From contig NZ_ML703313.1 in assembly GCF_008520305.1 (NCBI RefSeq), positions 1 to 44,604 on the forward strand: a DNA stretch of 44,604 bases, written 5' to 3'. Positions 1 through 44,604 of this stretch are shown here, piece after piece. Every line of letters starts with the position of its first letter. The first letter of the stretch is position 1. Under the pieces are notes generated by a model that was given only the letters and a program-made list of their open reading frames with translations, was not told the origin of the DNA and made no database searches. This stretch comes from Mesorhizobium sp. SARCC-RB16n. Its GTDB lineage: Bacteria > Pseudomonadota > Alphaproteobacteria > Rhizobiales > Rhizobiaceae. The position numbers and the translations under genes were made by a program.

Positions 1-21
1 CAACTCCCAAAACGTCATATG

Positions 22-78
22 CGATTCCCCTGCCGTTTACGGGGAGAAATGTCCGGCAGGACAATGAGGGGCGGCGCC
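22..78 (+). repeat. Short palindromic intergenic repeat, copy 1
   Basis: The segment holds a small hairpin (TCCCC ... GGGGA) followed by ATGTCCGGCAGGACA and a G-rich tail ending in GGCGCC. The same layout is found twice at the other end of the window (44395-44443 and, inverted, 44531-44576), so it is a dispersed repeat and not a chance hairpin. It lies just after the stop of the ABC ATPase gene on the minus strand and could also act as an mRNA 3' structure, which is inference. Confidence 0.6.
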
Positions 79-91
79 GACCTATTTCAGA

Positions 92-1090
<999 letters not shown>

Positions 1091-1105
1091 GGCTTCTTCC
1101 TGTCG

Positions 1106-2161
1106 TTAGAGTTTGACGGCTGCGCCACTGCGCACGCTCTCGTCGGCGGCAAGGCAGACGGCGAGCGACCGCACCGCGTCGTCCATGTGTCTGGTGAGAT
1201 CGATGTCCTCGCGGATCGCCTTGAGGACAAAAGCCTGTTCGAGATCGCAGAGATCCTGATGGCCGGGTTCGCCTTCCATCGACAGCATCTCGTCCGGTTT
1301 TGCGAACTTGCCGTCCGCGCCGGTCGCCGCACTGTGCAGGCGGATGGTCGAAGTCTTGGTGTGGGTGTCGATGTCGTCCGACTTCACACCTTCCTTCATG
1401 ACGATCGACACGCAGCCCTTGGGCGACATGACGTCCTTGACGAAGAAGGCGGTCTCCGAGATCATCGGCCCCCAGCCGGCTTCGTACCAGCCGACGGAGC
1501 CATCATCGAACAGCACCTGCAGATGGCCGTAATTGTACATGGAGGGCGCGACCTCCTCGGTCAGCCGCACCCCCATGCCGCGCACCTCGACCGGCTTGGC
1601 ATCGGTGATCTGCAGCATGACGTCGAGATAGTGCACGCCGCAATCGACGATCGGCGACGTCGTCTGCATCAACTGCCTGTGCGTCTCCCAGGTATGGCCC
1701 GAGGATTGCTGGTTGAGGTTCATGCGGAAGACATAGGGACCGCCGAGCTTGCGCGCCTCGGCGATCAGCCGGATCCAGGACGGGTGGTGGCGAAGGATGT
1801 AGCCGATCACCAGTTTCCGGCCATTGGCCTTGGCCGCCGCGACGACGCGCTTGGCATCCGCCACCGTCGTCGCCAGCGGCTTTTCGACAAAGACGTGGCA
1901 GCCGGCCTCGAAAGCCTTCACCGCATAATCGGCATGGCTGTCGGAATAGGTGGCGACGCAGGCGACGTCGGGTTTTTCCTCGCGCAGGGCGTCATCAAAA
2001 GAGCGCCTGATGCCATAGCCCGCCAGTCCGTCCGGCAGCGGCACGTCGGAACGGTTGACCAGCGCGGCGATCTGAAAGCCGGGATTGGCGTGATAGGCCA
2101 GCGCATGGCTGCGGCCCATATTGCCGAGGCCGGCGACAACGGCTCGAAGGGGCTTAGTCAT
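1106..2161 (-). CDS. Gfo/Idh/MocA-family NAD(P)-dependent oxidoreductase
   Basis: The 351-residue protein begins with a Rossmann nucleotide-binding motif (VVAGLGNMGRSHA, residues 8-20) and carries the family's EKP motif (FVEKPLATT, near residue 95), whose lysine is the usual catalytic residue. A C-terminal substrate domain follows, with a GVHYLD segment typical of the family's active site. Such enzymes oxidise or reduce sugars, inositols or their phosphates. The gene sits between the DUF4304-like gene (3 nt away) and the ABC ATPase (15 nt) inside the sugar-uptake operon, so it probably acts on the imported sugar or a derivative. Which sugar, and in which direction, cannot be read from the sequence. 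Confidence 0.9.
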   Translation of the reverse strand: MTKPLRAVVAGLGNMGRSHALAYHANPGFQIAALVNRSDVPLPDGLAGYGIRRSFDDALREEKPDVACVATYSDSHADYAVKAFEAGCHVFVEKPLATTVADAKRVVAAAKANGRKLVIGYILRHHPSWIRLIAEARKLGGPYVFRMNLNQQSSGHTWETHRQLMQTTSPIVDCGVHYLDVMLQITDAKPVEVRGMGVRLTEEVAPSMYNYGHLQVLFDDGSVGWYEAGWGPMISETAFFVKDVMSPKGCVSIVMKEGVKSDDIDTHTKTSTIRLHSAATGADGKFAKPDEMLSMEGEPGHQDLCDLEQAFVLKAIREDIDLTRHMDDAVRSLAVCLAADESVRSGAAVKL

Positions 2162-2164
2162 GTA

Positions 2165-2632
2165 TCAATTTACCTTTTCTTGCGGGCGAGCCTTGAGAGC
2201 AACCATCACGTGAGGCTCGTATTCATCCGCGACCCGCAAAGCCGCTTGCTCGCTGTCGCAGCGGGCCAACAGTCGAAAACCGAAAGCATCGACGCCGTCC
2301 TTAATCAGCAACAGCCTCTGATCGTCAGGCAAAGGATGCTCAAGGTTGAGCGCTTGCTCGAAGGCCTTCGACTGCTTGTCTGCCATCGGCGAATTGACGC
2401 GCCAACGAATGTGACATTGGTGTTCTTTCGGTCGGCGCTCCGGCCCAAACCGCGTGAACCAGACAGCGGCGTTGAGGTAGAACTGCGACCCCCAGGCGGA
2501 CTTCTGCAGGTTGAGCAGGCCGATCGTTTCTGGCCATTCGCGGTAGTAGTTCGTAGCGCGAACGCCTCGAAATCCATAGGGGCTCGCGGTTTCGGCAAGC
2601 CCTTGGACGATAAGCTCTCGCCCCTCACTCAT
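2165..2632 (-). CDS. DUF4304-like protein, translationally coupled to the permease gene
   Basis: This encodes 155 residues. The ATG at 2632 is chosen because it overlaps the permease stop as ATGA and has a GGGGGCGG ribosome-binding site. An in-frame ORF runs on upstream but only inside the permease gene, in another frame. The central part, with YGFRGVRATNYYR followed by LLNLQKSAWGSQFYLNAAVWF, resembles DUF4304 proteins, a family without an assigned function. No signal peptide or membrane segment is seen, so it is probably cytoplasmic. Its place within an ABC sugar operon is odd, since it is neither a transporter part nor a recognisable enzyme. The family call is from memory of the pattern and is moderately sure. 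Confidence 0.75.
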   Translation of the reverse strand: MSEGRELIVQGLAETASPYGFRGVRATNYYREWPETIGLLNLQKSAWGSQFYLNAAVWFTRFGPERRPKEHQCHIRWRVNSPMADKQSKAFEQALNLEHPLPDDQRLLLIKDGVDAFGFRLLARCDSEQAALRVADEYEPHVMVALKARPQEKVN

Positions 2633-3468
2633 TTCACCGCCCCCGACGTAATGCCGCGGATCAGCTGCCGCGAGAAGATGACGTAGAGGATCAGCACCGG
2701 CAGGATCGCCAGCGAGAGCGCGGCCAGGATGGCGTTCCAGTTGGTGACGAACTGGCCGAGGAAAAGCTGCGCGCCGAGCGTCACCGTCTTGGTTTCTTCC
2801 GACGGCGCCAGGATCAGCGGAAACCACAGATCGTTCCAGATCGGGATCATGGTGAAGACGGCGACGGTCGCCATCGACGGCCGCACAAGCGGCACCACCA
2901 GGCGGAAGAAAATGGTGTATTCCGACAGGCCGTCGATGCGGCCGGCATTCTTCAGGTCGTCGGACACCTGCTTCATGAATTCGGACAGGATGAAGACGGC
3001 GAGCGGCAGGCCTTGCGCGGTGTAGACCAGGATCAGCGCGGTCAGCGTGTTGACCAGCCCGCTCGCCACCATCAATTGCAGGATGGCGACCGTGGCGAGA
3101 CGGATCGGGATCATGATGCCGAGCGCCAGGTAAAGCCCCATCAGCGTGTTGCCGCGAAAGCGGTATTCCGACAGCGCGAAGGCAGCCATGGCGCCGAACA
3201 GCAGCACGAAGAACAGCGAGCCGACGGTGACGACAAGGCTGTTCTGGAAATAATGGATGAAATCACCCTGGCCGATCACTGTGGTGTAGCCGATCAGGTC
3301 GAAGGTTTTTGGCGTCGGCGGCGTCAGCGGCGCACCGAATATGCCGGCGCGGGACTTGAACGAATTCATGATGACCAGGACCACCGGGAAAAGCGCGATC
3401 GCCGTATAGGTCAGCAGGATCGCGTGGGCGCCGATGGTGCGAGGCAGCGAACGGGTGGCGATGCTCAT
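2629..3468 (-). CDS. Sugar ABC transporter permease, MalG type
   Basis: This 279-residue integral membrane protein has about six hydrophobic segments, starting at residues 14-34 (AHAILLTYTAIALFPVVLVI). It carries the EAA-type cytoplasmic loop that docks on the ATPase (LKNAGRIDGLSEYTIFFRLVVPL, about residues 170-193). The short N-terminus and the segment ending NSFK mark it as the MalG-like (CUT1 family, second) permease. It follows the MalF-type permease by 10 nt and overlaps the DUF4304-like gene by four bases (ATGA). It would form the heterodimeric channel with the protein encoded at 3479-4408. Confidence 0.95.
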   Translation of the reverse strand: MSIATRSLPRTIGAHAILLTYTAIALFPVVLVIMNSFKSRAGIFGAPLTPPTPKTFDLIGYTTVIGQGDFIHYFQNSLVVTVGSLFFVLLFGAMAAFALSEYRFRGNTLMGLYLALGIMIPIRLATVAILQLMVASGLVNTLTALILVYTAQGLPLAVFILSEFMKQVSDDLKNAGRIDGLSEYTIFFRLVVPLVRPSMATVAVFTMIPIWNDLWFPLILAPSEETKTVTLGAQLFLGQFVTNWNAILAALSLAILPVLILYVIFSRQLIRGITSGAVK

Positions 3469-3478
3469 CTCTTGCCCC

Positions 3479-4408
3479 TCAGAACTGGTAACGACGCAGG
3501 CGCGTCTGGATGAGGAAGAGGTAGACGCAGACGCCGCCGAGGATGATCAGGAACATGATCGTGGCGATGGTCGCGCCCATATTGGGGTCGCCGACCTGCA
3601 GCTGGAAGCCGAAGAAGGCGCGATAGAGGAAGGTGCCGAGAATATCGGTCGAATAGTTCGGCCCGGCGAGCGCGCCTTGTGCGGTGTAGATCAGGTCGAA
3701 GGCGTTGAAATTGCCGACAAAGGTGAGGATCGAGATGATGCCGATCGACGGCAGGATCAGCGGCAACTTGATCTTCCAGAACTGCGACAGGCCGGTGATG
3801 CCATCGCATTCGGCCGCCTCGATCACCTCTTCGGGGATCGACAGCAGGGCGGCATAGATCAGCATCATCGGGATGCCGATGAACTGCCACACCGAAACCA
3901 GGCTGAGCGCGGTCAGCGCGTATTGTTCCTTGCCGAGCCAGGGCGTGAACAGGCTTTTCAGGCCGACGAAATCGAGCAGATGCGGCGCCACGCCCCATAG
4001 CGGCGACAGGATCAGCTTCCAGGCAAAGCCGACGATGACGAAGGACAGGATGGTCGGCACGAAGATCGCCGTGCGGTAGAAGGCCGAGAACCGCAGCTTC
4101 GGGCTGGACAGGAGGGCGGCCAAAAGCACGCCGACCGGGTTCTGCACCAGCATGTGGATGATGAAGAACCAGACATTGTTGCGCAGCGCGTTCCAGAAAT
4201 TGACCGACCAGTTGGGATCGCCGAACAGGGTGCGGAAATTGTCCAGGCCGACGAAGATCTGGGACTGGTCGACGTTGCGGAACAGCGAGAGCTGCAACGT
4301 GCCGGCGAGCGGCAGGATCATGATCGCCGTATAGACCAGCACCGCCGGCGCCAGAAAGACGGCGATATGCCAGCGGAACGGTCTTTTCGGTCGTGTTTGT
4401 GCGGCCAT
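3479..4408 (-). CDS. Sugar ABC transporter permease, MalF type
   Basis: This 309-residue inner-membrane protein has the CUT1-permease layout: a basic N-terminus, a first membrane segment (HIAVFLAPAVLVYTAIMIL, residues 14-32), five further hydrophobic segments, and an EAA loop (IEAAECDGITGLSQFWKIKLPL) ending in Pro-Ser, near residues 212-235. It is the partner of the MalG-type permease 10 nt downstream. A 234-nt gap with two hairpins separates it from the binding-protein gene upstream, as is common between malE- and malF-type genes, where the binding protein is needed in excess. Confidence 0.95.
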   Translation of the reverse strand: MAAQTRPKRPFRWHIAVFLAPAVLVYTAIMILPLAGTLQLSLFRNVDQSQIFVGLDNFRTLFGDPNWSVNFWNALRNNVWFFIIHMLVQNPVGVLLAALLSSPKLRFSAFYRTAIFVPTILSFVIVGFAWKLILSPLWGVAPHLLDFVGLKSLFTPWLGKEQYALTALSLVSVWQFIGIPMMLIYAALLSIPEEVIEAAECDGITGLSQFWKIKLPLILPSIGIISILTFVGNFNAFDLIYTAQGALAGPNYSTDILGTFLYRAFFGFQLQVGDPNMGATIATIMFLIILGGVCVYLFLIQTRLRRYQF

Positions 4409-4575
4409 GAGTTCGGTCCCCGCCGTCTCTCGGTTCCAGACGATGTGATGCTAGATGATGCCTCGATGCACGGCCCAAACCTTGCCCGGTGCGGCAAGAC
4501 AGAGGCCTGCGACTGGTCAGCCAGCCTTCCCCAATAAGAGCAAGGGTAAGGCCGAGAGGCCGTGCCGACAATCGC

Positions 4576-4593
4576 TATCTGAACTGCCAGATA
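4576..4593 (-). other. Small hairpin in the binding-protein/permease gap
   Basis: TATCTG and CAGATA form a 6-bp stem with a 6-nt loop. It sits just downstream (minus strand) of the larger GC-rich hairpin at 4600-4627. The role is unknown. The rest of the gap 4409-4642 shows no ORF with coding character. Confidence 0.35.
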
Positions 4594-4599
4594 ATCCGG

Positions 4600-4627
4600 A
4601 ACCGGCCGGGCATGCGCCCAGCCGGCT
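4600..4627 (-). other. Intercistronic stem-loop after the binding-protein gene
   Basis: On the minus strand the RNA can pair AGCCGGCTGGGC with GCCCGGCCGGTT around a GCAT loop: 12 pairs, two of them G-U. It begins about 16 nt after the binding-protein stop codon. No run of T follows, so it is not a standard terminator. By analogy with malE-malF type operons it may protect the upstream mRNA from 3' decay, giving more binding protein than permease. That role is inference. Confidence 0.55.
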
Positions 4628-4642
4628 CCGTCGCCTGAGCTC

Positions 4643-5902
4643 TTACTTGGCCGGATGATACCAGCTGTCGAGACCGGTCTGCAGCTTTTTGGCCGCGGCT
4701 TCGGGCGTATCGGTGCCGTTGATGACGTTGGCCGATTCAACCCAGGTCTCGTTTTCGAGGTTCGGCGTGCCGCGCGACAGGATCTGGTAGGTCGAGCGGA
4801 TCGTCGACTTGCACTTGCCGCGCCAGGAGACGAATTCCTGCGCCAGCGGGTCCTGCATCTTCACCGGCGAGGAGTTCAGGCTGAAGAAGCCCGGCAGCGC
4901 GTTGGCGTAGATGGTGGCGAAATCCGGCGAGGCCACCCAGGACAGGAAGGTCTTGGCCGCATCCGCATGCTTGGAGGCCGCATTCAGGCCCATGCCGATA
5001 TCGGTATGGTCGGAGATGTAGCAGGTGTCGCCGGCCTTCTCGACCGGCGGCGGGAAGGCGCCCATCTTGAACTGGGCCTGGGTGTTGAACAGGCCGATTT
5101 CCCACGAGCCGGCAGGGTAGATGGCGGCGCGGCCGAGCGTGAACAGGTTCTGGCTATCCGGATAGGTCTGGGCTTCGAAGCCGTCGCCCAGATAAGGCTT
5201 CCACTTGGCCAGTTCCTCATAGGGCGCGACCCAGTCCTTGTCGGTCAGCTTCTGGTCGCCCTTGATCAGCGCCTTGCGGCCGTCCTCGCCCTTCCAGTAG
5301 TTGGGGCCGATGTTCTGGTAGCCCATGGTCGCGGCTTCCCAGAGGTCCTTGGTACCCATCGCCATCGGGATGTAGGTGCCGTCGGCCTTGATCTTGTCGA
5401 GCGCGGCGAAGAACTCGTCGCGGGTCTGCGGCACCTTGATGCCGAGCTTGTCGAAGGCGTCCTTGTTGTAGATGAAGCCGTGGATGACCGACGCCATCGG
5501 CACGCAGAAGCTCGCCTTGCCGTCATCGGTCTGCCAGGCGGACTTGGCGACGGGCGAGAAGTTTTCCATGCCGGGCAGTGCCGAGAGATCGGCAAGGTTG
5601 CCCTTCTTGAACAGTTCGAGCGATTTGTCGAACGGGCGGCAGGTGATCAGGTCGCCGGCCGAACCGGCGGCGAGCTTGGCGCCGAGCGCGGCGTCATATT
5701 CGGTCGGAGCCGAGGGGGCGAACACCACCTTGATGCCGGGATTCTTGGCTTCGAAAGCCGGGATCAGCTTGTCCTTCCAGATGGCAAGGTCGTCGCCGCG
5801 CCAGCTTTCGATGTTGAGCGTTACGTCCTCGGCGTGAGCCAACCCGGCGGAGCCGAGAATGCTTGTGCCCAGAAGCAGTGCCGTCAGTAGTTTCGTTGTC
5901 AT
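4643..5902 (-). CDS. Extracellular sugar-binding protein of an ABC transporter
   Basis: This is a 419-residue periplasmic solute-binding protein (family 1). Residues 1-24 are a Sec signal peptide (basic start, hydrophobic core LLTALLLGTSILGSAGL, cleavage likely after AHA). The mature part opens with VTLNIESWRGDDLAIWKDKLIPAF, the usual first strand and helix of the fold. It has features of the sugar-binding group such as FDKSLELFKKGNLADLS and YPAGSWEIGLFN. The ATG has an AGGGAGAC ribosome-binding site. It lies 117 nt downstream of murQ and upstream of its two permeases. The ligand is not known. Linkage to murQ, nagA and a sugar kinase suggests GlcNAc, MurNAc or a related wall or chitin sugar. 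Confidence 0.95.
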   Translation of the reverse strand: MTTKLLTALLLGTSILGSAGLAHAEDVTLNIESWRGDDLAIWKDKLIPAFEAKNPGIKVVFAPSAPTEYDAALGAKLAAGSAGDLITCRPFDKSLELFKKGNLADLSALPGMENFSPVAKSAWQTDDGKASFCVPMASVIHGFIYNKDAFDKLGIKVPQTRDEFFAALDKIKADGTYIPMAMGTKDLWEAATMGYQNIGPNYWKGEDGRKALIKGDQKLTDKDWVAPYEELAKWKPYLGDGFEAQTYPDSQNLFTLGRAAIYPAGSWEIGLFNTQAQFKMGAFPPPVEKAGDTCYISDHTDIGMGLNAASKHADAAKTFLSWVASPDFATIYANALPGFFSLNSSPVKMQDPLAQEFVSWRGKCKSTIRSTYQILSRGTPNLENETWVESANVINGTDTPEAAAKKLQTGLDSWYHPAK

Positions 5903-5979
5903 GCTCAGTCTCCCTGTTGACCTTTTTCAGGTTCGGTTTTGATGAGAACCTAGGCTTTGGAGCCCTTGTTCCCCTCGCA

Positions 5980-6019
5980 AGCCCGTTTCACCCCGATCGA
6001 AATCGGGATGAAACAGGCT
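5980..6019 (-). other. Long hairpin directly after the murQ stop codon
   Basis: AGCC-GTTTCA-CCCGAT (5980-5997) pairs with ATCGGG-TGAAAC-GGCT (6002-6019), leaving two single mismatches and a CGAA loop. The hairpin abuts the murQ stop at 6020-6022. No T-run follows on the minus strand, so it is more likely an mRNA-processing or stability element, or part of a repeat unit, than a terminator. It may lower or separate expression of murQ and the transporter genes. Confidence 0.6.
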
Positions 6020-6970
6020 CTATTTCTTTGTCCGAGCATGATCTTTTCCGAAAAGCGGTTTCCACTTTTCGGGATCATGCCCCAGCGCGGAAAGGGCTGG
6101 CCGCAATTTCTGGCCTGTCCCTTCCAGTATCTTCTGCGCCGCATCGGCGCTGTCGGCGCCGGCGGCGAGCAGAATGGCGGTCTTGACCGCGCCGCCGCTC
6201 TTTTCGAGCAGGCTGGCGGCATCTTCGCGGCTCGCGCCGCTGATGGCGGCAACCATCCGTGCTGCCCGGTCGCGCAGCTTCATGTTGTCGGCCATCAGGT
6301 TGACCATGTAGCCGTCATGAACATGGCCGAGATGGATGGCGGCCAGCGTCGACAGCATGTTGAGGGCGATCTTCTGCGCCGTGCCGGCGCCCATGCGGGT
6401 CGAGCCGGCAATGACTTCCGGAGGCGTTTCGAGCAGGATGGCGATGTCGGCCTGCTTGAGCAGAGCCGAGTCCCTGTTGTTGGCGATGCCGATGGTGGCG
6501 GCACCCCGGCGCCGCGCGTCCTCGATGGCACGCACCGCATAGGGCGTCGTGCCGCTGGCGGAAAGGGCGATCAGGCAATCGCCCGCGCCGATCCCGGCAT
6601 TGGCGACCGCTGTCGCGGCCTCCCCGGTATCATCCTCCGGCCCGCCGGCCAGTACCTTGAAAGCTTGGTCGCCGCCGGCAATCAGGATGGCGATGCGGTT
6701 GCGCTGGATGCCGAACGTGCCGGGCAGTTCCAGCGCGTCGGCTAGCGCCATCAGGCCGGAGCTGCCTGCCGCGGCATAGGCAAGCTTGCCGCCGCCGCTC
6801 AGGCTGCCGGCAATGATCTCGGCTGCCTTGGCGATGGAGGGAATGGCGTTGCGGACGGACTTAGCGGCCTCGACCTGCGCATCGGCCAGCGAGCCGAGGA
6901 TCGCTTCGGGGGCCTGGATATCCAGCCCCTCGGCATTCCCGTGCAGCGCTTCGGTGCGCGTTTCGGCCAT
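6020..6970 (-). CDS. murQ: N-acetylmuramic acid 6-phosphate etherase
   Basis: This enzyme cleaves the D-lactyl ether of MurNAc-6-phosphate, giving GlcNAc-6-phosphate and D-lactate in the cytoplasm. It is a SIS-fold protein of 316 residues. The phosphate-binding region AAAGSSGLMALADALELPGTFG (residues 67-87) keeps the catalytic glutamate (E81), and the second conserved glutamate is E112 in GPEDD. The SASGTTPY and AGSTRMGAGTAQK motifs of the family also follow. The ATG at 6970 is chosen for its GGAGG ribosome-binding site and because the upstream in-frame stretch is promoter DNA. The last 20 residues or so are encoded by a palindromic repeat (6034-6080), and without them the length matches ordinary MurQ. 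It is the first gene of the transporter operon and divergent from the kinase gene. Confidence 0.92.
   Translation of the reverse strand: MAETRTEALHGNAEGLDIQAPEAILGSLADAQVEAAKSVRNAIPSIAKAAEIIAGSLSGGGKLAYAAAGSSGLMALADALELPGTFGIQRNRIAILIAGGDQAFKVLAGGPEDDTGEAATAVANAGIGAGDCLIALSASGTTPYAVRAIEDARRRGAATIGIANNRDSALLKQADIAILLETPPEVIAGSTRMGAGTAQKIALNMLSTLAAIHLGHVHDGYMVNLMADNMKLRDRAARMVAAISGASREDAASLLEKSGGAVKTAILLAAGADSADAAQKILEGTGQKLRPALSALGHDPEKWKPLFGKDHARTKK
6034..6080. repeat. Rhizobial palindromic repeat (GAGCATGATC type) inside the 3' end of murQ
   Basis: GCATGATC at 6036-6043 and GATCATGC at 6073-6080 are perfect inverted repeats, with an inner pair CCGAAAAG / CTTTTCGG. From memory this matches the widespread rhizobial intergenic mosaic-type repeat. 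On the minus strand it is read in frame and encodes HDPEKWKPLFGKDHA at the MurQ C-terminus. Confidence 0.75.
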
Positions 6971-6992
6971 CCCATTTCCTCCAACTCCGAAA

Positions 6993-7020
6993 ACAATACC
7001 AAAAAAATACCACTTGTCCA
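6993..7020 (-). promoter_or_regulatory. Predicted murQ operon promoter with internal 18-bp element
   Basis: On the minus strand TGGACA (7015-7020) and TATTGT (6993-6998) are 16 nt apart and would start transcription about 16 nt before the murQ ATG. The 18-bp element TGGTATTTTTTTGGTATT (6995-7012) fills the spacer and overlaps the -10 box. A protein bound there would block RNA polymerase, and the GntR regulator encoded at 8045-8827 is the obvious candidate. The promoter match is moderate. The element itself is supported by its partner at 7130-7147. Confidence 0.55.
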
Positions 7021-7121
7021 CAGTCATTAACGAATTCGTCGACTGGAAATCGGTGCGCCGGCAAAATGATCAGCTTTTTCAATAAAATACACCTTAATCT
7101 TTTTGAAAGACAAATTAAGAC

Positions 7122-7149
7122 TTGGCTATTGGTACTTTATTGGTATTAT
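7122..7149 (+). promoter_or_regulatory. Predicted promoter of the kinase-nagA operon with internal 18-bp element
   Basis: TTGGCT (7122-7127) and TATTAT (7144-7149) are 16 nt apart, the same geometry as the divergent murQ promoter. The element TGGTACTTTATTGGTATT (7130-7147) lies in the spacer and agrees with the murQ-side element at 16 of 18 positions. Both contain TGGTA twice, 11 nt apart, so the half-sites face the same side of the helix as a direct repeat. Transcription would start near 7156, giving a very short leader with GGAGG at its 5' end. Confidence 0.55.
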
Positions 7150-7169
7150 CGGCTTGGAGGAGAAATCGC

Positions 7170-8048
7170 GTGAAATTCGTGCTCGGTATCGATGGTGGCG
7201 GCACCAGTTGCAGGGCCGCCCTGGCAACAGCGGGCGGCGTTGTCGTCGGCCGCGCCAAAAGCGGCGCCGCCAACATACGCACCGACCTCACCGGCGCCCG
7301 CTCGAACATCGTCGATGCGGCGCGGCAGGCTTTCATCGCCGCCGGTAAGGATCCGGACCTGATCCCGCAAACACCCGCCATTCTCGGCCTTGCCGGAGCC
7401 AATGTCGGAACCTACCGGCAGCAGCTCGAAGCGATCCTGCCGTTCAGCACCAGCCGCGTCGAGACCGATGCCGAGATCGCTCTCGAAGGCGCGGTCGGTT
7501 CCGGTGACGGCGCGATGGCGATCCTGGGCACCGGCACTGCCTATATGGCGCGCAAGAACGGCAAATCGCGCGCCATTGGCGGCTGGGGGTTCCAGGTCGG
7601 CGACCAGGGCAGCGGCGCCCGCATCGGCCGCGACCTGCTTGAACAGACATTGCTCGCCCATGATGGCGTGCGCCAGGCCTCGCCGCTGACCGACAGCATG
7701 ATGGCCGTTTTCCGCAACAATCCCGAGGACGTGGTCGAGTTCACCACCAACGCCAAACCAGGCGATTTCGGCGGCTTCGCGCCGAAAGTGTTCGAGCACG
7801 CGCAAAAAGGCGACATCGTCGCCAACTGGATCCTCGACAAGGCAGTCGCCGATGTCGAGGCATCGCTCGGCGCGCTCGACCTCGCGGCCGGCGCGCCGCT
7901 CTGCCTGCTCGGCGGGCTGGCGCCGCTCTATGCGCCGCGCCTGTCGGCGCGCTACCGCGCCCTGCTGAAGGAACCGCTCGACGACGCACTTGGCGGTGCT
8001 GTTCAGATGGCGGCGCGTCTGTTCGCCAGGACGGAGGCCGCACGATGA
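7170..8048 (+). CDS. BadF/BadG-type amino-sugar kinase (GlcNAc/MurNAc kinase-like)
   Basis: This 292-residue protein of the ASKHA (actin/hexokinase) fold probably phosphorylates an amino sugar at O6 with ATP. It shows the phosphate-1 motif IDGGGT (residues 6-11), a phosphate-2 motif (AILGTGTAY) and the GGWGFQVGDQGSGARIG segment typical of BadF/BadG-type GlcNAc kinases. The start is taken as GTG 7170, since GGAGG lies at 7156-7160 and the protein there begins VKFVLGIDGGGT. The upstream ATG at 7122 would lie within the promoter. It overlaps the regulator gene by ATGA. In the known MurK of Clostridium, a member of this family acts on both MurNAc and GlcNAc, which would suit the murQ and nagA neighbours; substrate here is inference. 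Confidence 0.88.
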   Translation: MKFVLGIDGGGTSCRAALATAGGVVVGRAKSGAANIRTDLTGARSNIVDAARQAFIAAGKDPDLIPQTPAILGLAGANVGTYRQQLEAILPFSTSRVETDAEIALEGAVGSGDGAMAILGTGTAYMARKNGKSRAIGGWGFQVGDQGSGARIGRDLLEQTLLAHDGVRQASPLTDSMMAVFRNNPEDVVEFTTNAKPGDFGGFAPKVFEHAQKGDIVANWILDKAVADVEASLGALDLAAGAPLCLLGGLAPLYAPRLSARYRALLKEPLDDALGGAVQMAARLFARTEAAR

Positions 8049-8827
8049 GCGATGCCGCCGACCAGATCTTCGCCGCGCTCAAACAATCTTCGCAAAGCGG
8101 CGCGCCGCTTTACCTACAGCTGCGCAAAAGCATAGAGGACGCCGTCAATCGCGGCCTGATCGGCCCGGGCGACGCGCTGCCTTCCGAGCGCGACATCGCC
8201 ACCAAGGCCGATATTTCGCGCGTCACCGTGCGCAAGGCGGTGCAGGACCTGGTCAAGGGCGGCATATTGGTGCAGCGGCACGGCTCCGGCACCTTCGTGG
8301 CGCCGCGCATGGAGCGTGTCGAGCAGTCGCTATCCAGGCTGACTTCCTTCACCGAGGACATGGCGCGGCGCGGCATGGCGGTGCGTTCGGCATGGCTCGA
8401 CCGCGGCCTCTATGCGCCGTCGCCCGACGAGATGATGGTGCTTGGCCTGTCGTCGAGCGAGCTGGTGGCGCGCGTGGCGCGCCTGCGCATCGCCAACGAC
8501 ACGCCGCTGGCGATCGAACGCGCCTCGCTGTCGGCCAGCGTGCTGCCCGACCCGGCCGGCATCGGTTCCTCGCTCTACGCGGCACTGGAACTGACCGGCA
8601 ACCGGCCGGTGCGCGCCGTGCAGCGCATCTCCGCCGCCAATCTCGGCGACGGCGATGCGCGCCTGCTCGAAGTGCCGCCGGGCATTGCCGGCCTGCACAT
8701 CGAGCGTATTTCCTATCTGGCGAGCGGCAAGGTGATCGAATTCACCCGCTCCATCTACCGGGGCGACGCTTATGACTTCGTCGCCGAACTCCGGCTGACC
8801 GGGCCGGGAGAGGACAACAGACCATGA
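8045..8827 (+). CDS. GntR-family (HutC/UTRA) transcriptional regulator
   Basis: The 260-residue protein has an N-terminal winged helix-turn-helix (about residues 17-83: LYLQLRKSIEDAV, LPSERDIATKADISRVTVRKAVQDL, GSGTFVAPR). A C-terminal UTRA ligand domain of the HutC type follows (about 90-245: LTSFTEDMARRGM, PLAIERASLSASVLP, FTRSIYRGDAYDFVAEL). This is the subfamily of NagR/DasR, regulators that sense GlcN-6-P or GlcNAc-6-P. It is the second gene of the operon, overlapping the genes on both sides by ATGA, so it is probably autoregulated. The paired 18-bp elements at 6995-7012 and 7130-7147 are its likely operators. Operator assignment is inference. Confidence 0.92.
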   Translation: MSDAADQIFAALKQSSQSGAPLYLQLRKSIEDAVNRGLIGPGDALPSERDIATKADISRVTVRKAVQDLVKGGILVQRHGSGTFVAPRMERVEQSLSRLTSFTEDMARRGMAVRSAWLDRGLYAPSPDEMMVLGLSSSELVARVARLRIANDTPLAIERASLSASVLPDPAGIGSSLYAALELTGNRPVRAVQRISAANLGDGDARLLEVPPGIAGLHIERISYLASGKVIEFTRSIYRGDAYDFVAELRLTGPGEDNRP

Positions 8828-9858
8828 TCCCCAACCCCACTCATATGCAGCGCGAGATCGAGGAGATCCCGCAAGCCGTCGCCCGTCTGCTCGACGGCTC
8901 GGGAACAGTGCTGGCCGAAGCCGGGCGCGGCATCAGGGAGCGCGACCCGCATTTCGTCGTCACCGTGGCACGTGGCTCGTCCGACCATGCCGCCACCTTC
9001 ATGAAATATGCCGTGGAGCTGACCGCAGGCCTTGCCGTTGCCTCGGTCGGCCCCTCGATCGCTTCGATCTATGGCCGCAAGCTCCGGCTTGACGGCTCGG
9101 CCTGCCTGGCGATCTCGCAGTCGGGCAAGAGCCCCGATATCGTCGCCATGGCCGAAACCGCCCGGGCCGGCGGCGCGCTGACCATAGCCGTCACCAACAC
9201 CGCCGATTCGCCGCTGGCGCGCGCCTCCGACTATGCGATAGACATACTGGCCGGGCCGGAACGCAGCGTCGCGGCGACCAAGACCTTCATCAATTCCGCC
9301 GTTGCCGGTCTGGCCTTGATGGCGCATTCGACCGGCGACGAAGCCCTTCTCGCGGCACTTGCCCGGTTGCCCGAGCATTTCGGCAAGGCGATCGCCTGCG
9401 ACTGGATGAGCGTGCTGGCCGAAACGATCGAGAAACAGAAATCGCTGTTCATCCTAGGCCGCGGCCCCTCGGCGGCGATGGCCAACGAGGCGGCGCTGAA
9501 ATTCAAGGAGACCTGCGGCATGCATGCCGAGGCCTATAGCGCGGCCGAAGTCATGCATGGCCCGCTGGCGCTGATCGGCCCCGACTTTCCGGTGCTGGCA
9601 CTGGCCGCGCGTGATGCGTCCGAGCCCTCCGTCGCCGAAGCCGCCGACAGCCTTGCGGCCAAGGGCGCGCCGGTTTTCGTCACCTCGGCACTCGCCAATC
9701 GCGCCACGCGGCTGCCGCATGTCGCCACCGGTCACCCGCTGACCGATCCGCTGACGCTGATCGTCTCCTTCTACATGTTCGTCGAGGCCTTTGCGCGCCA
9801 TCGCGGGCTCGATCCGGACGCACCGCGCAACCTTCGCAAGGTGACGGAGACCGTATGA
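8824..9858 (+). CDS. SIS-domain glucosamine-6-phosphate deaminase/isomerase (GlmS/AgaS-like)
   Basis: The 344-residue protein has two SIS domains and lacks the glutaminase half of GlmS. The first SIS domain carries VARGSSDHAA (about residues 48-57) and SQSGKSPD. The middle region SVAATKTFINSAVAG and the second SIS domain LGRGPSAAMANEAALKFKE follow, with the GlmS-like tail [11 protein letters not shown]. Such stand-alone isomerase halves next to nagA usually act as GlcN-6-P deaminases, replacing NagB and yielding fructose-6-phosphate and ammonia. No classical nagB is in the window, which supports this role. It overlaps its neighbours at both ends by ATGA and so is translationally coupled within the operon. 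Confidence 0.88.
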   Translation: MIPNPTHMQREIEEIPQAVARLLDGSGTVLAEAGRGIRERDPHFVVTVARGSSDHAATFMKYAVELTAGLAVASVGPSIASIYGRKLRLDGSACLAISQSGKSPDIVAMAETARAGGALTIAVTNTADSPLARASDYAIDILAGPERSVAATKTFINSAVAGLALMAHSTGDEALLAALARLPEHFGKAIACDWMSVLAETIEKQKSLFILGRGPSAAMANEAALKFKETCGMHAEAYSAAEVMHGPLALIGPDFPVLALAARDASEPSVAEAADSLAAKGAPVFVTSALANRATRLPHVATGHPLTDPLTLIVSFYMFVEAFARHRGLDPDAPRNLRKVTETV

Positions 9859-11027
9859 GCGACCGTTTTGCCCTGACTGGCGCCCGTATCTTCGACGGCG
9901 ACGACTGGCATGAAGGCGCAGCCCTTGTCGTGCGCGACGGCCTCATCGAGGCCATGCTGCCGCAAGGCGCACTTCCCGCGGATATCCGCGTCGGCGACAC
10001 CGGTGGCGGCATGCTGGTGCCGGGCTTCGTCGACATTCAGGTCAATGGCGGCGGCGGGGTGATGCTCAACGACCATCCCGACGTCGCCTCGATCGAAACC
10101 ATCTGCCGCGCGCATGCGCCGTTCGGCACGACGGCGCTGCTGCCGACGCTGATCACCGACACACCCGCGATCACCGCCGCAGCCATCGCTGCCGGCGAAG
10201 CCGCAGCGCTGCAAAAGGTGCCGGGCTTTCTCGGCCTGCATCTGGAAGGGCCGCATCTGTCGATCGCCCGCAAGGGCGCGCATGATCCGGCGCTGATCCG
10301 GCCGATGACGGACGCCGACCAGGCCATGCTGATCGCGGCGCGCCGGAAGCTGCCGGTGCTGCTCACCACGATCGCGCCGGAATCCGTCGACCCGGCCCGC
10401 GTCACGGCCTTGGCCAAGGCCGGGATCGTCGTCAGCCTCGGCCATTCCGACACGGGTTATATCAAGGCAAAGGCCTTCGCCGAGGCCGGCGCCAGCGTCG
10501 TCACTCACCTGTTCAACGCGATGAGCCAGATCGGCAACCGCGAGCCCGGGCTGGCGGGAGCCGCCATCGACATCGGCAGCTTGTCGGCCGGGCTGATCGC
10601 CGACGGTATCCATGTCGACCCGGCCACCATCGCGATAGCGCTGCGGGCCAAACAGGGGCCGGGCAGGATCGTGCTGGTCACCGACGCGATGGCAACGATC
10701 GGCACCGACATGACCTCGTTCACGCTCAACGGCCGCACCATCTACCGCAGGGATGGCAGCCTGCGGCTTGCCGACGGGACGCTGGCTGGCGCCGACCTCG
10801 ACATGATCTCGGCCATCCGGTTCATGCACCGCACCGTCGGGATCGAGCTGTCCGAAGCCTTGCGCATGGCGTCGCTCTATCCGGCGCAGGCGATCGGCCA
10901 GTCGCACCGGCTCGGCCACTTTGCCAATGGCACGGCGGCGGACATCGTTGCGCTGTCGGACGACCTTGGCATAGGAAGCGTATGGATCGGCGGCGGCAAG
11001 GTGTTCGAGGCTGTCGCTCCACGCTGA
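9855..11027 (+). CDS. nagA: N-acetylglucosamine-6-phosphate deacetylase
   Basis: This cytoplasmic amidohydrolase (390 residues) removes acetate from GlcNAc-6-P to give GlcN-6-P. All family landmarks are present: the metal-binding HLEGPHLS (about residue 128), GHSDTGY (about 196), THLFNAMS (about 217), the substrate-binding ADGIHVDP (about 250) and the catalytic aspartate in LVTDAM (about 275). The length is normal. It overlaps the SIS enzyme gene by ATGA and is followed after 10 nt by an FAD oxidoreductase. In the proposed pathway it takes the product of either the kinase (from GlcNAc) or MurQ (from MurNAc-6-P). Confidence 0.95.
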
Positions 11028-11037
11028 GAGCGAGACC

Positions 11038-12150
11038 ATGCAGACAATCGATTGTGTCGTCGCCGGAGCAGGCGTCGTCGGGCTTGCCGTCGCCAGGGCG
11101 CTTGCCTTGTCGGGCCGAGAGGTGGTGGTGATCGAAAAGGCCGACGCGATCGGCACCGTCACCAGTTCACGCAATTCGGAAGTCATCCATGCCGGGCTCT
11201 ATTATGCGCCTGGCAGCCTGAAGGCCCGGCTCTGCGTCGAAGGCCGCCGGCTTCTCTACGCCTACTGCGCCAAACACAATATCGGCCATCGCCGCGCCGG
11301 CAAGCTGATCGTCGCCAGCGAGTCCGGCCAGGCGGACGCGCTGCGGGCGATCGAGGCCAACGCGAAGCGCTGCGGGGTCGACGACCTCCAGCTTTTGACA
11401 GGTGGCGAGGCCGAGCGCCTGGAACCGGCGCTGACCTGCGCCTCCGCGTTGCTGTCGCCATCGACCGGCATCATAGACAGCCATGCGCTGATGCTGTCGC
11501 TGCGCGGCGACGCCGAGGCCGCCGGCGCGTCCTTCGCTTTCCTCACCTGCGTTGCCGGGGCGACGATCGAAACCGACGGGATCCGGATCGACACGCGCGA
11601 TGCCAATGGCGAGACTTTCGCGTTGGAGGCCGGCGCTTTCGTCAATGCCACGGGCCTCGATGCGCAGGCGGTGGCCAGCCGGATCGATGGTTTCCCAAGG
11701 GGTCTTATCCCTCGGCGGTGGCTGGCGCGCGGCAATTATTTCGCGCTTCCGGGGCGGTCTCCCTTTTCACGGCTGATCTATCCGGTTCCGGTCGAAGGCG
11801 GCCTCGGCGTCCATCTGACGCTCGACCTGGCCGGCAATGCGCGCTTTGGCCCTGACGTCGAATGGATCGACGGCGTGGATTACACGGTCGATCCCGGCCG
11901 AAGCGCTGTCTTCTACGAGGCGATTCGCCGCTATTGGCCCGCACTTGCCGACGACGCCCTGCAGCCGGCCTACGCCGGCATAAGGCCGAAGCTCTCCGGA
12001 CCCGGCCAACCCGCCGCGGACTTCCTGGTGCAGGGGCCGGACGATCATGGCGCGGGCCGGATCGTCAATCTGTTCGGCATCGAAAGCCCCGGCCTCACCG
12101 CGAGCCTGGCGATCGCCGACCATGTCGTCGAACTCTTGTACCCGGCCTGA
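11038..12150 (+). CDS. FAD-dependent oxidoreductase, L-2-hydroxyglutarate oxidase-like
   Basis: This 370-residue protein of the DAO/GlpD fold begins with a dinucleotide-binding motif ([18 protein letters not shown], residues 7-24). It carries [26 protein letters not shown] (about 42-67), which closely resembles the signature region of L-2-hydroxyglutarate dehydrogenases/oxidases (LhgO). A C-terminal [16 protein letters not shown] segment completes the FAD site. It starts 10 nt after nagA and ends 22 nt before the convergent matB, so it belongs to the amino-sugar operon. It could oxidise a 2-hydroxyacid. Since MurQ releases D-lactate, a link is tempting, but LhgO proteins act on the L (S) form, so the substrate is open. 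Confidence 0.85.
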
Positions 12151-12172
12151 GCCGGCGCAGGAGGGTATCTGC

Positions 12173-13699
12173 CTAGCCGGCCTTGGTGGAGGCGTAGAGA
12201 TCCTTGTAGCTGTCGCGCAGCAAGTTCTTCTGCACCTTGCCCATCGTGTTGCGCGGCAGTTCCTCGACGAAGATCACCCGTTTGGGATGCTTGTACTTTG
12301 CCATGCGACCGGTGACGGCGTCGAGGATTTCGGCCGCGGTGATCCGTGACGCGGGCGAGCGCACGACGACAGCGGTGACGCCTTCGCCGAAGTCCGGATG
12401 GGCAAGGCCGATGACGGCGCTTTCCAGGACGCCGTCGAGCGCGTCGATCTCGCTCTCGAGTTCCTTCGGATAGACGTTGTAGCCGCCCGAGATGATCAGA
12501 TCCTTGCCACGGCCGACAATATGGACGTAGCCGTCGGCGTCGATCATGCCGAGATCGCCGGTGATGAAGAAGCCGTCGGCGCGGAATTCCGCCCTGGTCT
12601 TTTCCGGCATGCGCCAGTAGCCGCCGAACACGTTCGGGCCCTTGACCTCGATCATGCCGACCTCGCCTTGATCAAGCGGCTTGCCGCTGTCGGGATCGGC
12701 AATGCGCAGCGACACGCCGGGCAAGGGGAAACCAACCGTTCCGGCGCGCCGCTCGCCCTCATAGGGATTGGAGGTGTTCATGTTGGTCTCGGTCATGCCG
12801 TAGCGCTCGAGGATGGCGTGGCCGGTACGCTCGCGCCATGCCTGGTGCGTCTCGGCCAGCAGCGGCGCGGAACCGGACACGAACAGCCGGATGGTCTTCG
12901 CCGCCTCGCGATCCAGCCCGTGCTGTTGCAGCAGCCTGGTATAGAAGGTCGGCACGCCCATCAGGGCAGTGGCGCGCGGCAGCAGAGAGACGATGCGGCC
13001 CGCGTCGAATTTCTGCTCGAACAGCATCGAGGCGCCGGCCATCAGGACGACGTTGGTGGCGACGAACAGGCCATGCGTGTGGAAGATCGGCAGCGCGTGG
13101 ATCAGCACGTCATCCCTGGTGAAGCGCCATTGCTCGACCAGCACCCGTGCGTTCGAGGCGAGGTTTTCGTGGCTGAGCATGGCGCCTTTCGAACGGCCGG
13201 TCGTTCCCGACGTGTAGAGGATCGCCGCAAGGTCGTCCGCGCCGCGCTCGACATCGTGGAAATCGGCGGATTGACGCGATGCCTGGTGCGCAAGGGATCC
13301 CTGGCCATTGCGGTCGAGCGTGACCACGACGGCACCGGACGGCTCGACCATCCCATGGATATCCGCCGACCGTGCCGGATCGCAGACAATCACCCGAGGT
13401 GCCGCATCGTCGAAGAAATAGCCAAGCTCGGTCAGCGTATAGGCGGTGTTGAGCGGCAGGAAGACGGCGCCGGCGCGCACGCAGGCGAGATAGAGCAAAA
13501 CCATCTCCGGGCTCTTCTCGACCTGCACGGCAACCCGGTCACCGGGCGCGACATCCATTTGCAGCAGCACATGCGCGAGCTGCGCCGACCGCGCCAGCAT
13601 GTCGCCATAGGTGAGCGAGCGTCCATCGTCGGTTTCCATCAACGGGTGCCCAGGCGCCGGCATCCGGGACCGGAATGCGTCGAACAGATGATTGCTCAT
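12173..13699 (-). CDS. matB: Malonyl-CoA synthetase (acyl-CoA synthetase family)
   Basis: This 508-residue adenylate-forming enzyme would make malonyl-CoA from malonate, CoA and ATP in the cytoplasm. The P-loop YTSGTTGRSKG is at residues 162-172, followed by ILERYGMTETNMNTSNPYEGERRAG split around the adenine-binding region, the hinge region GRGKDLIISGGYNVYPKELE, and the C-terminal catalytic lysine K488 (PRNTMGK). The MTETNM and NPYEGERR features agree with rhizobial MatB. The ATG at 13699 has AGGAAG before it; a longer in-frame reading is rejected. The usual partners matA (decarboxylase) and matC (carrier) are absent. A GntR gene lies 189 nt upstream on the same strand. Specificity for malonate is probable, not proven. 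Confidence 0.85.
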   Translation of the reverse strand: MSNHLFDAFRSRMPAPGHPLMETDDGRSLTYGDMLARSAQLAHVLLQMDVAPGDRVAVQVEKSPEMVLLYLACVRAGAVFLPLNTAYTLTELGYFFDDAAPRVIVCDPARSADIHGMVEPSGAVVVTLDRNGQGSLAHQASRQSADFHDVERGADDLAAILYTSGTTGRSKGAMLSHENLASNARVLVEQWRFTRDDVLIHALPIFHTHGLFVATNVVLMAGASMLFEQKFDAGRIVSLLPRATALMGVPTFYTRLLQQHGLDREAAKTIRLFVSGSAPLLAETHQAWRERTGHAILERYGMTETNMNTSNPYEGERRAGTVGFPLPGVSLRIADPDSGKPLDQGEVGMIEVKGPNVFGGYWRMPEKTRAEFRADGFFITGDLGMIDADGYVHIVGRGKDLIISGGYNVYPKELESEIDALDGVLESAVIGLAHPDFGEGVTAVVVRSPASRITAAEILDAVTGRMAKYKHPKRVIFVEELPRNTMGKVQKNLLRDSYKDLYASTKAG

Positions 13700-13888
13700 G
13701 AAATCTTCCTGGCTGACGGCAATTGGGGGTGACGGCAATGTCGACGCCGGCCTTGGGGGTGGATCGGCACGCGGCGAAGCGTTCGCGTGTCCCGGCCCCG
13801 CCGTCAAGGCCGCAAACAGCTGCCCGGCCCACCCGTCTACCGGAAAGATTCGAGGGATGGGACAGCAAGCGCGACGATCAGACAGCCG

Positions 13889-14632
13889 TCAACGGTGGGC
13901 CCGCTGGCCCGGAACGGAGAGCTTTGGAGCCCCGCCTTGCTTGAAGCGTTCCATGCACATGGCGGCGGTCAGTTGGTAGTGAGTTATCAGGGCCTGGACG
14001 GCGTCATCCGCATTTCCGTCCAGCGCATTTTCAGCAATCAGCCGGTGTTCGGCAAAATCGTCGCGCTGAACGCTCTCGCTGTCATTGGCCATCTGGCGAT
14101 AGCGGTAGGCGTGATCGGAAAGCTGGTCGCAGAAGCCCACCAGCCAGTGCGACCGGCAGGCCGAGATCAGCACCCGATGGAAAATGCGGTGCAATTTCTC
14201 CCAGTCCGGATCGAGCGACGAGGTACTTTGCCGCGAAAGACGTGAGGCGCGTCCCAGGCGATGCAGCGCCAGCACCAATTGTTCTTCCCATTCGGCGGTG
14301 CGGTGGGCGATCGATTCGCGCAGCGCCCGCTCCTCAAGCCAGCAGCGGGTGCGCGTCAGCTCCTCGAGTTCGGCCGCACTGACTGGCATGATGAAGAAGC
14401 CGCGCTGGTCATGGCGGCCGAGGAGACCTTCGGAGGCAAGGCGATTGAGAGCTTCGCGAACCGGAGAGGCGCCCGCGCCATACTTGGAAACGACCCACTC
14501 GACGCGCAGCTTGCTTTCGGCTTCCAGAGCGCCGCCCAGAAGATCATCACGCAGTTGATGATAGACCGTGCTGGCAAGCGTGCTCTTGGCTCCCGGGCCG
14601 TCGTCGGTCAGATCGGCAGCTCCATATGTCAA
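13889..14632 (-). CDS. GntR-family (FCD) transcriptional regulator
   Basis: The 247-residue protein has an N-terminal winged helix (about residues 18-85: LASTVYHQLRDDLLGG, SPVREALNRLASEGLL) and a helical FCD effector domain (about 95-235), with FHRVLISACRSHWL and EHRLIAENALDGNADDAVQALITHY carrying the metal-site histidines typical of FadR/VanR types. The first codon is TTG at 14632, supported by AAGGAG five bases upstream; no ATG is available before the helix-turn-helix. It lies upstream of matB on the same strand and may control it, as MatR controls matABC in other rhizobia. Here, however, the regulator is not divergent. A palindrome at 14690-14706 is a possible operator. Confidence 0.9.
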   Translation of the reverse strand: MTYGAADLTDDGPGAKSTLASTVYHQLRDDLLGGALEAESKLRVEWVVSKYGAGASPVREALNRLASEGLLGRHDQRGFFIMPVSAAELEELTRTRCWLEERALRESIAHRTAEWEEQLVLALHRLGRASRLSRQSTSSLDPDWEKLHRIFHRVLISACRSHWLVGFCDQLSDHAYRYRQMANDSESVQRDDFAEHRLIAENALDGNADDAVQALITHYQLTAAMCMERFKQGGAPKLSVPGQRAHR

Positions 14633-14689
14633 AGCGACTCCTTGTCCCCAACTGTCCTCTTGGGCAATTCGAGTCCGAAAATTCCGCTT

Positions 14690-14706
14690 CTGTACATATC
14701 ATACAG
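14690..14706. promoter_or_regulatory. Operator-like palindrome upstream of the GntR/FCD gene
   Basis: CTGTACATATCATACAG has a perfect 5-bp inverted repeat (CTGTA / TACAG) around an AT-rich 7-nt centre. TGTA...TACA half-sites are typical of FCD-type GntR operators. It lies 58 nt upstream of the TTG start, a fitting place for autoregulation. Binding is inference. Confidence 0.4.
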
Positions 14707-14770
14707 CGCCACGCTTCCGCCGCTCAAGCAGAAGATCGCGCTATTGTACTTTAGGCCAAAGAAATATATC

Positions 14771-14788
14771 CGATCGGCACGCCGATCG
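14771..14788. promoter_or_regulatory. Perfect 18-bp palindrome of unknown role
   Basis: CGATCGGC and GCCGATCG flank an AC dinucleotide at 14779-14780. It lies 138 nt upstream of the GntR start within non-coding DNA. It could be a protein-binding site, but a chance GC-rich palindrome is possible. Confidence 0.35.
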
Positions 14789-15014
14789 TTGGAATTCGAA
14801 TATCTCTACAACCAGCAGAACTTAACGTGTTTTGTATGCACGCAGAATCCTTTGTTTGCCGTGTCCTGTGCGAGCATCTTTTCTGTCGCGCGCAAAGACA
14901 GTGCCGGCTTCGCCGAATCAGGCCTTCCGCAAGGATTTGAAGTCGGCCTCGACACTGAGGGGCCGTCTCCGCCCACCGGCCTACCAAAATTGAAACCCGG
15001 ACGACTGGGCTGAG

Positions 15015-15692
15015 CTAGCCTGCGGCCTTGTCAGCCGCTGTCCTGATCGCTTCGATATTAGCGCGGTAAGCGTCGACGTTGCCGCCCTTGAAGATGGCGG
15101 CACCTGCCACCAGCACATCGGCCCCGGCGGCAGTCACCAAAGGGGCTGTTTCCGGCGAGACGCCGCCGTCGATCTCGATGCGGATCGGCCGGCCGCCGAT
15201 CAACGCCTTGACCCTTCTCACCTTGTCGACCATTGCGGGGATGAAGGCCTGGCCGCCGAAACCCGGATTGACGGTCATGATCAGGATCAGGTCGAGCCGG
15301 TCGAGCACATATTCGACGGCGCTTTCCGGTGTCGCCGGATTGAGCGAGACGCCAGCCCTCTTGCCGAGGTTCCTGATGGTCTGCAGCGAGCGGTCGAGAT
15401 GCGGCCCGGCCTCGGCATGCACCGTCATGCCGTCGCAGCCGGCGTCGGCGAAGGCGGCCAGATAGGGATCGGCGGGCGCAATCATCAGGTGGCAGTCGAA
15501 AAAGGCCTTGGTGCGGCTGCGGATCGCCTTGATGACAGGTGGGCCGAAGGTGATGTTCGGCACGAAATGCCCGTCCATCACGTCGAGATGGATCCAGTCG
15601 GCACCGGCCGCCGCCACCGCCTCGACCTCGTCGCCGAGCTTCGAGAAATCCGATGCCAGCACCGACGGTGCGATCAAGGTTTTTTTGCTCAT
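15015..15692 (-). CDS. rpe: Ribulose-phosphate 3-epimerase
   Basis: This 225-residue TIM-barrel enzyme interconverts ribulose-5-P and xylulose-5-P in the pentose phosphate pathway. The family signatures are present: [10 protein letters not shown] (residues 7-16), [17 protein letters not shown] (about 35-51, with metal-binding His and Asp), DCHLMI (about 65-70), [10 protein letters not shown] (about 138-147) and [13 protein letters not shown] (about 173-185). The length is normal. It stands alone between a terminator upstream (15842-15878) and the 382-nt non-coding stretch downstream, so it is probably its own transcription unit. Confidence 0.97.
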
Positions 15693-15841
15693 CTCGCGGC
15701 CTTTCCGGGCGCCCCTTCATACGATCGCCCCGAACCGACTGCCTAAAGCGCTCCCGGCGACTTGTCGAGGGTGCAAGCGCGGTTCCACAAGGTGGTGTCG
15801 CGGCGCGATCTTGTAGGCGCCGGTTCGGCCTGCCCGAGCCA

Positions 15842-15878
15842 CGAAAAAACCCGCCGGATTGCCCCGGCGGGTTTTTCG
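15842..15878. terminator. Bidirectional-looking intrinsic terminator
   Basis: CGAAAAAACCCGCCGG pairs with CCGGCGGGTTTTTCG around a short ATTGCC loop, with one A bulged. There is an A-run on one side and a T-run on the other, so it can end transcription from either direction. It lies 18 nt after the stop of the 1286-residue repeat-protein gene on the minus strand and 150 nt upstream of rpe. The rest of 15693-15895 holds no gene. Confidence 0.85.
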
Positions 15879-15895
15879 TTTGGCGTCGCAGGTGC

Positions 15896-18800
15896 TTACT
15901 GCTGCTGGAGTTTCAGTATCCGGTTTGGAACCGGGTCCTGTTGCTGGTCGATCGGCTGTCTGCGCCGCGGCAGCAATTGCAGCAGCTGACCCGGGTTGAG
16001 CTCCAGCGACGGCTGCCCGCGGATCGGTCGGCAGTTCGGATACCGCCCGACCGTACCGTCCGGGCAGTGTCGCCTGAAGATCGGCTGGCACTGGCCATTG
16101 ACCATCTGCGAGCCCGGCGCGCATTCGCTCTGTTGCCTCGGCTTGCGGCATGCCCCGTCGATCACCTCGGTCCCACGCGGACAGATGCATTCGCCGCGCT
16201 TGTTGTGGACCTGGCCGCGGATATCGCACTGCTGCACATCAGGCTGCTTGCGCCGGCAGGCATTGCCTTGCACCTCGGTACCCCTCGGGCAAACGCAATT
16301 GCCATCGGAGTCATGGACCTGGCCACGGATGGTGCACTGGTCAGGTTTCGGCCGGACCGGACGGCAGGTGCCGTTGCGCAGCTCGGTGCCTTGCGGGCAG
16401 ACGCAATCGCCATCGGCATTGCGGATCTGGCCATCGATGCGGCACTGCTGAGGTTTTGGCCGGATCTGGCGGCAGGCACCGTCTCGCACCTCGGTCCCTT
16501 GCGGGCAGATGCAGTAGCCATCGGCGTCGTGGATCTGACCACGGATGGTGCACTGCTCAGGCCTCGGCCTGTCGCGGACGCAGGCATTGGCCTTCCTGTC
16601 GAGATGCGTGCCGTCCGGGCAGGTGCAGCCATTGCCGTCCGAGGTCGGGACCGAGCCGGGCATGGTGCAGCCCGGTTTGTCGATCCTGACACAGGCGCCG
16701 TTCTCCAGCCCAGTCCCGCGCGGGCAGACACAGCGTCCGTCCTCGGTGCGGATCTGGCCTTCGAGCAGGACGCAGCGCGGTGGCGGCGGCAGTGGCAATG
16801 GCAGAAGGTTGGTGCCGCCGCCAGTGCACTGGCCGTTGCGGAAGGTGGTGCCTTCCGGGCAGACGCAGCGGCCGGCGTCGTTCATGACGAAGCTCGGCGA
16901 ACACTGGTTCTTCACCTCGTGCGTGATGGTGAAAGGATGGCACGCATAGGCCTTGCCGCGATCGCCCTGCCCGTTGGTCGCATCCTTGGACAGCACGTCG
17001 CCGCCCTGCACCCGTGTGTCGGGAGACAGCACGCCGACGCAGTTCTGGCCGTTGACGTTGCCCTGCAGGTTGGCCAGGCGCCCGTCGTCGGGAATGACCA
17101 CCGTCACATGGTGCGACTGGCTTTCACCGGCGCCGAGCGTCAAGTTGGCGATGCAGGAGGCCGGCAGCGTCGTCGCTTCGGGCGAGCAACCGAAGGGCGG
17201 GTCGATCGAAGTGATCGCAACGCCATCCAGCCGGCCAAGCCCGTCCACGCCGATCGCATCGCCGATGCGGACCGGACCCGAGAAGGGGCTCGTCCCGTCA
17301 TTGGATATGGTGATGTCGAACGAGCAGGGCTGGCCGACGCGGCACTCGCGGTCGCCGGTCTTCTCGACACGAATGGTCGAGGAGCCGCCGCCCTTGGCGC
17401 AGGCCTGGCCGATCGGATAGACGACGTCGTCGCCCTGTGCCGGGCCATAGGAGCCCCGCGCGCAGTTCTCGAACTCGCCATTGGCCGAGACAGTCACGTC
17501 GAAGTGCCTGGAGGTTCCGGGCGTCATGACGGCGCCGGGAATCTGGCACGACAACGCATTGGCCGGAACCGGTCCGCACGCCCATTCCGCGCCATCGGGG
17601 GTGACGGTCTGGATCTGGACCGGCGCTCCGCCCGACACCAGCGTGGCGGCATCGTTGACCCGCACCGGACCGGTGGGGGCAGCCGTACCGACGCTGGTGA
17701 TGGTGATGCGGCAGGAAACAACTGCTGCACCCGCCAGCGAGCCGCTGCAGACCTTGGTGATGCGCAAGGTCGGCTGGCCGCCATTGGGATGGCGGATGCG
17801 TTCCTTGGCGCAGGCCTTGTTGTTGGTGAGGTCGACCTCACCGGGGATGGCCTTCACCTCGGCGCAGTTCTCGACCGTGTCCGACCGATAGCTGGCCGGC
17901 ACGACCGCCTTGACGAAGATCGGCGTCGAGGCGCCCGCGGGCAGCGAGATGGCGGCATTGTCGCAGCGGAACTGGCTGGGGCCGTCCGGGCCGCATGTCC
18001 AGGGCGGGCTCGGCCCGAAGGTCGAGGATGTCGGCGCGCCGCTTGGGTAGTTGTCGATCACCGTCAGCGGCCCGTTATAGGTCGATGTGCCGTTGTTGAT
18101 GATGTCGATGATGAAGGTGCAGACGCCGTCGGCGGTGCAGACTTCGGTGCGGGCACGCTTCTTGAGGATCAGGTCAACCTTCTTCTCGACCGGCGGCTGG
18201 CAATCCTGGTTGCGGTCGCCGCGGCGGCAGATCGGGATCGAGGCACAGCCACGGTCATTGGCCTGGCTGCCGAAAAGCGGCTTGCCGCTGGCGCCGTAAT
18301 TGTAGGTGGCGCAGTTGCGCAGCACGCTGCCTTGCCAGCCTCCGGCCGGCCTGAAGCCGAGCTTGAGGTCGACGGAGGCTCCCGGAGCGAGCGTGGTCAC
18401 CGGATAGGTGCACGTCATCGGGGTGGTTCCCGGCGCGCAGACCCAGGGCGGGTTGGGCCCCGAGCTCAGTGTCGAGCCGGCCGGCAGCGTCACCTCGTCA
18501 AGCACGATCTTGCCGTTGTAGGGCGCTGTGCCGACATTGGTGACCCGGATGGTGAAGTCGCAGCCGCCGGCCATGGTGCAGCGCGGAACGTCGGCGCGTT
18601 TCTCGACCTTGAGATCCGGCTCCTTGTCCCGGGGCGGGCACTTCTGGTCACGCGGGATGACGATGTCGATGGTTTGCGTGCAGCACAGGCCCCAGCCCTC
18701 CTTCGGCCCGGCATAGGTGTTGATGCCGGTGACGATGAGGTGGATGACGTCGCCGGGTGACGCGCCGACGATCTTCCAGTCGAGCACACCCCCGCCCGCC

Positions 18801-19756
18801 GGCACCTTCTGGGTGTCGGGGATGATGGTGATGCCCGGTGAGGTCGTCGAAACCTGCACCCACTTGCCGCCCATCTCGGGGCCGACCGGCATGTGGTAGA
18901 TGAAGGCGCCGCCGCCGGGCACGCAGTCGACCGTGCCGCGTTCGACCTTGAAGCATTCATGGTCGGTGGGAGGTGGCGGAGGTGGGTTGCATTTGGTCAA
19001 ATCGATCCGGATCGAGGTCTTCTCCCCGGTTGCGATGTTGCCGTCGTCCGGCTTGCCCGGATCCTGCGACGGGATGCTGGTGCTCGCGCCGGCTTCGTTG
19101 GTCACCTTGATCAGGCCCTGGTTGTCGACCATCGTCGGCGCAGGAAACGCCGCATGGTCGATCTTGGCCGTGATCTGGAAGGTGATGACGCGTTCGTTCG
19201 CAGCGCCGACGCCATCAAGATCACTGGCTGAAAGCCGGAAATCGGAAACCGTCGCCGTATCGTTCGGATTTGTCGACGTGCTGATCGAAGCGCCCGGCAG
19301 CGGTCCGCCGGACGAATCCGTGCCGTCTCCGGCCACATGCACGCCGACGATCTGCAGGCCGTGCGGAAGCACGTCCTTGAAATCGAGACGCGCCTTGTTC
19401 AGCAAAGCCGCCAGGTTTGGGTTGGCAAAGTTCTGCGGATCGCCGCGCACGCCGAAGCTGAGGAAATATTCGACATAGTCGCAGCTTCGTTGCCCGCCTT
19501 TCTTGGTGAAGAAGGGCACGAGCCGACCCGGCTCGGGATTCACGATGCGTGGGTTGTCGAAATCGAGCCTGGGCTGCGTGACAGCGGTGTAGACTTCAGA
19601 GGCGAAGCCTTGCACCGGAGTTAGGGTGGCGACCGCGATACCGGCCGCCATCAGCCAGCGCGCGCCGCGCCTGGCGAGTGACAGGGGTTTCATGATCGTC
19701 TCCATGACGGTTGACTTGTTGCCGGCCGCGAGCGGGGAGGGTGCGAGATTGTTCAT
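15896..19756 (-). CDS. Large exported protein with DUF11-like repeats and a cysteine-repeat C-terminus
   Basis: This 1286-residue protein has no function I recognise. It has a long Sec-type signal (charged start, core WLMAAGIAVATLTPV, cleavage near residue 52). An N-terminal domain (53-255), a proline linker (257-263) and a cysteine-bearing module (268-373) follow. Four Ig-like repeats resembling DUF11 (about 380-500, 527-650, 662-788, 793-910) come next, with the recurring pattern CxF.I.I.N.GTS.Y.GP. Seven short repeats (952-1203) have C-x(11-13)-C-x-C-x(10-12)-C; four of them recur every 36 residues exactly. The tail is rich in Pro, Arg and Gln. The ATG has GAGGAGGGG before it. It starts 10 nt after the beta-propeller gene with which it shares the 268-373 module. 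The many cysteines imply disulfides outside the cytoplasm. A surface, matrix or adhesion role is only a guess. Confidence 0.85.
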   Translation of the reverse strand: MNNLAPSPLAAGNKSTVMETIMKPLSLARRGARWLMAAGIAVATLTPVQGFASEVYTAVTQPRLDFDNPRIVNPEPGRLVPFFTKKGGQRSCDYVEYFLSFGVRGDPQNFANPNLAALLNKARLDFKDVLPHGLQIVGVHVAGDGTDSSGGPLPGASISTSTNPNDTATVSDFRLSASDLDGVGAANERVITFQITAKIDHAAFPAPTMVDNQGLIKVTNEAGASTSIPSQDPGKPDDGNIATGEKTSIRIDLTKCNPPPPPPTDHECFKVERGTVDCVPGGGAFIYHMPVGPEMGGKWVQVSTTSPGITIIPDTQKVPAGGGVLDWKIVGASPGDVIHLIVTGINTYAGPKEGWGLCCTQTIDIVIPRDQKCPPRDKEPDLKVEKRADVPRCTMAGGCDFTIRVTNVGTAPYNGKIVLDEVTLPAGSTLSSGPNPPWVCAPGTTPMTCTYPVTTLAPGASVDLKLGFRPAGGWQGSVLRNCATYNYGASGKPLFGSQANDRGCASIPICRRGDRNQDCQPPVEKKVDLILKKRARTEVCTADGVCTFIIDIINNGTSTYNGPLTVIDNYPSGAPTSSTFGPSPPWTCGPDGPSQFRCDNAAISLPAGASTPIFVKAVVPASYRSDTVENCAEVKAIPGEVDLTNNKACAKERIRHPNGGQPTLRITKVCSGSLAGAAVVSCRITITSVGTAAPTGPVRVNDAATLVSGGAPVQIQTVTPDGAEWACGPVPANALSCQIPGAVMTPGTSRHFDVTVSANGEFENCARGSYGPAQGDDVVYPIGQACAKGGGSSTIRVEKTGDRECRVGQPCSFDITISNDGTSPFSGPVRIGDAIGVDGLGRLDGVAITSIDPPFGCSPEATTLPASCIANLTLGAGESQSHHVTVVIPDDGRLANLQGNVNGQNCVGVLSPDTRVQGGDVLSKDATNGQGDRGKAYACHPFTITHEVKNQCSPSFVMNDAGRCVCPEGTTFRNGQCTGGGTNLLPLPLPPPPRCVLLEGQIRTEDGRCVCPRGTGLENGACVRIDKPGCTMPGSVPTSDGNGCTCPDGTHLDRKANACVRDRPRPEQCTIRGQIHDADGYCICPQGTEVRDGACRQIRPKPQQCRIDGQIRNADGDCVCPQGTELRNGTCRPVRPKPDQCTIRGQVHDSDGNCVCPRGTEVQGNACRRKQPDVQQCDIRGQVHNKRGECICPRGTEVIDGACRKPRQQSECAPGSQMVNGQCQPIFRRHCPDGTVGRYPNCRPIRGQPSLELNPGQLLQLLPRRRQPIDQQQDPVPNRILKLQQQ
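16121..16552 (-). repeat. Four tandem 108-bp coding repeats
   Basis: Cysteines 1069, 1105, 1141 and 1177 of the 1286-residue protein begin successive units of exactly 36 residues (108 bp). Each unit runs C-x12-C-x-C-x10-C followed by a basic, Pro/Gln-rich linker. The constant DNA length suggests recent duplication or homogenisation by recombination. Three more divergent units lie upstream in the gene, back to about 16903. Confidence 0.85.
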
Positions 19757-19766
19757 CTTCCCCTCC

Positions 19767-21731
19767 TCAACGTTCGCAGCTGACGGCTGGGGTTCGGAGC
19801 GGCAAGGTCATCTTGCAGCAAGGGTAGTAGTCACCCTTGTCCTTGTCGGACTTCCTGTAGAAGCAAAGTCCAACATCCACTCTGTCGCCCGGATAGTGGC
19901 CGGTGATGTCGATCGTGTACGGCTTGCCAGGTACATGCGATATGGGTGATGTCACCCCGACGCCTGGTGTCCTGGACTGGGCCTTGATCGAATCGCCGCC
20001 GAAGCCGGCATGGTCATGGAGATAGAGATCGGCCTCGAGACCTGAGGGCGTGCAGTAATACTGGACGTCCTCGACATCGAGACACGGAGGCAGATTGCCG
20101 GGCGGTGGGAAGTCCGGCGGGTAGAAGGGAGGCTCATAGCCGCCCGGTATTTCCTCATAATAGCCAGCACGGCCCTCGCAGGGATGCCAGACGGCGACGT
20201 CGCCGACATGGCCTTCCACTTCGGGATCCTCGAAATAGCCGTCGAAATCGACAAACCAGGAGCCGAAGGGCGGCACGTTGGCCGGCTTGACCAAGTCCTT
20301 GGGCGTGATCTGCACGCCATGCACGGCAATCGGTCCGCCAGCCGCGAGCTTTTCTGCGAGCTCGGGGTTGTCGCGCAATTTGTCGCCGGTATTGACCAAG
20401 GTCTGGGTGCAGACCGAGGTGTCGAGATTGCCGTCGGCGTCGTAGCCATATTGCAGGTCGAGGCCGCCGGCCGACTGGCGGTTACCCTGCGGGAAGCCGA
20501 CCGCATATTCCTGCGGCGTTTCCACCCAGACCGATTCCGTCGAGGGATCGTCGGGATTTTCTCTGAAGTAGCGGATGACTTCGCCCTTGCCGGAATCGGC
20601 GAAGCGGCTGTAGTCGTAGCGGTTTTCGATCGGGCCGCGCTGGGCGAGATACATGAAGCCGCTGTTGTCGAAGGCGATGTCGGTGACGGCGTAGTCCTTG
20701 TCGGCCTTGACCGTCAGCTCCCAGCGCGGATCGCCGGCAAAGGTGCCGTCGCGAGCTATGGCCACCGACCAGATTTCCGACTTTTCGCCGACCGAATAGT
20801 AAAGCCGGCCGCCATGATAGGAGACGGCCCAGACCCGGCGCTCGTCCTGGGTGTAGCCCCAGGTCTCGGCGTCTTCGGTGTCGAAGGCCGCGCCCCGTAT
20901 GTCCATCACCGCGCCATCGTCGGCGACGGGAGCCAGCCCATGCGCCGGTCGCCCGGCGACGCCGTGATCGAACGTGTCCACCAGTCTGCCGTTGGCGTCG
21001 ATGCGATGGATCAGGCCGGTATCGAGGTCGGAAGCGAAGAACTGGCGATGGACGGGATCGAAGGTGATATTGCCGATGCCGGGACCGCTGTTGGTGTCGA
21101 TGTCGGCGAATTTGGCGACCTGGCCGGTGATGCCGTCGATCTTCCAGATGGTGCCCGGTCCGCCGCCGTTTTCGGTGCCGAACTGGCCCTCCATGAAGGT
21201 GGCGCCCGCGGTGCCGCGGCGCTGCCGCTCCGGCCTGCCGTCCTTGTCGGCGTCCGGCGTGACGATCTCGATGCCATGCAGCGAAGTGGCGGCGGCATAG
21301 AGGTTGGGAACGCCCGACGGCACACCGTCGCGCACGCCGTCATCATAGGTGAGGCCGAACACCTCGCCGATCTGGCCAGCCGTTACTTCGAAAGGCGGCG
21401 GCGTGAAGACGAGCTGGCCAGAGGCCGGACCGCCCAAGTGCGTAACGTCGAACACTCGCAAGGTGGCGCGCGACGTGTCGATGAAGGTCTCGTCGACCGG
21501 ATCCACGCCGGGCGGCAGCCCTTCATCTAAATTGGGGATGACGGTGCCGGGAAAGCCGGTGACCGCCATCGAGCCTGGATAAATGATCTGGGTTTCCTGC
21601 GCCCGGGCGGCGCCTCCAAGCCAAAGGCTGGCGGCAAGCGCCAGGGCCAGCAAGCCGCCGGCCTGCAATGCACCGCGCAAGCGGCCGTCAAAGTCAAAAG
21701 AAGACACGAACGTGCCGCGGACGCGAGACAT
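19767..21731 (-). CDS. Exported beta-propeller-like protein with C-terminal cysteine module
   Basis: The protein has 654 residues. The ATG at 21731 is preferred because it has a GGGGG ribosome-binding site and is directly followed by a signal peptide (core LLALALAASLWLGGA, cleavage after ARA44). Residues about 60-530 contain repeated blade-like motifs (IWKIDGITGQVAKFADIDT, FASDLDTGLIHRIDANGRLV, WAVSYHGGRLYYSV, SEIWSVAIARDG), as in NHL- or SMP-type propellers. A Pro-rich stretch (PPFYPPDFPPPGNLPP) leads to a module at 550-654 with cysteines at 550, 560, 623, 638, 639 and 652. This module matches the one at residues 268-373 of the next protein. The next gene starts 10 nt downstream. Function is unknown; both are likely secreted or periplasmic and may act together. 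Confidence 0.82.
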   Translation of the reverse strand: MSRVRGTFVSSFDFDGRLRGALQAGGLLALALAASLWLGGAARAQETQIIYPGSMAVTGFPGTVIPNLDEGLPPGVDPVDETFIDTSRATLRVFDVTHLGGPASGQLVFTPPPFEVTAGQIGEVFGLTYDDGVRDGVPSGVPNLYAAATSLHGIEIVTPDADKDGRPERQRRGTAGATFMEGQFGTENGGGPGTIWKIDGITGQVAKFADIDTNSGPGIGNITFDPVHRQFFASDLDTGLIHRIDANGRLVDTFDHGVAGRPAHGLAPVADDGAVMDIRGAAFDTEDAETWGYTQDERRVWAVSYHGGRLYYSVGEKSEIWSVAIARDGTFAGDPRWELTVKADKDYAVTDIAFDNSGFMYLAQRGPIENRYDYSRFADSGKGEVIRYFRENPDDPSTESVWVETPQEYAVGFPQGNRQSAGGLDLQYGYDADGNLDTSVCTQTLVNTGDKLRDNPELAEKLAAGGPIAVHGVQITPKDLVKPANVPPFGSWFVDFDGYFEDPEVEGHVGDVAVWHPCEGRAGYYEEIPGGYEPPFYPPDFPPPGNLPPCLDVEDVQYYCTPSGLEADLYLHDHAGFGGDSIKAQSRTPGVGVTSPISHVPGKPYTIDITGHYPGDRVDVGLCFYRKSDKDKGDYYPCCKMTLPLRTPAVSCER

Positions 21732-22216
21732 CAAGCTACCCCCGTTAGCCACGGGAGAAACACCCGGCGTCGCCGCGCAAACCAGGGCAAGGCGCGGTGG
21801 TCCGGCACGTTCTTCCCTGATCGAATTGTCTGCTTTCCTCTTGGTCACGATACGCCTGCTCCTGCACAGGGTCAACGGAATCAGCGGAAAGCCCAGCGCA
21901 TCGACCCCGTCCCGAAGGCGGTGGTCGCGCCGAGCTCCTGTTGGTCCCGGAGACCGCGGAGTCTCTGGGTTGCTGGTCATGGGGCTTCCTTTCCGGTCCG
22001 CACCATGCGGCACCTGAGCGTCAGTCGCGTGCGATGGTGGAAAGGTTCATGGAAGCCTTGCGCAGAATGCTTGCGCGCGATCCCGGCTGTTCTTATATAC
22101 GCGCCAGCCCTGCGGTGCCGGAACATCGGTGCCGAACGGGAATTCTTGTGAACAGGGGCTTTCGTCGGAACGCCTTACCGGGTCCTGAGAGCCTGCTTAG
22201 CGGAGAGACTAGAAAA
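21732..22216. other. Divergent intergenic region between the propeller gene and dnaK
   Basis: These 485 nt lack a convincing gene; in-frame extensions of both flanking genes run into it but lack coding character and ribosome-binding sites. It holds the predicted heat-shock promoter of dnaK (22070-22099) and should contain the promoter of the exported-protein operon, which I could not place. Confidence 0.6.
22070..22099 (+). promoter_or_regulatory. Predicted RpoH (sigma-32 type) promoter of dnaK
   Basis: CTTGCG (22070-22075) and CTTATATA (22092-22099) are separated by 16 nt, close to the alphaproteobacterial heat-shock promoter pattern (CTTG ... a C- and TAT-rich -10). The mRNA leader would be about 110 nt. 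dnaK is the expected RpoH target. A second CTTGCG lies at 22057-22062, so the exact -35 is not certain. Confidence 0.5.
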
Positions 22217-24133
<1,917 letters not shown>

Positions 24134-24160
24134 ACGGCTTGACGGCAAGATAATGCGGAA

Positions 24161-24186
24161 AGCCCGGCGCAAGGCCGGGCTTTTTT
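24161..24186 (+). terminator. Intrinsic terminator between dnaK and dnaJ
   Basis: AGCCCGGC (24161-24168) pairs perfectly with GCCGGGCT (24174-24181) around a GCAAG loop, and a run of six T follows from 24181. It lies 27 nt after the dnaK stop, so most dnaK transcripts should end here and only read-through would reach dnaJ. Confidence 0.92.
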
Positions 24187-24354
24187 GCAACCCTCGCGGA
24201 AAAAAGTGCGAGCGCTGCCGAAAAAATCACTGAAAACCACGGACAAGTTCGTGCCGACCCTAGCATACGGGCAGCACCGCTCCTAAATCGAACAACGTGC
24301 CGGCAAACGACGCACAACATGCATCAAGACGTTGATCCGGAACTGCGGGAAAAA

Positions 24355-25485
24355 ATGAAAGCTGATTTCTACGAAACGCTGGGCGTGCAAAAGGGCGCCG
24401 ACGAGAAGGAGCTCAAGAGCGCTTTTCGCAAGCTCGCCATGCAGTTCCATCCCGACCGCAACCCCGGCGATCATTCCTGCGAGCACAGGTTCAAGGAAAT
24501 CAACGAAGCCTACGAGACGCTGAAGGACCCGCAGAAGCGCGCGGCCTATGACCGTTTCGGCCACGCCGCTTTCGAGCAGGGCGGCATGAATGGCGGCGCG
24601 CAAGGCTTTGGCGCCGGCGGCTTTGCCGACATCTTCGAGGATATTTTCGGCGACATGATGGGCGGCCGCCAGCGCCGCTCGTCCGGTGGCCGCGAGCGCG
24701 GCGCCGACCTGCGCTACAACATGGAAATATCGCTGGAGGAAGCCTTCGCGGGCAAAACCGCGCAAATCCGCGTGCCGGCTTCGATATCCTGCACAGAATG
24801 CTCGGGCAGCGGCGCCAAGCCGGGCACCCAGCCGGTCACCTGCTCGATGTGCAACGGCCACGGCAAGGTGCGTGCCACGCAGGGCTTCTTCTCGATCGAG
24901 CGGACCTGCCCGCAATGCCAGGGCCGCGGCCAGACCATCAAGGACCCCTGCCCGAAATGCGCCGGCCAGGGCCGCGTCACCGAGGAGCGCTCGCTGTCGG
25001 TCAACATCCCGGCCGGCATCGAGGACGGCACCCGCATCCGCCTTGCCAATGAAGGCGAGGCCGGCCTGCGCGGTGGGCCGTCGGGCGACCTCTATATCTT
25101 CCTGGCGGTCAAGCCGCACGAATTCTTCCAGCGCGACGGCGCCGATCTCTATTGCAAGGTGCCGATCTCGATGACCACGGCCGCCCTTGGCGGCTCCTTC
25201 GAGGTGACGACGCTGGACGGCACGCAGACCAAGGTGAAGGTGACCGAAGGTACGCAGAACGGACGCCAGTTCCGTCTTAAAGGCAAGGGCATGCCGGTGC
25301 TGCGCCAGCCCAATGTCGGCGACCTCTACATCCAGACCGCGGTCGAGACGCCGCAGAACCTGTCGCGCCGCCAGCGCGAATTGCTGGAGGAGTTCGAACA
25401 ACTGTCCTCGCAGGACAATTCGCCCCAATCGAGCGGCTTTTTCGCCCGCATGAAGGATTTCTTCGAGTCTTTCGGCGAGCGTTGA
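24355..25485 (+). CDS. dnaJ: Co-chaperone DnaJ (Hsp40)
   Basis: This type I J-protein (376 residues, the same length as in E. coli) stimulates the DnaK ATPase. The J domain is at residues 1-70 with HPDRN near residue 33, followed by a Gly/Phe-rich region (about 75-110) and four CxxCxGxG-like zinc motifs ([32 protein letters not shown], about 145-210). The C-terminal substrate domains then follow. The ATG at 24355 (GGGAAAAA upstream, [11 protein letters not shown]) is preferred over an in-frame ATG at 24319 that lacks a ribosome-binding site. A terminator separates it from dnaK. Its own promoter should lie in 24187-24354 but is not clear. Confidence 0.98.
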
Positions 25486-25589
25486 GGCGCGACCAGAACT
25501 ATCTTGTCCCCGACATAGGCATGGCCGCGCCTTGCCTTGCGTCACCCAGGTGTTAAGTAGCTTCAAGGGGAGCGCTGAGGAGAGCTTGC

Positions 25590-26195
25590 ATGGCACGTGG
25601 TCACGGACTGCGGAAGGCGTTTGCCGAGAAGTTCGACGACGAACTCAAATTCTTCAAGGGCTGGATCGACAAGCCGAAGACGGTCGGCTCGATCGTTCCG
25701 ACCAGCTCGATCACCGCGCGCAAGATGGCCTCGATCGTCAACCCAAAGTCCGGCCTGCCGGTGCTCGAGGTCGGTCCCGGCACCGGGGTCATTACCCGCG
25801 CCATCCTTGCCCAAGGCGTGCGGCCCGAGAACCTCTACGCGGTCGAATATTCAACCGATTTCGTGCGCCATCTGCGCCAGCTCTATCCCGGCGTCAACGT
25901 CATCGAAGGTGATGCCTTCAACCTCAACGCGACGCTTGGCGAGAGGAGCGGGATGATCTTCGACAGCGTCGTTTCCGGCGTGCCGCTGCTCAACTTCCCG
26001 GTCGCCCAGCGCATCGCCTATATCGAGAGCCTGCTCGACCGGATCCCGGCCGGACGGCCGATCGTGCAGCTGACCTACGGTCCGATGTCGCCGATCCCGG
26101 CCGGCCGCGGCGACTACACGGTCAAGCATTTCGACTTCATCTTCCGCAACATCCCGCCGACGCAGCTGTGGATCTACCGACGCGAAGCGCATTGA
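25590..26195 (+). CDS. pmtA: Phospholipid N-methyltransferase
   Basis: This 201-residue SAM-dependent enzyme methylates phosphatidylethanolamine towards phosphatidylcholine at the membrane. The SAM motif I is LEVGPGTGVITRAIL (about residues 58-72), followed by LYAVEYSTDFVRHLR and VIEGDAF as later SAM-binding strands. The N-terminal KFFKGWIDKPKTVGSIVPTSS region is typical of the rhizobial/Rhodobacter-type PmtA. GAGGAGAG precedes the ATG. Its position 104 nt after dnaJ agrees with the order I recall from Sinorhizobium, which supports the symbol. Confidence 0.9.
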   Translation: MARGHGLRKAFAEKFDDELKFFKGWIDKPKTVGSIVPTSSITARKMASIVNPKSGLPVLEVGPGTGVITRAILAQGVRPENLYAVEYSTDFVRHLRQLYPGVNVIEGDAFNLNATLGERSGMIFDSVVSGVPLLNFPVAQRIAYIESLLDRIPAGRPIVQLTYGPMSPIPAGRGDYTVKHFDFIFRNIPPTQLWIYRREAH

Positions 26196-26240
26196 TTTGG
26201 GCTGGCCTAGGCTGTACCTGTCCGTCGACAAGGGTGGCCA

Positions 26241-26837
26241 ATGGCAGTGATCCCGAAAATCCTCGTCTTCGCCGGCTCGGTGCGCAGCGGCGCCTATAGC
26301 GGCAGGACCGCCGACGTGGCGCAGAAGGAACTTGCGGTGCAAGGCGCCGAGGTCACCCGCATTTCGCTCGCCGACTATCCCTTGCCTATCCTCGACGAGG
26401 ACCTGGAGAAGGAAAGGGGTGTCCCCGAAAACGCCCAGAAGCTCGCGCGGCTGATCGCCGCTCATGACGGGCTGCTGATCGCGACGCCGGAATATAACGG
26501 CTCCATCCCGCCGCTGCTCAAGAACACGATCGACTGGGTGAGCCGCGTGCGCAGGGATGGCGGCCGGTCGGTCAGGCCTCTTGCCGGCAAGGTCGCCGGC
26601 CTCTGCTCGTCCTCCAACGGACACTTCGCCGGCATCCGCTGCATCAACCATCTGCGCGCCGTGCTGGTGCGTTGCCAGATGGAAGTGGTGACGCCGGAAT
26701 GCTCGGTGCCGGAGGGTGGCGACGCCTTCGACGGGGACGGCCATTTCCGTGACGAAAGACTGCACAGATCGATGGAGCACCTATGCCGCACGCTGATCGA
26801 AACCTCACGCATGCTGTCCACGCGGATCGAGGCGTGA
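26241..26837 (+). CDS. NADPH-dependent FMN reductase family protein
   Basis: This 198-residue flavodoxin-fold protein carries a phosphate-binding loop ([15 protein letters not shown], about residues 11-25) and the family motif [22 protein letters not shown] (about 80-101), followed by [15 protein letters not shown]. Such enzymes reduce FMN, quinones, chromate or azo compounds with NAD(P)H. AAGGGTGG precedes the ATG. It lies 45 nt after pmtA, and its stop overlaps a possible GTG start of pyrF. Physiological substrate is unknown. Confidence 0.9.
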
Positions 26838-26848
26838 TCGCCGCGACG

Positions 26849-27532
26849 ATGCAAGACCGATTGATCGTCGGCCTCGACGTGCCGACCGTGAAGGAAGCCG
26901 AGCAGGCGGTGCGCGAGCTCGACGGCGTGGTCTCCTTCTACAAGATCGGCTATCAGCTGGCCTTTGCCGGCGGGCTCGACTTCGCCAGGGAGCTGGCCAG
27001 CGGCGGGACGAAAATCTTCCTCGACATGAAGCTGCTCGACATCGACCACACGGTGGCCAAGGGCGTCGAGAACATCGTCAAGATGGGCATGACCATGCTG
27101 ACCATCCACGCCTATCCCAAGGCGATGCACGCGGCGGTGGAGGCATCGCGCGGCAGCGAGCTTTGCCTGCTCGCCGTCAGCGTGCTGACCTCGATGGACG
27201 AACAGGACATGATCGATGTCGGCTATGAATATGACCCGCACACGCTGGTGCTGAGGCGCTCGGAACAGGCGCTGCATGCCGGCATGGGCGGCATCGTCTG
27301 CTCGGCTGCGGAGGCCGAAGCGGTGCGCCGCATCGTCGGCCCCGACATGGCGGTGGTGACGCCCGGCATCCGGCCGGCGGGCAGCGACCATGGCGACCAG
27401 AAGCGCGTGGTGACGCCAGGGCAGGCGATCCGCAACGGTGCCAGCCACCTCGTTGTCGGCCGGCCGATCGTCGCAGCCGGCGACCGGCGCGCGGCGGCGG
27501 AGGCGATACTCGAAGAGATGCGCTCGGCCTGA
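26849..27532 (+). CDS. pyrF: Orotidine 5'-phosphate decarboxylase
   Basis: The enzyme catalyses the last step of UMP synthesis. This 227-residue TIM-barrel has LIVGLDVPT (residues 4-12), the catalytic cluster [13 protein letters not shown] (about 56-68, the K and D residues of the DxKxxD motif), and the C-terminal phosphate site TPGIRPAG...[12 protein letters not shown] followed by GRPI. The start could be ATG 26849 or an in-frame GTG at 26834 that overlaps the preceding stop as GTGA. The first is used because it begins close to the conserved first strand. Confidence 0.96.
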
Positions 27533-27559
27533 CGAGCCCGCATGGATAGGAGGAAGAGA

Positions 27560-27847
27560 ATGCCCAAGGGATACTGGATCGCCCGCGTCGATGTACGCGA
27601 CGCGGAAGGTTACAAAGATTACGTCGCGGCGTCGAAGCCGGCTTTCGAGCGCTTCGGAGCGAAATTCCTGGCGCGCGGCGGCGAGCATGAGAAAGCCGAG
27701 GGCCCAGGGCGGGCACGCAATGTCATTATCGAGTTTCCGTCGCTCGCCGCCGCGCATGATTGCTATCACTCGCCGGAGTATCAGCGCGCGGTGGCGATCC
27801 GCCAGAAGGTCGCCGACGGCGAGATCGTGCTGGTCGAAGGCATCTAA
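27560..27847 (+). CDS. DUF1330 family protein
   Basis: The protein has 95 residues and is a dimeric ferredoxin-like alpha/beta fold by family resemblance. It opens MPKGYWIARVDVRDAEGYKDYVAAS and contains FLARGGEHEKAEG, RNVIIEFPSLAAAHDCYHSPEYQ, which is the DUF1330 pattern. The ATG at 27560 has AGGAGG before it; an ATG 18 nt earlier does not. It follows pyrF by 27 nt and could be co-transcribed. Function is unknown for the family. Confidence 0.9.
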   Translation: MPKGYWIARVDVRDAEGYKDYVAASKPAFERFGAKFLARGGEHEKAEGPGRARNVIIEFPSLAAAHDCYHSPEYQRAVAIRQKVADGEIVLVEGI

Positions 27848-27884
27848 AGCGCGTCGCGTCGAAACGGATTCAGGCGACGCGCTT
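27847..27884. repeat. Intergenic palindrome AAGCGCGTCGC...GCGACGCGCTT
   Basis: An 11-bp perfect inverted repeat (27847-27857 and 27874-27884) flanks a 16-nt loop and starts within the DUF1330 stop codon. This sequence type recurs in rhizobial genomes as I remember it. It may double as a transcript 3' hairpin, though no T-run follows. Confidence 0.6.
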
Positions 27885-27897
27885 CAGGTCTTGTCTT

Positions 27898-27945
27898 ATG
27901 CATGTCGTCTTCCCAAAACCGAGGTCACTTTTGGGCGACATGCAT
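27898..27945. repeat. Intergenic palindrome ATGCATGTCG...CGACATGCAT
   Basis: A 10-bp perfect outer inverted repeat (27898-27907 and 27936-27945) encloses a second pair, CCCAAAA (27912-27918) and TTTTGGG (27929-27935). It fills the space between two convergent genes and touches the stop codon of the ATP-grasp gene. It looks like a dispersed Mesorhizobium-type repeat and could serve as a two-way transcript end. Confidence 0.65.
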
Positions 27946-29003
27946 CAGCGAAAGAGGCTGTTCGCCGCGGTTTCAGCCATGGCGTCGGCCAGGCTCAGCC
28001 CCCATTGCTGGCGGCAATAGGCGCGGAAATCGAAGCAGGGCAGGCCGGGGCAGACCTCGAACTCGATGAGATGGACCGTATCGTCGGCCTCGACGCGCAG
28101 GTCGACGGAAAACACGTCGCGCAGGCCGAGCCCATCCATCAACCGCTTGGCAATCGCGCGTATCCTGGCATCGGCCACCGGCTGGCTGTCCGCGACCGGG
28201 GCGAGTTCGGGTTCGGCATAGTGCCCGGCAGCCTTCGCCGCCTCGCCGGTGTCACCGTAAAGCGCCAGGCTGTCGGCCATGGTCTGGAAGTCCGCGCCTG
28301 ACTCGACAAAGGCGATGCCAAGCGCCTCGACACCAACTTGCGGCGTCAGCCCGAGGAAGGAGGCGCGCACGTTGCGGCCGGAGACATAGGGCTGGACGAC
28401 GACATCATCGCGATAGGCGGAGAAGACACGCCGGCTAAGCTCCAGCGCGTGGCCGAGATCGGTTACGCGCGAATCCGGCCAGATGCCGATCTTGGCACCG
28501 AGCCGGTTGGGCTTGACGAACCAGCCGGCCGCGGAGGCCGGCGGCTCGACCAGCCAGTTTCCATTCCGGGCGAGACCCGCCTGCGGCACCGGCAGGCCGA
28601 GCGCGCCAAGCACGGCGCCGGAGCGGAACTTGTCCTGGCAGAGCGCGAAGAGCGAATCGTCGGCGCCGATCGTCTTGAACCCACCCAGCCTCGCCAGCGC
28701 CGGGGACACGCCACCACGGAAATAGGCGATGCCGTCGGACAGTGTCCAGACCAGCGTGCTTTGCGGATCCTCACCGTCAAGCGCCCCGGCGGCATCGTCG
28801 AGTGCCACGGGCGCAAAGGACAGGCCGCGCGCCGCGCAGGCATCGGCAAGCGCACCGAATTCAGGGGCGAGGTCCGTCGACTGCGCCAAATAGGACGAGA
28901 TTTCAGTGGCGCGCTGTGGTGCGTAGCCGTCGGCGATCAGACGGTCGAAGCAAGCCTTTTCGGGCTCGTAGACAAGGATCAGCTTTGGCTTGTGGCTGGA
29001 CAT
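27945..29003 (-). CDS. ATP-grasp domain protein of unknown substrate
   Basis: This 352-residue protein resembles the D-Ala-D-Ala ligase/RimK superfamily. It has a preATP-grasp region (residues 1-110), ATP-binding strands (GWFVKPNRLGAKIGIW, about 160-175; VVVQPYVSGRNVRASFLGL, about 203-221) and the metal-binding end FSVDLRVEADDTVHLIEFEVCPGLPCFDF (about 300-328). Where Ddl enzymes have E-x-N before xxPG, this one has E-F-E, so a magnesium-ligand asparagine seems to be glutamate. The ATG at 29003 is used; an in-frame TTG at 29024 is an alternative, and no strong ribosome-binding site decides. It stands alone. It may ligate a carboxylate to an amine, but no partner gene reveals which. Confidence 0.8.
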   Translation of the reverse strand: MSSHKPKLILVYEPEKACFDRLIADGYAPQRATEISSYLAQSTDLAPEFGALADACAARGLSFAPVALDDAAGALDGEDPQSTLVWTLSDGIAYFRGGVSPALARLGGFKTIGADDSLFALCQDKFRSGAVLGALGLPVPQAGLARNGNWLVEPPASAAGWFVKPNRLGAKIGIWPDSRVTDLGHALELSRRVFSAYRDDVVVQPYVSGRNVRASFLGLTPQVGVEALGIAFVESGADFQTMADSLALYGDTGEAAKAAGHYAEPELAPVADSQPVADARIRAIAKRLMDGLGLRDVFSVDLRVEADDTVHLIEFEVCPGLPCFDFRAYCRQQWGLSLADAMAETAANSLFR

Positions 29004-29126
29004 GCGATGAATGAATCCCGGCAAATGCGATCGCCCAGCATGGCACGGCGCATGCCACGGGCTTTCGCGAAACCGACCGTCCCGGACGGTTGCGTGACAA
29101 CGCCGGCTTTCATCCGCCGCCTCTAT

Positions 29127-30005
29127 TCAGGCGATCAGCACGCGCGGCTCGAAGCGGCCGTTGACCTTGATGTCGAGCAGGAAGGTCATGCCCGCCTGCG
29201 GATCGAGCTGGCGCTGCTTGTCGTCCTTGCCCTTCCAGGCCGACGTCACCGCCAGCCGGTCGGCGTTCCTGCCGACGAAGGCCGGGCAGGAGGGCTGCGT
29301 CACCGGCATCGCAATTTCGCGCAGCAAGGTGCCGTCGGGCGAATAGGCCTTGACCGCCTTGCCACCCCAGACGGCATTCCACAGCACGCCGTCGCCGTCG
29401 ATGACCGATCCATCGACATAGCCCTTGGACGAGCGGTGATCGACGAACACTTTCGGATCACCGTCGGGCAGGCCGGTCGCCGGGTCACAGGCGACGCGCA
29501 TCAGCAGGCCGGTCGAGGTGTCGGTGTAATAGGCGAGCGCGCCATCCCCGGAGAAACAGATCGAGTTCGAGACGGTGATGTCCGAAAACAGACGACGCAG
29601 TTCGCCCTTGAAGAACCAGTAGATCGAACCGGCACCCTTTGCCTCGCCTTTGCCCATCGTCCCCATCCACAAGGCGCCGCAGGGATGGACACGGGAATCG
29701 TTGGAGCGGGTAAGGGGGTTGTCCGCCTCGACAGGCGTATGCAGCGTCATCTGGCCGGTCGCGACGTCGCGGACGAAGAGGCCGGTCTCCGTGGCGATCA
29801 GCTGGCGCCTGTCGTCGATGATGGCGATGGCGCTGGCCATCTGGCCAAGCTCGTGGATCTTGAGCGCGCCGCCGGCCACGGGCTTTTCCAGCAGTTGGCC
29901 GTTGACGATGTCGAACCAGAACAGCGCGTCGGTGGCGGGATCGTAGCTTGGCCCTTCGCCGAGCTCGCAGACATGGTCGGAAAAAACCGAAACCTCGCTC
30001 ATCAT
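29127..30005 (-). CDS. SMP-30/gluconolactonase family sugar lactonase
   Basis: This 292-residue six-bladed propeller probably opens an aldonolactone (galactono- or arabinonolactone type). It has the family's landmarks: ELGEGPSYDPATDALFWFDI (about residues 13-32, with metal-binding Glu), NDSRVHPCGALWMGTMG (about 100-116), SNSICFSGDGALAYYTDT (about 140-157) and YVDGSVIDGDGVLWNAVWGG (about 190-209, metal-binding Asp). The start overlaps the aldolase stop by ATGA, so it is the last gene of the sugar-acid operon. It would act between the dehydrogenase and the missing dehydratase. Confidence 0.93.
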   Translation of the reverse strand: MMSEVSVFSDHVCELGEGPSYDPATDALFWFDIVNGQLLEKPVAGGALKIHELGQMASAIAIIDDRRQLIATETGLFVRDVATGQMTLHTPVEADNPLTRSNDSRVHPCGALWMGTMGKGEAKGAGSIYWFFKGELRRLFSDITVSNSICFSGDGALAYYTDTSTGLLMRVACDPATGLPDGDPKVFVDHRSSKGYVDGSVIDGDGVLWNAVWGGKAVKAYSPDGTLLREIAMPVTQPSCPAFVGRNADRLAVTSAWKGKDDKQRQLDPQAGMTFLLDIKVNGRFEPRVLIA

Positions 30006-30640
30006 GCGTCTCCGAATGCTGCGTCCCAGGCCGCGACGGCGGCGTGAGCGCGCGCCGCCACGTCGTCGACGCTCATGCCTGGCTTGAACAGGCTGGAGCC
30101 GAGCCCGAACACCGTCACGCCAACCGCCTTGTAGCCGGCAAAGTCCTTCTCCGAAACGCCGCCGACCGCGCCGACCAGCGTCTGCGCCGGCAGCACGGCC
30201 CGGATCGCGGAAATGCCCGATGCGCCGAGCACGCTGGCGGGAAAGAATTTCAGCGCCGAGGCGCCGAGCCGGATCGCCTGGAAGGCTTCCGTGGGCGTAA
30301 ACACGCCGGGCATGGTGACCATGCCGTATGTCCTGGCGCGGCCCATTACCTCGGCATCGATGTTGGGGCTGACCAGCAGCCGTCCGCCGGCGTCGTGAAG
30401 ATTGTCGACATCGGCGGCCGTGAGCACCGTGCCGGCGCCGACCAGGGCCGTTTTCGGCAGCACTTCGACGATCCTGGCGATCGACGAGAACGGCTCGGGC
30501 GAGTTGAGCGGCACCTCGATCGCCTCGATGCCGGCGTCGAACAGCGCCTGGCCCATGGCGATCGCCTCAGTGGGCTTCAGGCCGCGCAGGATGGCGACCA
30601 GCCCGCGCTTGAGCTCGGGAAAAGGTGCGGTCTGGCTCAT
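30002..30640 (-). CDS. dgoA: 2-dehydro-3-deoxy-6-phosphogalactonate aldolase
   Basis: This 212-residue class I aldolase of the KDPG/KDPGal family splits the phosphorylated keto-deoxy acid into pyruvate and glyceraldehyde-3-phosphate. VAILRGLKPTEA (about residues 15-26) holds the conserved arginine, and GIEAIEVPLNSPEP (about 37-50) the catalytic glutamate. GAGTVLTAADV, the Schiff-base lysine in LKFFPAS (about 125-131) and GAVGGVS follow. The NSP motif favours the galactonate over the gluconate type. The ATG at 30640 overlaps the kinase stop by ATGA; a longer reading upstream is rejected. The kinase is next door, which supports the KDPGal role. Confidence 0.92.
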   Translation of the reverse strand: MSQTAPFPELKRGLVAILRGLKPTEAIAMGQALFDAGIEAIEVPLNSPEPFSSIARIVEVLPKTALVGAGTVLTAADVDNLHDAGGRLLVSPNIDAEVMGRARTYGMVTMPGVFTPTEAFQAIRLGASALKFFPASVLGASGISAIRAVLPAQTLVGAVGGVSEKDFAGYKAVGVTVFGLGSSLFKPGMSVDDVAARAHAAVAAWDAAFGDA

Positions 30641-31590
30641 ATGGCGGCTCCGGTTCTGGCGATCATGCCGTTCTCGCGCGCGGCTTCGATCAGCCCGGCG
30701 CGTACTGCTTCGTCGGCGTCGACGGTGCGGAGGCCGAGCCCGGCAAGGCCGAGCGCGGCCTGGTAGAGCCCGGCCAGCGCGCCCGAGGCAACCAGCACGA
30801 CCGCTGTCGCGCCGGCGCCGTGCCTGCGTCTGGCGGAGGCGATCTCGCCGCCGATCAGCAGGCCTGACAGGCAGGCGGCGGCGTCTTCGGCCTTGAGATC
30901 CTGGAGCAGGCCGGCGGCGCGGATGGCAAACAGCCGCGAGGTGACGTCGCCACCCTCGCCCAGCGCAATCTCGCACCAGCGGCGGAAGAACGGATTGTCG
31001 GCAGCAACCGGGCTGGGATGTTCGCCCAGCGAATGGCGCAGGATCGAGTGCTCTCCAAGCACGGAAAACAGCTCGCCCGTCGGCCAGGTGCCGAAACCAG
31101 CGACGGCGCCATCCTCGACCAGCACCCATTTCGAATGGGTGCCGGGCATGCAGACGAGGTCGCGGCCTTTGGCCGGCAGGCCGGCACCGGCAAGCTGCGT
31201 CTCCTCGCCGCGCATGACGTCGGGCGCATCGGCCAGGCGCTGGGCAAGGCCGGGGACGATGCGGATGTCGCGTTTCTGATCAGGCACCCGGGCGGCGCCG
31301 CCGAGAATGGCGCCTAGCGGCGCCGGCACGCTGACATAGGGCGCCTCCAGCCAGCCCTGGCGGGAGCCGGCCATGCCGCAAATGATAACGGGCAATTCCT
31401 CCGGCGCGCCGATCGCTGCCAGATGCCCCTCCAGCACGTTGGCGAAGCCCTTTTCGCGCGCGGTGATCAGGCCGTCGTCGCCGCGACGCTCGGCAAGCAC
31501 CTTGCCGCTGCCATCGACCAGCCATGCCCGAAGCCGGGTCGTGCCCCAGTCGAGCGCCGCGACTGCCGGAACGTTGCTGGCTGAGCTCAC
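30637..31590 (-). CDS. dgoK: 2-dehydro-3-deoxygalactonokinase
   Basis: This 317-residue kinase phosphorylates 2-keto-3-deoxygalactonate. It begins with the phosphate motif ALDWGTTRLRAWLVD (about residues 11-25) and carries CGMAGSRQGWLEAPYV (about 70-85), PGTHSKWVLVEDG (about 150-162) and a GELFSVLGEHSIL segment, all typical of DgoK. The start is GTG 31590, which overlaps the stop of the upstream SDR gene as GTGA and has GGAGG before it. The aldolase follows with an ATGA overlap, so the four genes are tightly coupled. Confidence 0.94.
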   Translation of the reverse strand: MSSASNVPAVAALDWGTTRLRAWLVDGSGKVLAERRGDDGLITAREKGFANVLEGHLAAIGAPEELPVIICGMAGSRQGWLEAPYVSVPAPLGAILGGAARVPDQKRDIRIVPGLAQRLADAPDVMRGEETQLAGAGLPAKGRDLVCMPGTHSKWVLVEDGAVAGFGTWPTGELFSVLGEHSILRHSLGEHPSPVAADNPFFRRWCEIALGEGGDVTSRLFAIRAAGLLQDLKAEDAAACLSGLLIGGEIASARRRHGAGATAVVLVASGALAGLYQAALGLAGLGLRTVDADEAVRAGLIEAARENGMIARTGAAI

Positions 31591-32354
31591 AGGAAGCCTC
31601 CATCGACGATCAGCATTTGCGCGGTCAGCATGCGCGAGGCATCCGAGGCCAGGAACAGTACCGTGCCGACCATGTCGTCCGGCCGCATGACGTCCCTGAT
31701 GCATTGCTTGGCGACGTGAGCGGTGAGCGCTTCTTCCGTCACCCAGCGCTCCTGCTGCCGCTCGGTGATCACCCAGCCAGGCGCGACGGCGTTGACGCGG
31801 ATGCGGTCCGGCCCGAGCTTGCCGGCCAGACCCTTGGTGAGGCCGAGGATGCCAGCCTTGGCGGCGGTATAGGCCGGCATGTCGGGATGGTTGATGAGAT
31901 AGGAGGTCGAGGTGAAATTGATGATCGAGCCGCCGCCGGCCCGCTTCATGCCTGATGCCACGGCCTGCGCGGTGAAGAAATGCGGCCGCAGGTTGACGGC
32001 GAGATTGTTGTCCCAGAACTCGACGGTGACGTCCTCGACGGCGTGGCGTTCGTCCCAGGCGGCGTTGTTGACCAGCACCGTGACATCGCCATGCGCCTCG
32101 GCCGCCCTCGCCGTAGTGGCGCGCAGCGCCTCGACGTCGCGCAGATCTGTCTTGAGATAGAGCGGTCGGCGACCGAGCTCCTTCTCGATGCGGTCGGCGA
32201 GCGTGGTGCTTGGCGCATCGGCGATGTCGATGAAGGCGACCTTGGCGCCCTGGCGCATGAACCCTTCCGTCAACGCCGCGCCGATGCCGGAGCCGCCGCC
32301 GGTGATCAGCACCGAAGCGCCTTCGAGGTCGGCAAAACGCGCCGATGGCATCAT
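31587..32354 (-). CDS. SDR-family sugar dehydrogenase (galactose/fucose dehydrogenase-like)
   Basis: This 255-residue short-chain dehydrogenase has the NAD-binding TGGGSGIG (about residues 18-25), NNAA (about 91-94), a catalytic serine in INFTSTSY, and the YTAAK pair (about 160-164). The ATG at 32354 is chosen for GGGAGA eight bases before it. As the first gene of an operon with dgoK, a KDPGal aldolase and a lactonase, it probably oxidises galactose, fucose or arabinose to the lactone with NAD(P). The exact sugar cannot be read from sequence. Confidence 0.9.
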   Translation of the reverse strand: MMPSARFADLEGASVLITGGGSGIGAALTEGFMRQGAKVAFIDIADAPSTTLADRIEKELGRRPLYLKTDLRDVEALRATTARAAEAHGDVTVLVNNAAWDERHAVEDVTVEFWDNNLAVNLRPHFFTAQAVASGMKRAGGGSIINFTSTSYLINHPDMPAYTAAKAGILGLTKGLAGKLGPDRIRVNAVAPGWVITERQQERWVTEEALTAHVAKQCIRDVMRPDDMVGTVLFLASDASRMLTAQMLIVDGGFL

Positions 32355-32384
32355 GATTTTCGTCTCCCGGGTCAACCGGCGCGC

Positions 32385-32412
32385 ATCCTAGCCAGACACG
32401 TCCGGCGGGCAA
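32385..32412 (-). promoter_or_regulatory. Possible promoter of the sugar-acid operon
   Basis: On the minus strand TTGCCC (32407-32412) and TAGGAT (32385-32390) are 16 nt apart, each matching four of six consensus positions. Transcription would start near 32378, 24 nt before the SDR start codon. The match is modest. Confidence 0.35.
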
Positions 32413-32521
32413 GGGCGAAAAGACGCTATTTCGGGCTTATGTCTGACAAAAAGGCGACGGCGCCCGCGCGCGACCCGCCAAACGGCGTCGCCGCATGGCG
32501 GGCAACGCCGAAACCTGCCGC

Positions 32522-33871
32522 TCAGATCGCCTTGGCGCGCAAGGCGCCACGGAAGGAATCACGGAGATAGCCCAACGTGGCGTCGGCATCGGCCGGCTTG
32601 CCGAACAGATAGCCTTGTCCGCCGGCGCAACCGAACTGGACCAGCCGGTCGGCCTGTGCTTCCTCTTCGATGCCTTCGGCGACGACGTCCATGCCGAGCC
32701 CTTCGCACATGGCGAGGATGGCGCGGATGATGTGTTCGGACGGCCGGTCGTCGAGAATGGAGGAAACGAAGGCGCGGTCGATCTTGAGCTTGTCGAAATG
32801 GAATTCGCGCAGGCGGCCGAGCGAAGACTGGCCGGTGCCGAAATCGTCGAGCGAGACACGGATGCCGACACGGCGCAGATCCTCGACGATCTGTGCGGCC
32901 GAGGCCGGGTCGTTCATCAGGCCGGTTTCGGTGATCTCGATTTCCAGCCGGCGCGGATCGAAGCCGGTGCGATCGAGGATCGCCAGAATGTGCAGGCCGG
33001 TGTTCTGATCGACGAGCTGCGATGGCGACAGGTTGAAGGACAGGAACAGGTCCTTCGGCCAGCTCCTGGCGGCTTCGGTCGCCTTGCGCAGCACCAGCTG
33101 CGACAGCGGGCCGATGATGCCGCGCTCCTCGGCGATGGGAATAAAGACGGTCGGCGGCACCGCGCCGAGGTCTCGGTCGGTCCAGCGCGCCAGCGTCTCG
33201 AAGCCGATGGTGCGGCGCGTGGTGAGGTCGACGATCGGCTGGAAGTGCGGCTCCACCTCGCCGGCGGAGACGGCGCGGCGCAGCGCCTGCTCGATGCGGG
33301 TGACGCGCTTGGCGGCCTCTTCCATCTCACGGGTGTAGATGACGACTCGGCCACGGCCGGAGCGCTTGGCATGGTAAAGCGCCGTTTCGGCCTTGTTGAC
33401 GAGGATCTCGGTGGTCTCGTCGCCGGAATAGAACAGCGAGCAGCCGACCGAGGCGGAAAGCCTGGCGGTGCGTTCGCCGACATCATAGGGTGCCGACAGG
33501 ATCTCGATCAGCATGCGGGACTTTTCCGCCGCCGCTTCCTCCGAGAACACCAGGGGATAGAGGAAGGCGAATTCGTCGGCGCCGATGCGGCAGACCGTCG
33601 AATGGCCGTCCATCGAGGCGCGCAGCCGCATCGCGACCTGGATCAGGATGTCGTCGCCGGCCTTGTGACCGAACAGGTCGTTGATCGGCTTGAATCCGTC
33701 AAGGTCGAGAATGCCGACGGTGAAGGGTGCGGGATCGTCGGCGCGATCGCTGATCAGGCGATCGACCTTGTCGAAGAAGCGGCGATGATTGCCAAGCCCG
33801 GTCAACGGATCGGTGAAGGCCAGATCCGTGCTTTCCCTGTTTGCCTGACCGGTGCCAAACGGAGTTTGCAT
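32522..33871 (-). CDS. GGDEF-EAL cyclic-di-GMP protein
   Basis: The protein has 449 residues with no sensor domain or membrane segment. The GGDEF domain (about 15-175) has GLGNHRRF and LDLDGFKPIND, but its signature is RIGADEF, with alanine for the second glycine. The EAL domain (about 195-440) keeps the main catalytic residues: glutamate in FETLARW (ETL for EAL), NLSP, EITET, DDFGTG, LKIDR, EGIE and QGYLFGKP. It is therefore probably a phosphodiesterase that breaks down c-di-GMP, with the GGDEF part perhaps regulatory. AGGGAC precedes the ATG. It lies 167 nt upstream of the SDR gene and shares no evident operon. Confidence 0.93.
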   Translation of the reverse strand: MQTPFGTGQANRESTDLAFTDPLTGLGNHRRFFDKVDRLISDRADDPAPFTVGILDLDGFKPINDLFGHKAGDDILIQVAMRLRASMDGHSTVCRIGADEFAFLYPLVFSEEAAAEKSRMLIEILSAPYDVGERTARLSASVGCSLFYSGDETTEILVNKAETALYHAKRSGRGRVVIYTREMEEAAKRVTRIEQALRRAVSAGEVEPHFQPIVDLTTRRTIGFETLARWTDRDLGAVPPTVFIPIAEERGIIGPLSQLVLRKATEAARSWPKDLFLSFNLSPSQLVDQNTGLHILAILDRTGFDPRRLEIEITETGLMNDPASAAQIVEDLRRVGIRVSLDDFGTGQSSLGRLREFHFDKLKIDRAFVSSILDDRPSEHIIRAILAMCEGLGMDVVAEGIEEEAQADRLVQFGCAGGQGYLFGKPADADATLGYLRDSFRGALRAKAI

Positions 33872-33967
33872 CGGTGTCCCTGTTCGTCCCTGCTTTTGTC
33901 GTCGGAATTTATTTGCGAGACTGGCAGCAAACCCTTTAGGAAACGTATCGCTTGAATCGATTTTTAT

Positions 33968-34020
33968 AGCCGGAGCATGATCCCAAAAAACGGGATCCGG
34001 ATACCTTCGTGAAGCCGGCT
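33968..34020. repeat. Degenerate rhizobial repeat (GAGCATGATC fragment)
   Basis: GAGCATGATCCC is followed by AAAAAAC and GGGATC, forming a 6-bp hairpin (33979-33984 with 33992-33997). An outer pair AGCCGG/CCGGCT (33968-33973, 34015-34020) encloses it. The start matches the element at 6034-6080, but the rest has decayed. The remainder of 33872-34046 shows no gene. Confidence 0.5.
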
Positions 34021-34046
34021 ACAACATACGTCAAGCACCCGGATTT

Positions 34047-35843
34047 TCAGCCGTTTGGCTTGATGACGCGATAGAGTTCCAGGGGGCTACCCCTGGTCTC
34101 TGCCACCGGCTCCAGCCAATCGGGCACGCTGCCGCGCATTAGTGCGGCCAGGAAGCCATTCGGCGCCTTGGCCGCGAACAGCCGGCTTTCCGGGTTGTCG
34201 CGGCACAGCGCGACAAGGCCGACATGGTGGCTTTCGACGATGGCTTTGGCGTCGGCGGACGAGCCCAGCAAGGCATCGAACACGAGCAGGTTTCCAGCGA
34301 CGTTGCGATGGTAGGGCCCGGCGAACACACGATGACCGGTGAAGGCGAGGATCGGCGAGCCAAGATTGGAGATGGCAAGGACCGTTGTGGGGGCCATCGC
34401 GCCAAGCACGGCGAACGAGGCCTTGCTGTTGCAGGGTGCATCGATGCTGGCGTCCGTGGCGGGTGCTGCGGTTGCGAAGGCGCTCGATGCGGCCTCGGCG
34501 GCACCCGACCAGATGGCATTGACGGAGATCAACCAGGCCGCGGCCATCCTGAGCACGGAACCGCTGGACGGGCTGGCCTCCGCCCGCTGCCGCCATTTTG
34601 CGATCCAGGCCGAAAGCGGGATCACGGCGAAGGCGATGGAGAAGGTCGAGCCGCGCACTTCCCAGGCGCTGACCAGGACTGCCACCATCAGCAGCGCGGC
34701 GACGAGGCTGTCCTGGCGTCGCCAGCCGCCATGGCTGAAGTGGAGCGCCATCAGGACGATCGCCACCAGGGGCGTGGCAAAACGTGCCACGGCCCTTGCC
34801 GGATCGTCGGCGACGAGCTGAACGATCGACTGTGCCTCCTCGATATAGCCGAGCCACATCTGCTGCAGGCGCGGGTCGAGGTGGGCATAGGGCGCCGCCA
34901 GACACTGCGGAAACAGGAGCCCAATAACGAGAGAGAGAACGACGGCAAGCAGGCCAAGCGACATAAGGCGCCGGGCGGCCGTCGCATTGGCGGCCTGCCA
35001 TGAAGCAATGATTGCTAGACCGGTGCCGGCAAGACCTGTGACGGCGAACTGCACGACCGAGAACGTGTCGCACTGGGCCTGGCCCCAGGACGACATCGGG
35101 CTGGTAGCGGCGAAGACGAGAGCCGAGGCGCCGGCAACGCCAAGGCCGAAATCCCTGGCGATCAGCCTTTCACCCTCCCGATTGCCGAGAAACAGCAGTG
35201 CGACGACGGCGCCGAGGGCTCCGGCATAGGGAGCGCTTTCCATGCCTATGGCCAGGGTCAGCGTGGCGCAAATGCCCGCGACAAGAGCGGCCGGCCGGTG
35301 CGTGGGCGCCTCGAGCAGCAAGGCGAGGCTGGCCAGCGTCAGCATCAGCTGGACATTGTGATGGTCGAGCGCGCCGGGACAAAAAATCCCAATGTAATAC
35401 AAGGCCGCGCCGCCGACGACGGCGGCGGGCAGCACGGCGGACGCGCCAGCGAAAGCGCGCGCGGCGCGGATGGTGAAGAAGACCGCCAACCAGAACTGCA
35501 GCGCAGGCCAGACTACTTGCACGATCTGTTCGGCCAAGGCGGCGCTGCCGGTCAGGGCCGAAGCGGCAAGGATGCTCAGCGCCAGCGGCGCGTCGAGCAG
35601 CCGCGACCAGTGCATGACGAAGCCGCCCTCCAGTCCCATCCTGTACTGGTGCAAGTCGAACCAGCCCTGGCCGGCCAGCAGGTCGCGGACTTCGACCAGT
35701 TGCAGCAGGCTGTCATTGTCGCCCGCCGGATTGGCAAGTTGCGGGAATCCCTGCTGCGCCTCGAGCGCCAGCAGCAGCAAGGCGGCAAGCAGCGCGAACG
35801 CGATATCGGACTTCCAGGTGGAAGTTCCCCTTGCTGTGCCCAT
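34047..35843 (-). CDS. Polytopic membrane protein, GT-C glycosyltransferase-like
   Basis: The protein has 598 residues and about 10-12 hydrophobic segments between residues 10 and 480, then a soluble C-terminal part outside the membrane (about 490-598). The first external loop holds DNDSLLQLVEVRDLLAGQGWFDL and YRM...HWSRLLDAPLAL, an acidic, aromatic loop like that of GT-C enzymes that use polyprenyl-phosphate sugars. The ATG at 35843 is used; a far longer in-frame reading upstream runs over the divergent GT2 gene and is rejected. Next to a GT2 and a GtrA protein, it is the likely periplasmic transferase of a Gtr-like set. Acceptor and sugar are unknown. Confidence 0.75.
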   Translation of the reverse strand: MGTARGTSTWKSDIAFALLAALLLLALEAQQGFPQLANPAGDNDSLLQLVEVRDLLAGQGWFDLHQYRMGLEGGFVMHWSRLLDAPLALSILAASALTGSAALAEQIVQVVWPALQFWLAVFFTIRAARAFAGASAVLPAAVVGGAALYYIGIFCPGALDHHNVQLMLTLASLALLLEAPTHRPAALVAGICATLTLAIGMESAPYAGALGAVVALLFLGNREGERLIARDFGLGVAGASALVFAATSPMSSWGQAQCDTFSVVQFAVTGLAGTGLAIIASWQAANATAARRLMSLGLLAVVLSLVIGLLFPQCLAAPYAHLDPRLQQMWLGYIEEAQSIVQLVADDPARAVARFATPLVAIVLMALHFSHGGWRRQDSLVAALLMVAVLVSAWEVRGSTFSIAFAVIPLSAWIAKWRQRAEASPSSGSVLRMAAAWLISVNAIWSGAAEAASSAFATAAPATDASIDAPCNSKASFAVLGAMAPTTVLAISNLGSPILAFTGHRVFAGPYHRNVAGNLLVFDALLGSSADAKAIVESHHVGLVALCRDNPESRLFAAKAPNGFLAALMRGSVPDWLEPVAETRGSPLELYRVIKPNG

Positions 35844-35978
35844 CCGATCGCCCTTGGCGGGAATGCCGGGCCTTTCCAGACCAATCGACACTCGTGAAGT
35901 CAGCCTTAAACCTAGCCTTAACGGCTTCAATAAATAGTAAAACCGCCTGAACGCGGCCGGCTTCCGGAGCGCGACCGC

Positions 35979-37001
35979 ATGGTCGACAAGGCATCGGAGA
36001 CGAAAATGCCGCAAGACATCAGCCATGAACCCATCATCGCCGTGCTCCTGCCTTGCTACAATGAGGAGCTGACCATCGCCGAGGTGGTGCGGCGATTCCG
36101 CGAGACGCTGCCGGCGGCAACCATCTATGTCTACGACAACAATTCGAAGGATCTGACGGCCCTGCGCGCCCGCGCGGCCGGCGCCATCGTGGTTCGCGAG
36201 CCGCGCCAGGGCAAGGGCAATGTGGTGCGGCGGATGTTCGCCGACATCGACGCCGACATCTATGTGATGGCCGACGGCGACGGCACTTATGCGCCCGACG
36301 ACGCGCCGCAGCTGATCAACACGCTCTTGACCGAGCGGTCCGACATGGTGGTGGGCACCAGACGCGGCGTCACCGACGATGCCGGCCGCGCCGGCCATGC
36401 CTTCGGCAACCGTGTCTTCAACAGTCTCTACAAATGGTTGTTCGGCAGCGATTTCACCGACATCTTCTCCGGCTACCGCGTCTTTACCAGGCGTTTCGTC
36501 AAGAGCTTTCCCGCCGTCTCCGGCGGCTTCGAGATCGAGACCGAAATGTCGGTGCACGCCTCGCAGCTCAAATTGCCGATCAGCGAAATCGCGCTCGATT
36601 ACGGCCACCGGCCGGAAGGGTCGTCGTCGAAACTGTCGACCTTCCGCGACGGCGCCCGGATCCTGTGGATGTTCGCCATGCTGATGAAGGAGACGCAGCC
36701 GCTGCGCTTCTTCGGCGTCTTTTCGCTGTTCTTCCTGGCCTCGAGCCTGTTCCTGATGGCGCCGGTGCTGGTCGAATTCGCCGAAACCGGCCTCGTTCCG
36801 CGCATGCCGACATGGGTGCTGTCGGTCGGCCTGCTGCTTCTTTCCATGCTGGCGGCGGTGACAGGGCTGATCCTCGATTCGGTCTCGCGTGGGCGCGCCG
36901 AACAGAAGCGGATCTTCTATCTCTCCATGCCTTCGGGCCGTGTCGAGCGCCGCCAGGGCGACGTGGTTCAGAAGCCGGGCAAGGCCTCGCGCGCGGCCTG
37001 A
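35979..37001 (+). CDS. Family 2 glycosyltransferase with C-terminal membrane anchors (GtrB/DPM1-like)
   Basis: The 340-residue protein has a GT-A catalytic domain. PCYNEELTIAEVVRRF (about residues 25-40) is the nucleotide-sugar site, VYDNNSKD (about 51-58) and MADGDGTYAPDDA (about 90-102) carry the DxD motif. FSGYRVFTRRFVKSFP is also typical of DPM1/GtrB enzymes. Two hydrophobic segments follow (about 245-270 and 275-300). Such enzymes load a sugar onto polyprenyl phosphate at the inner face of the membrane. GtrA starts 3 nt downstream, and the GT-C protein is divergent (135 nt away). Confidence 0.92.
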   Translation: MVDKASETKMPQDISHEPIIAVLLPCYNEELTIAEVVRRFRETLPAATIYVYDNNSKDLTALRARAAGAIVVREPRQGKGNVVRRMFADIDADIYVMADGDGTYAPDDAPQLINTLLTERSDMVVGTRRGVTDDAGRAGHAFGNRVFNSLYKWLFGSDFTDIFSGYRVFTRRFVKSFPAVSGGFEIETEMSVHASQLKLPISEIALDYGHRPEGSSSKLSTFRDGARILWMFAMLMKETQPLRFFGVFSLFFLASSLFLMAPVLVEFAETGLVPRMPTWVLSVGLLLLSMLAAVTGLILDSVSRGRAEQKRIFYLSMPSGRVERRQGDVVQKPGKASRAA

Positions 37002-37004
37002 CCG

Positions 37005-37379
37005 ATGCAACGCGTGGTCCGCTTTGTCTTCGCAGGCGGCATCGGCTTCGTCACTGATGCGGCCGCACTCTGGCTGCTGCTCGCCGTCACGCCGCTCGGG
37101 CCCTTCGTCAGCCGCATCCTGTCGATCGGCTTTGCGCTCTGCGTCACCTGGCAGATCAACCGGCATCTGACCTTCTCGCCGTCGAGCAGGGGAATGACTC
37201 GGGAGGGCGCCCGTTATGGCGGCGTCGGCGTCGCCACCAGCATCGTCAACTATGCTGTCTACTCGGCCATCCTGTTCGCGGTGCCGGCAACCTCGCCTCT
37301 CATCGCTCTCGCCATCGCTTCGCTGGTGGCCATGACGCTGTCCTTCCTGGGCTACTCGCGGCTGGTCTTCGACCGTTAA
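37005..37379 (+). CDS. GtrA-like flippase family protein
   Basis: The 124-residue protein has four membrane segments (about 4-26, 34-52, 69-90 and 97-117). The first contains FVFAGGIGFVTDAAALWLLL and the second ends WQINRHLTFS, which is the GtrA hallmark (W.xNR.xTF). Members are thought to flip polyprenyl-linked sugars to the outer face. It is 3 nt after the GT2 gene and probably translated from the same message. Confidence 0.92.
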   Translation: MQRVVRFVFAGGIGFVTDAAALWLLLAVTPLGPFVSRILSIGFALCVTWQINRHLTFSPSSRGMTREGARYGGVGVATSIVNYAVYSAILFAVPATSPLIALAIASLVAMTLSFLGYSRLVFDR

Positions 37380-37392
37380 CGGCGTGGCCCGA

Positions 37393-37421
37393 TTGGCAGA
37401 TGGCGCCGCGACCCTTATATC
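37393..37421 (+). promoter_or_regulatory. Possible gshB promoter
   Basis: TTGGCA (37393-37398, five of six consensus bases) and TATATC (37416-37421, four of six) are 17 nt apart. The leader would be about 23 nt to the ATG at 37451. Confidence 0.4.
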
Positions 37422-37450
37422 GCTTGCGTTGACTGCGCTGGGGATCCGCC

Positions 37451-38395
37451 ATGAAGCTGAAAATCGCCGTCCAGATGGACCATGTCTCCACCGTGTCGAT
37501 CGCCGGCGACACTTCGTTCGCGCTCTCGCTGGAAGCGCAGCGGCGCGGCCATCAATTGTTCCACTATACGCCCGACCGGCTGTCGCTGCGCGACGGCAGG
37601 GTGTTTGCCCGCATCGAAGAGATGACGGTGCGTGACGAGAAGGGCAGCCACTATTCGCTGGGCGAGAAGGTGCGAACCGACCTGTCGGAGATGGACGTCG
37701 TCCTGCTGCGCCAGGACCCGCCCTTCGACATGAACTACATCACCACGACCCACATCCTCGAGCGCATCCATCCGAAGACGCTGGTCGTCAACGACCCGGC
37801 CTGGGTGCGCAACAGCCCGGAAAAGATCTTCGTCACCGAGTTTTCCGACCTGATGCCGGACACGCTGATCACCAAGGATCCGCTCGAGGTCGCCGCCTTC
37901 CGCAAGGAGTTCGGCGACATCATCGTCAAGCCGCTCTACGGCAATGGCGGCGCCGGCATCTTCCATCTGCTGGAAGCCGACCGCAACCTCGCCTCGCTGC
38001 TTGAAATGTTCGGCCAGCTGTTTCGCGAGCCCTATATCGTGCAGCGCTACCTGAAGGACGTGCGCAAGGGCGACAAGCGCATCATCCTGATCGACGGCGA
38101 GCCGGTCGGCGCCATCAACCGGGTGCCGGCCGAGCACGATTCGCGTTCCAACATGCATGTCGGCGGCCGCGCCGAGAAAACCGAGCTGACGGCGCGCGAG
38201 CGCGAGATCTGCGCCCGCATCGGGCCGTCGCTCAGGGAACGCGGCTTCATCCTGGTCGGCATCGATGTCATCGGTGACTACATGACCGAGATCAACGTCA
38301 CCTCGCCGACGGGCGTGCGCGAAGTGCAACGCTTCGGCGGCGCCGACATCGCCAGCCTGTTCTGGGACGCGGTGGAAGCGAAGCGCGGGAAATAG
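37451..38395 (+). CDS. gshB: Glutathione synthetase
   Basis: The 314-residue ATP-grasp enzyme joins gamma-glutamylcysteine and glycine. It shows the family start [22 protein letters not shown] (about residues 4-25), [18 protein letters not shown] (about 78-95), the Gly-rich ATP loop [11 protein letters not shown] (about 159-169) and the metal-binding ENVTSPTG equivalent [13 protein letters not shown] (about 279-291) with Glu and Asn intact. The length equals that of E. coli GshB (about 316). It lies 71 nt after gtrA-like and may have its own promoter. Confidence 0.98.
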
Positions 38396-38405
38396 CGCCT
38401 ACGTC

Positions 38406-38780
38406 CTACGACGGCCTGGCATACTGTTCGGCGCTCATGACTTCGATGCAGGTGAAACGTTCGTTGCCTTCCACCCAGGCGTCGTGGCCCGGCGGAATTG
38501 TATAGGACGTGCCCTGCTCGAAAGTTTTCTGGGTTCCGTCATTCATCTTGATGGTGATGGTTCCCGATACGACGTAGCCGACATGCGAAACCTGACAGCT
38601 GTCGGTCTTGACGACCGGCTTCACGCATTCCGACCATTTCCAGCCCGGCTCCATGTTGAGCCGGCCCAGCGTATAGCCGGGAAGGCGCACCACTTCGACG
38701 CGCGTCTTGTTCGGCGTGCGAACTTCATCCGGGCTGTTGTGAGACTTGGATGCTAATTTGGTGACTTCAACACCGGCCAT
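38406..38780 (-). CDS. Cupin-domain protein
   Basis: The 124-residue protein has a single cupin barrel. Motif 1 is PGWKWSECVKPVV... SHVGYVVSGTITIKM (about residues 40-73) and motif 2 is SYTIPPGHDAWVEGNERFTCIEVM (about 87-110, with PPGHD). One usual metal histidine in motif 1 is not evident at the standard site, so metal binding is uncertain. The ATG at 38780 has GGGGAGGATG before it; a longer in-frame reading is rejected. It stands alone and is convergent with gshB. Function unknown. Confidence 0.88.
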   Translation of the reverse strand: MAGVEVTKLASKSHNSPDEVRTPNKTRVEVVRLPGYTLGRLNMEPGWKWSECVKPVVKTDSCQVSHVGYVVSGTITIKMNDGTQKTFEQGTSYTIPPGHDAWVEGNERFTCIEVMSAEQYARPS

Positions 38781-38869
38781 GTCATCCTCCCCTGTACTCG
38801 ACGCGGAGCCTGACGTTGCGATTGTCGGAACCGCGGCCGGATTCATATCCCATTTCGGGCCCGCATACA

Positions 38870-38875
38870 ATTATA
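38870..38875 (-). promoter_or_regulatory. Possible -10 box for the cupin gene
   Basis: The minus strand reads TATAAT exactly, in a locally AT-rich patch. No good -35 box sits at the expected distance, so the promoter may be activator-dependent or the match may be chance. Confidence 0.35.
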
Positions 38876-39168
38876 AGCAATCGCTAAAATACGTGACGCC
38901 GAATGTGCCCGTCCCTCTCCGACGGCGCCGAGCCGAGCAGCCTGTTTTCATTTTGTCTTAACCATGTTCCGCTTTTTGCAACCTCATACAAACGCGGTGC
39001 AACCAGGACGCTTACAGGTTCCGGTGCTGTTCCTGATTTGATCAGAGGCCAGTAGAAGACTCGCGGGCAAACCAAGGTACGGCGGGCTGGCCTCTCCCAC
39101 AACATTCGCCCGCCCTCTTTGTTCATGTAATGTTCTTGCCCTGGGCTGAAATCTGTGGTTGTCTTGCG

Positions 39169-39196
39169 TTGACGTCGCTCGCGGCCTGTTTACAAA
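39169..39196 (+). promoter_or_regulatory. Possible yifB promoter
   Basis: TTGACG (39169-39174, five of six) and TACAAA (39191-39196, four of six) are 16 nt apart. Transcription would begin near 39203, with GGGGGCGG upstream of the ATG at 39229. Confidence 0.4.
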
Positions 39197-39228
39197 GGCT
39201 GGGGGGGCGACGGCATCGGGGGCGGAAT

Positions 39229-40761
39229 ATGGTGGCGCGGGTTCGTACGGTCGCTTTCCAGGGCATCGAGGCCGTGCCGGTCGACGTGCAGGTGATGATC
39301 GCGCCCGGCAAGGTCAACATGCACATCGTCGGCCTGCCGGACAAGGCGGTGGCCGAGAGCCGCGAGCGGGTCCAGGCCGCCCTTCATGCATCGGGCCTGT
39401 CGATGCCGTCGAAGAAAGTGACCGTCAATCTGGCGCCGGCCGACCTGCCAAAGGAAGGCAGTCACTACGATCTGCCGATCGCGCTCGGCCTGATGGCAGC
39501 ACTTGGCGCCATTCCGGGCGACATGCTGGCCGGCTATGTCGTGCTCGGCGAACTGTCGCTCGACGGCACGATCGCCGCGGTCGCCGGTGCCTTGCCGGCG
39601 GCGATCGGCGCCAATGCCGAGGGCAAGGGCCTGATCTGCCCCTTCGCCTGCGGGCCGGAGGCGGCCTGGGCCGGCAAGGATTTTGATATCCTCGCGCCGC
39701 GCAGCCTGATTGCCATCGCCAATCATTTCCGCGGCACGCAGGTGCTGTCGCGTCCCGAGGCCGGCATCCATGCCTCGGCGCGCGACCTGCCCGACCTTGC
39801 CGACATCAAGGGCCAGGAGACGGCGAAGCGAGCGCTGGAGGTCGCGGCCGCCGGCGGCCACAACCTGCTGATGATCGGCCCGCCGGGCTCCGGAAAATCG
39901 ATGCTGGCGCAGCGTCTGCCGTCGATCCTGCCGCCGCTGGCGCCGAAGGAATTGCTCGAAGTCTCGATGATCGCCTCGGTGGCGGGCGAGCTCGGCGAAG
40001 GCAAGCTGACCGACCGGCGGCCGTTCCGCGCCCCGCACCACTCGGCCTCGATGGCGGCGATGGTCGGCGGCGGCATACGTGCGCGGCCGGGCGAGGTGTC
40101 GCTGGCCCATCACGGCGTGCTGTTCCTCGACGAGTTCCCCGAATTCACGCCGCAGACGCTCGATGCGCTGCGCCAGCCGCTTGAGACCGGCGACTGCATG
40201 ATCGCGCGCGCCAACCACCGCGTCACCTATCCGGCGCGCATCCAGCTGGTGGCGGCGATGAACCCGTGCCGCTGCGGCATGGCCGGCGAGCCGGGCTATC
40301 GCTGCCTGCGCGGCGAGCGTTGCCGCACCGACTACCAGGCGCGCATCTCAGGCCCGCTGCTCGACCGCATCGATCTCAGGATCGAAGTGCCGGCGGTCTC
40401 GGCTAGCGACCTGATCCGGCCCGATCGGGCAGAGAAGAGCGCCGAAGTTGCACTCCGCGTCGGCCGCGCGCGCACCCTCCAGCGCGAGCGCTTCGAACGG
40501 CTCGGCGTCAGCAGCGCCACCACCAACGCGCATTGCGCGCCGGCTGTCATCGAGGCGATCGCCATGCCCGATGCCGCCGGCCTGTCGCTGCTCAAGGATG
40601 CCAGCGAAAAGCTCGCCTTTTCCGCACGGGCCTATCACCGGGTCCTGAAAGTCGCGAGAACGCTGGCCGATCTCGACGCCAGCGAGACCGTCGGCCGCAT
40701 CCATCTGGCCGAGGCGATTTCATACCGCATGAGCTCGGAGCGGGTTGCGCAGGCGGCGTAG
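39229..40761 (+). CDS. yifB: YifB/ComM family Mg-chelatase-like AAA+ ATPase
   Basis: The 510-residue protein begins with a Lon-S5-like domain (VRTVAFQGIEAVPVDVQVMI, VGLPDKAVAESRERVQAAL, about residues 4-160). The AAA+ core has Walker A GPPGSGKSM (about 219-227), HHSASMAAMVGGG, Walker B VLFLDEFPEF (about 298-307), and the cysteine cluster MNPCRCGMAGEPGYRCLRGERC. A Mg-chelatase C-terminal domain follows. ComM of naturally transformable bacteria is a hexameric helicase that aids branch migration in recombination. The ATG at 39229 is preferred (GGGGGCGG upstream); an earlier in-frame ATG at 39130 precedes the promoter candidate. Standalone gene. Confidence 0.95.
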   Translation: MVARVRTVAFQGIEAVPVDVQVMIAPGKVNMHIVGLPDKAVAESRERVQAALHASGLSMPSKKVTVNLAPADLPKEGSHYDLPIALGLMAALGAIPGDMLAGYVVLGELSLDGTIAAVAGALPAAIGANAEGKGLICPFACGPEAAWAGKDFDILAPRSLIAIANHFRGTQVLSRPEAGIHASARDLPDLADIKGQETAKRALEVAAAGGHNLLMIGPPGSGKSMLAQRLPSILPPLAPKELLEVSMIASVAGELGEGKLTDRRPFRAPHHSASMAAMVGGGIRARPGEVSLAHHGVLFLDEFPEFTPQTLDALRQPLETGDCMIARANHRVTYPARIQLVAAMNPCRCGMAGEPGYRCLRGERCRTDYQARISGPLLDRIDLRIEVPAVSASDLIRPDRAEKSAEVALRVGRARTLQRERFERLGVSSATTNAHCAPAVIEAIAMPDAAGLSLLKDASEKLAFSARAYHRVLKVARTLADLDASETVGRIHLAEAISYRMSSERVAQAA

Positions 40762-40965
40762 AAGACCGCGCCACTGAGCACGACATCGCCGGCGGTCGGC
40801 GCGCGCGGCGGCGCCAAGAACTGGTTATCTCCTTGCAAATGTAAAAGGTTAATTATCGAACTTCTGTTAGCTGCCTGCTGTGGCGCTCGAAGCGTTCGGA
40901 TCATGGCGCGGTCTTGACGCCTGGTTGGCGCCCATTCGTCACTAAGCTCTCTCAGGTTTTGCAAC

Positions 40966-42069
40966 ATGCCCTCTTCGAGAAGCAGCCTCGACGGACTTCG
41001 GACCGACCAACTGGACGGCCTCAGATTTCTGGCATTCGCCATGGTGTTCTTCAGCCACTTTTCGGCGCCTGCCGAATACAGCTCGGTTGTCATGGTTCAA
41101 AGACAAGGATGGGTTGGGGTCGAGATATTCTTTGCCCTATCCAGTTTTTTGCTCTTTCGGCTCTTCGAACAGGAGCGGACCAGAACTGGAAGAATTTCCA
41201 TCTCCCAATTCTTCGTACGAAGGCTGCTGCGCATCTATCCGCTGATGGTGCTCTTTCCGCTTGCGATGCTGCTCGCCTATGGTCCCCAGAACCCGGCTGC
41301 CTATGGGTGGCTTCTTGGCCTGGTCTCGTTTGTCGGCAACTACATCGCCTGGTTTCCGGACAATTGGTCGTCGATCCAATACACCGCCCAGCTCTGGTCT
41401 CTGCCCTATGAGTTCCAAATCTACCTGCTGCTGCCGCTTCTCTTCCTCCTGTATCTCAGCGTTGGTAGGCACGCCCTTGCCACCGGTTTGCTTTGCCTTC
41501 TTCCATTGTGTCTGCTTGGAAGGGTGGCGTTCGCGTTGAGTGGAGTGTCAACTCAGGCGGTCTATATGACGCCGCTCTTGAGGCCTGAATCGACAATCGT
41601 GGGAATCCTCGTTGCAATGGGCCTGACCAGGAGACTACTGCTGCCGCTGGTCGCGGCTGTATTTCTCTCGAGCGGGATCGGGCTGATTTTCCTGCCCTAT
41701 ATTCACACCCCCGTCGGGTCGGTTCTGGTCTATATCCCGGCCGGGCTTTTTGCTGGCTCACTGCTTCATATGGCGCTGCATGTGCAAAACGTCGCACGCC
41801 TGCTGCGCTGGCCACCGCTATCCTATCTCGGGACGATTTCCTTCGGCCTCTACGTTTTCCATACTTGGTCATTCGATCAGGGCAAGGCTCTGATGCAGAT
41901 GGCCCACATCCCGGAAAGCTATGCCATTTCTTGCCTGGCAGGCTTGGCACATTGCATTTTGGCGGCATCGTTGAGCTACCGTATCCTGGAGCAGCCGCTT
42001 CTCCGGCTGAAGCCACGCCGCAGCCATCCTGAATCCGTCCAAGATGATGCGGTGGCGGCAAACGCGTGA
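40966..42069 (+). CDS. Acyltransferase family 3 membrane protein
   Basis: The 367-residue protein has about ten membrane segments and the acyltransferase-3 start LDGLRFLAFAMVFFSHF (residues 17-33, with the catalytic-type histidine), then FFALSSFLLFRLFEQE and FFVRRLLRIYPLM (the R-x10-H and RxxR-type features of the family). Late segments include LGTISFGLYVFHTWS. Such proteins transfer acetyl or other acyl groups to surface polysaccharide or lipid. The gene is less GC-rich than its neighbours and lies alone between yifB and glcB, so recent acquisition is possible. Acceptor unknown. Confidence 0.93.
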   Translation: MPSSRSSLDGLRTDQLDGLRFLAFAMVFFSHFSAPAEYSSVVMVQRQGWVGVEIFFALSSFLLFRLFEQERTRTGRISISQFFVRRLLRIYPLMVLFPLAMLLAYGPQNPAAYGWLLGLVSFVGNYIAWFPDNWSSIQYTAQLWSLPYEFQIYLLLPLLFLLYLSVGRHALATGLLCLLPLCLLGRVAFALSGVSTQAVYMTPLLRPESTIVGILVAMGLTRRLLLPLVAAVFLSSGIGLIFLPYIHTPVGSVLVYIPAGLFAGSLLHMALHVQNVARLLRWPPLSYLGTISFGLYVFHTWSFDQGKALMQMAHIPESYAISCLAGLAHCILAASLSYRILEQPLLRLKPRRSHPESVQDDAVAANA

Positions 42070-42123
42070 TCTTGCACAGCTACAGCGCATCTGCGGCGGA
42101 CCGGGCCGAGATGGCGCGCCAGT

Positions 42124-44292
42124 TCAGCCTTGTTTCGCCTTCAGCTCCAACCGCCGCGCATGCAACACCGGCTCGGTGTAGCCATTCGGCTGGCTCGTCC
42201 CCTTGAAGACCAGGTCGCAGGCGGCCTGGAAGGCTATGGAAGCGTCGAAATCCGGCGCCATCGGCCGGTAGAGCGGATCGCCGACATTCTGCAGGTCGAC
42301 AATGGCGGCCATGCGTTGCAGCGAATCCCTGACCTGGATTTCCGAGCAGACCTTGTGGCGCAGCCAGTTGGCGATGTGCTGCGAGGAGATGCGCAGCGTG
42401 GCGCGGTCTTCCATCAGGCCGACATCGTTGATGTCGGGAACCTTGGAGCAGCCGACGCCCTGGTCGATCCAGCGCACGACATAGCCCAGAATGCCTTGCG
42501 CATTGTTGTCGAGCTCGCGCTGGATTTCGTCGGGCGTCCAGTTGGGCCGAACGGCCACCGGCACCGACAATATATCGTCGAGCCTGGCCTTCGGACGGCT
42601 CTTCAGAGCCGCCTGGACTGCGTGCACATCGACCTTGTGATAGTGCGTGGCGTGCAGCGTCGCCGCCGTCGGCGACGGCACCCAGGCGGTGTTGGCGCCG
42701 GCCTTGGGGTGGGCGATCTTCTCGACCAGCATGGCCGCCATCAGATCGGGCATCGCCCACATGCCCTTGCCGATCTGGGCATGGCCGGCGAGCCCGCATT
42801 CGAGACCGGTGTCGACATTCCAGGCCTCGTAGGCGGAAATCCAAGCGGCCTGCTTCATGTCACCCTTGCGGATCATCGGGCCGGCTTCCATCGAGGTGTG
42901 GATCTCGTCGCCAGTGCGGTCGAGGAAGCCGGTATTGATGAACACCACCCGCTCCCTGGCGGCGCGGATCGCCTCCTTGAGGTTGATTGTGGTGCGCCGC
43001 TCCTCGTCCATGATGCCCATCTTGATGGTGTTTGGGGCCATGCCGAGCAGGGCTTCGACGCGGTCGAAGATCTCGACGGCGAAGGCGACCTCCTCTGGCC
43101 CATGCATCTTCGGCTTCACCACATACATCGAGCCGGCGCGGGAGTTCATCCGCCGCCCCTTCGGCCCGACGTCGTGCAGCGCAATCAGCGCCGTCATCGC
43201 CGCGTCCATGATGCCTTCCGGCACCTCGTTGCCGTCGCGGTCCAGGATCGCCGGATTGGTCATGAGGTGGCCGACATTGCGCACCAGCATCAGCGAGCGG
43301 CCAGGCACGGTCAGCGTGCCGCCGGCGGGCGCGGTGTAGACGCGGTCGGGGTTGAGCTTGCGGGTAAAACTCTTGCCGCCCTTGCTGATTTCCTCGGCCA
43401 GGTCGCCCTTCATCAGGCCGAGCCAGTTGCGGTAGACGACGACCTTGTCCGGCGCATCCACGGCCGCGACCGAATCCTCGCAGTCCTGGATGGTCGTCAG
43501 TGCCGATTCCAGGATGACGTCGGCAATGCCGGCAGGATCGGTGCGGCCGATCTGGTTGGCGCGGTCGATCACGATCTCGACATGCAGGCCGTTTTTCACC
43601 AGCAGAACGGCTTGCGGATTGGCGGCGTCGCCGCGATAGCCGACGAATTGTCTGGGATCGGCCAGCGTCGTCGAGCCGGCGCCGGCGCTGAGCTTCAGGG
43701 CGCCGTTGGCGACCGACAGGCCGTTTACCCCTGCCCATTTGCCCGAGGTGAGCGGCACAGACTGATCGAGAAAGTCCTTGGCCCAGGCGATGACCCTGGC
43801 GCCGCGCGCCGGGTTGAATCCCTTGCCCTTCTCGGCGCCATCCGTTTCGGGAATGGCGTCGGTGCCGTAGAGCGCATCGTAGAGCGAACCCCAGCGCGCA
43901 TTGGCGGCGTTGAGCGCATAGCGCGCGTTCATCACCGGCACGACGAGTTGCGGCCCCGCGACGATGGCGATTTCGGGGTCGACATTGTCGGTCGAGACGC
44001 TGAAGGCCGGCCCTTCCGGAACGAGATAGCCGATCTCCTTCAAGAACGCCTTGTAGGCCTCCATGTCGATTGGCGCGCCGTTGTCGCGATACCAACCGTC
44101 GAGCTTTTCCTGCATGGCATCGCGCTTTGCCAGCAGCGCCCGGTTCCTGGGCGCGAGATCATGGACGATGGCCGAAAACCCGTCCCAGAAACGCGCCGCT
44201 TCGATGCCGGTGCCGGGCAACGCTTCGTCGACGACGAAGTCATGCAGCTCGCGGGCAATCCGCAATCCCGCGATCTCGATGCGATCGGTCAT
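42124..44292 (-). CDS. glcB: Malate synthase G
   Basis: The 722-residue enzyme condenses glyoxylate and acetyl-CoA to malate and CoA, as in growth on acetate, glycolate or fatty acids. The length matches E. coli GlcB (723). Typical segments are [20 protein letters not shown] (about residues 130-149), [18 protein letters not shown] (about 334-351, carrying the conserved arginine), [19 protein letters not shown] (about 360-378) and [16 protein letters not shown] (about 430-445). The ATG at 44292 has GGAGAAG before it; 14 codons upstream in frame are rejected. It is a single-gene unit here. Confidence 0.98.
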
Positions 44293-44394
44293 CAGGGCTT
44301 CTCCAGATGAAAGGCTTTGCGGGGCGTTTGGCATGTCAGGGGTGCAGGGTCAATTCGGCTTAGGGTGAAGGTGGGGCATTTTGGGCGGTTAGCC

Positions 44395-44443
44395 AATCTC
44401 CCCCCTCGTGGGGGAGATGCCCGGCAGGGCAGAGAGGGGCGCG
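44395..44443 (+). repeat. Short palindromic intergenic repeat, copy 2
   Basis: AATCTCCCCCCTCGTGGGGG and the following AGATGCCCGGCAGGGCAGAG form the full unit: a 7-bp hairpin (CTCCCCC/GGGGGAG), then a CCGGCAGG core and a G-rich tail. It has the same order of parts as copy 1 at 22-78. Confidence 0.7.
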
Positions 44444-44530
44444 AAGGATCACCGACGTTGCCCACTCTTGCCGCGGGACTCATCCCAACCAGAATGCAGG
44501 AGCGAAAGGAGAACGGAGATGCTGGCGGGA

Positions 44531-44576
44531 CAGCGCCCCCCTCTGGCCTGCCGGCCATCTCCCCCACAAGGGGCCT
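44531..44576 (-). repeat. Short palindromic intergenic repeat, copy 3 (inverted, apparently truncated)
   Basis: Read on the minus strand it gives CTTGTGGGGGAGATGGCCGG followed by CAGGCCAGAGGGGGGCGC, matching copy 2. Its outer edge stops at about 44573: where copy 2 continues with the second hairpin arm, this copy turns into CCTGTTGCACAATTC. Confidence 0.65.
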
Positions 44577-44604
44577 GTTGCACAATTCTGGCATTGTGAT
44601 TCAC

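What the first reader, a model, noticed from the sequence alone, without database searches (positions are those of the whole stretch)
15896..21731. Two-gene unit for an exported beta-propeller protein and a giant cysteine-repeat protein
Two adjacent minus-strand genes, 10 nt apart and closed by a strong terminator, encode signal-peptide proteins of 654 and 1286 residues with no function I recognise. The larger joins an N-terminal domain, a cysteine module, four DUF11-like repeats and seven short four-cysteine repeats, an architecture more like an extracellular matrix protein than a usual rhizobial enzyme. With no transporter or enzyme gene in the unit, the pair looks like a self-contained extracellular or envelope system. 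Architecture and linkage are seen; a structural or adhesive role is inferred.
Basis: partly seen in the sequence, partly recalled or inferred. Interest (0 to 1): 0.8.

Follow-up and report, generated by a model that had tools for sequence, protein, structure and literature searches.

The report
Split surface protein with matched modules
Two neighbouring rhizobial genes look like the head and the stalk of one giant exported, probably cross-linked protein; each half carries a copy of the same small module, seen in the genomes examined only when the protein is made in two pieces, which suggests that the modules join the halves.

Summary
The genes are as described: 654 and 1286 residues, 10 nt apart, then a terminator. 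M1 ends protein 1; M2 sits inside protein 2 (profile-profile E 7.6e-15). Protein 1 is a six-bladed propeller. Protein 2 is a stalk: variable DUF7929, M2, four DUF11/CLIPPER domains, seven four-Cys repeats. Published work predicts isopeptide bonds in DUF7929 and shows one in a DUF11 domain; the bond residues are conserved here. Many relatives in the order make propeller and stalk as one chain without M. In 347 order genomes M was found in 28, twice in each; all 28 have the propeller. Of 62 loci chosen for a tree, 34 two-gene loci carry M1 and M2, 28 one-gene loci neither (8 changes of state; 8 of 8 independent pairs). At least four re-fusions lie inside the two-gene clade; one is a clean 1.85-kb deletion. 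M1 and M2 duplicated once. Best reading: a split, fibre-like protein whose halves re-join through M1-M2 (inferred; no binding evidence, no co-variation signal). A structural or adhesive role stays inferred. New variant of a known kind.

The parts
19767..21731 (-). Gene 1: propeller protein, 654 aa (signal-peptide-like residues 1-44)
   Evidence: a match in 130 of 199 relatives
20097..21599 (-). Six-bladed beta-propeller domain (residues about 45-545) with a Pro-rich linker at its end
19776..20093 (-). Module M1 (residues about 547-652), six cysteines, last part of protein 1
   Evidence: 6 Cys in 98 of 98 genus loci and 29 of 29 diverse rows
19757..19768 (-). Junction: end of gene 1 stop, ribosome-binding site, 10-nt gap before the ATG of gene 2
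   Evidence: spacing across 98 loci
15896..19756 (-). Gene 2: multidomain stalk protein, 1286 aa (signal-peptide-like N-terminus, residues about 1-52)
18995..19519 (-). DUF7929 (residues 80-254): predicted CnaA-like isopeptide domain; bond residues K85, D128, N212; the variable domain of the pair
   Evidence: Pfam 2e-86; K85 and D128 invariant and N212 in at least 90% of 31 rows; family bond residues in PMC12617251 Table 1; mean aa distance 0.246 against 0.090-0.159 for the other seven domains, 93 loci
18638..18961 (-). Module M2 (residues 266-373), five cysteines, homologous to M1; on average the most conserved domain of the pair
   Evidence: AF2 all-beta, pLDDT 75.1, pTM 0.61
18227..18628 (-). 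DUF11/CLIPPER domain 1 (residues 377-510), candidate bond residues K386/D420/N481
17792..18178 (-). DUF11/CLIPPER domain 2 (residues 527-655), candidate K533/D568/N630
17387..17776 (-). DUF11/CLIPPER domain 3 (residues 661-790), candidate K668/D702/N764
16922..17377 (-). DUF11/CLIPPER domain 4 (residues 794-945), candidate K799/D833/N905
16148..16903 (-). Seven four-cysteine repeats (EB-like; residues 952-1203)
   Evidence: Cys positions; Pfam EB module only E 0.1, below cut-off; 3.1 copies of a 108-nt unit seen in the DNA
15844..15877 (-). Intrinsic terminator closing the unit

Best explanation
The pair encodes one giant exported, fibre-like protein made as two chains. Chain 1 is the head (six-bladed propeller) with a C-terminal adapter, M1. 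Chain 2 is the stalk: signal peptide, a variable CnaA-like domain (DUF7929), adapter M2, four DUF11/CLIPPER domains and seven disulfide-rich repeats. Both come from one unit, are exported separately, and are joined outside the inner membrane by M1 binding M2, so the head is set on the stalk as it is in the one-chain relatives. SHOWN: the architecture, the homology of M1 and M2, strict linkage, M1/M2 found only in two-gene forms among the loci examined, one-chain relatives, re-fusions without either module. INFERRED: co-transcription, export, that M1 binds M2, isopeptide bond formation in this protein, surface location, and an adhesive or envelope role.
For: (1) M1 and M2 are homologous: hhalign 98.4%, E 7.6e-15; controls M against DUF11 and M against DUF7929 gave 5.7% and 0.2%. 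(2) An M-module search of 347 order genomes hit 28, two copies in each, on neighbouring frames. All 28 are among the 102 of the same 347 with the propeller. (3) A 62-row propeller tree of chosen loci (34 two-gene with M1 and M2, 28 one-gene with neither) needs 8 changes, 8-8 in the 5-95% range of bootstraps; 8 of 8 independent pairs agree, p 0.0078. (4) Re-fusions lie inside the two-gene clade on starred branches: L055/L056, L057, L345, L202. L055/L056 keep the dnaK and rpe neighbours and differ from two-gene kin by one frame-keeping deletion of about 1849 nt that removes M1, the stop, the signal peptide, DUF7929, M2 and most of DUF11-1. (5) M1s and M2s form two clades (29 each, 100/97, 98% of bootstraps): the pair arose once (110 columns, some long branches). 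(6) The pair is kept where DUF7929 is not found: L276 and L277 (too little room for it), L343, L361 and L362 (another N-terminal region). (7) M2 is on average the most conserved domain (0.090; propeller 0.111), and M1 and M2 are under purifying selection.
Against: No direct evidence of binding; no complex could be modelled. Domain distances show no special M1-M2 co-variation in 112 loci (partial correlation 0.11; 0.26 and 0.27 for DUF11-1 and DUF11-4). In the L055/L056 fusion dN/dS is higher than in the two-gene pair L160/L163 (propeller 0.24 against 0.15, DUF11 2-4 0.45 against 0.27), and L345 has a shortened propeller match (370 residues), so some fusions may be decaying. A re-fusing deletion removes everything between its breakpoints, so loss of M is partly mechanical. 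M2 mostly has an odd number of cysteines and M1 an even one, so a simple 1:1 disulfide lock is not implied. No surface anchor was found. L277 and its four one-gene congeners, and the f14/f35 rows, need extra changes of state or gene transfer. The M searches scored only the best 13-17 candidates per genome in most genomes, so further copies could be missed.
Confidence: 0.58

Rival explanations
1. M1 and M2 do not bind each other; each binds the same third thing (cell-wall polymer, outer-membrane protein or polysaccharide) and so holds its own chain at the surface. Two chains need two copies.
For: No other anchor was found in either chain. M is predicted as a small all-beta sandwich resembling many binding domains, at background-level scores. 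No M1-M2 co-variation signal.
Against: The one-chain relatives examined have no M at all rather than one copy, so they would lack the anchor. M1 and M2 are two long-separated clades with different cysteine counts, which fits two complementary partners better than two copies of one anchor.
Confidence: 0.2
2. The modules are passengers of an ancient insertion that split the gene. Re-fusions are simple deletions that take out whatever lies between, so the association is mechanical and M has no joining role.
For: M1 lies just before the stop and M2 after the second N-terminal domain, so a deletion from linker to stalk removes both. The L055/L056 deletion has a 4-bp shared sequence at its ends.
Against: M1 and M2 are under purifying selection (dN/dS 0.14-0.20 in L160/L163 and L163/L059), and M2 is on average the most conserved domain. 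At least four re-fusions all lack both. The pair is kept where DUF7929 is absent or replaced.
Confidence: 0.17
3. The two proteins are separate functional units that share an operon, for example a propeller enzyme (lactonase-like) and a structural protein.
For: The propeller profile weakly matches DFPase-like hydrolase propellers (E 0.0017).
Against: One-chain forms in many families of the order, independent re-fusions and the strict pairing argue for one physical unit. By predicted fold the nearest solved propellers are ligand-binding YWTD ones.
Confidence: 0.05

Closest known systems
DUF11/CLIPPER-stalk fibrillar adhesins (PMC12617251; passages, and discussion)
   Same: Long proteins with tandem DUF11 domains bearing the Lys-Asp-Asn bond residues; DUF7929 is listed there as a predicted isopeptide family (representative A0A090G7K7, residues 81-255, K86/D129/N213; here 80-254, K85/D128/N212).
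   Different: Here the head is a separate chain on the neighbouring gene, with a homologous module on each chain at the break; no recognised adhesive or sorting domain; C-terminal four-Cys repeats.
One-chain propeller-DUF11/Cys-repeat proteins of other families in the order (e.g. L040-L051, L335-L340, L352-L354)
   Same: Homologous propeller followed, in one open frame, by a linker and DUF11 domains and/or Cys repeats.
   Different: No M1, M2, DUF7929 or second gene detected.
YWTD six-bladed propellers (nidogen, LRP6, LDL receptor, megalin)
   Different: 11-14% identity; whether the YWTD repeat itself is present was not examined; shared fold only.
Docking-domain pairs and split proteins in general (recalled, not tested)
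   Same: A protein divided over two chains with dedicated modules at the break.
   Different: The two M modules are homologous to each other, and their profile matches no solved chain at E 5.

Membership tests
DUF7929 (PF25551), predicted CnaA-like isopeptide domain | Profile match over the curated cut-off | tested here: met
   288.6 bits against cut-off 27, full length 1-175
DUF7929 (PF25551), predicted CnaA-like isopeptide domain | Lys, Asp, Asn bond residues | tested here: met
   K85, D128 invariant; N212 in at least 90% of 31 rows; bond formation itself not tested
DUF11/CLIPPER (PF01345) | Profile match over the curated cut-off | tested here: met
   63.3 bits against 24.6 for the protein; the first repeat matches DUF7507 below its cut-off
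DUF11/CLIPPER (PF01345) | Lys-Asp-Asn bond residues in each repeat | tested here: met
   Candidate triads in all four repeats, conserved 0.98 or more in 96-98 loci; K-D spacing 34-35 and D-N 61-72, against 33 and 58 in the solved domain; assigned by me from conserved columns; chemistry not tested
Fibrillar adhesin | Surface anchoring or sorting domain and an adhesive domain | tested here: inconclusive
   No anchor, sorting or adhesive Pfam domain at E 1; function not assayed
YWTD/six-bladed beta-propeller fold | Structural match covering the domain | tested here: met
SMP-30/DFPase enzyme family | Pfam SGL match over cut-off | tested here: not met
   No match for the window protein; 1 of 31 alignment members at E 0.029
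EB module (PF01683) | Profile match over the curated cut-off | tested here: not met
   13.2 bits against 24.3; the four-Cys spacing only resembles it

The most novel reading that the evidence does not exclude
M1-M2 is a natural snap-fastener: a once-duplicated domain pair that evolved to rebuild a giant, isopeptide-crosslinked surface fibre from two separately exported chains, letting the head and the N-terminal tip domain (DUF7929, or a quite different region in L361/L362) be exchanged independently, and that is discarded each time the chains are fused again.
Probability: 0.42. Interest if true: 0.72.

Novelty: new variant of a known kind. Interest (0 to 1): 0.58.

Why it matters
Repeated change between a two-chain and a one-chain form of the same protein, with a module pair that tracks the two-chain state, is a natural experiment on how large surface proteins can be kept together without a continuous backbone. 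It names a testable heterodimer module (two domains of about 105 residues) that could be a useful protein joint, and it turns two orphan genes kept in most genomes of the window's genus (97 of 119 for DUF7929; Mesorhizobium to judge by the named records) into a concrete envelope or surface-fibre hypothesis.

Tried and rejected

Literature: eight searches of the open library. 'DUF11 domain' with Mesorhizobium: 0 papers. 'DUF7929': 1 paper (PMC12617251; passages, and discussion section). Beta-propeller with DUF11 and Rhizobiales: 0. PMC6256036 (passages only) does not mention DUF11. The other listed papers were seen only as search listings. I found nothing in print on this pair within these searches; most subscription papers and all preprints are not held.
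Full report
WHAT IS THERE. Two minus-strand genes lie between dnaK (plus strand, upstream of them; Pfam HSP70) and rpe (minus strand, downstream; Pfam Ribul_P_3_epim). Gene 1 is 19767-21731 (654 aa), gene 2 is 15896-19756 (1286 aa), 10 nt apart with a strong ribosome-binding site before the second ATG, closed by a terminator at about 15844-15877 (-32.1 kcal/mol, z -4.8).

PROTEIN 2. DUF7929 (Pfam 2e-86), module M2, four DUF11 domains, seven four-cysteine repeats. A 2025 survey of isopeptide bonds (PMC12617251; passages read, discussion) lists DUF7929 as a predicted CnaA-like isopeptide family, with bond residues K86, D129, N213 in its representative, domain 81-255. The window's domain is 80-254 with K85, D128, N212; in 31 rows K85 and D128 are invariant and N212 is in at least 90%. 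The same paper renames DUF11 'CLIPPER' and solves a structure with the bond K715-N806, D748 presumed catalytic. Each of the four DUF11 domains here has a candidate K, D, N set conserved at 0.98 or more in 96-98 loci, with K-D spacing 34-35 and D-N spacing 61-72. So five bonds are predicted in protein 2; none is shown.

THE SHARED MODULE. M1 (protein 1, residues about 547-652) and M2 (protein 2, 266-373) align at 22% identity (BLASTP E 0.011). With profiles the homology is clear: hhalign 97.7%, E 2.3e-12 and, with more diverse rows, 98.4%, E 7.6e-15; the same method gives 5.7% for M against DUF11 and 0.2% for M against DUF7929. Invariant in 14 diverse rows: the first Cys, the CC pair and four G/P columns. 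M1 has six cysteines in 98 of 98 genus loci and in 29 of 29 diverse rows; M2 has five in 98 of 98 genus loci and in 26 of 29 diverse rows, with 4, 4 and 3 in L276, L361 and L362 as cut by the profile. Protein 1 has 8 cysteines and protein 2 has 65 (positions); by my count by eye the odd one falls in M2.

LINKAGE. In 119 genus genomes, 97 have DUF7929 and 102 the propeller. The five with propeller only are G017, G021 and G112 (one-gene fusions next to rpe), G086 (a 2532-aa single ORF) and G069 (contig fragment); 17 have neither. In 98 loci (window plus those 97), the chosen start of gene 2 lies +10 nt (59), -4 nt (22) or +11 nt (16) from the stop of gene 1; in one no start was found in the range.

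ONE-CHAIN RELATIVES. Elsewhere in the order the propeller is the N-terminal part of one long open frame. In the loci looked at closely it runs through a linker into DUF11 domains or Cys repeats, with no M and no DUF7929 detected. A search of 347 order genomes with the M profile hit 28, each with two copies on neighbouring frames (at most 13 candidates per genome were scored). The propeller profile hit 102 of the same 347, including all 28 (for G231 the propeller hit is on another contig and the M-bearing contig is cut; in G177 a stop separates propeller and M1). In the 74 propeller genomes without M the best hit lies in an open frame of 804 aa or more in 73, and of 354 aa at a contig edge in one (G222). 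Frame length alone is not proof of one chain: frames are stop to stop, some two-gene loci of the genus reach 1552 aa that way, and a few of the 73 run off their contig (e.g. L038, L341, L342). The first-hand evidence is the loci read. In the family, the propeller was found in 27 of 199 genomes. DUF7929 was found in 1 of 289 class-wide genomes, the window's own near relative. M was found in 4 of 279 class-wide genomes: that relative and three others. G682 and G693 have two copies; G595 has one, 1.5 kb from its contig end. In G682 and G693 (L361, L362) the arrangement is propeller-M1 | a different N-terminal region of roughly 690-720 residues-M2-stalk with Cys repeats; DUF11 matches are weak in L361 (1e-3 to 1e-4) and absent in L362.

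HISTORY. A careful propeller tree of 62 chosen rows (34 two-gene, all with M1 and M2; 28 one-gene, all with neither) needs 8 changes of state, 8-8 in the 5-95% range of bootstraps, and yields 8 independent pairs that all agree (p 0.0078; the M label equals the split label in every row, so this only says that M follows the split state through 8 independent contrasts). Adding L361 leaves 8 changes (quick tree). The M tree puts all 29 M1s in one clade and all 29 M2s in the other (100/97, 98% of bootstraps; few columns, some long branches): the pair arose once and travelled as a pair. Inside the main two-gene clade lie at least four one-gene forms on starred branches: L055/L056, L057, L345 and L202. 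L055/L056 differ from two-gene kin L160 and L163 by one frame-keeping deletion of about 1849 nt with CGAC shared at its ends, joining the end of the propeller linker to the tail of the first DUF11 domain; L057 has other breakpoints. The root is by midpoint, so the order of events outside the main clade (L277, L343, L039/L279) is open: independent splits, re-fusions or gene transfer. L276 and L277 have the M pair with too little sequence before M2 for DUF7929.

SELECTION. DUF7929 is the variable part: mean amino-acid distance 0.246 over 93 genus loci against 0.090 (M2) to 0.159 for the other seven domains, and about threefold the propeller's in the 206 closest pairs (0.129 against 0.040; M2 0.041). 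M1 and M2 are under purifying selection (dN/dS 0.09-0.22 over the four two-gene pairs computed). The L055/L056 fusion is also below 1 but higher than its kin (propeller 0.24 against 0.15; DUF11 2-4 0.45 against 0.27); L057 against L143 gives 0.23 and 0.29.

MECHANISM (inferred). The head (propeller-M1) and the stalk (DUF7929-M2-CLIPPER x4-Cys repeats) are exported separately and joined by M1-M2. For: co-occurrence of both modules with the two-chain state, their homology, their absence from each re-fusion, their presence where DUF7929 is not found. Against: no binding evidence, no M1-M2 co-variation, the mechanical element in deletions, and no visible anchor.

STANDING. DUF7929 and DUF11 are known families, so protein 2 is a new member of CLIPPER-stalk proteins. 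The two-chain form with a matched module pair is a new variant; I found no report of it in the searches listed under Tried and rejected. Interest 0.58: the comparative pattern is strong, the joining role unproven, the biological role unknown.

Noticed in passing
window 18638-20093 and L361/L362: M2 has five cysteines in most rows while M1 always has six; the second and last M2 cysteines look absent together in L361/L362, by eye, suggesting they pair, which would leave one orphan thiol in M2.
   Followed up: partly
window 18995-19519: DUF7929 of the window is closer to that of some other strains (L076, L077, L079: 89-92%) than to that of its nearest relatives (L071-L075: 77-80%), although the propeller is 95-96% identical in all of them; this hints at domain swapping by recombination.
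   Followed up: partly
L033 (G177), L058 (G102), L059 (G091), L060 (G065): Gene 1 or gene 2 is interrupted by a stop or frameshift in these genomes; pseudogene or sequencing error not resolved.
   Followed up: no
L049 (G086), 4671-12266 (-): A 2532-aa single-ORF relative in the same genus with a distant propeller, several DUF11 domains and Cys repeats, on a very long branch.
   Followed up: partly
L343 (G787) and L361 (G682): The propellers of a family member and of a genome outside the order are sisters (SH-aLRT 98), which may mean gene transfer of the two-gene form.
   Followed up: no
L361 (G682) and L363 (G595): Identical propeller-M1 frames in two genomes assigned to different families; one genome is rated 10% contaminated, so one assignment may be wrong.
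   Followed up: no
window 15653-18760 (+): A 1035-aa open frame runs antisense to gene 2; probably a GC-rich shadow frame.
   Followed up: no
window 34047-37166 (-): A 1039-aa frame without Pfam match at 1e-5; only its C-terminal half looks like a membrane protein, the rest reads like a shadow frame.
   Followed up: partly
window 29127-30005 (-): An ordinary SMP-30/gluconolactonase-family gene (Pfam SGL 1.6e-62); no relation to the pair was tested.
   Followed up: no
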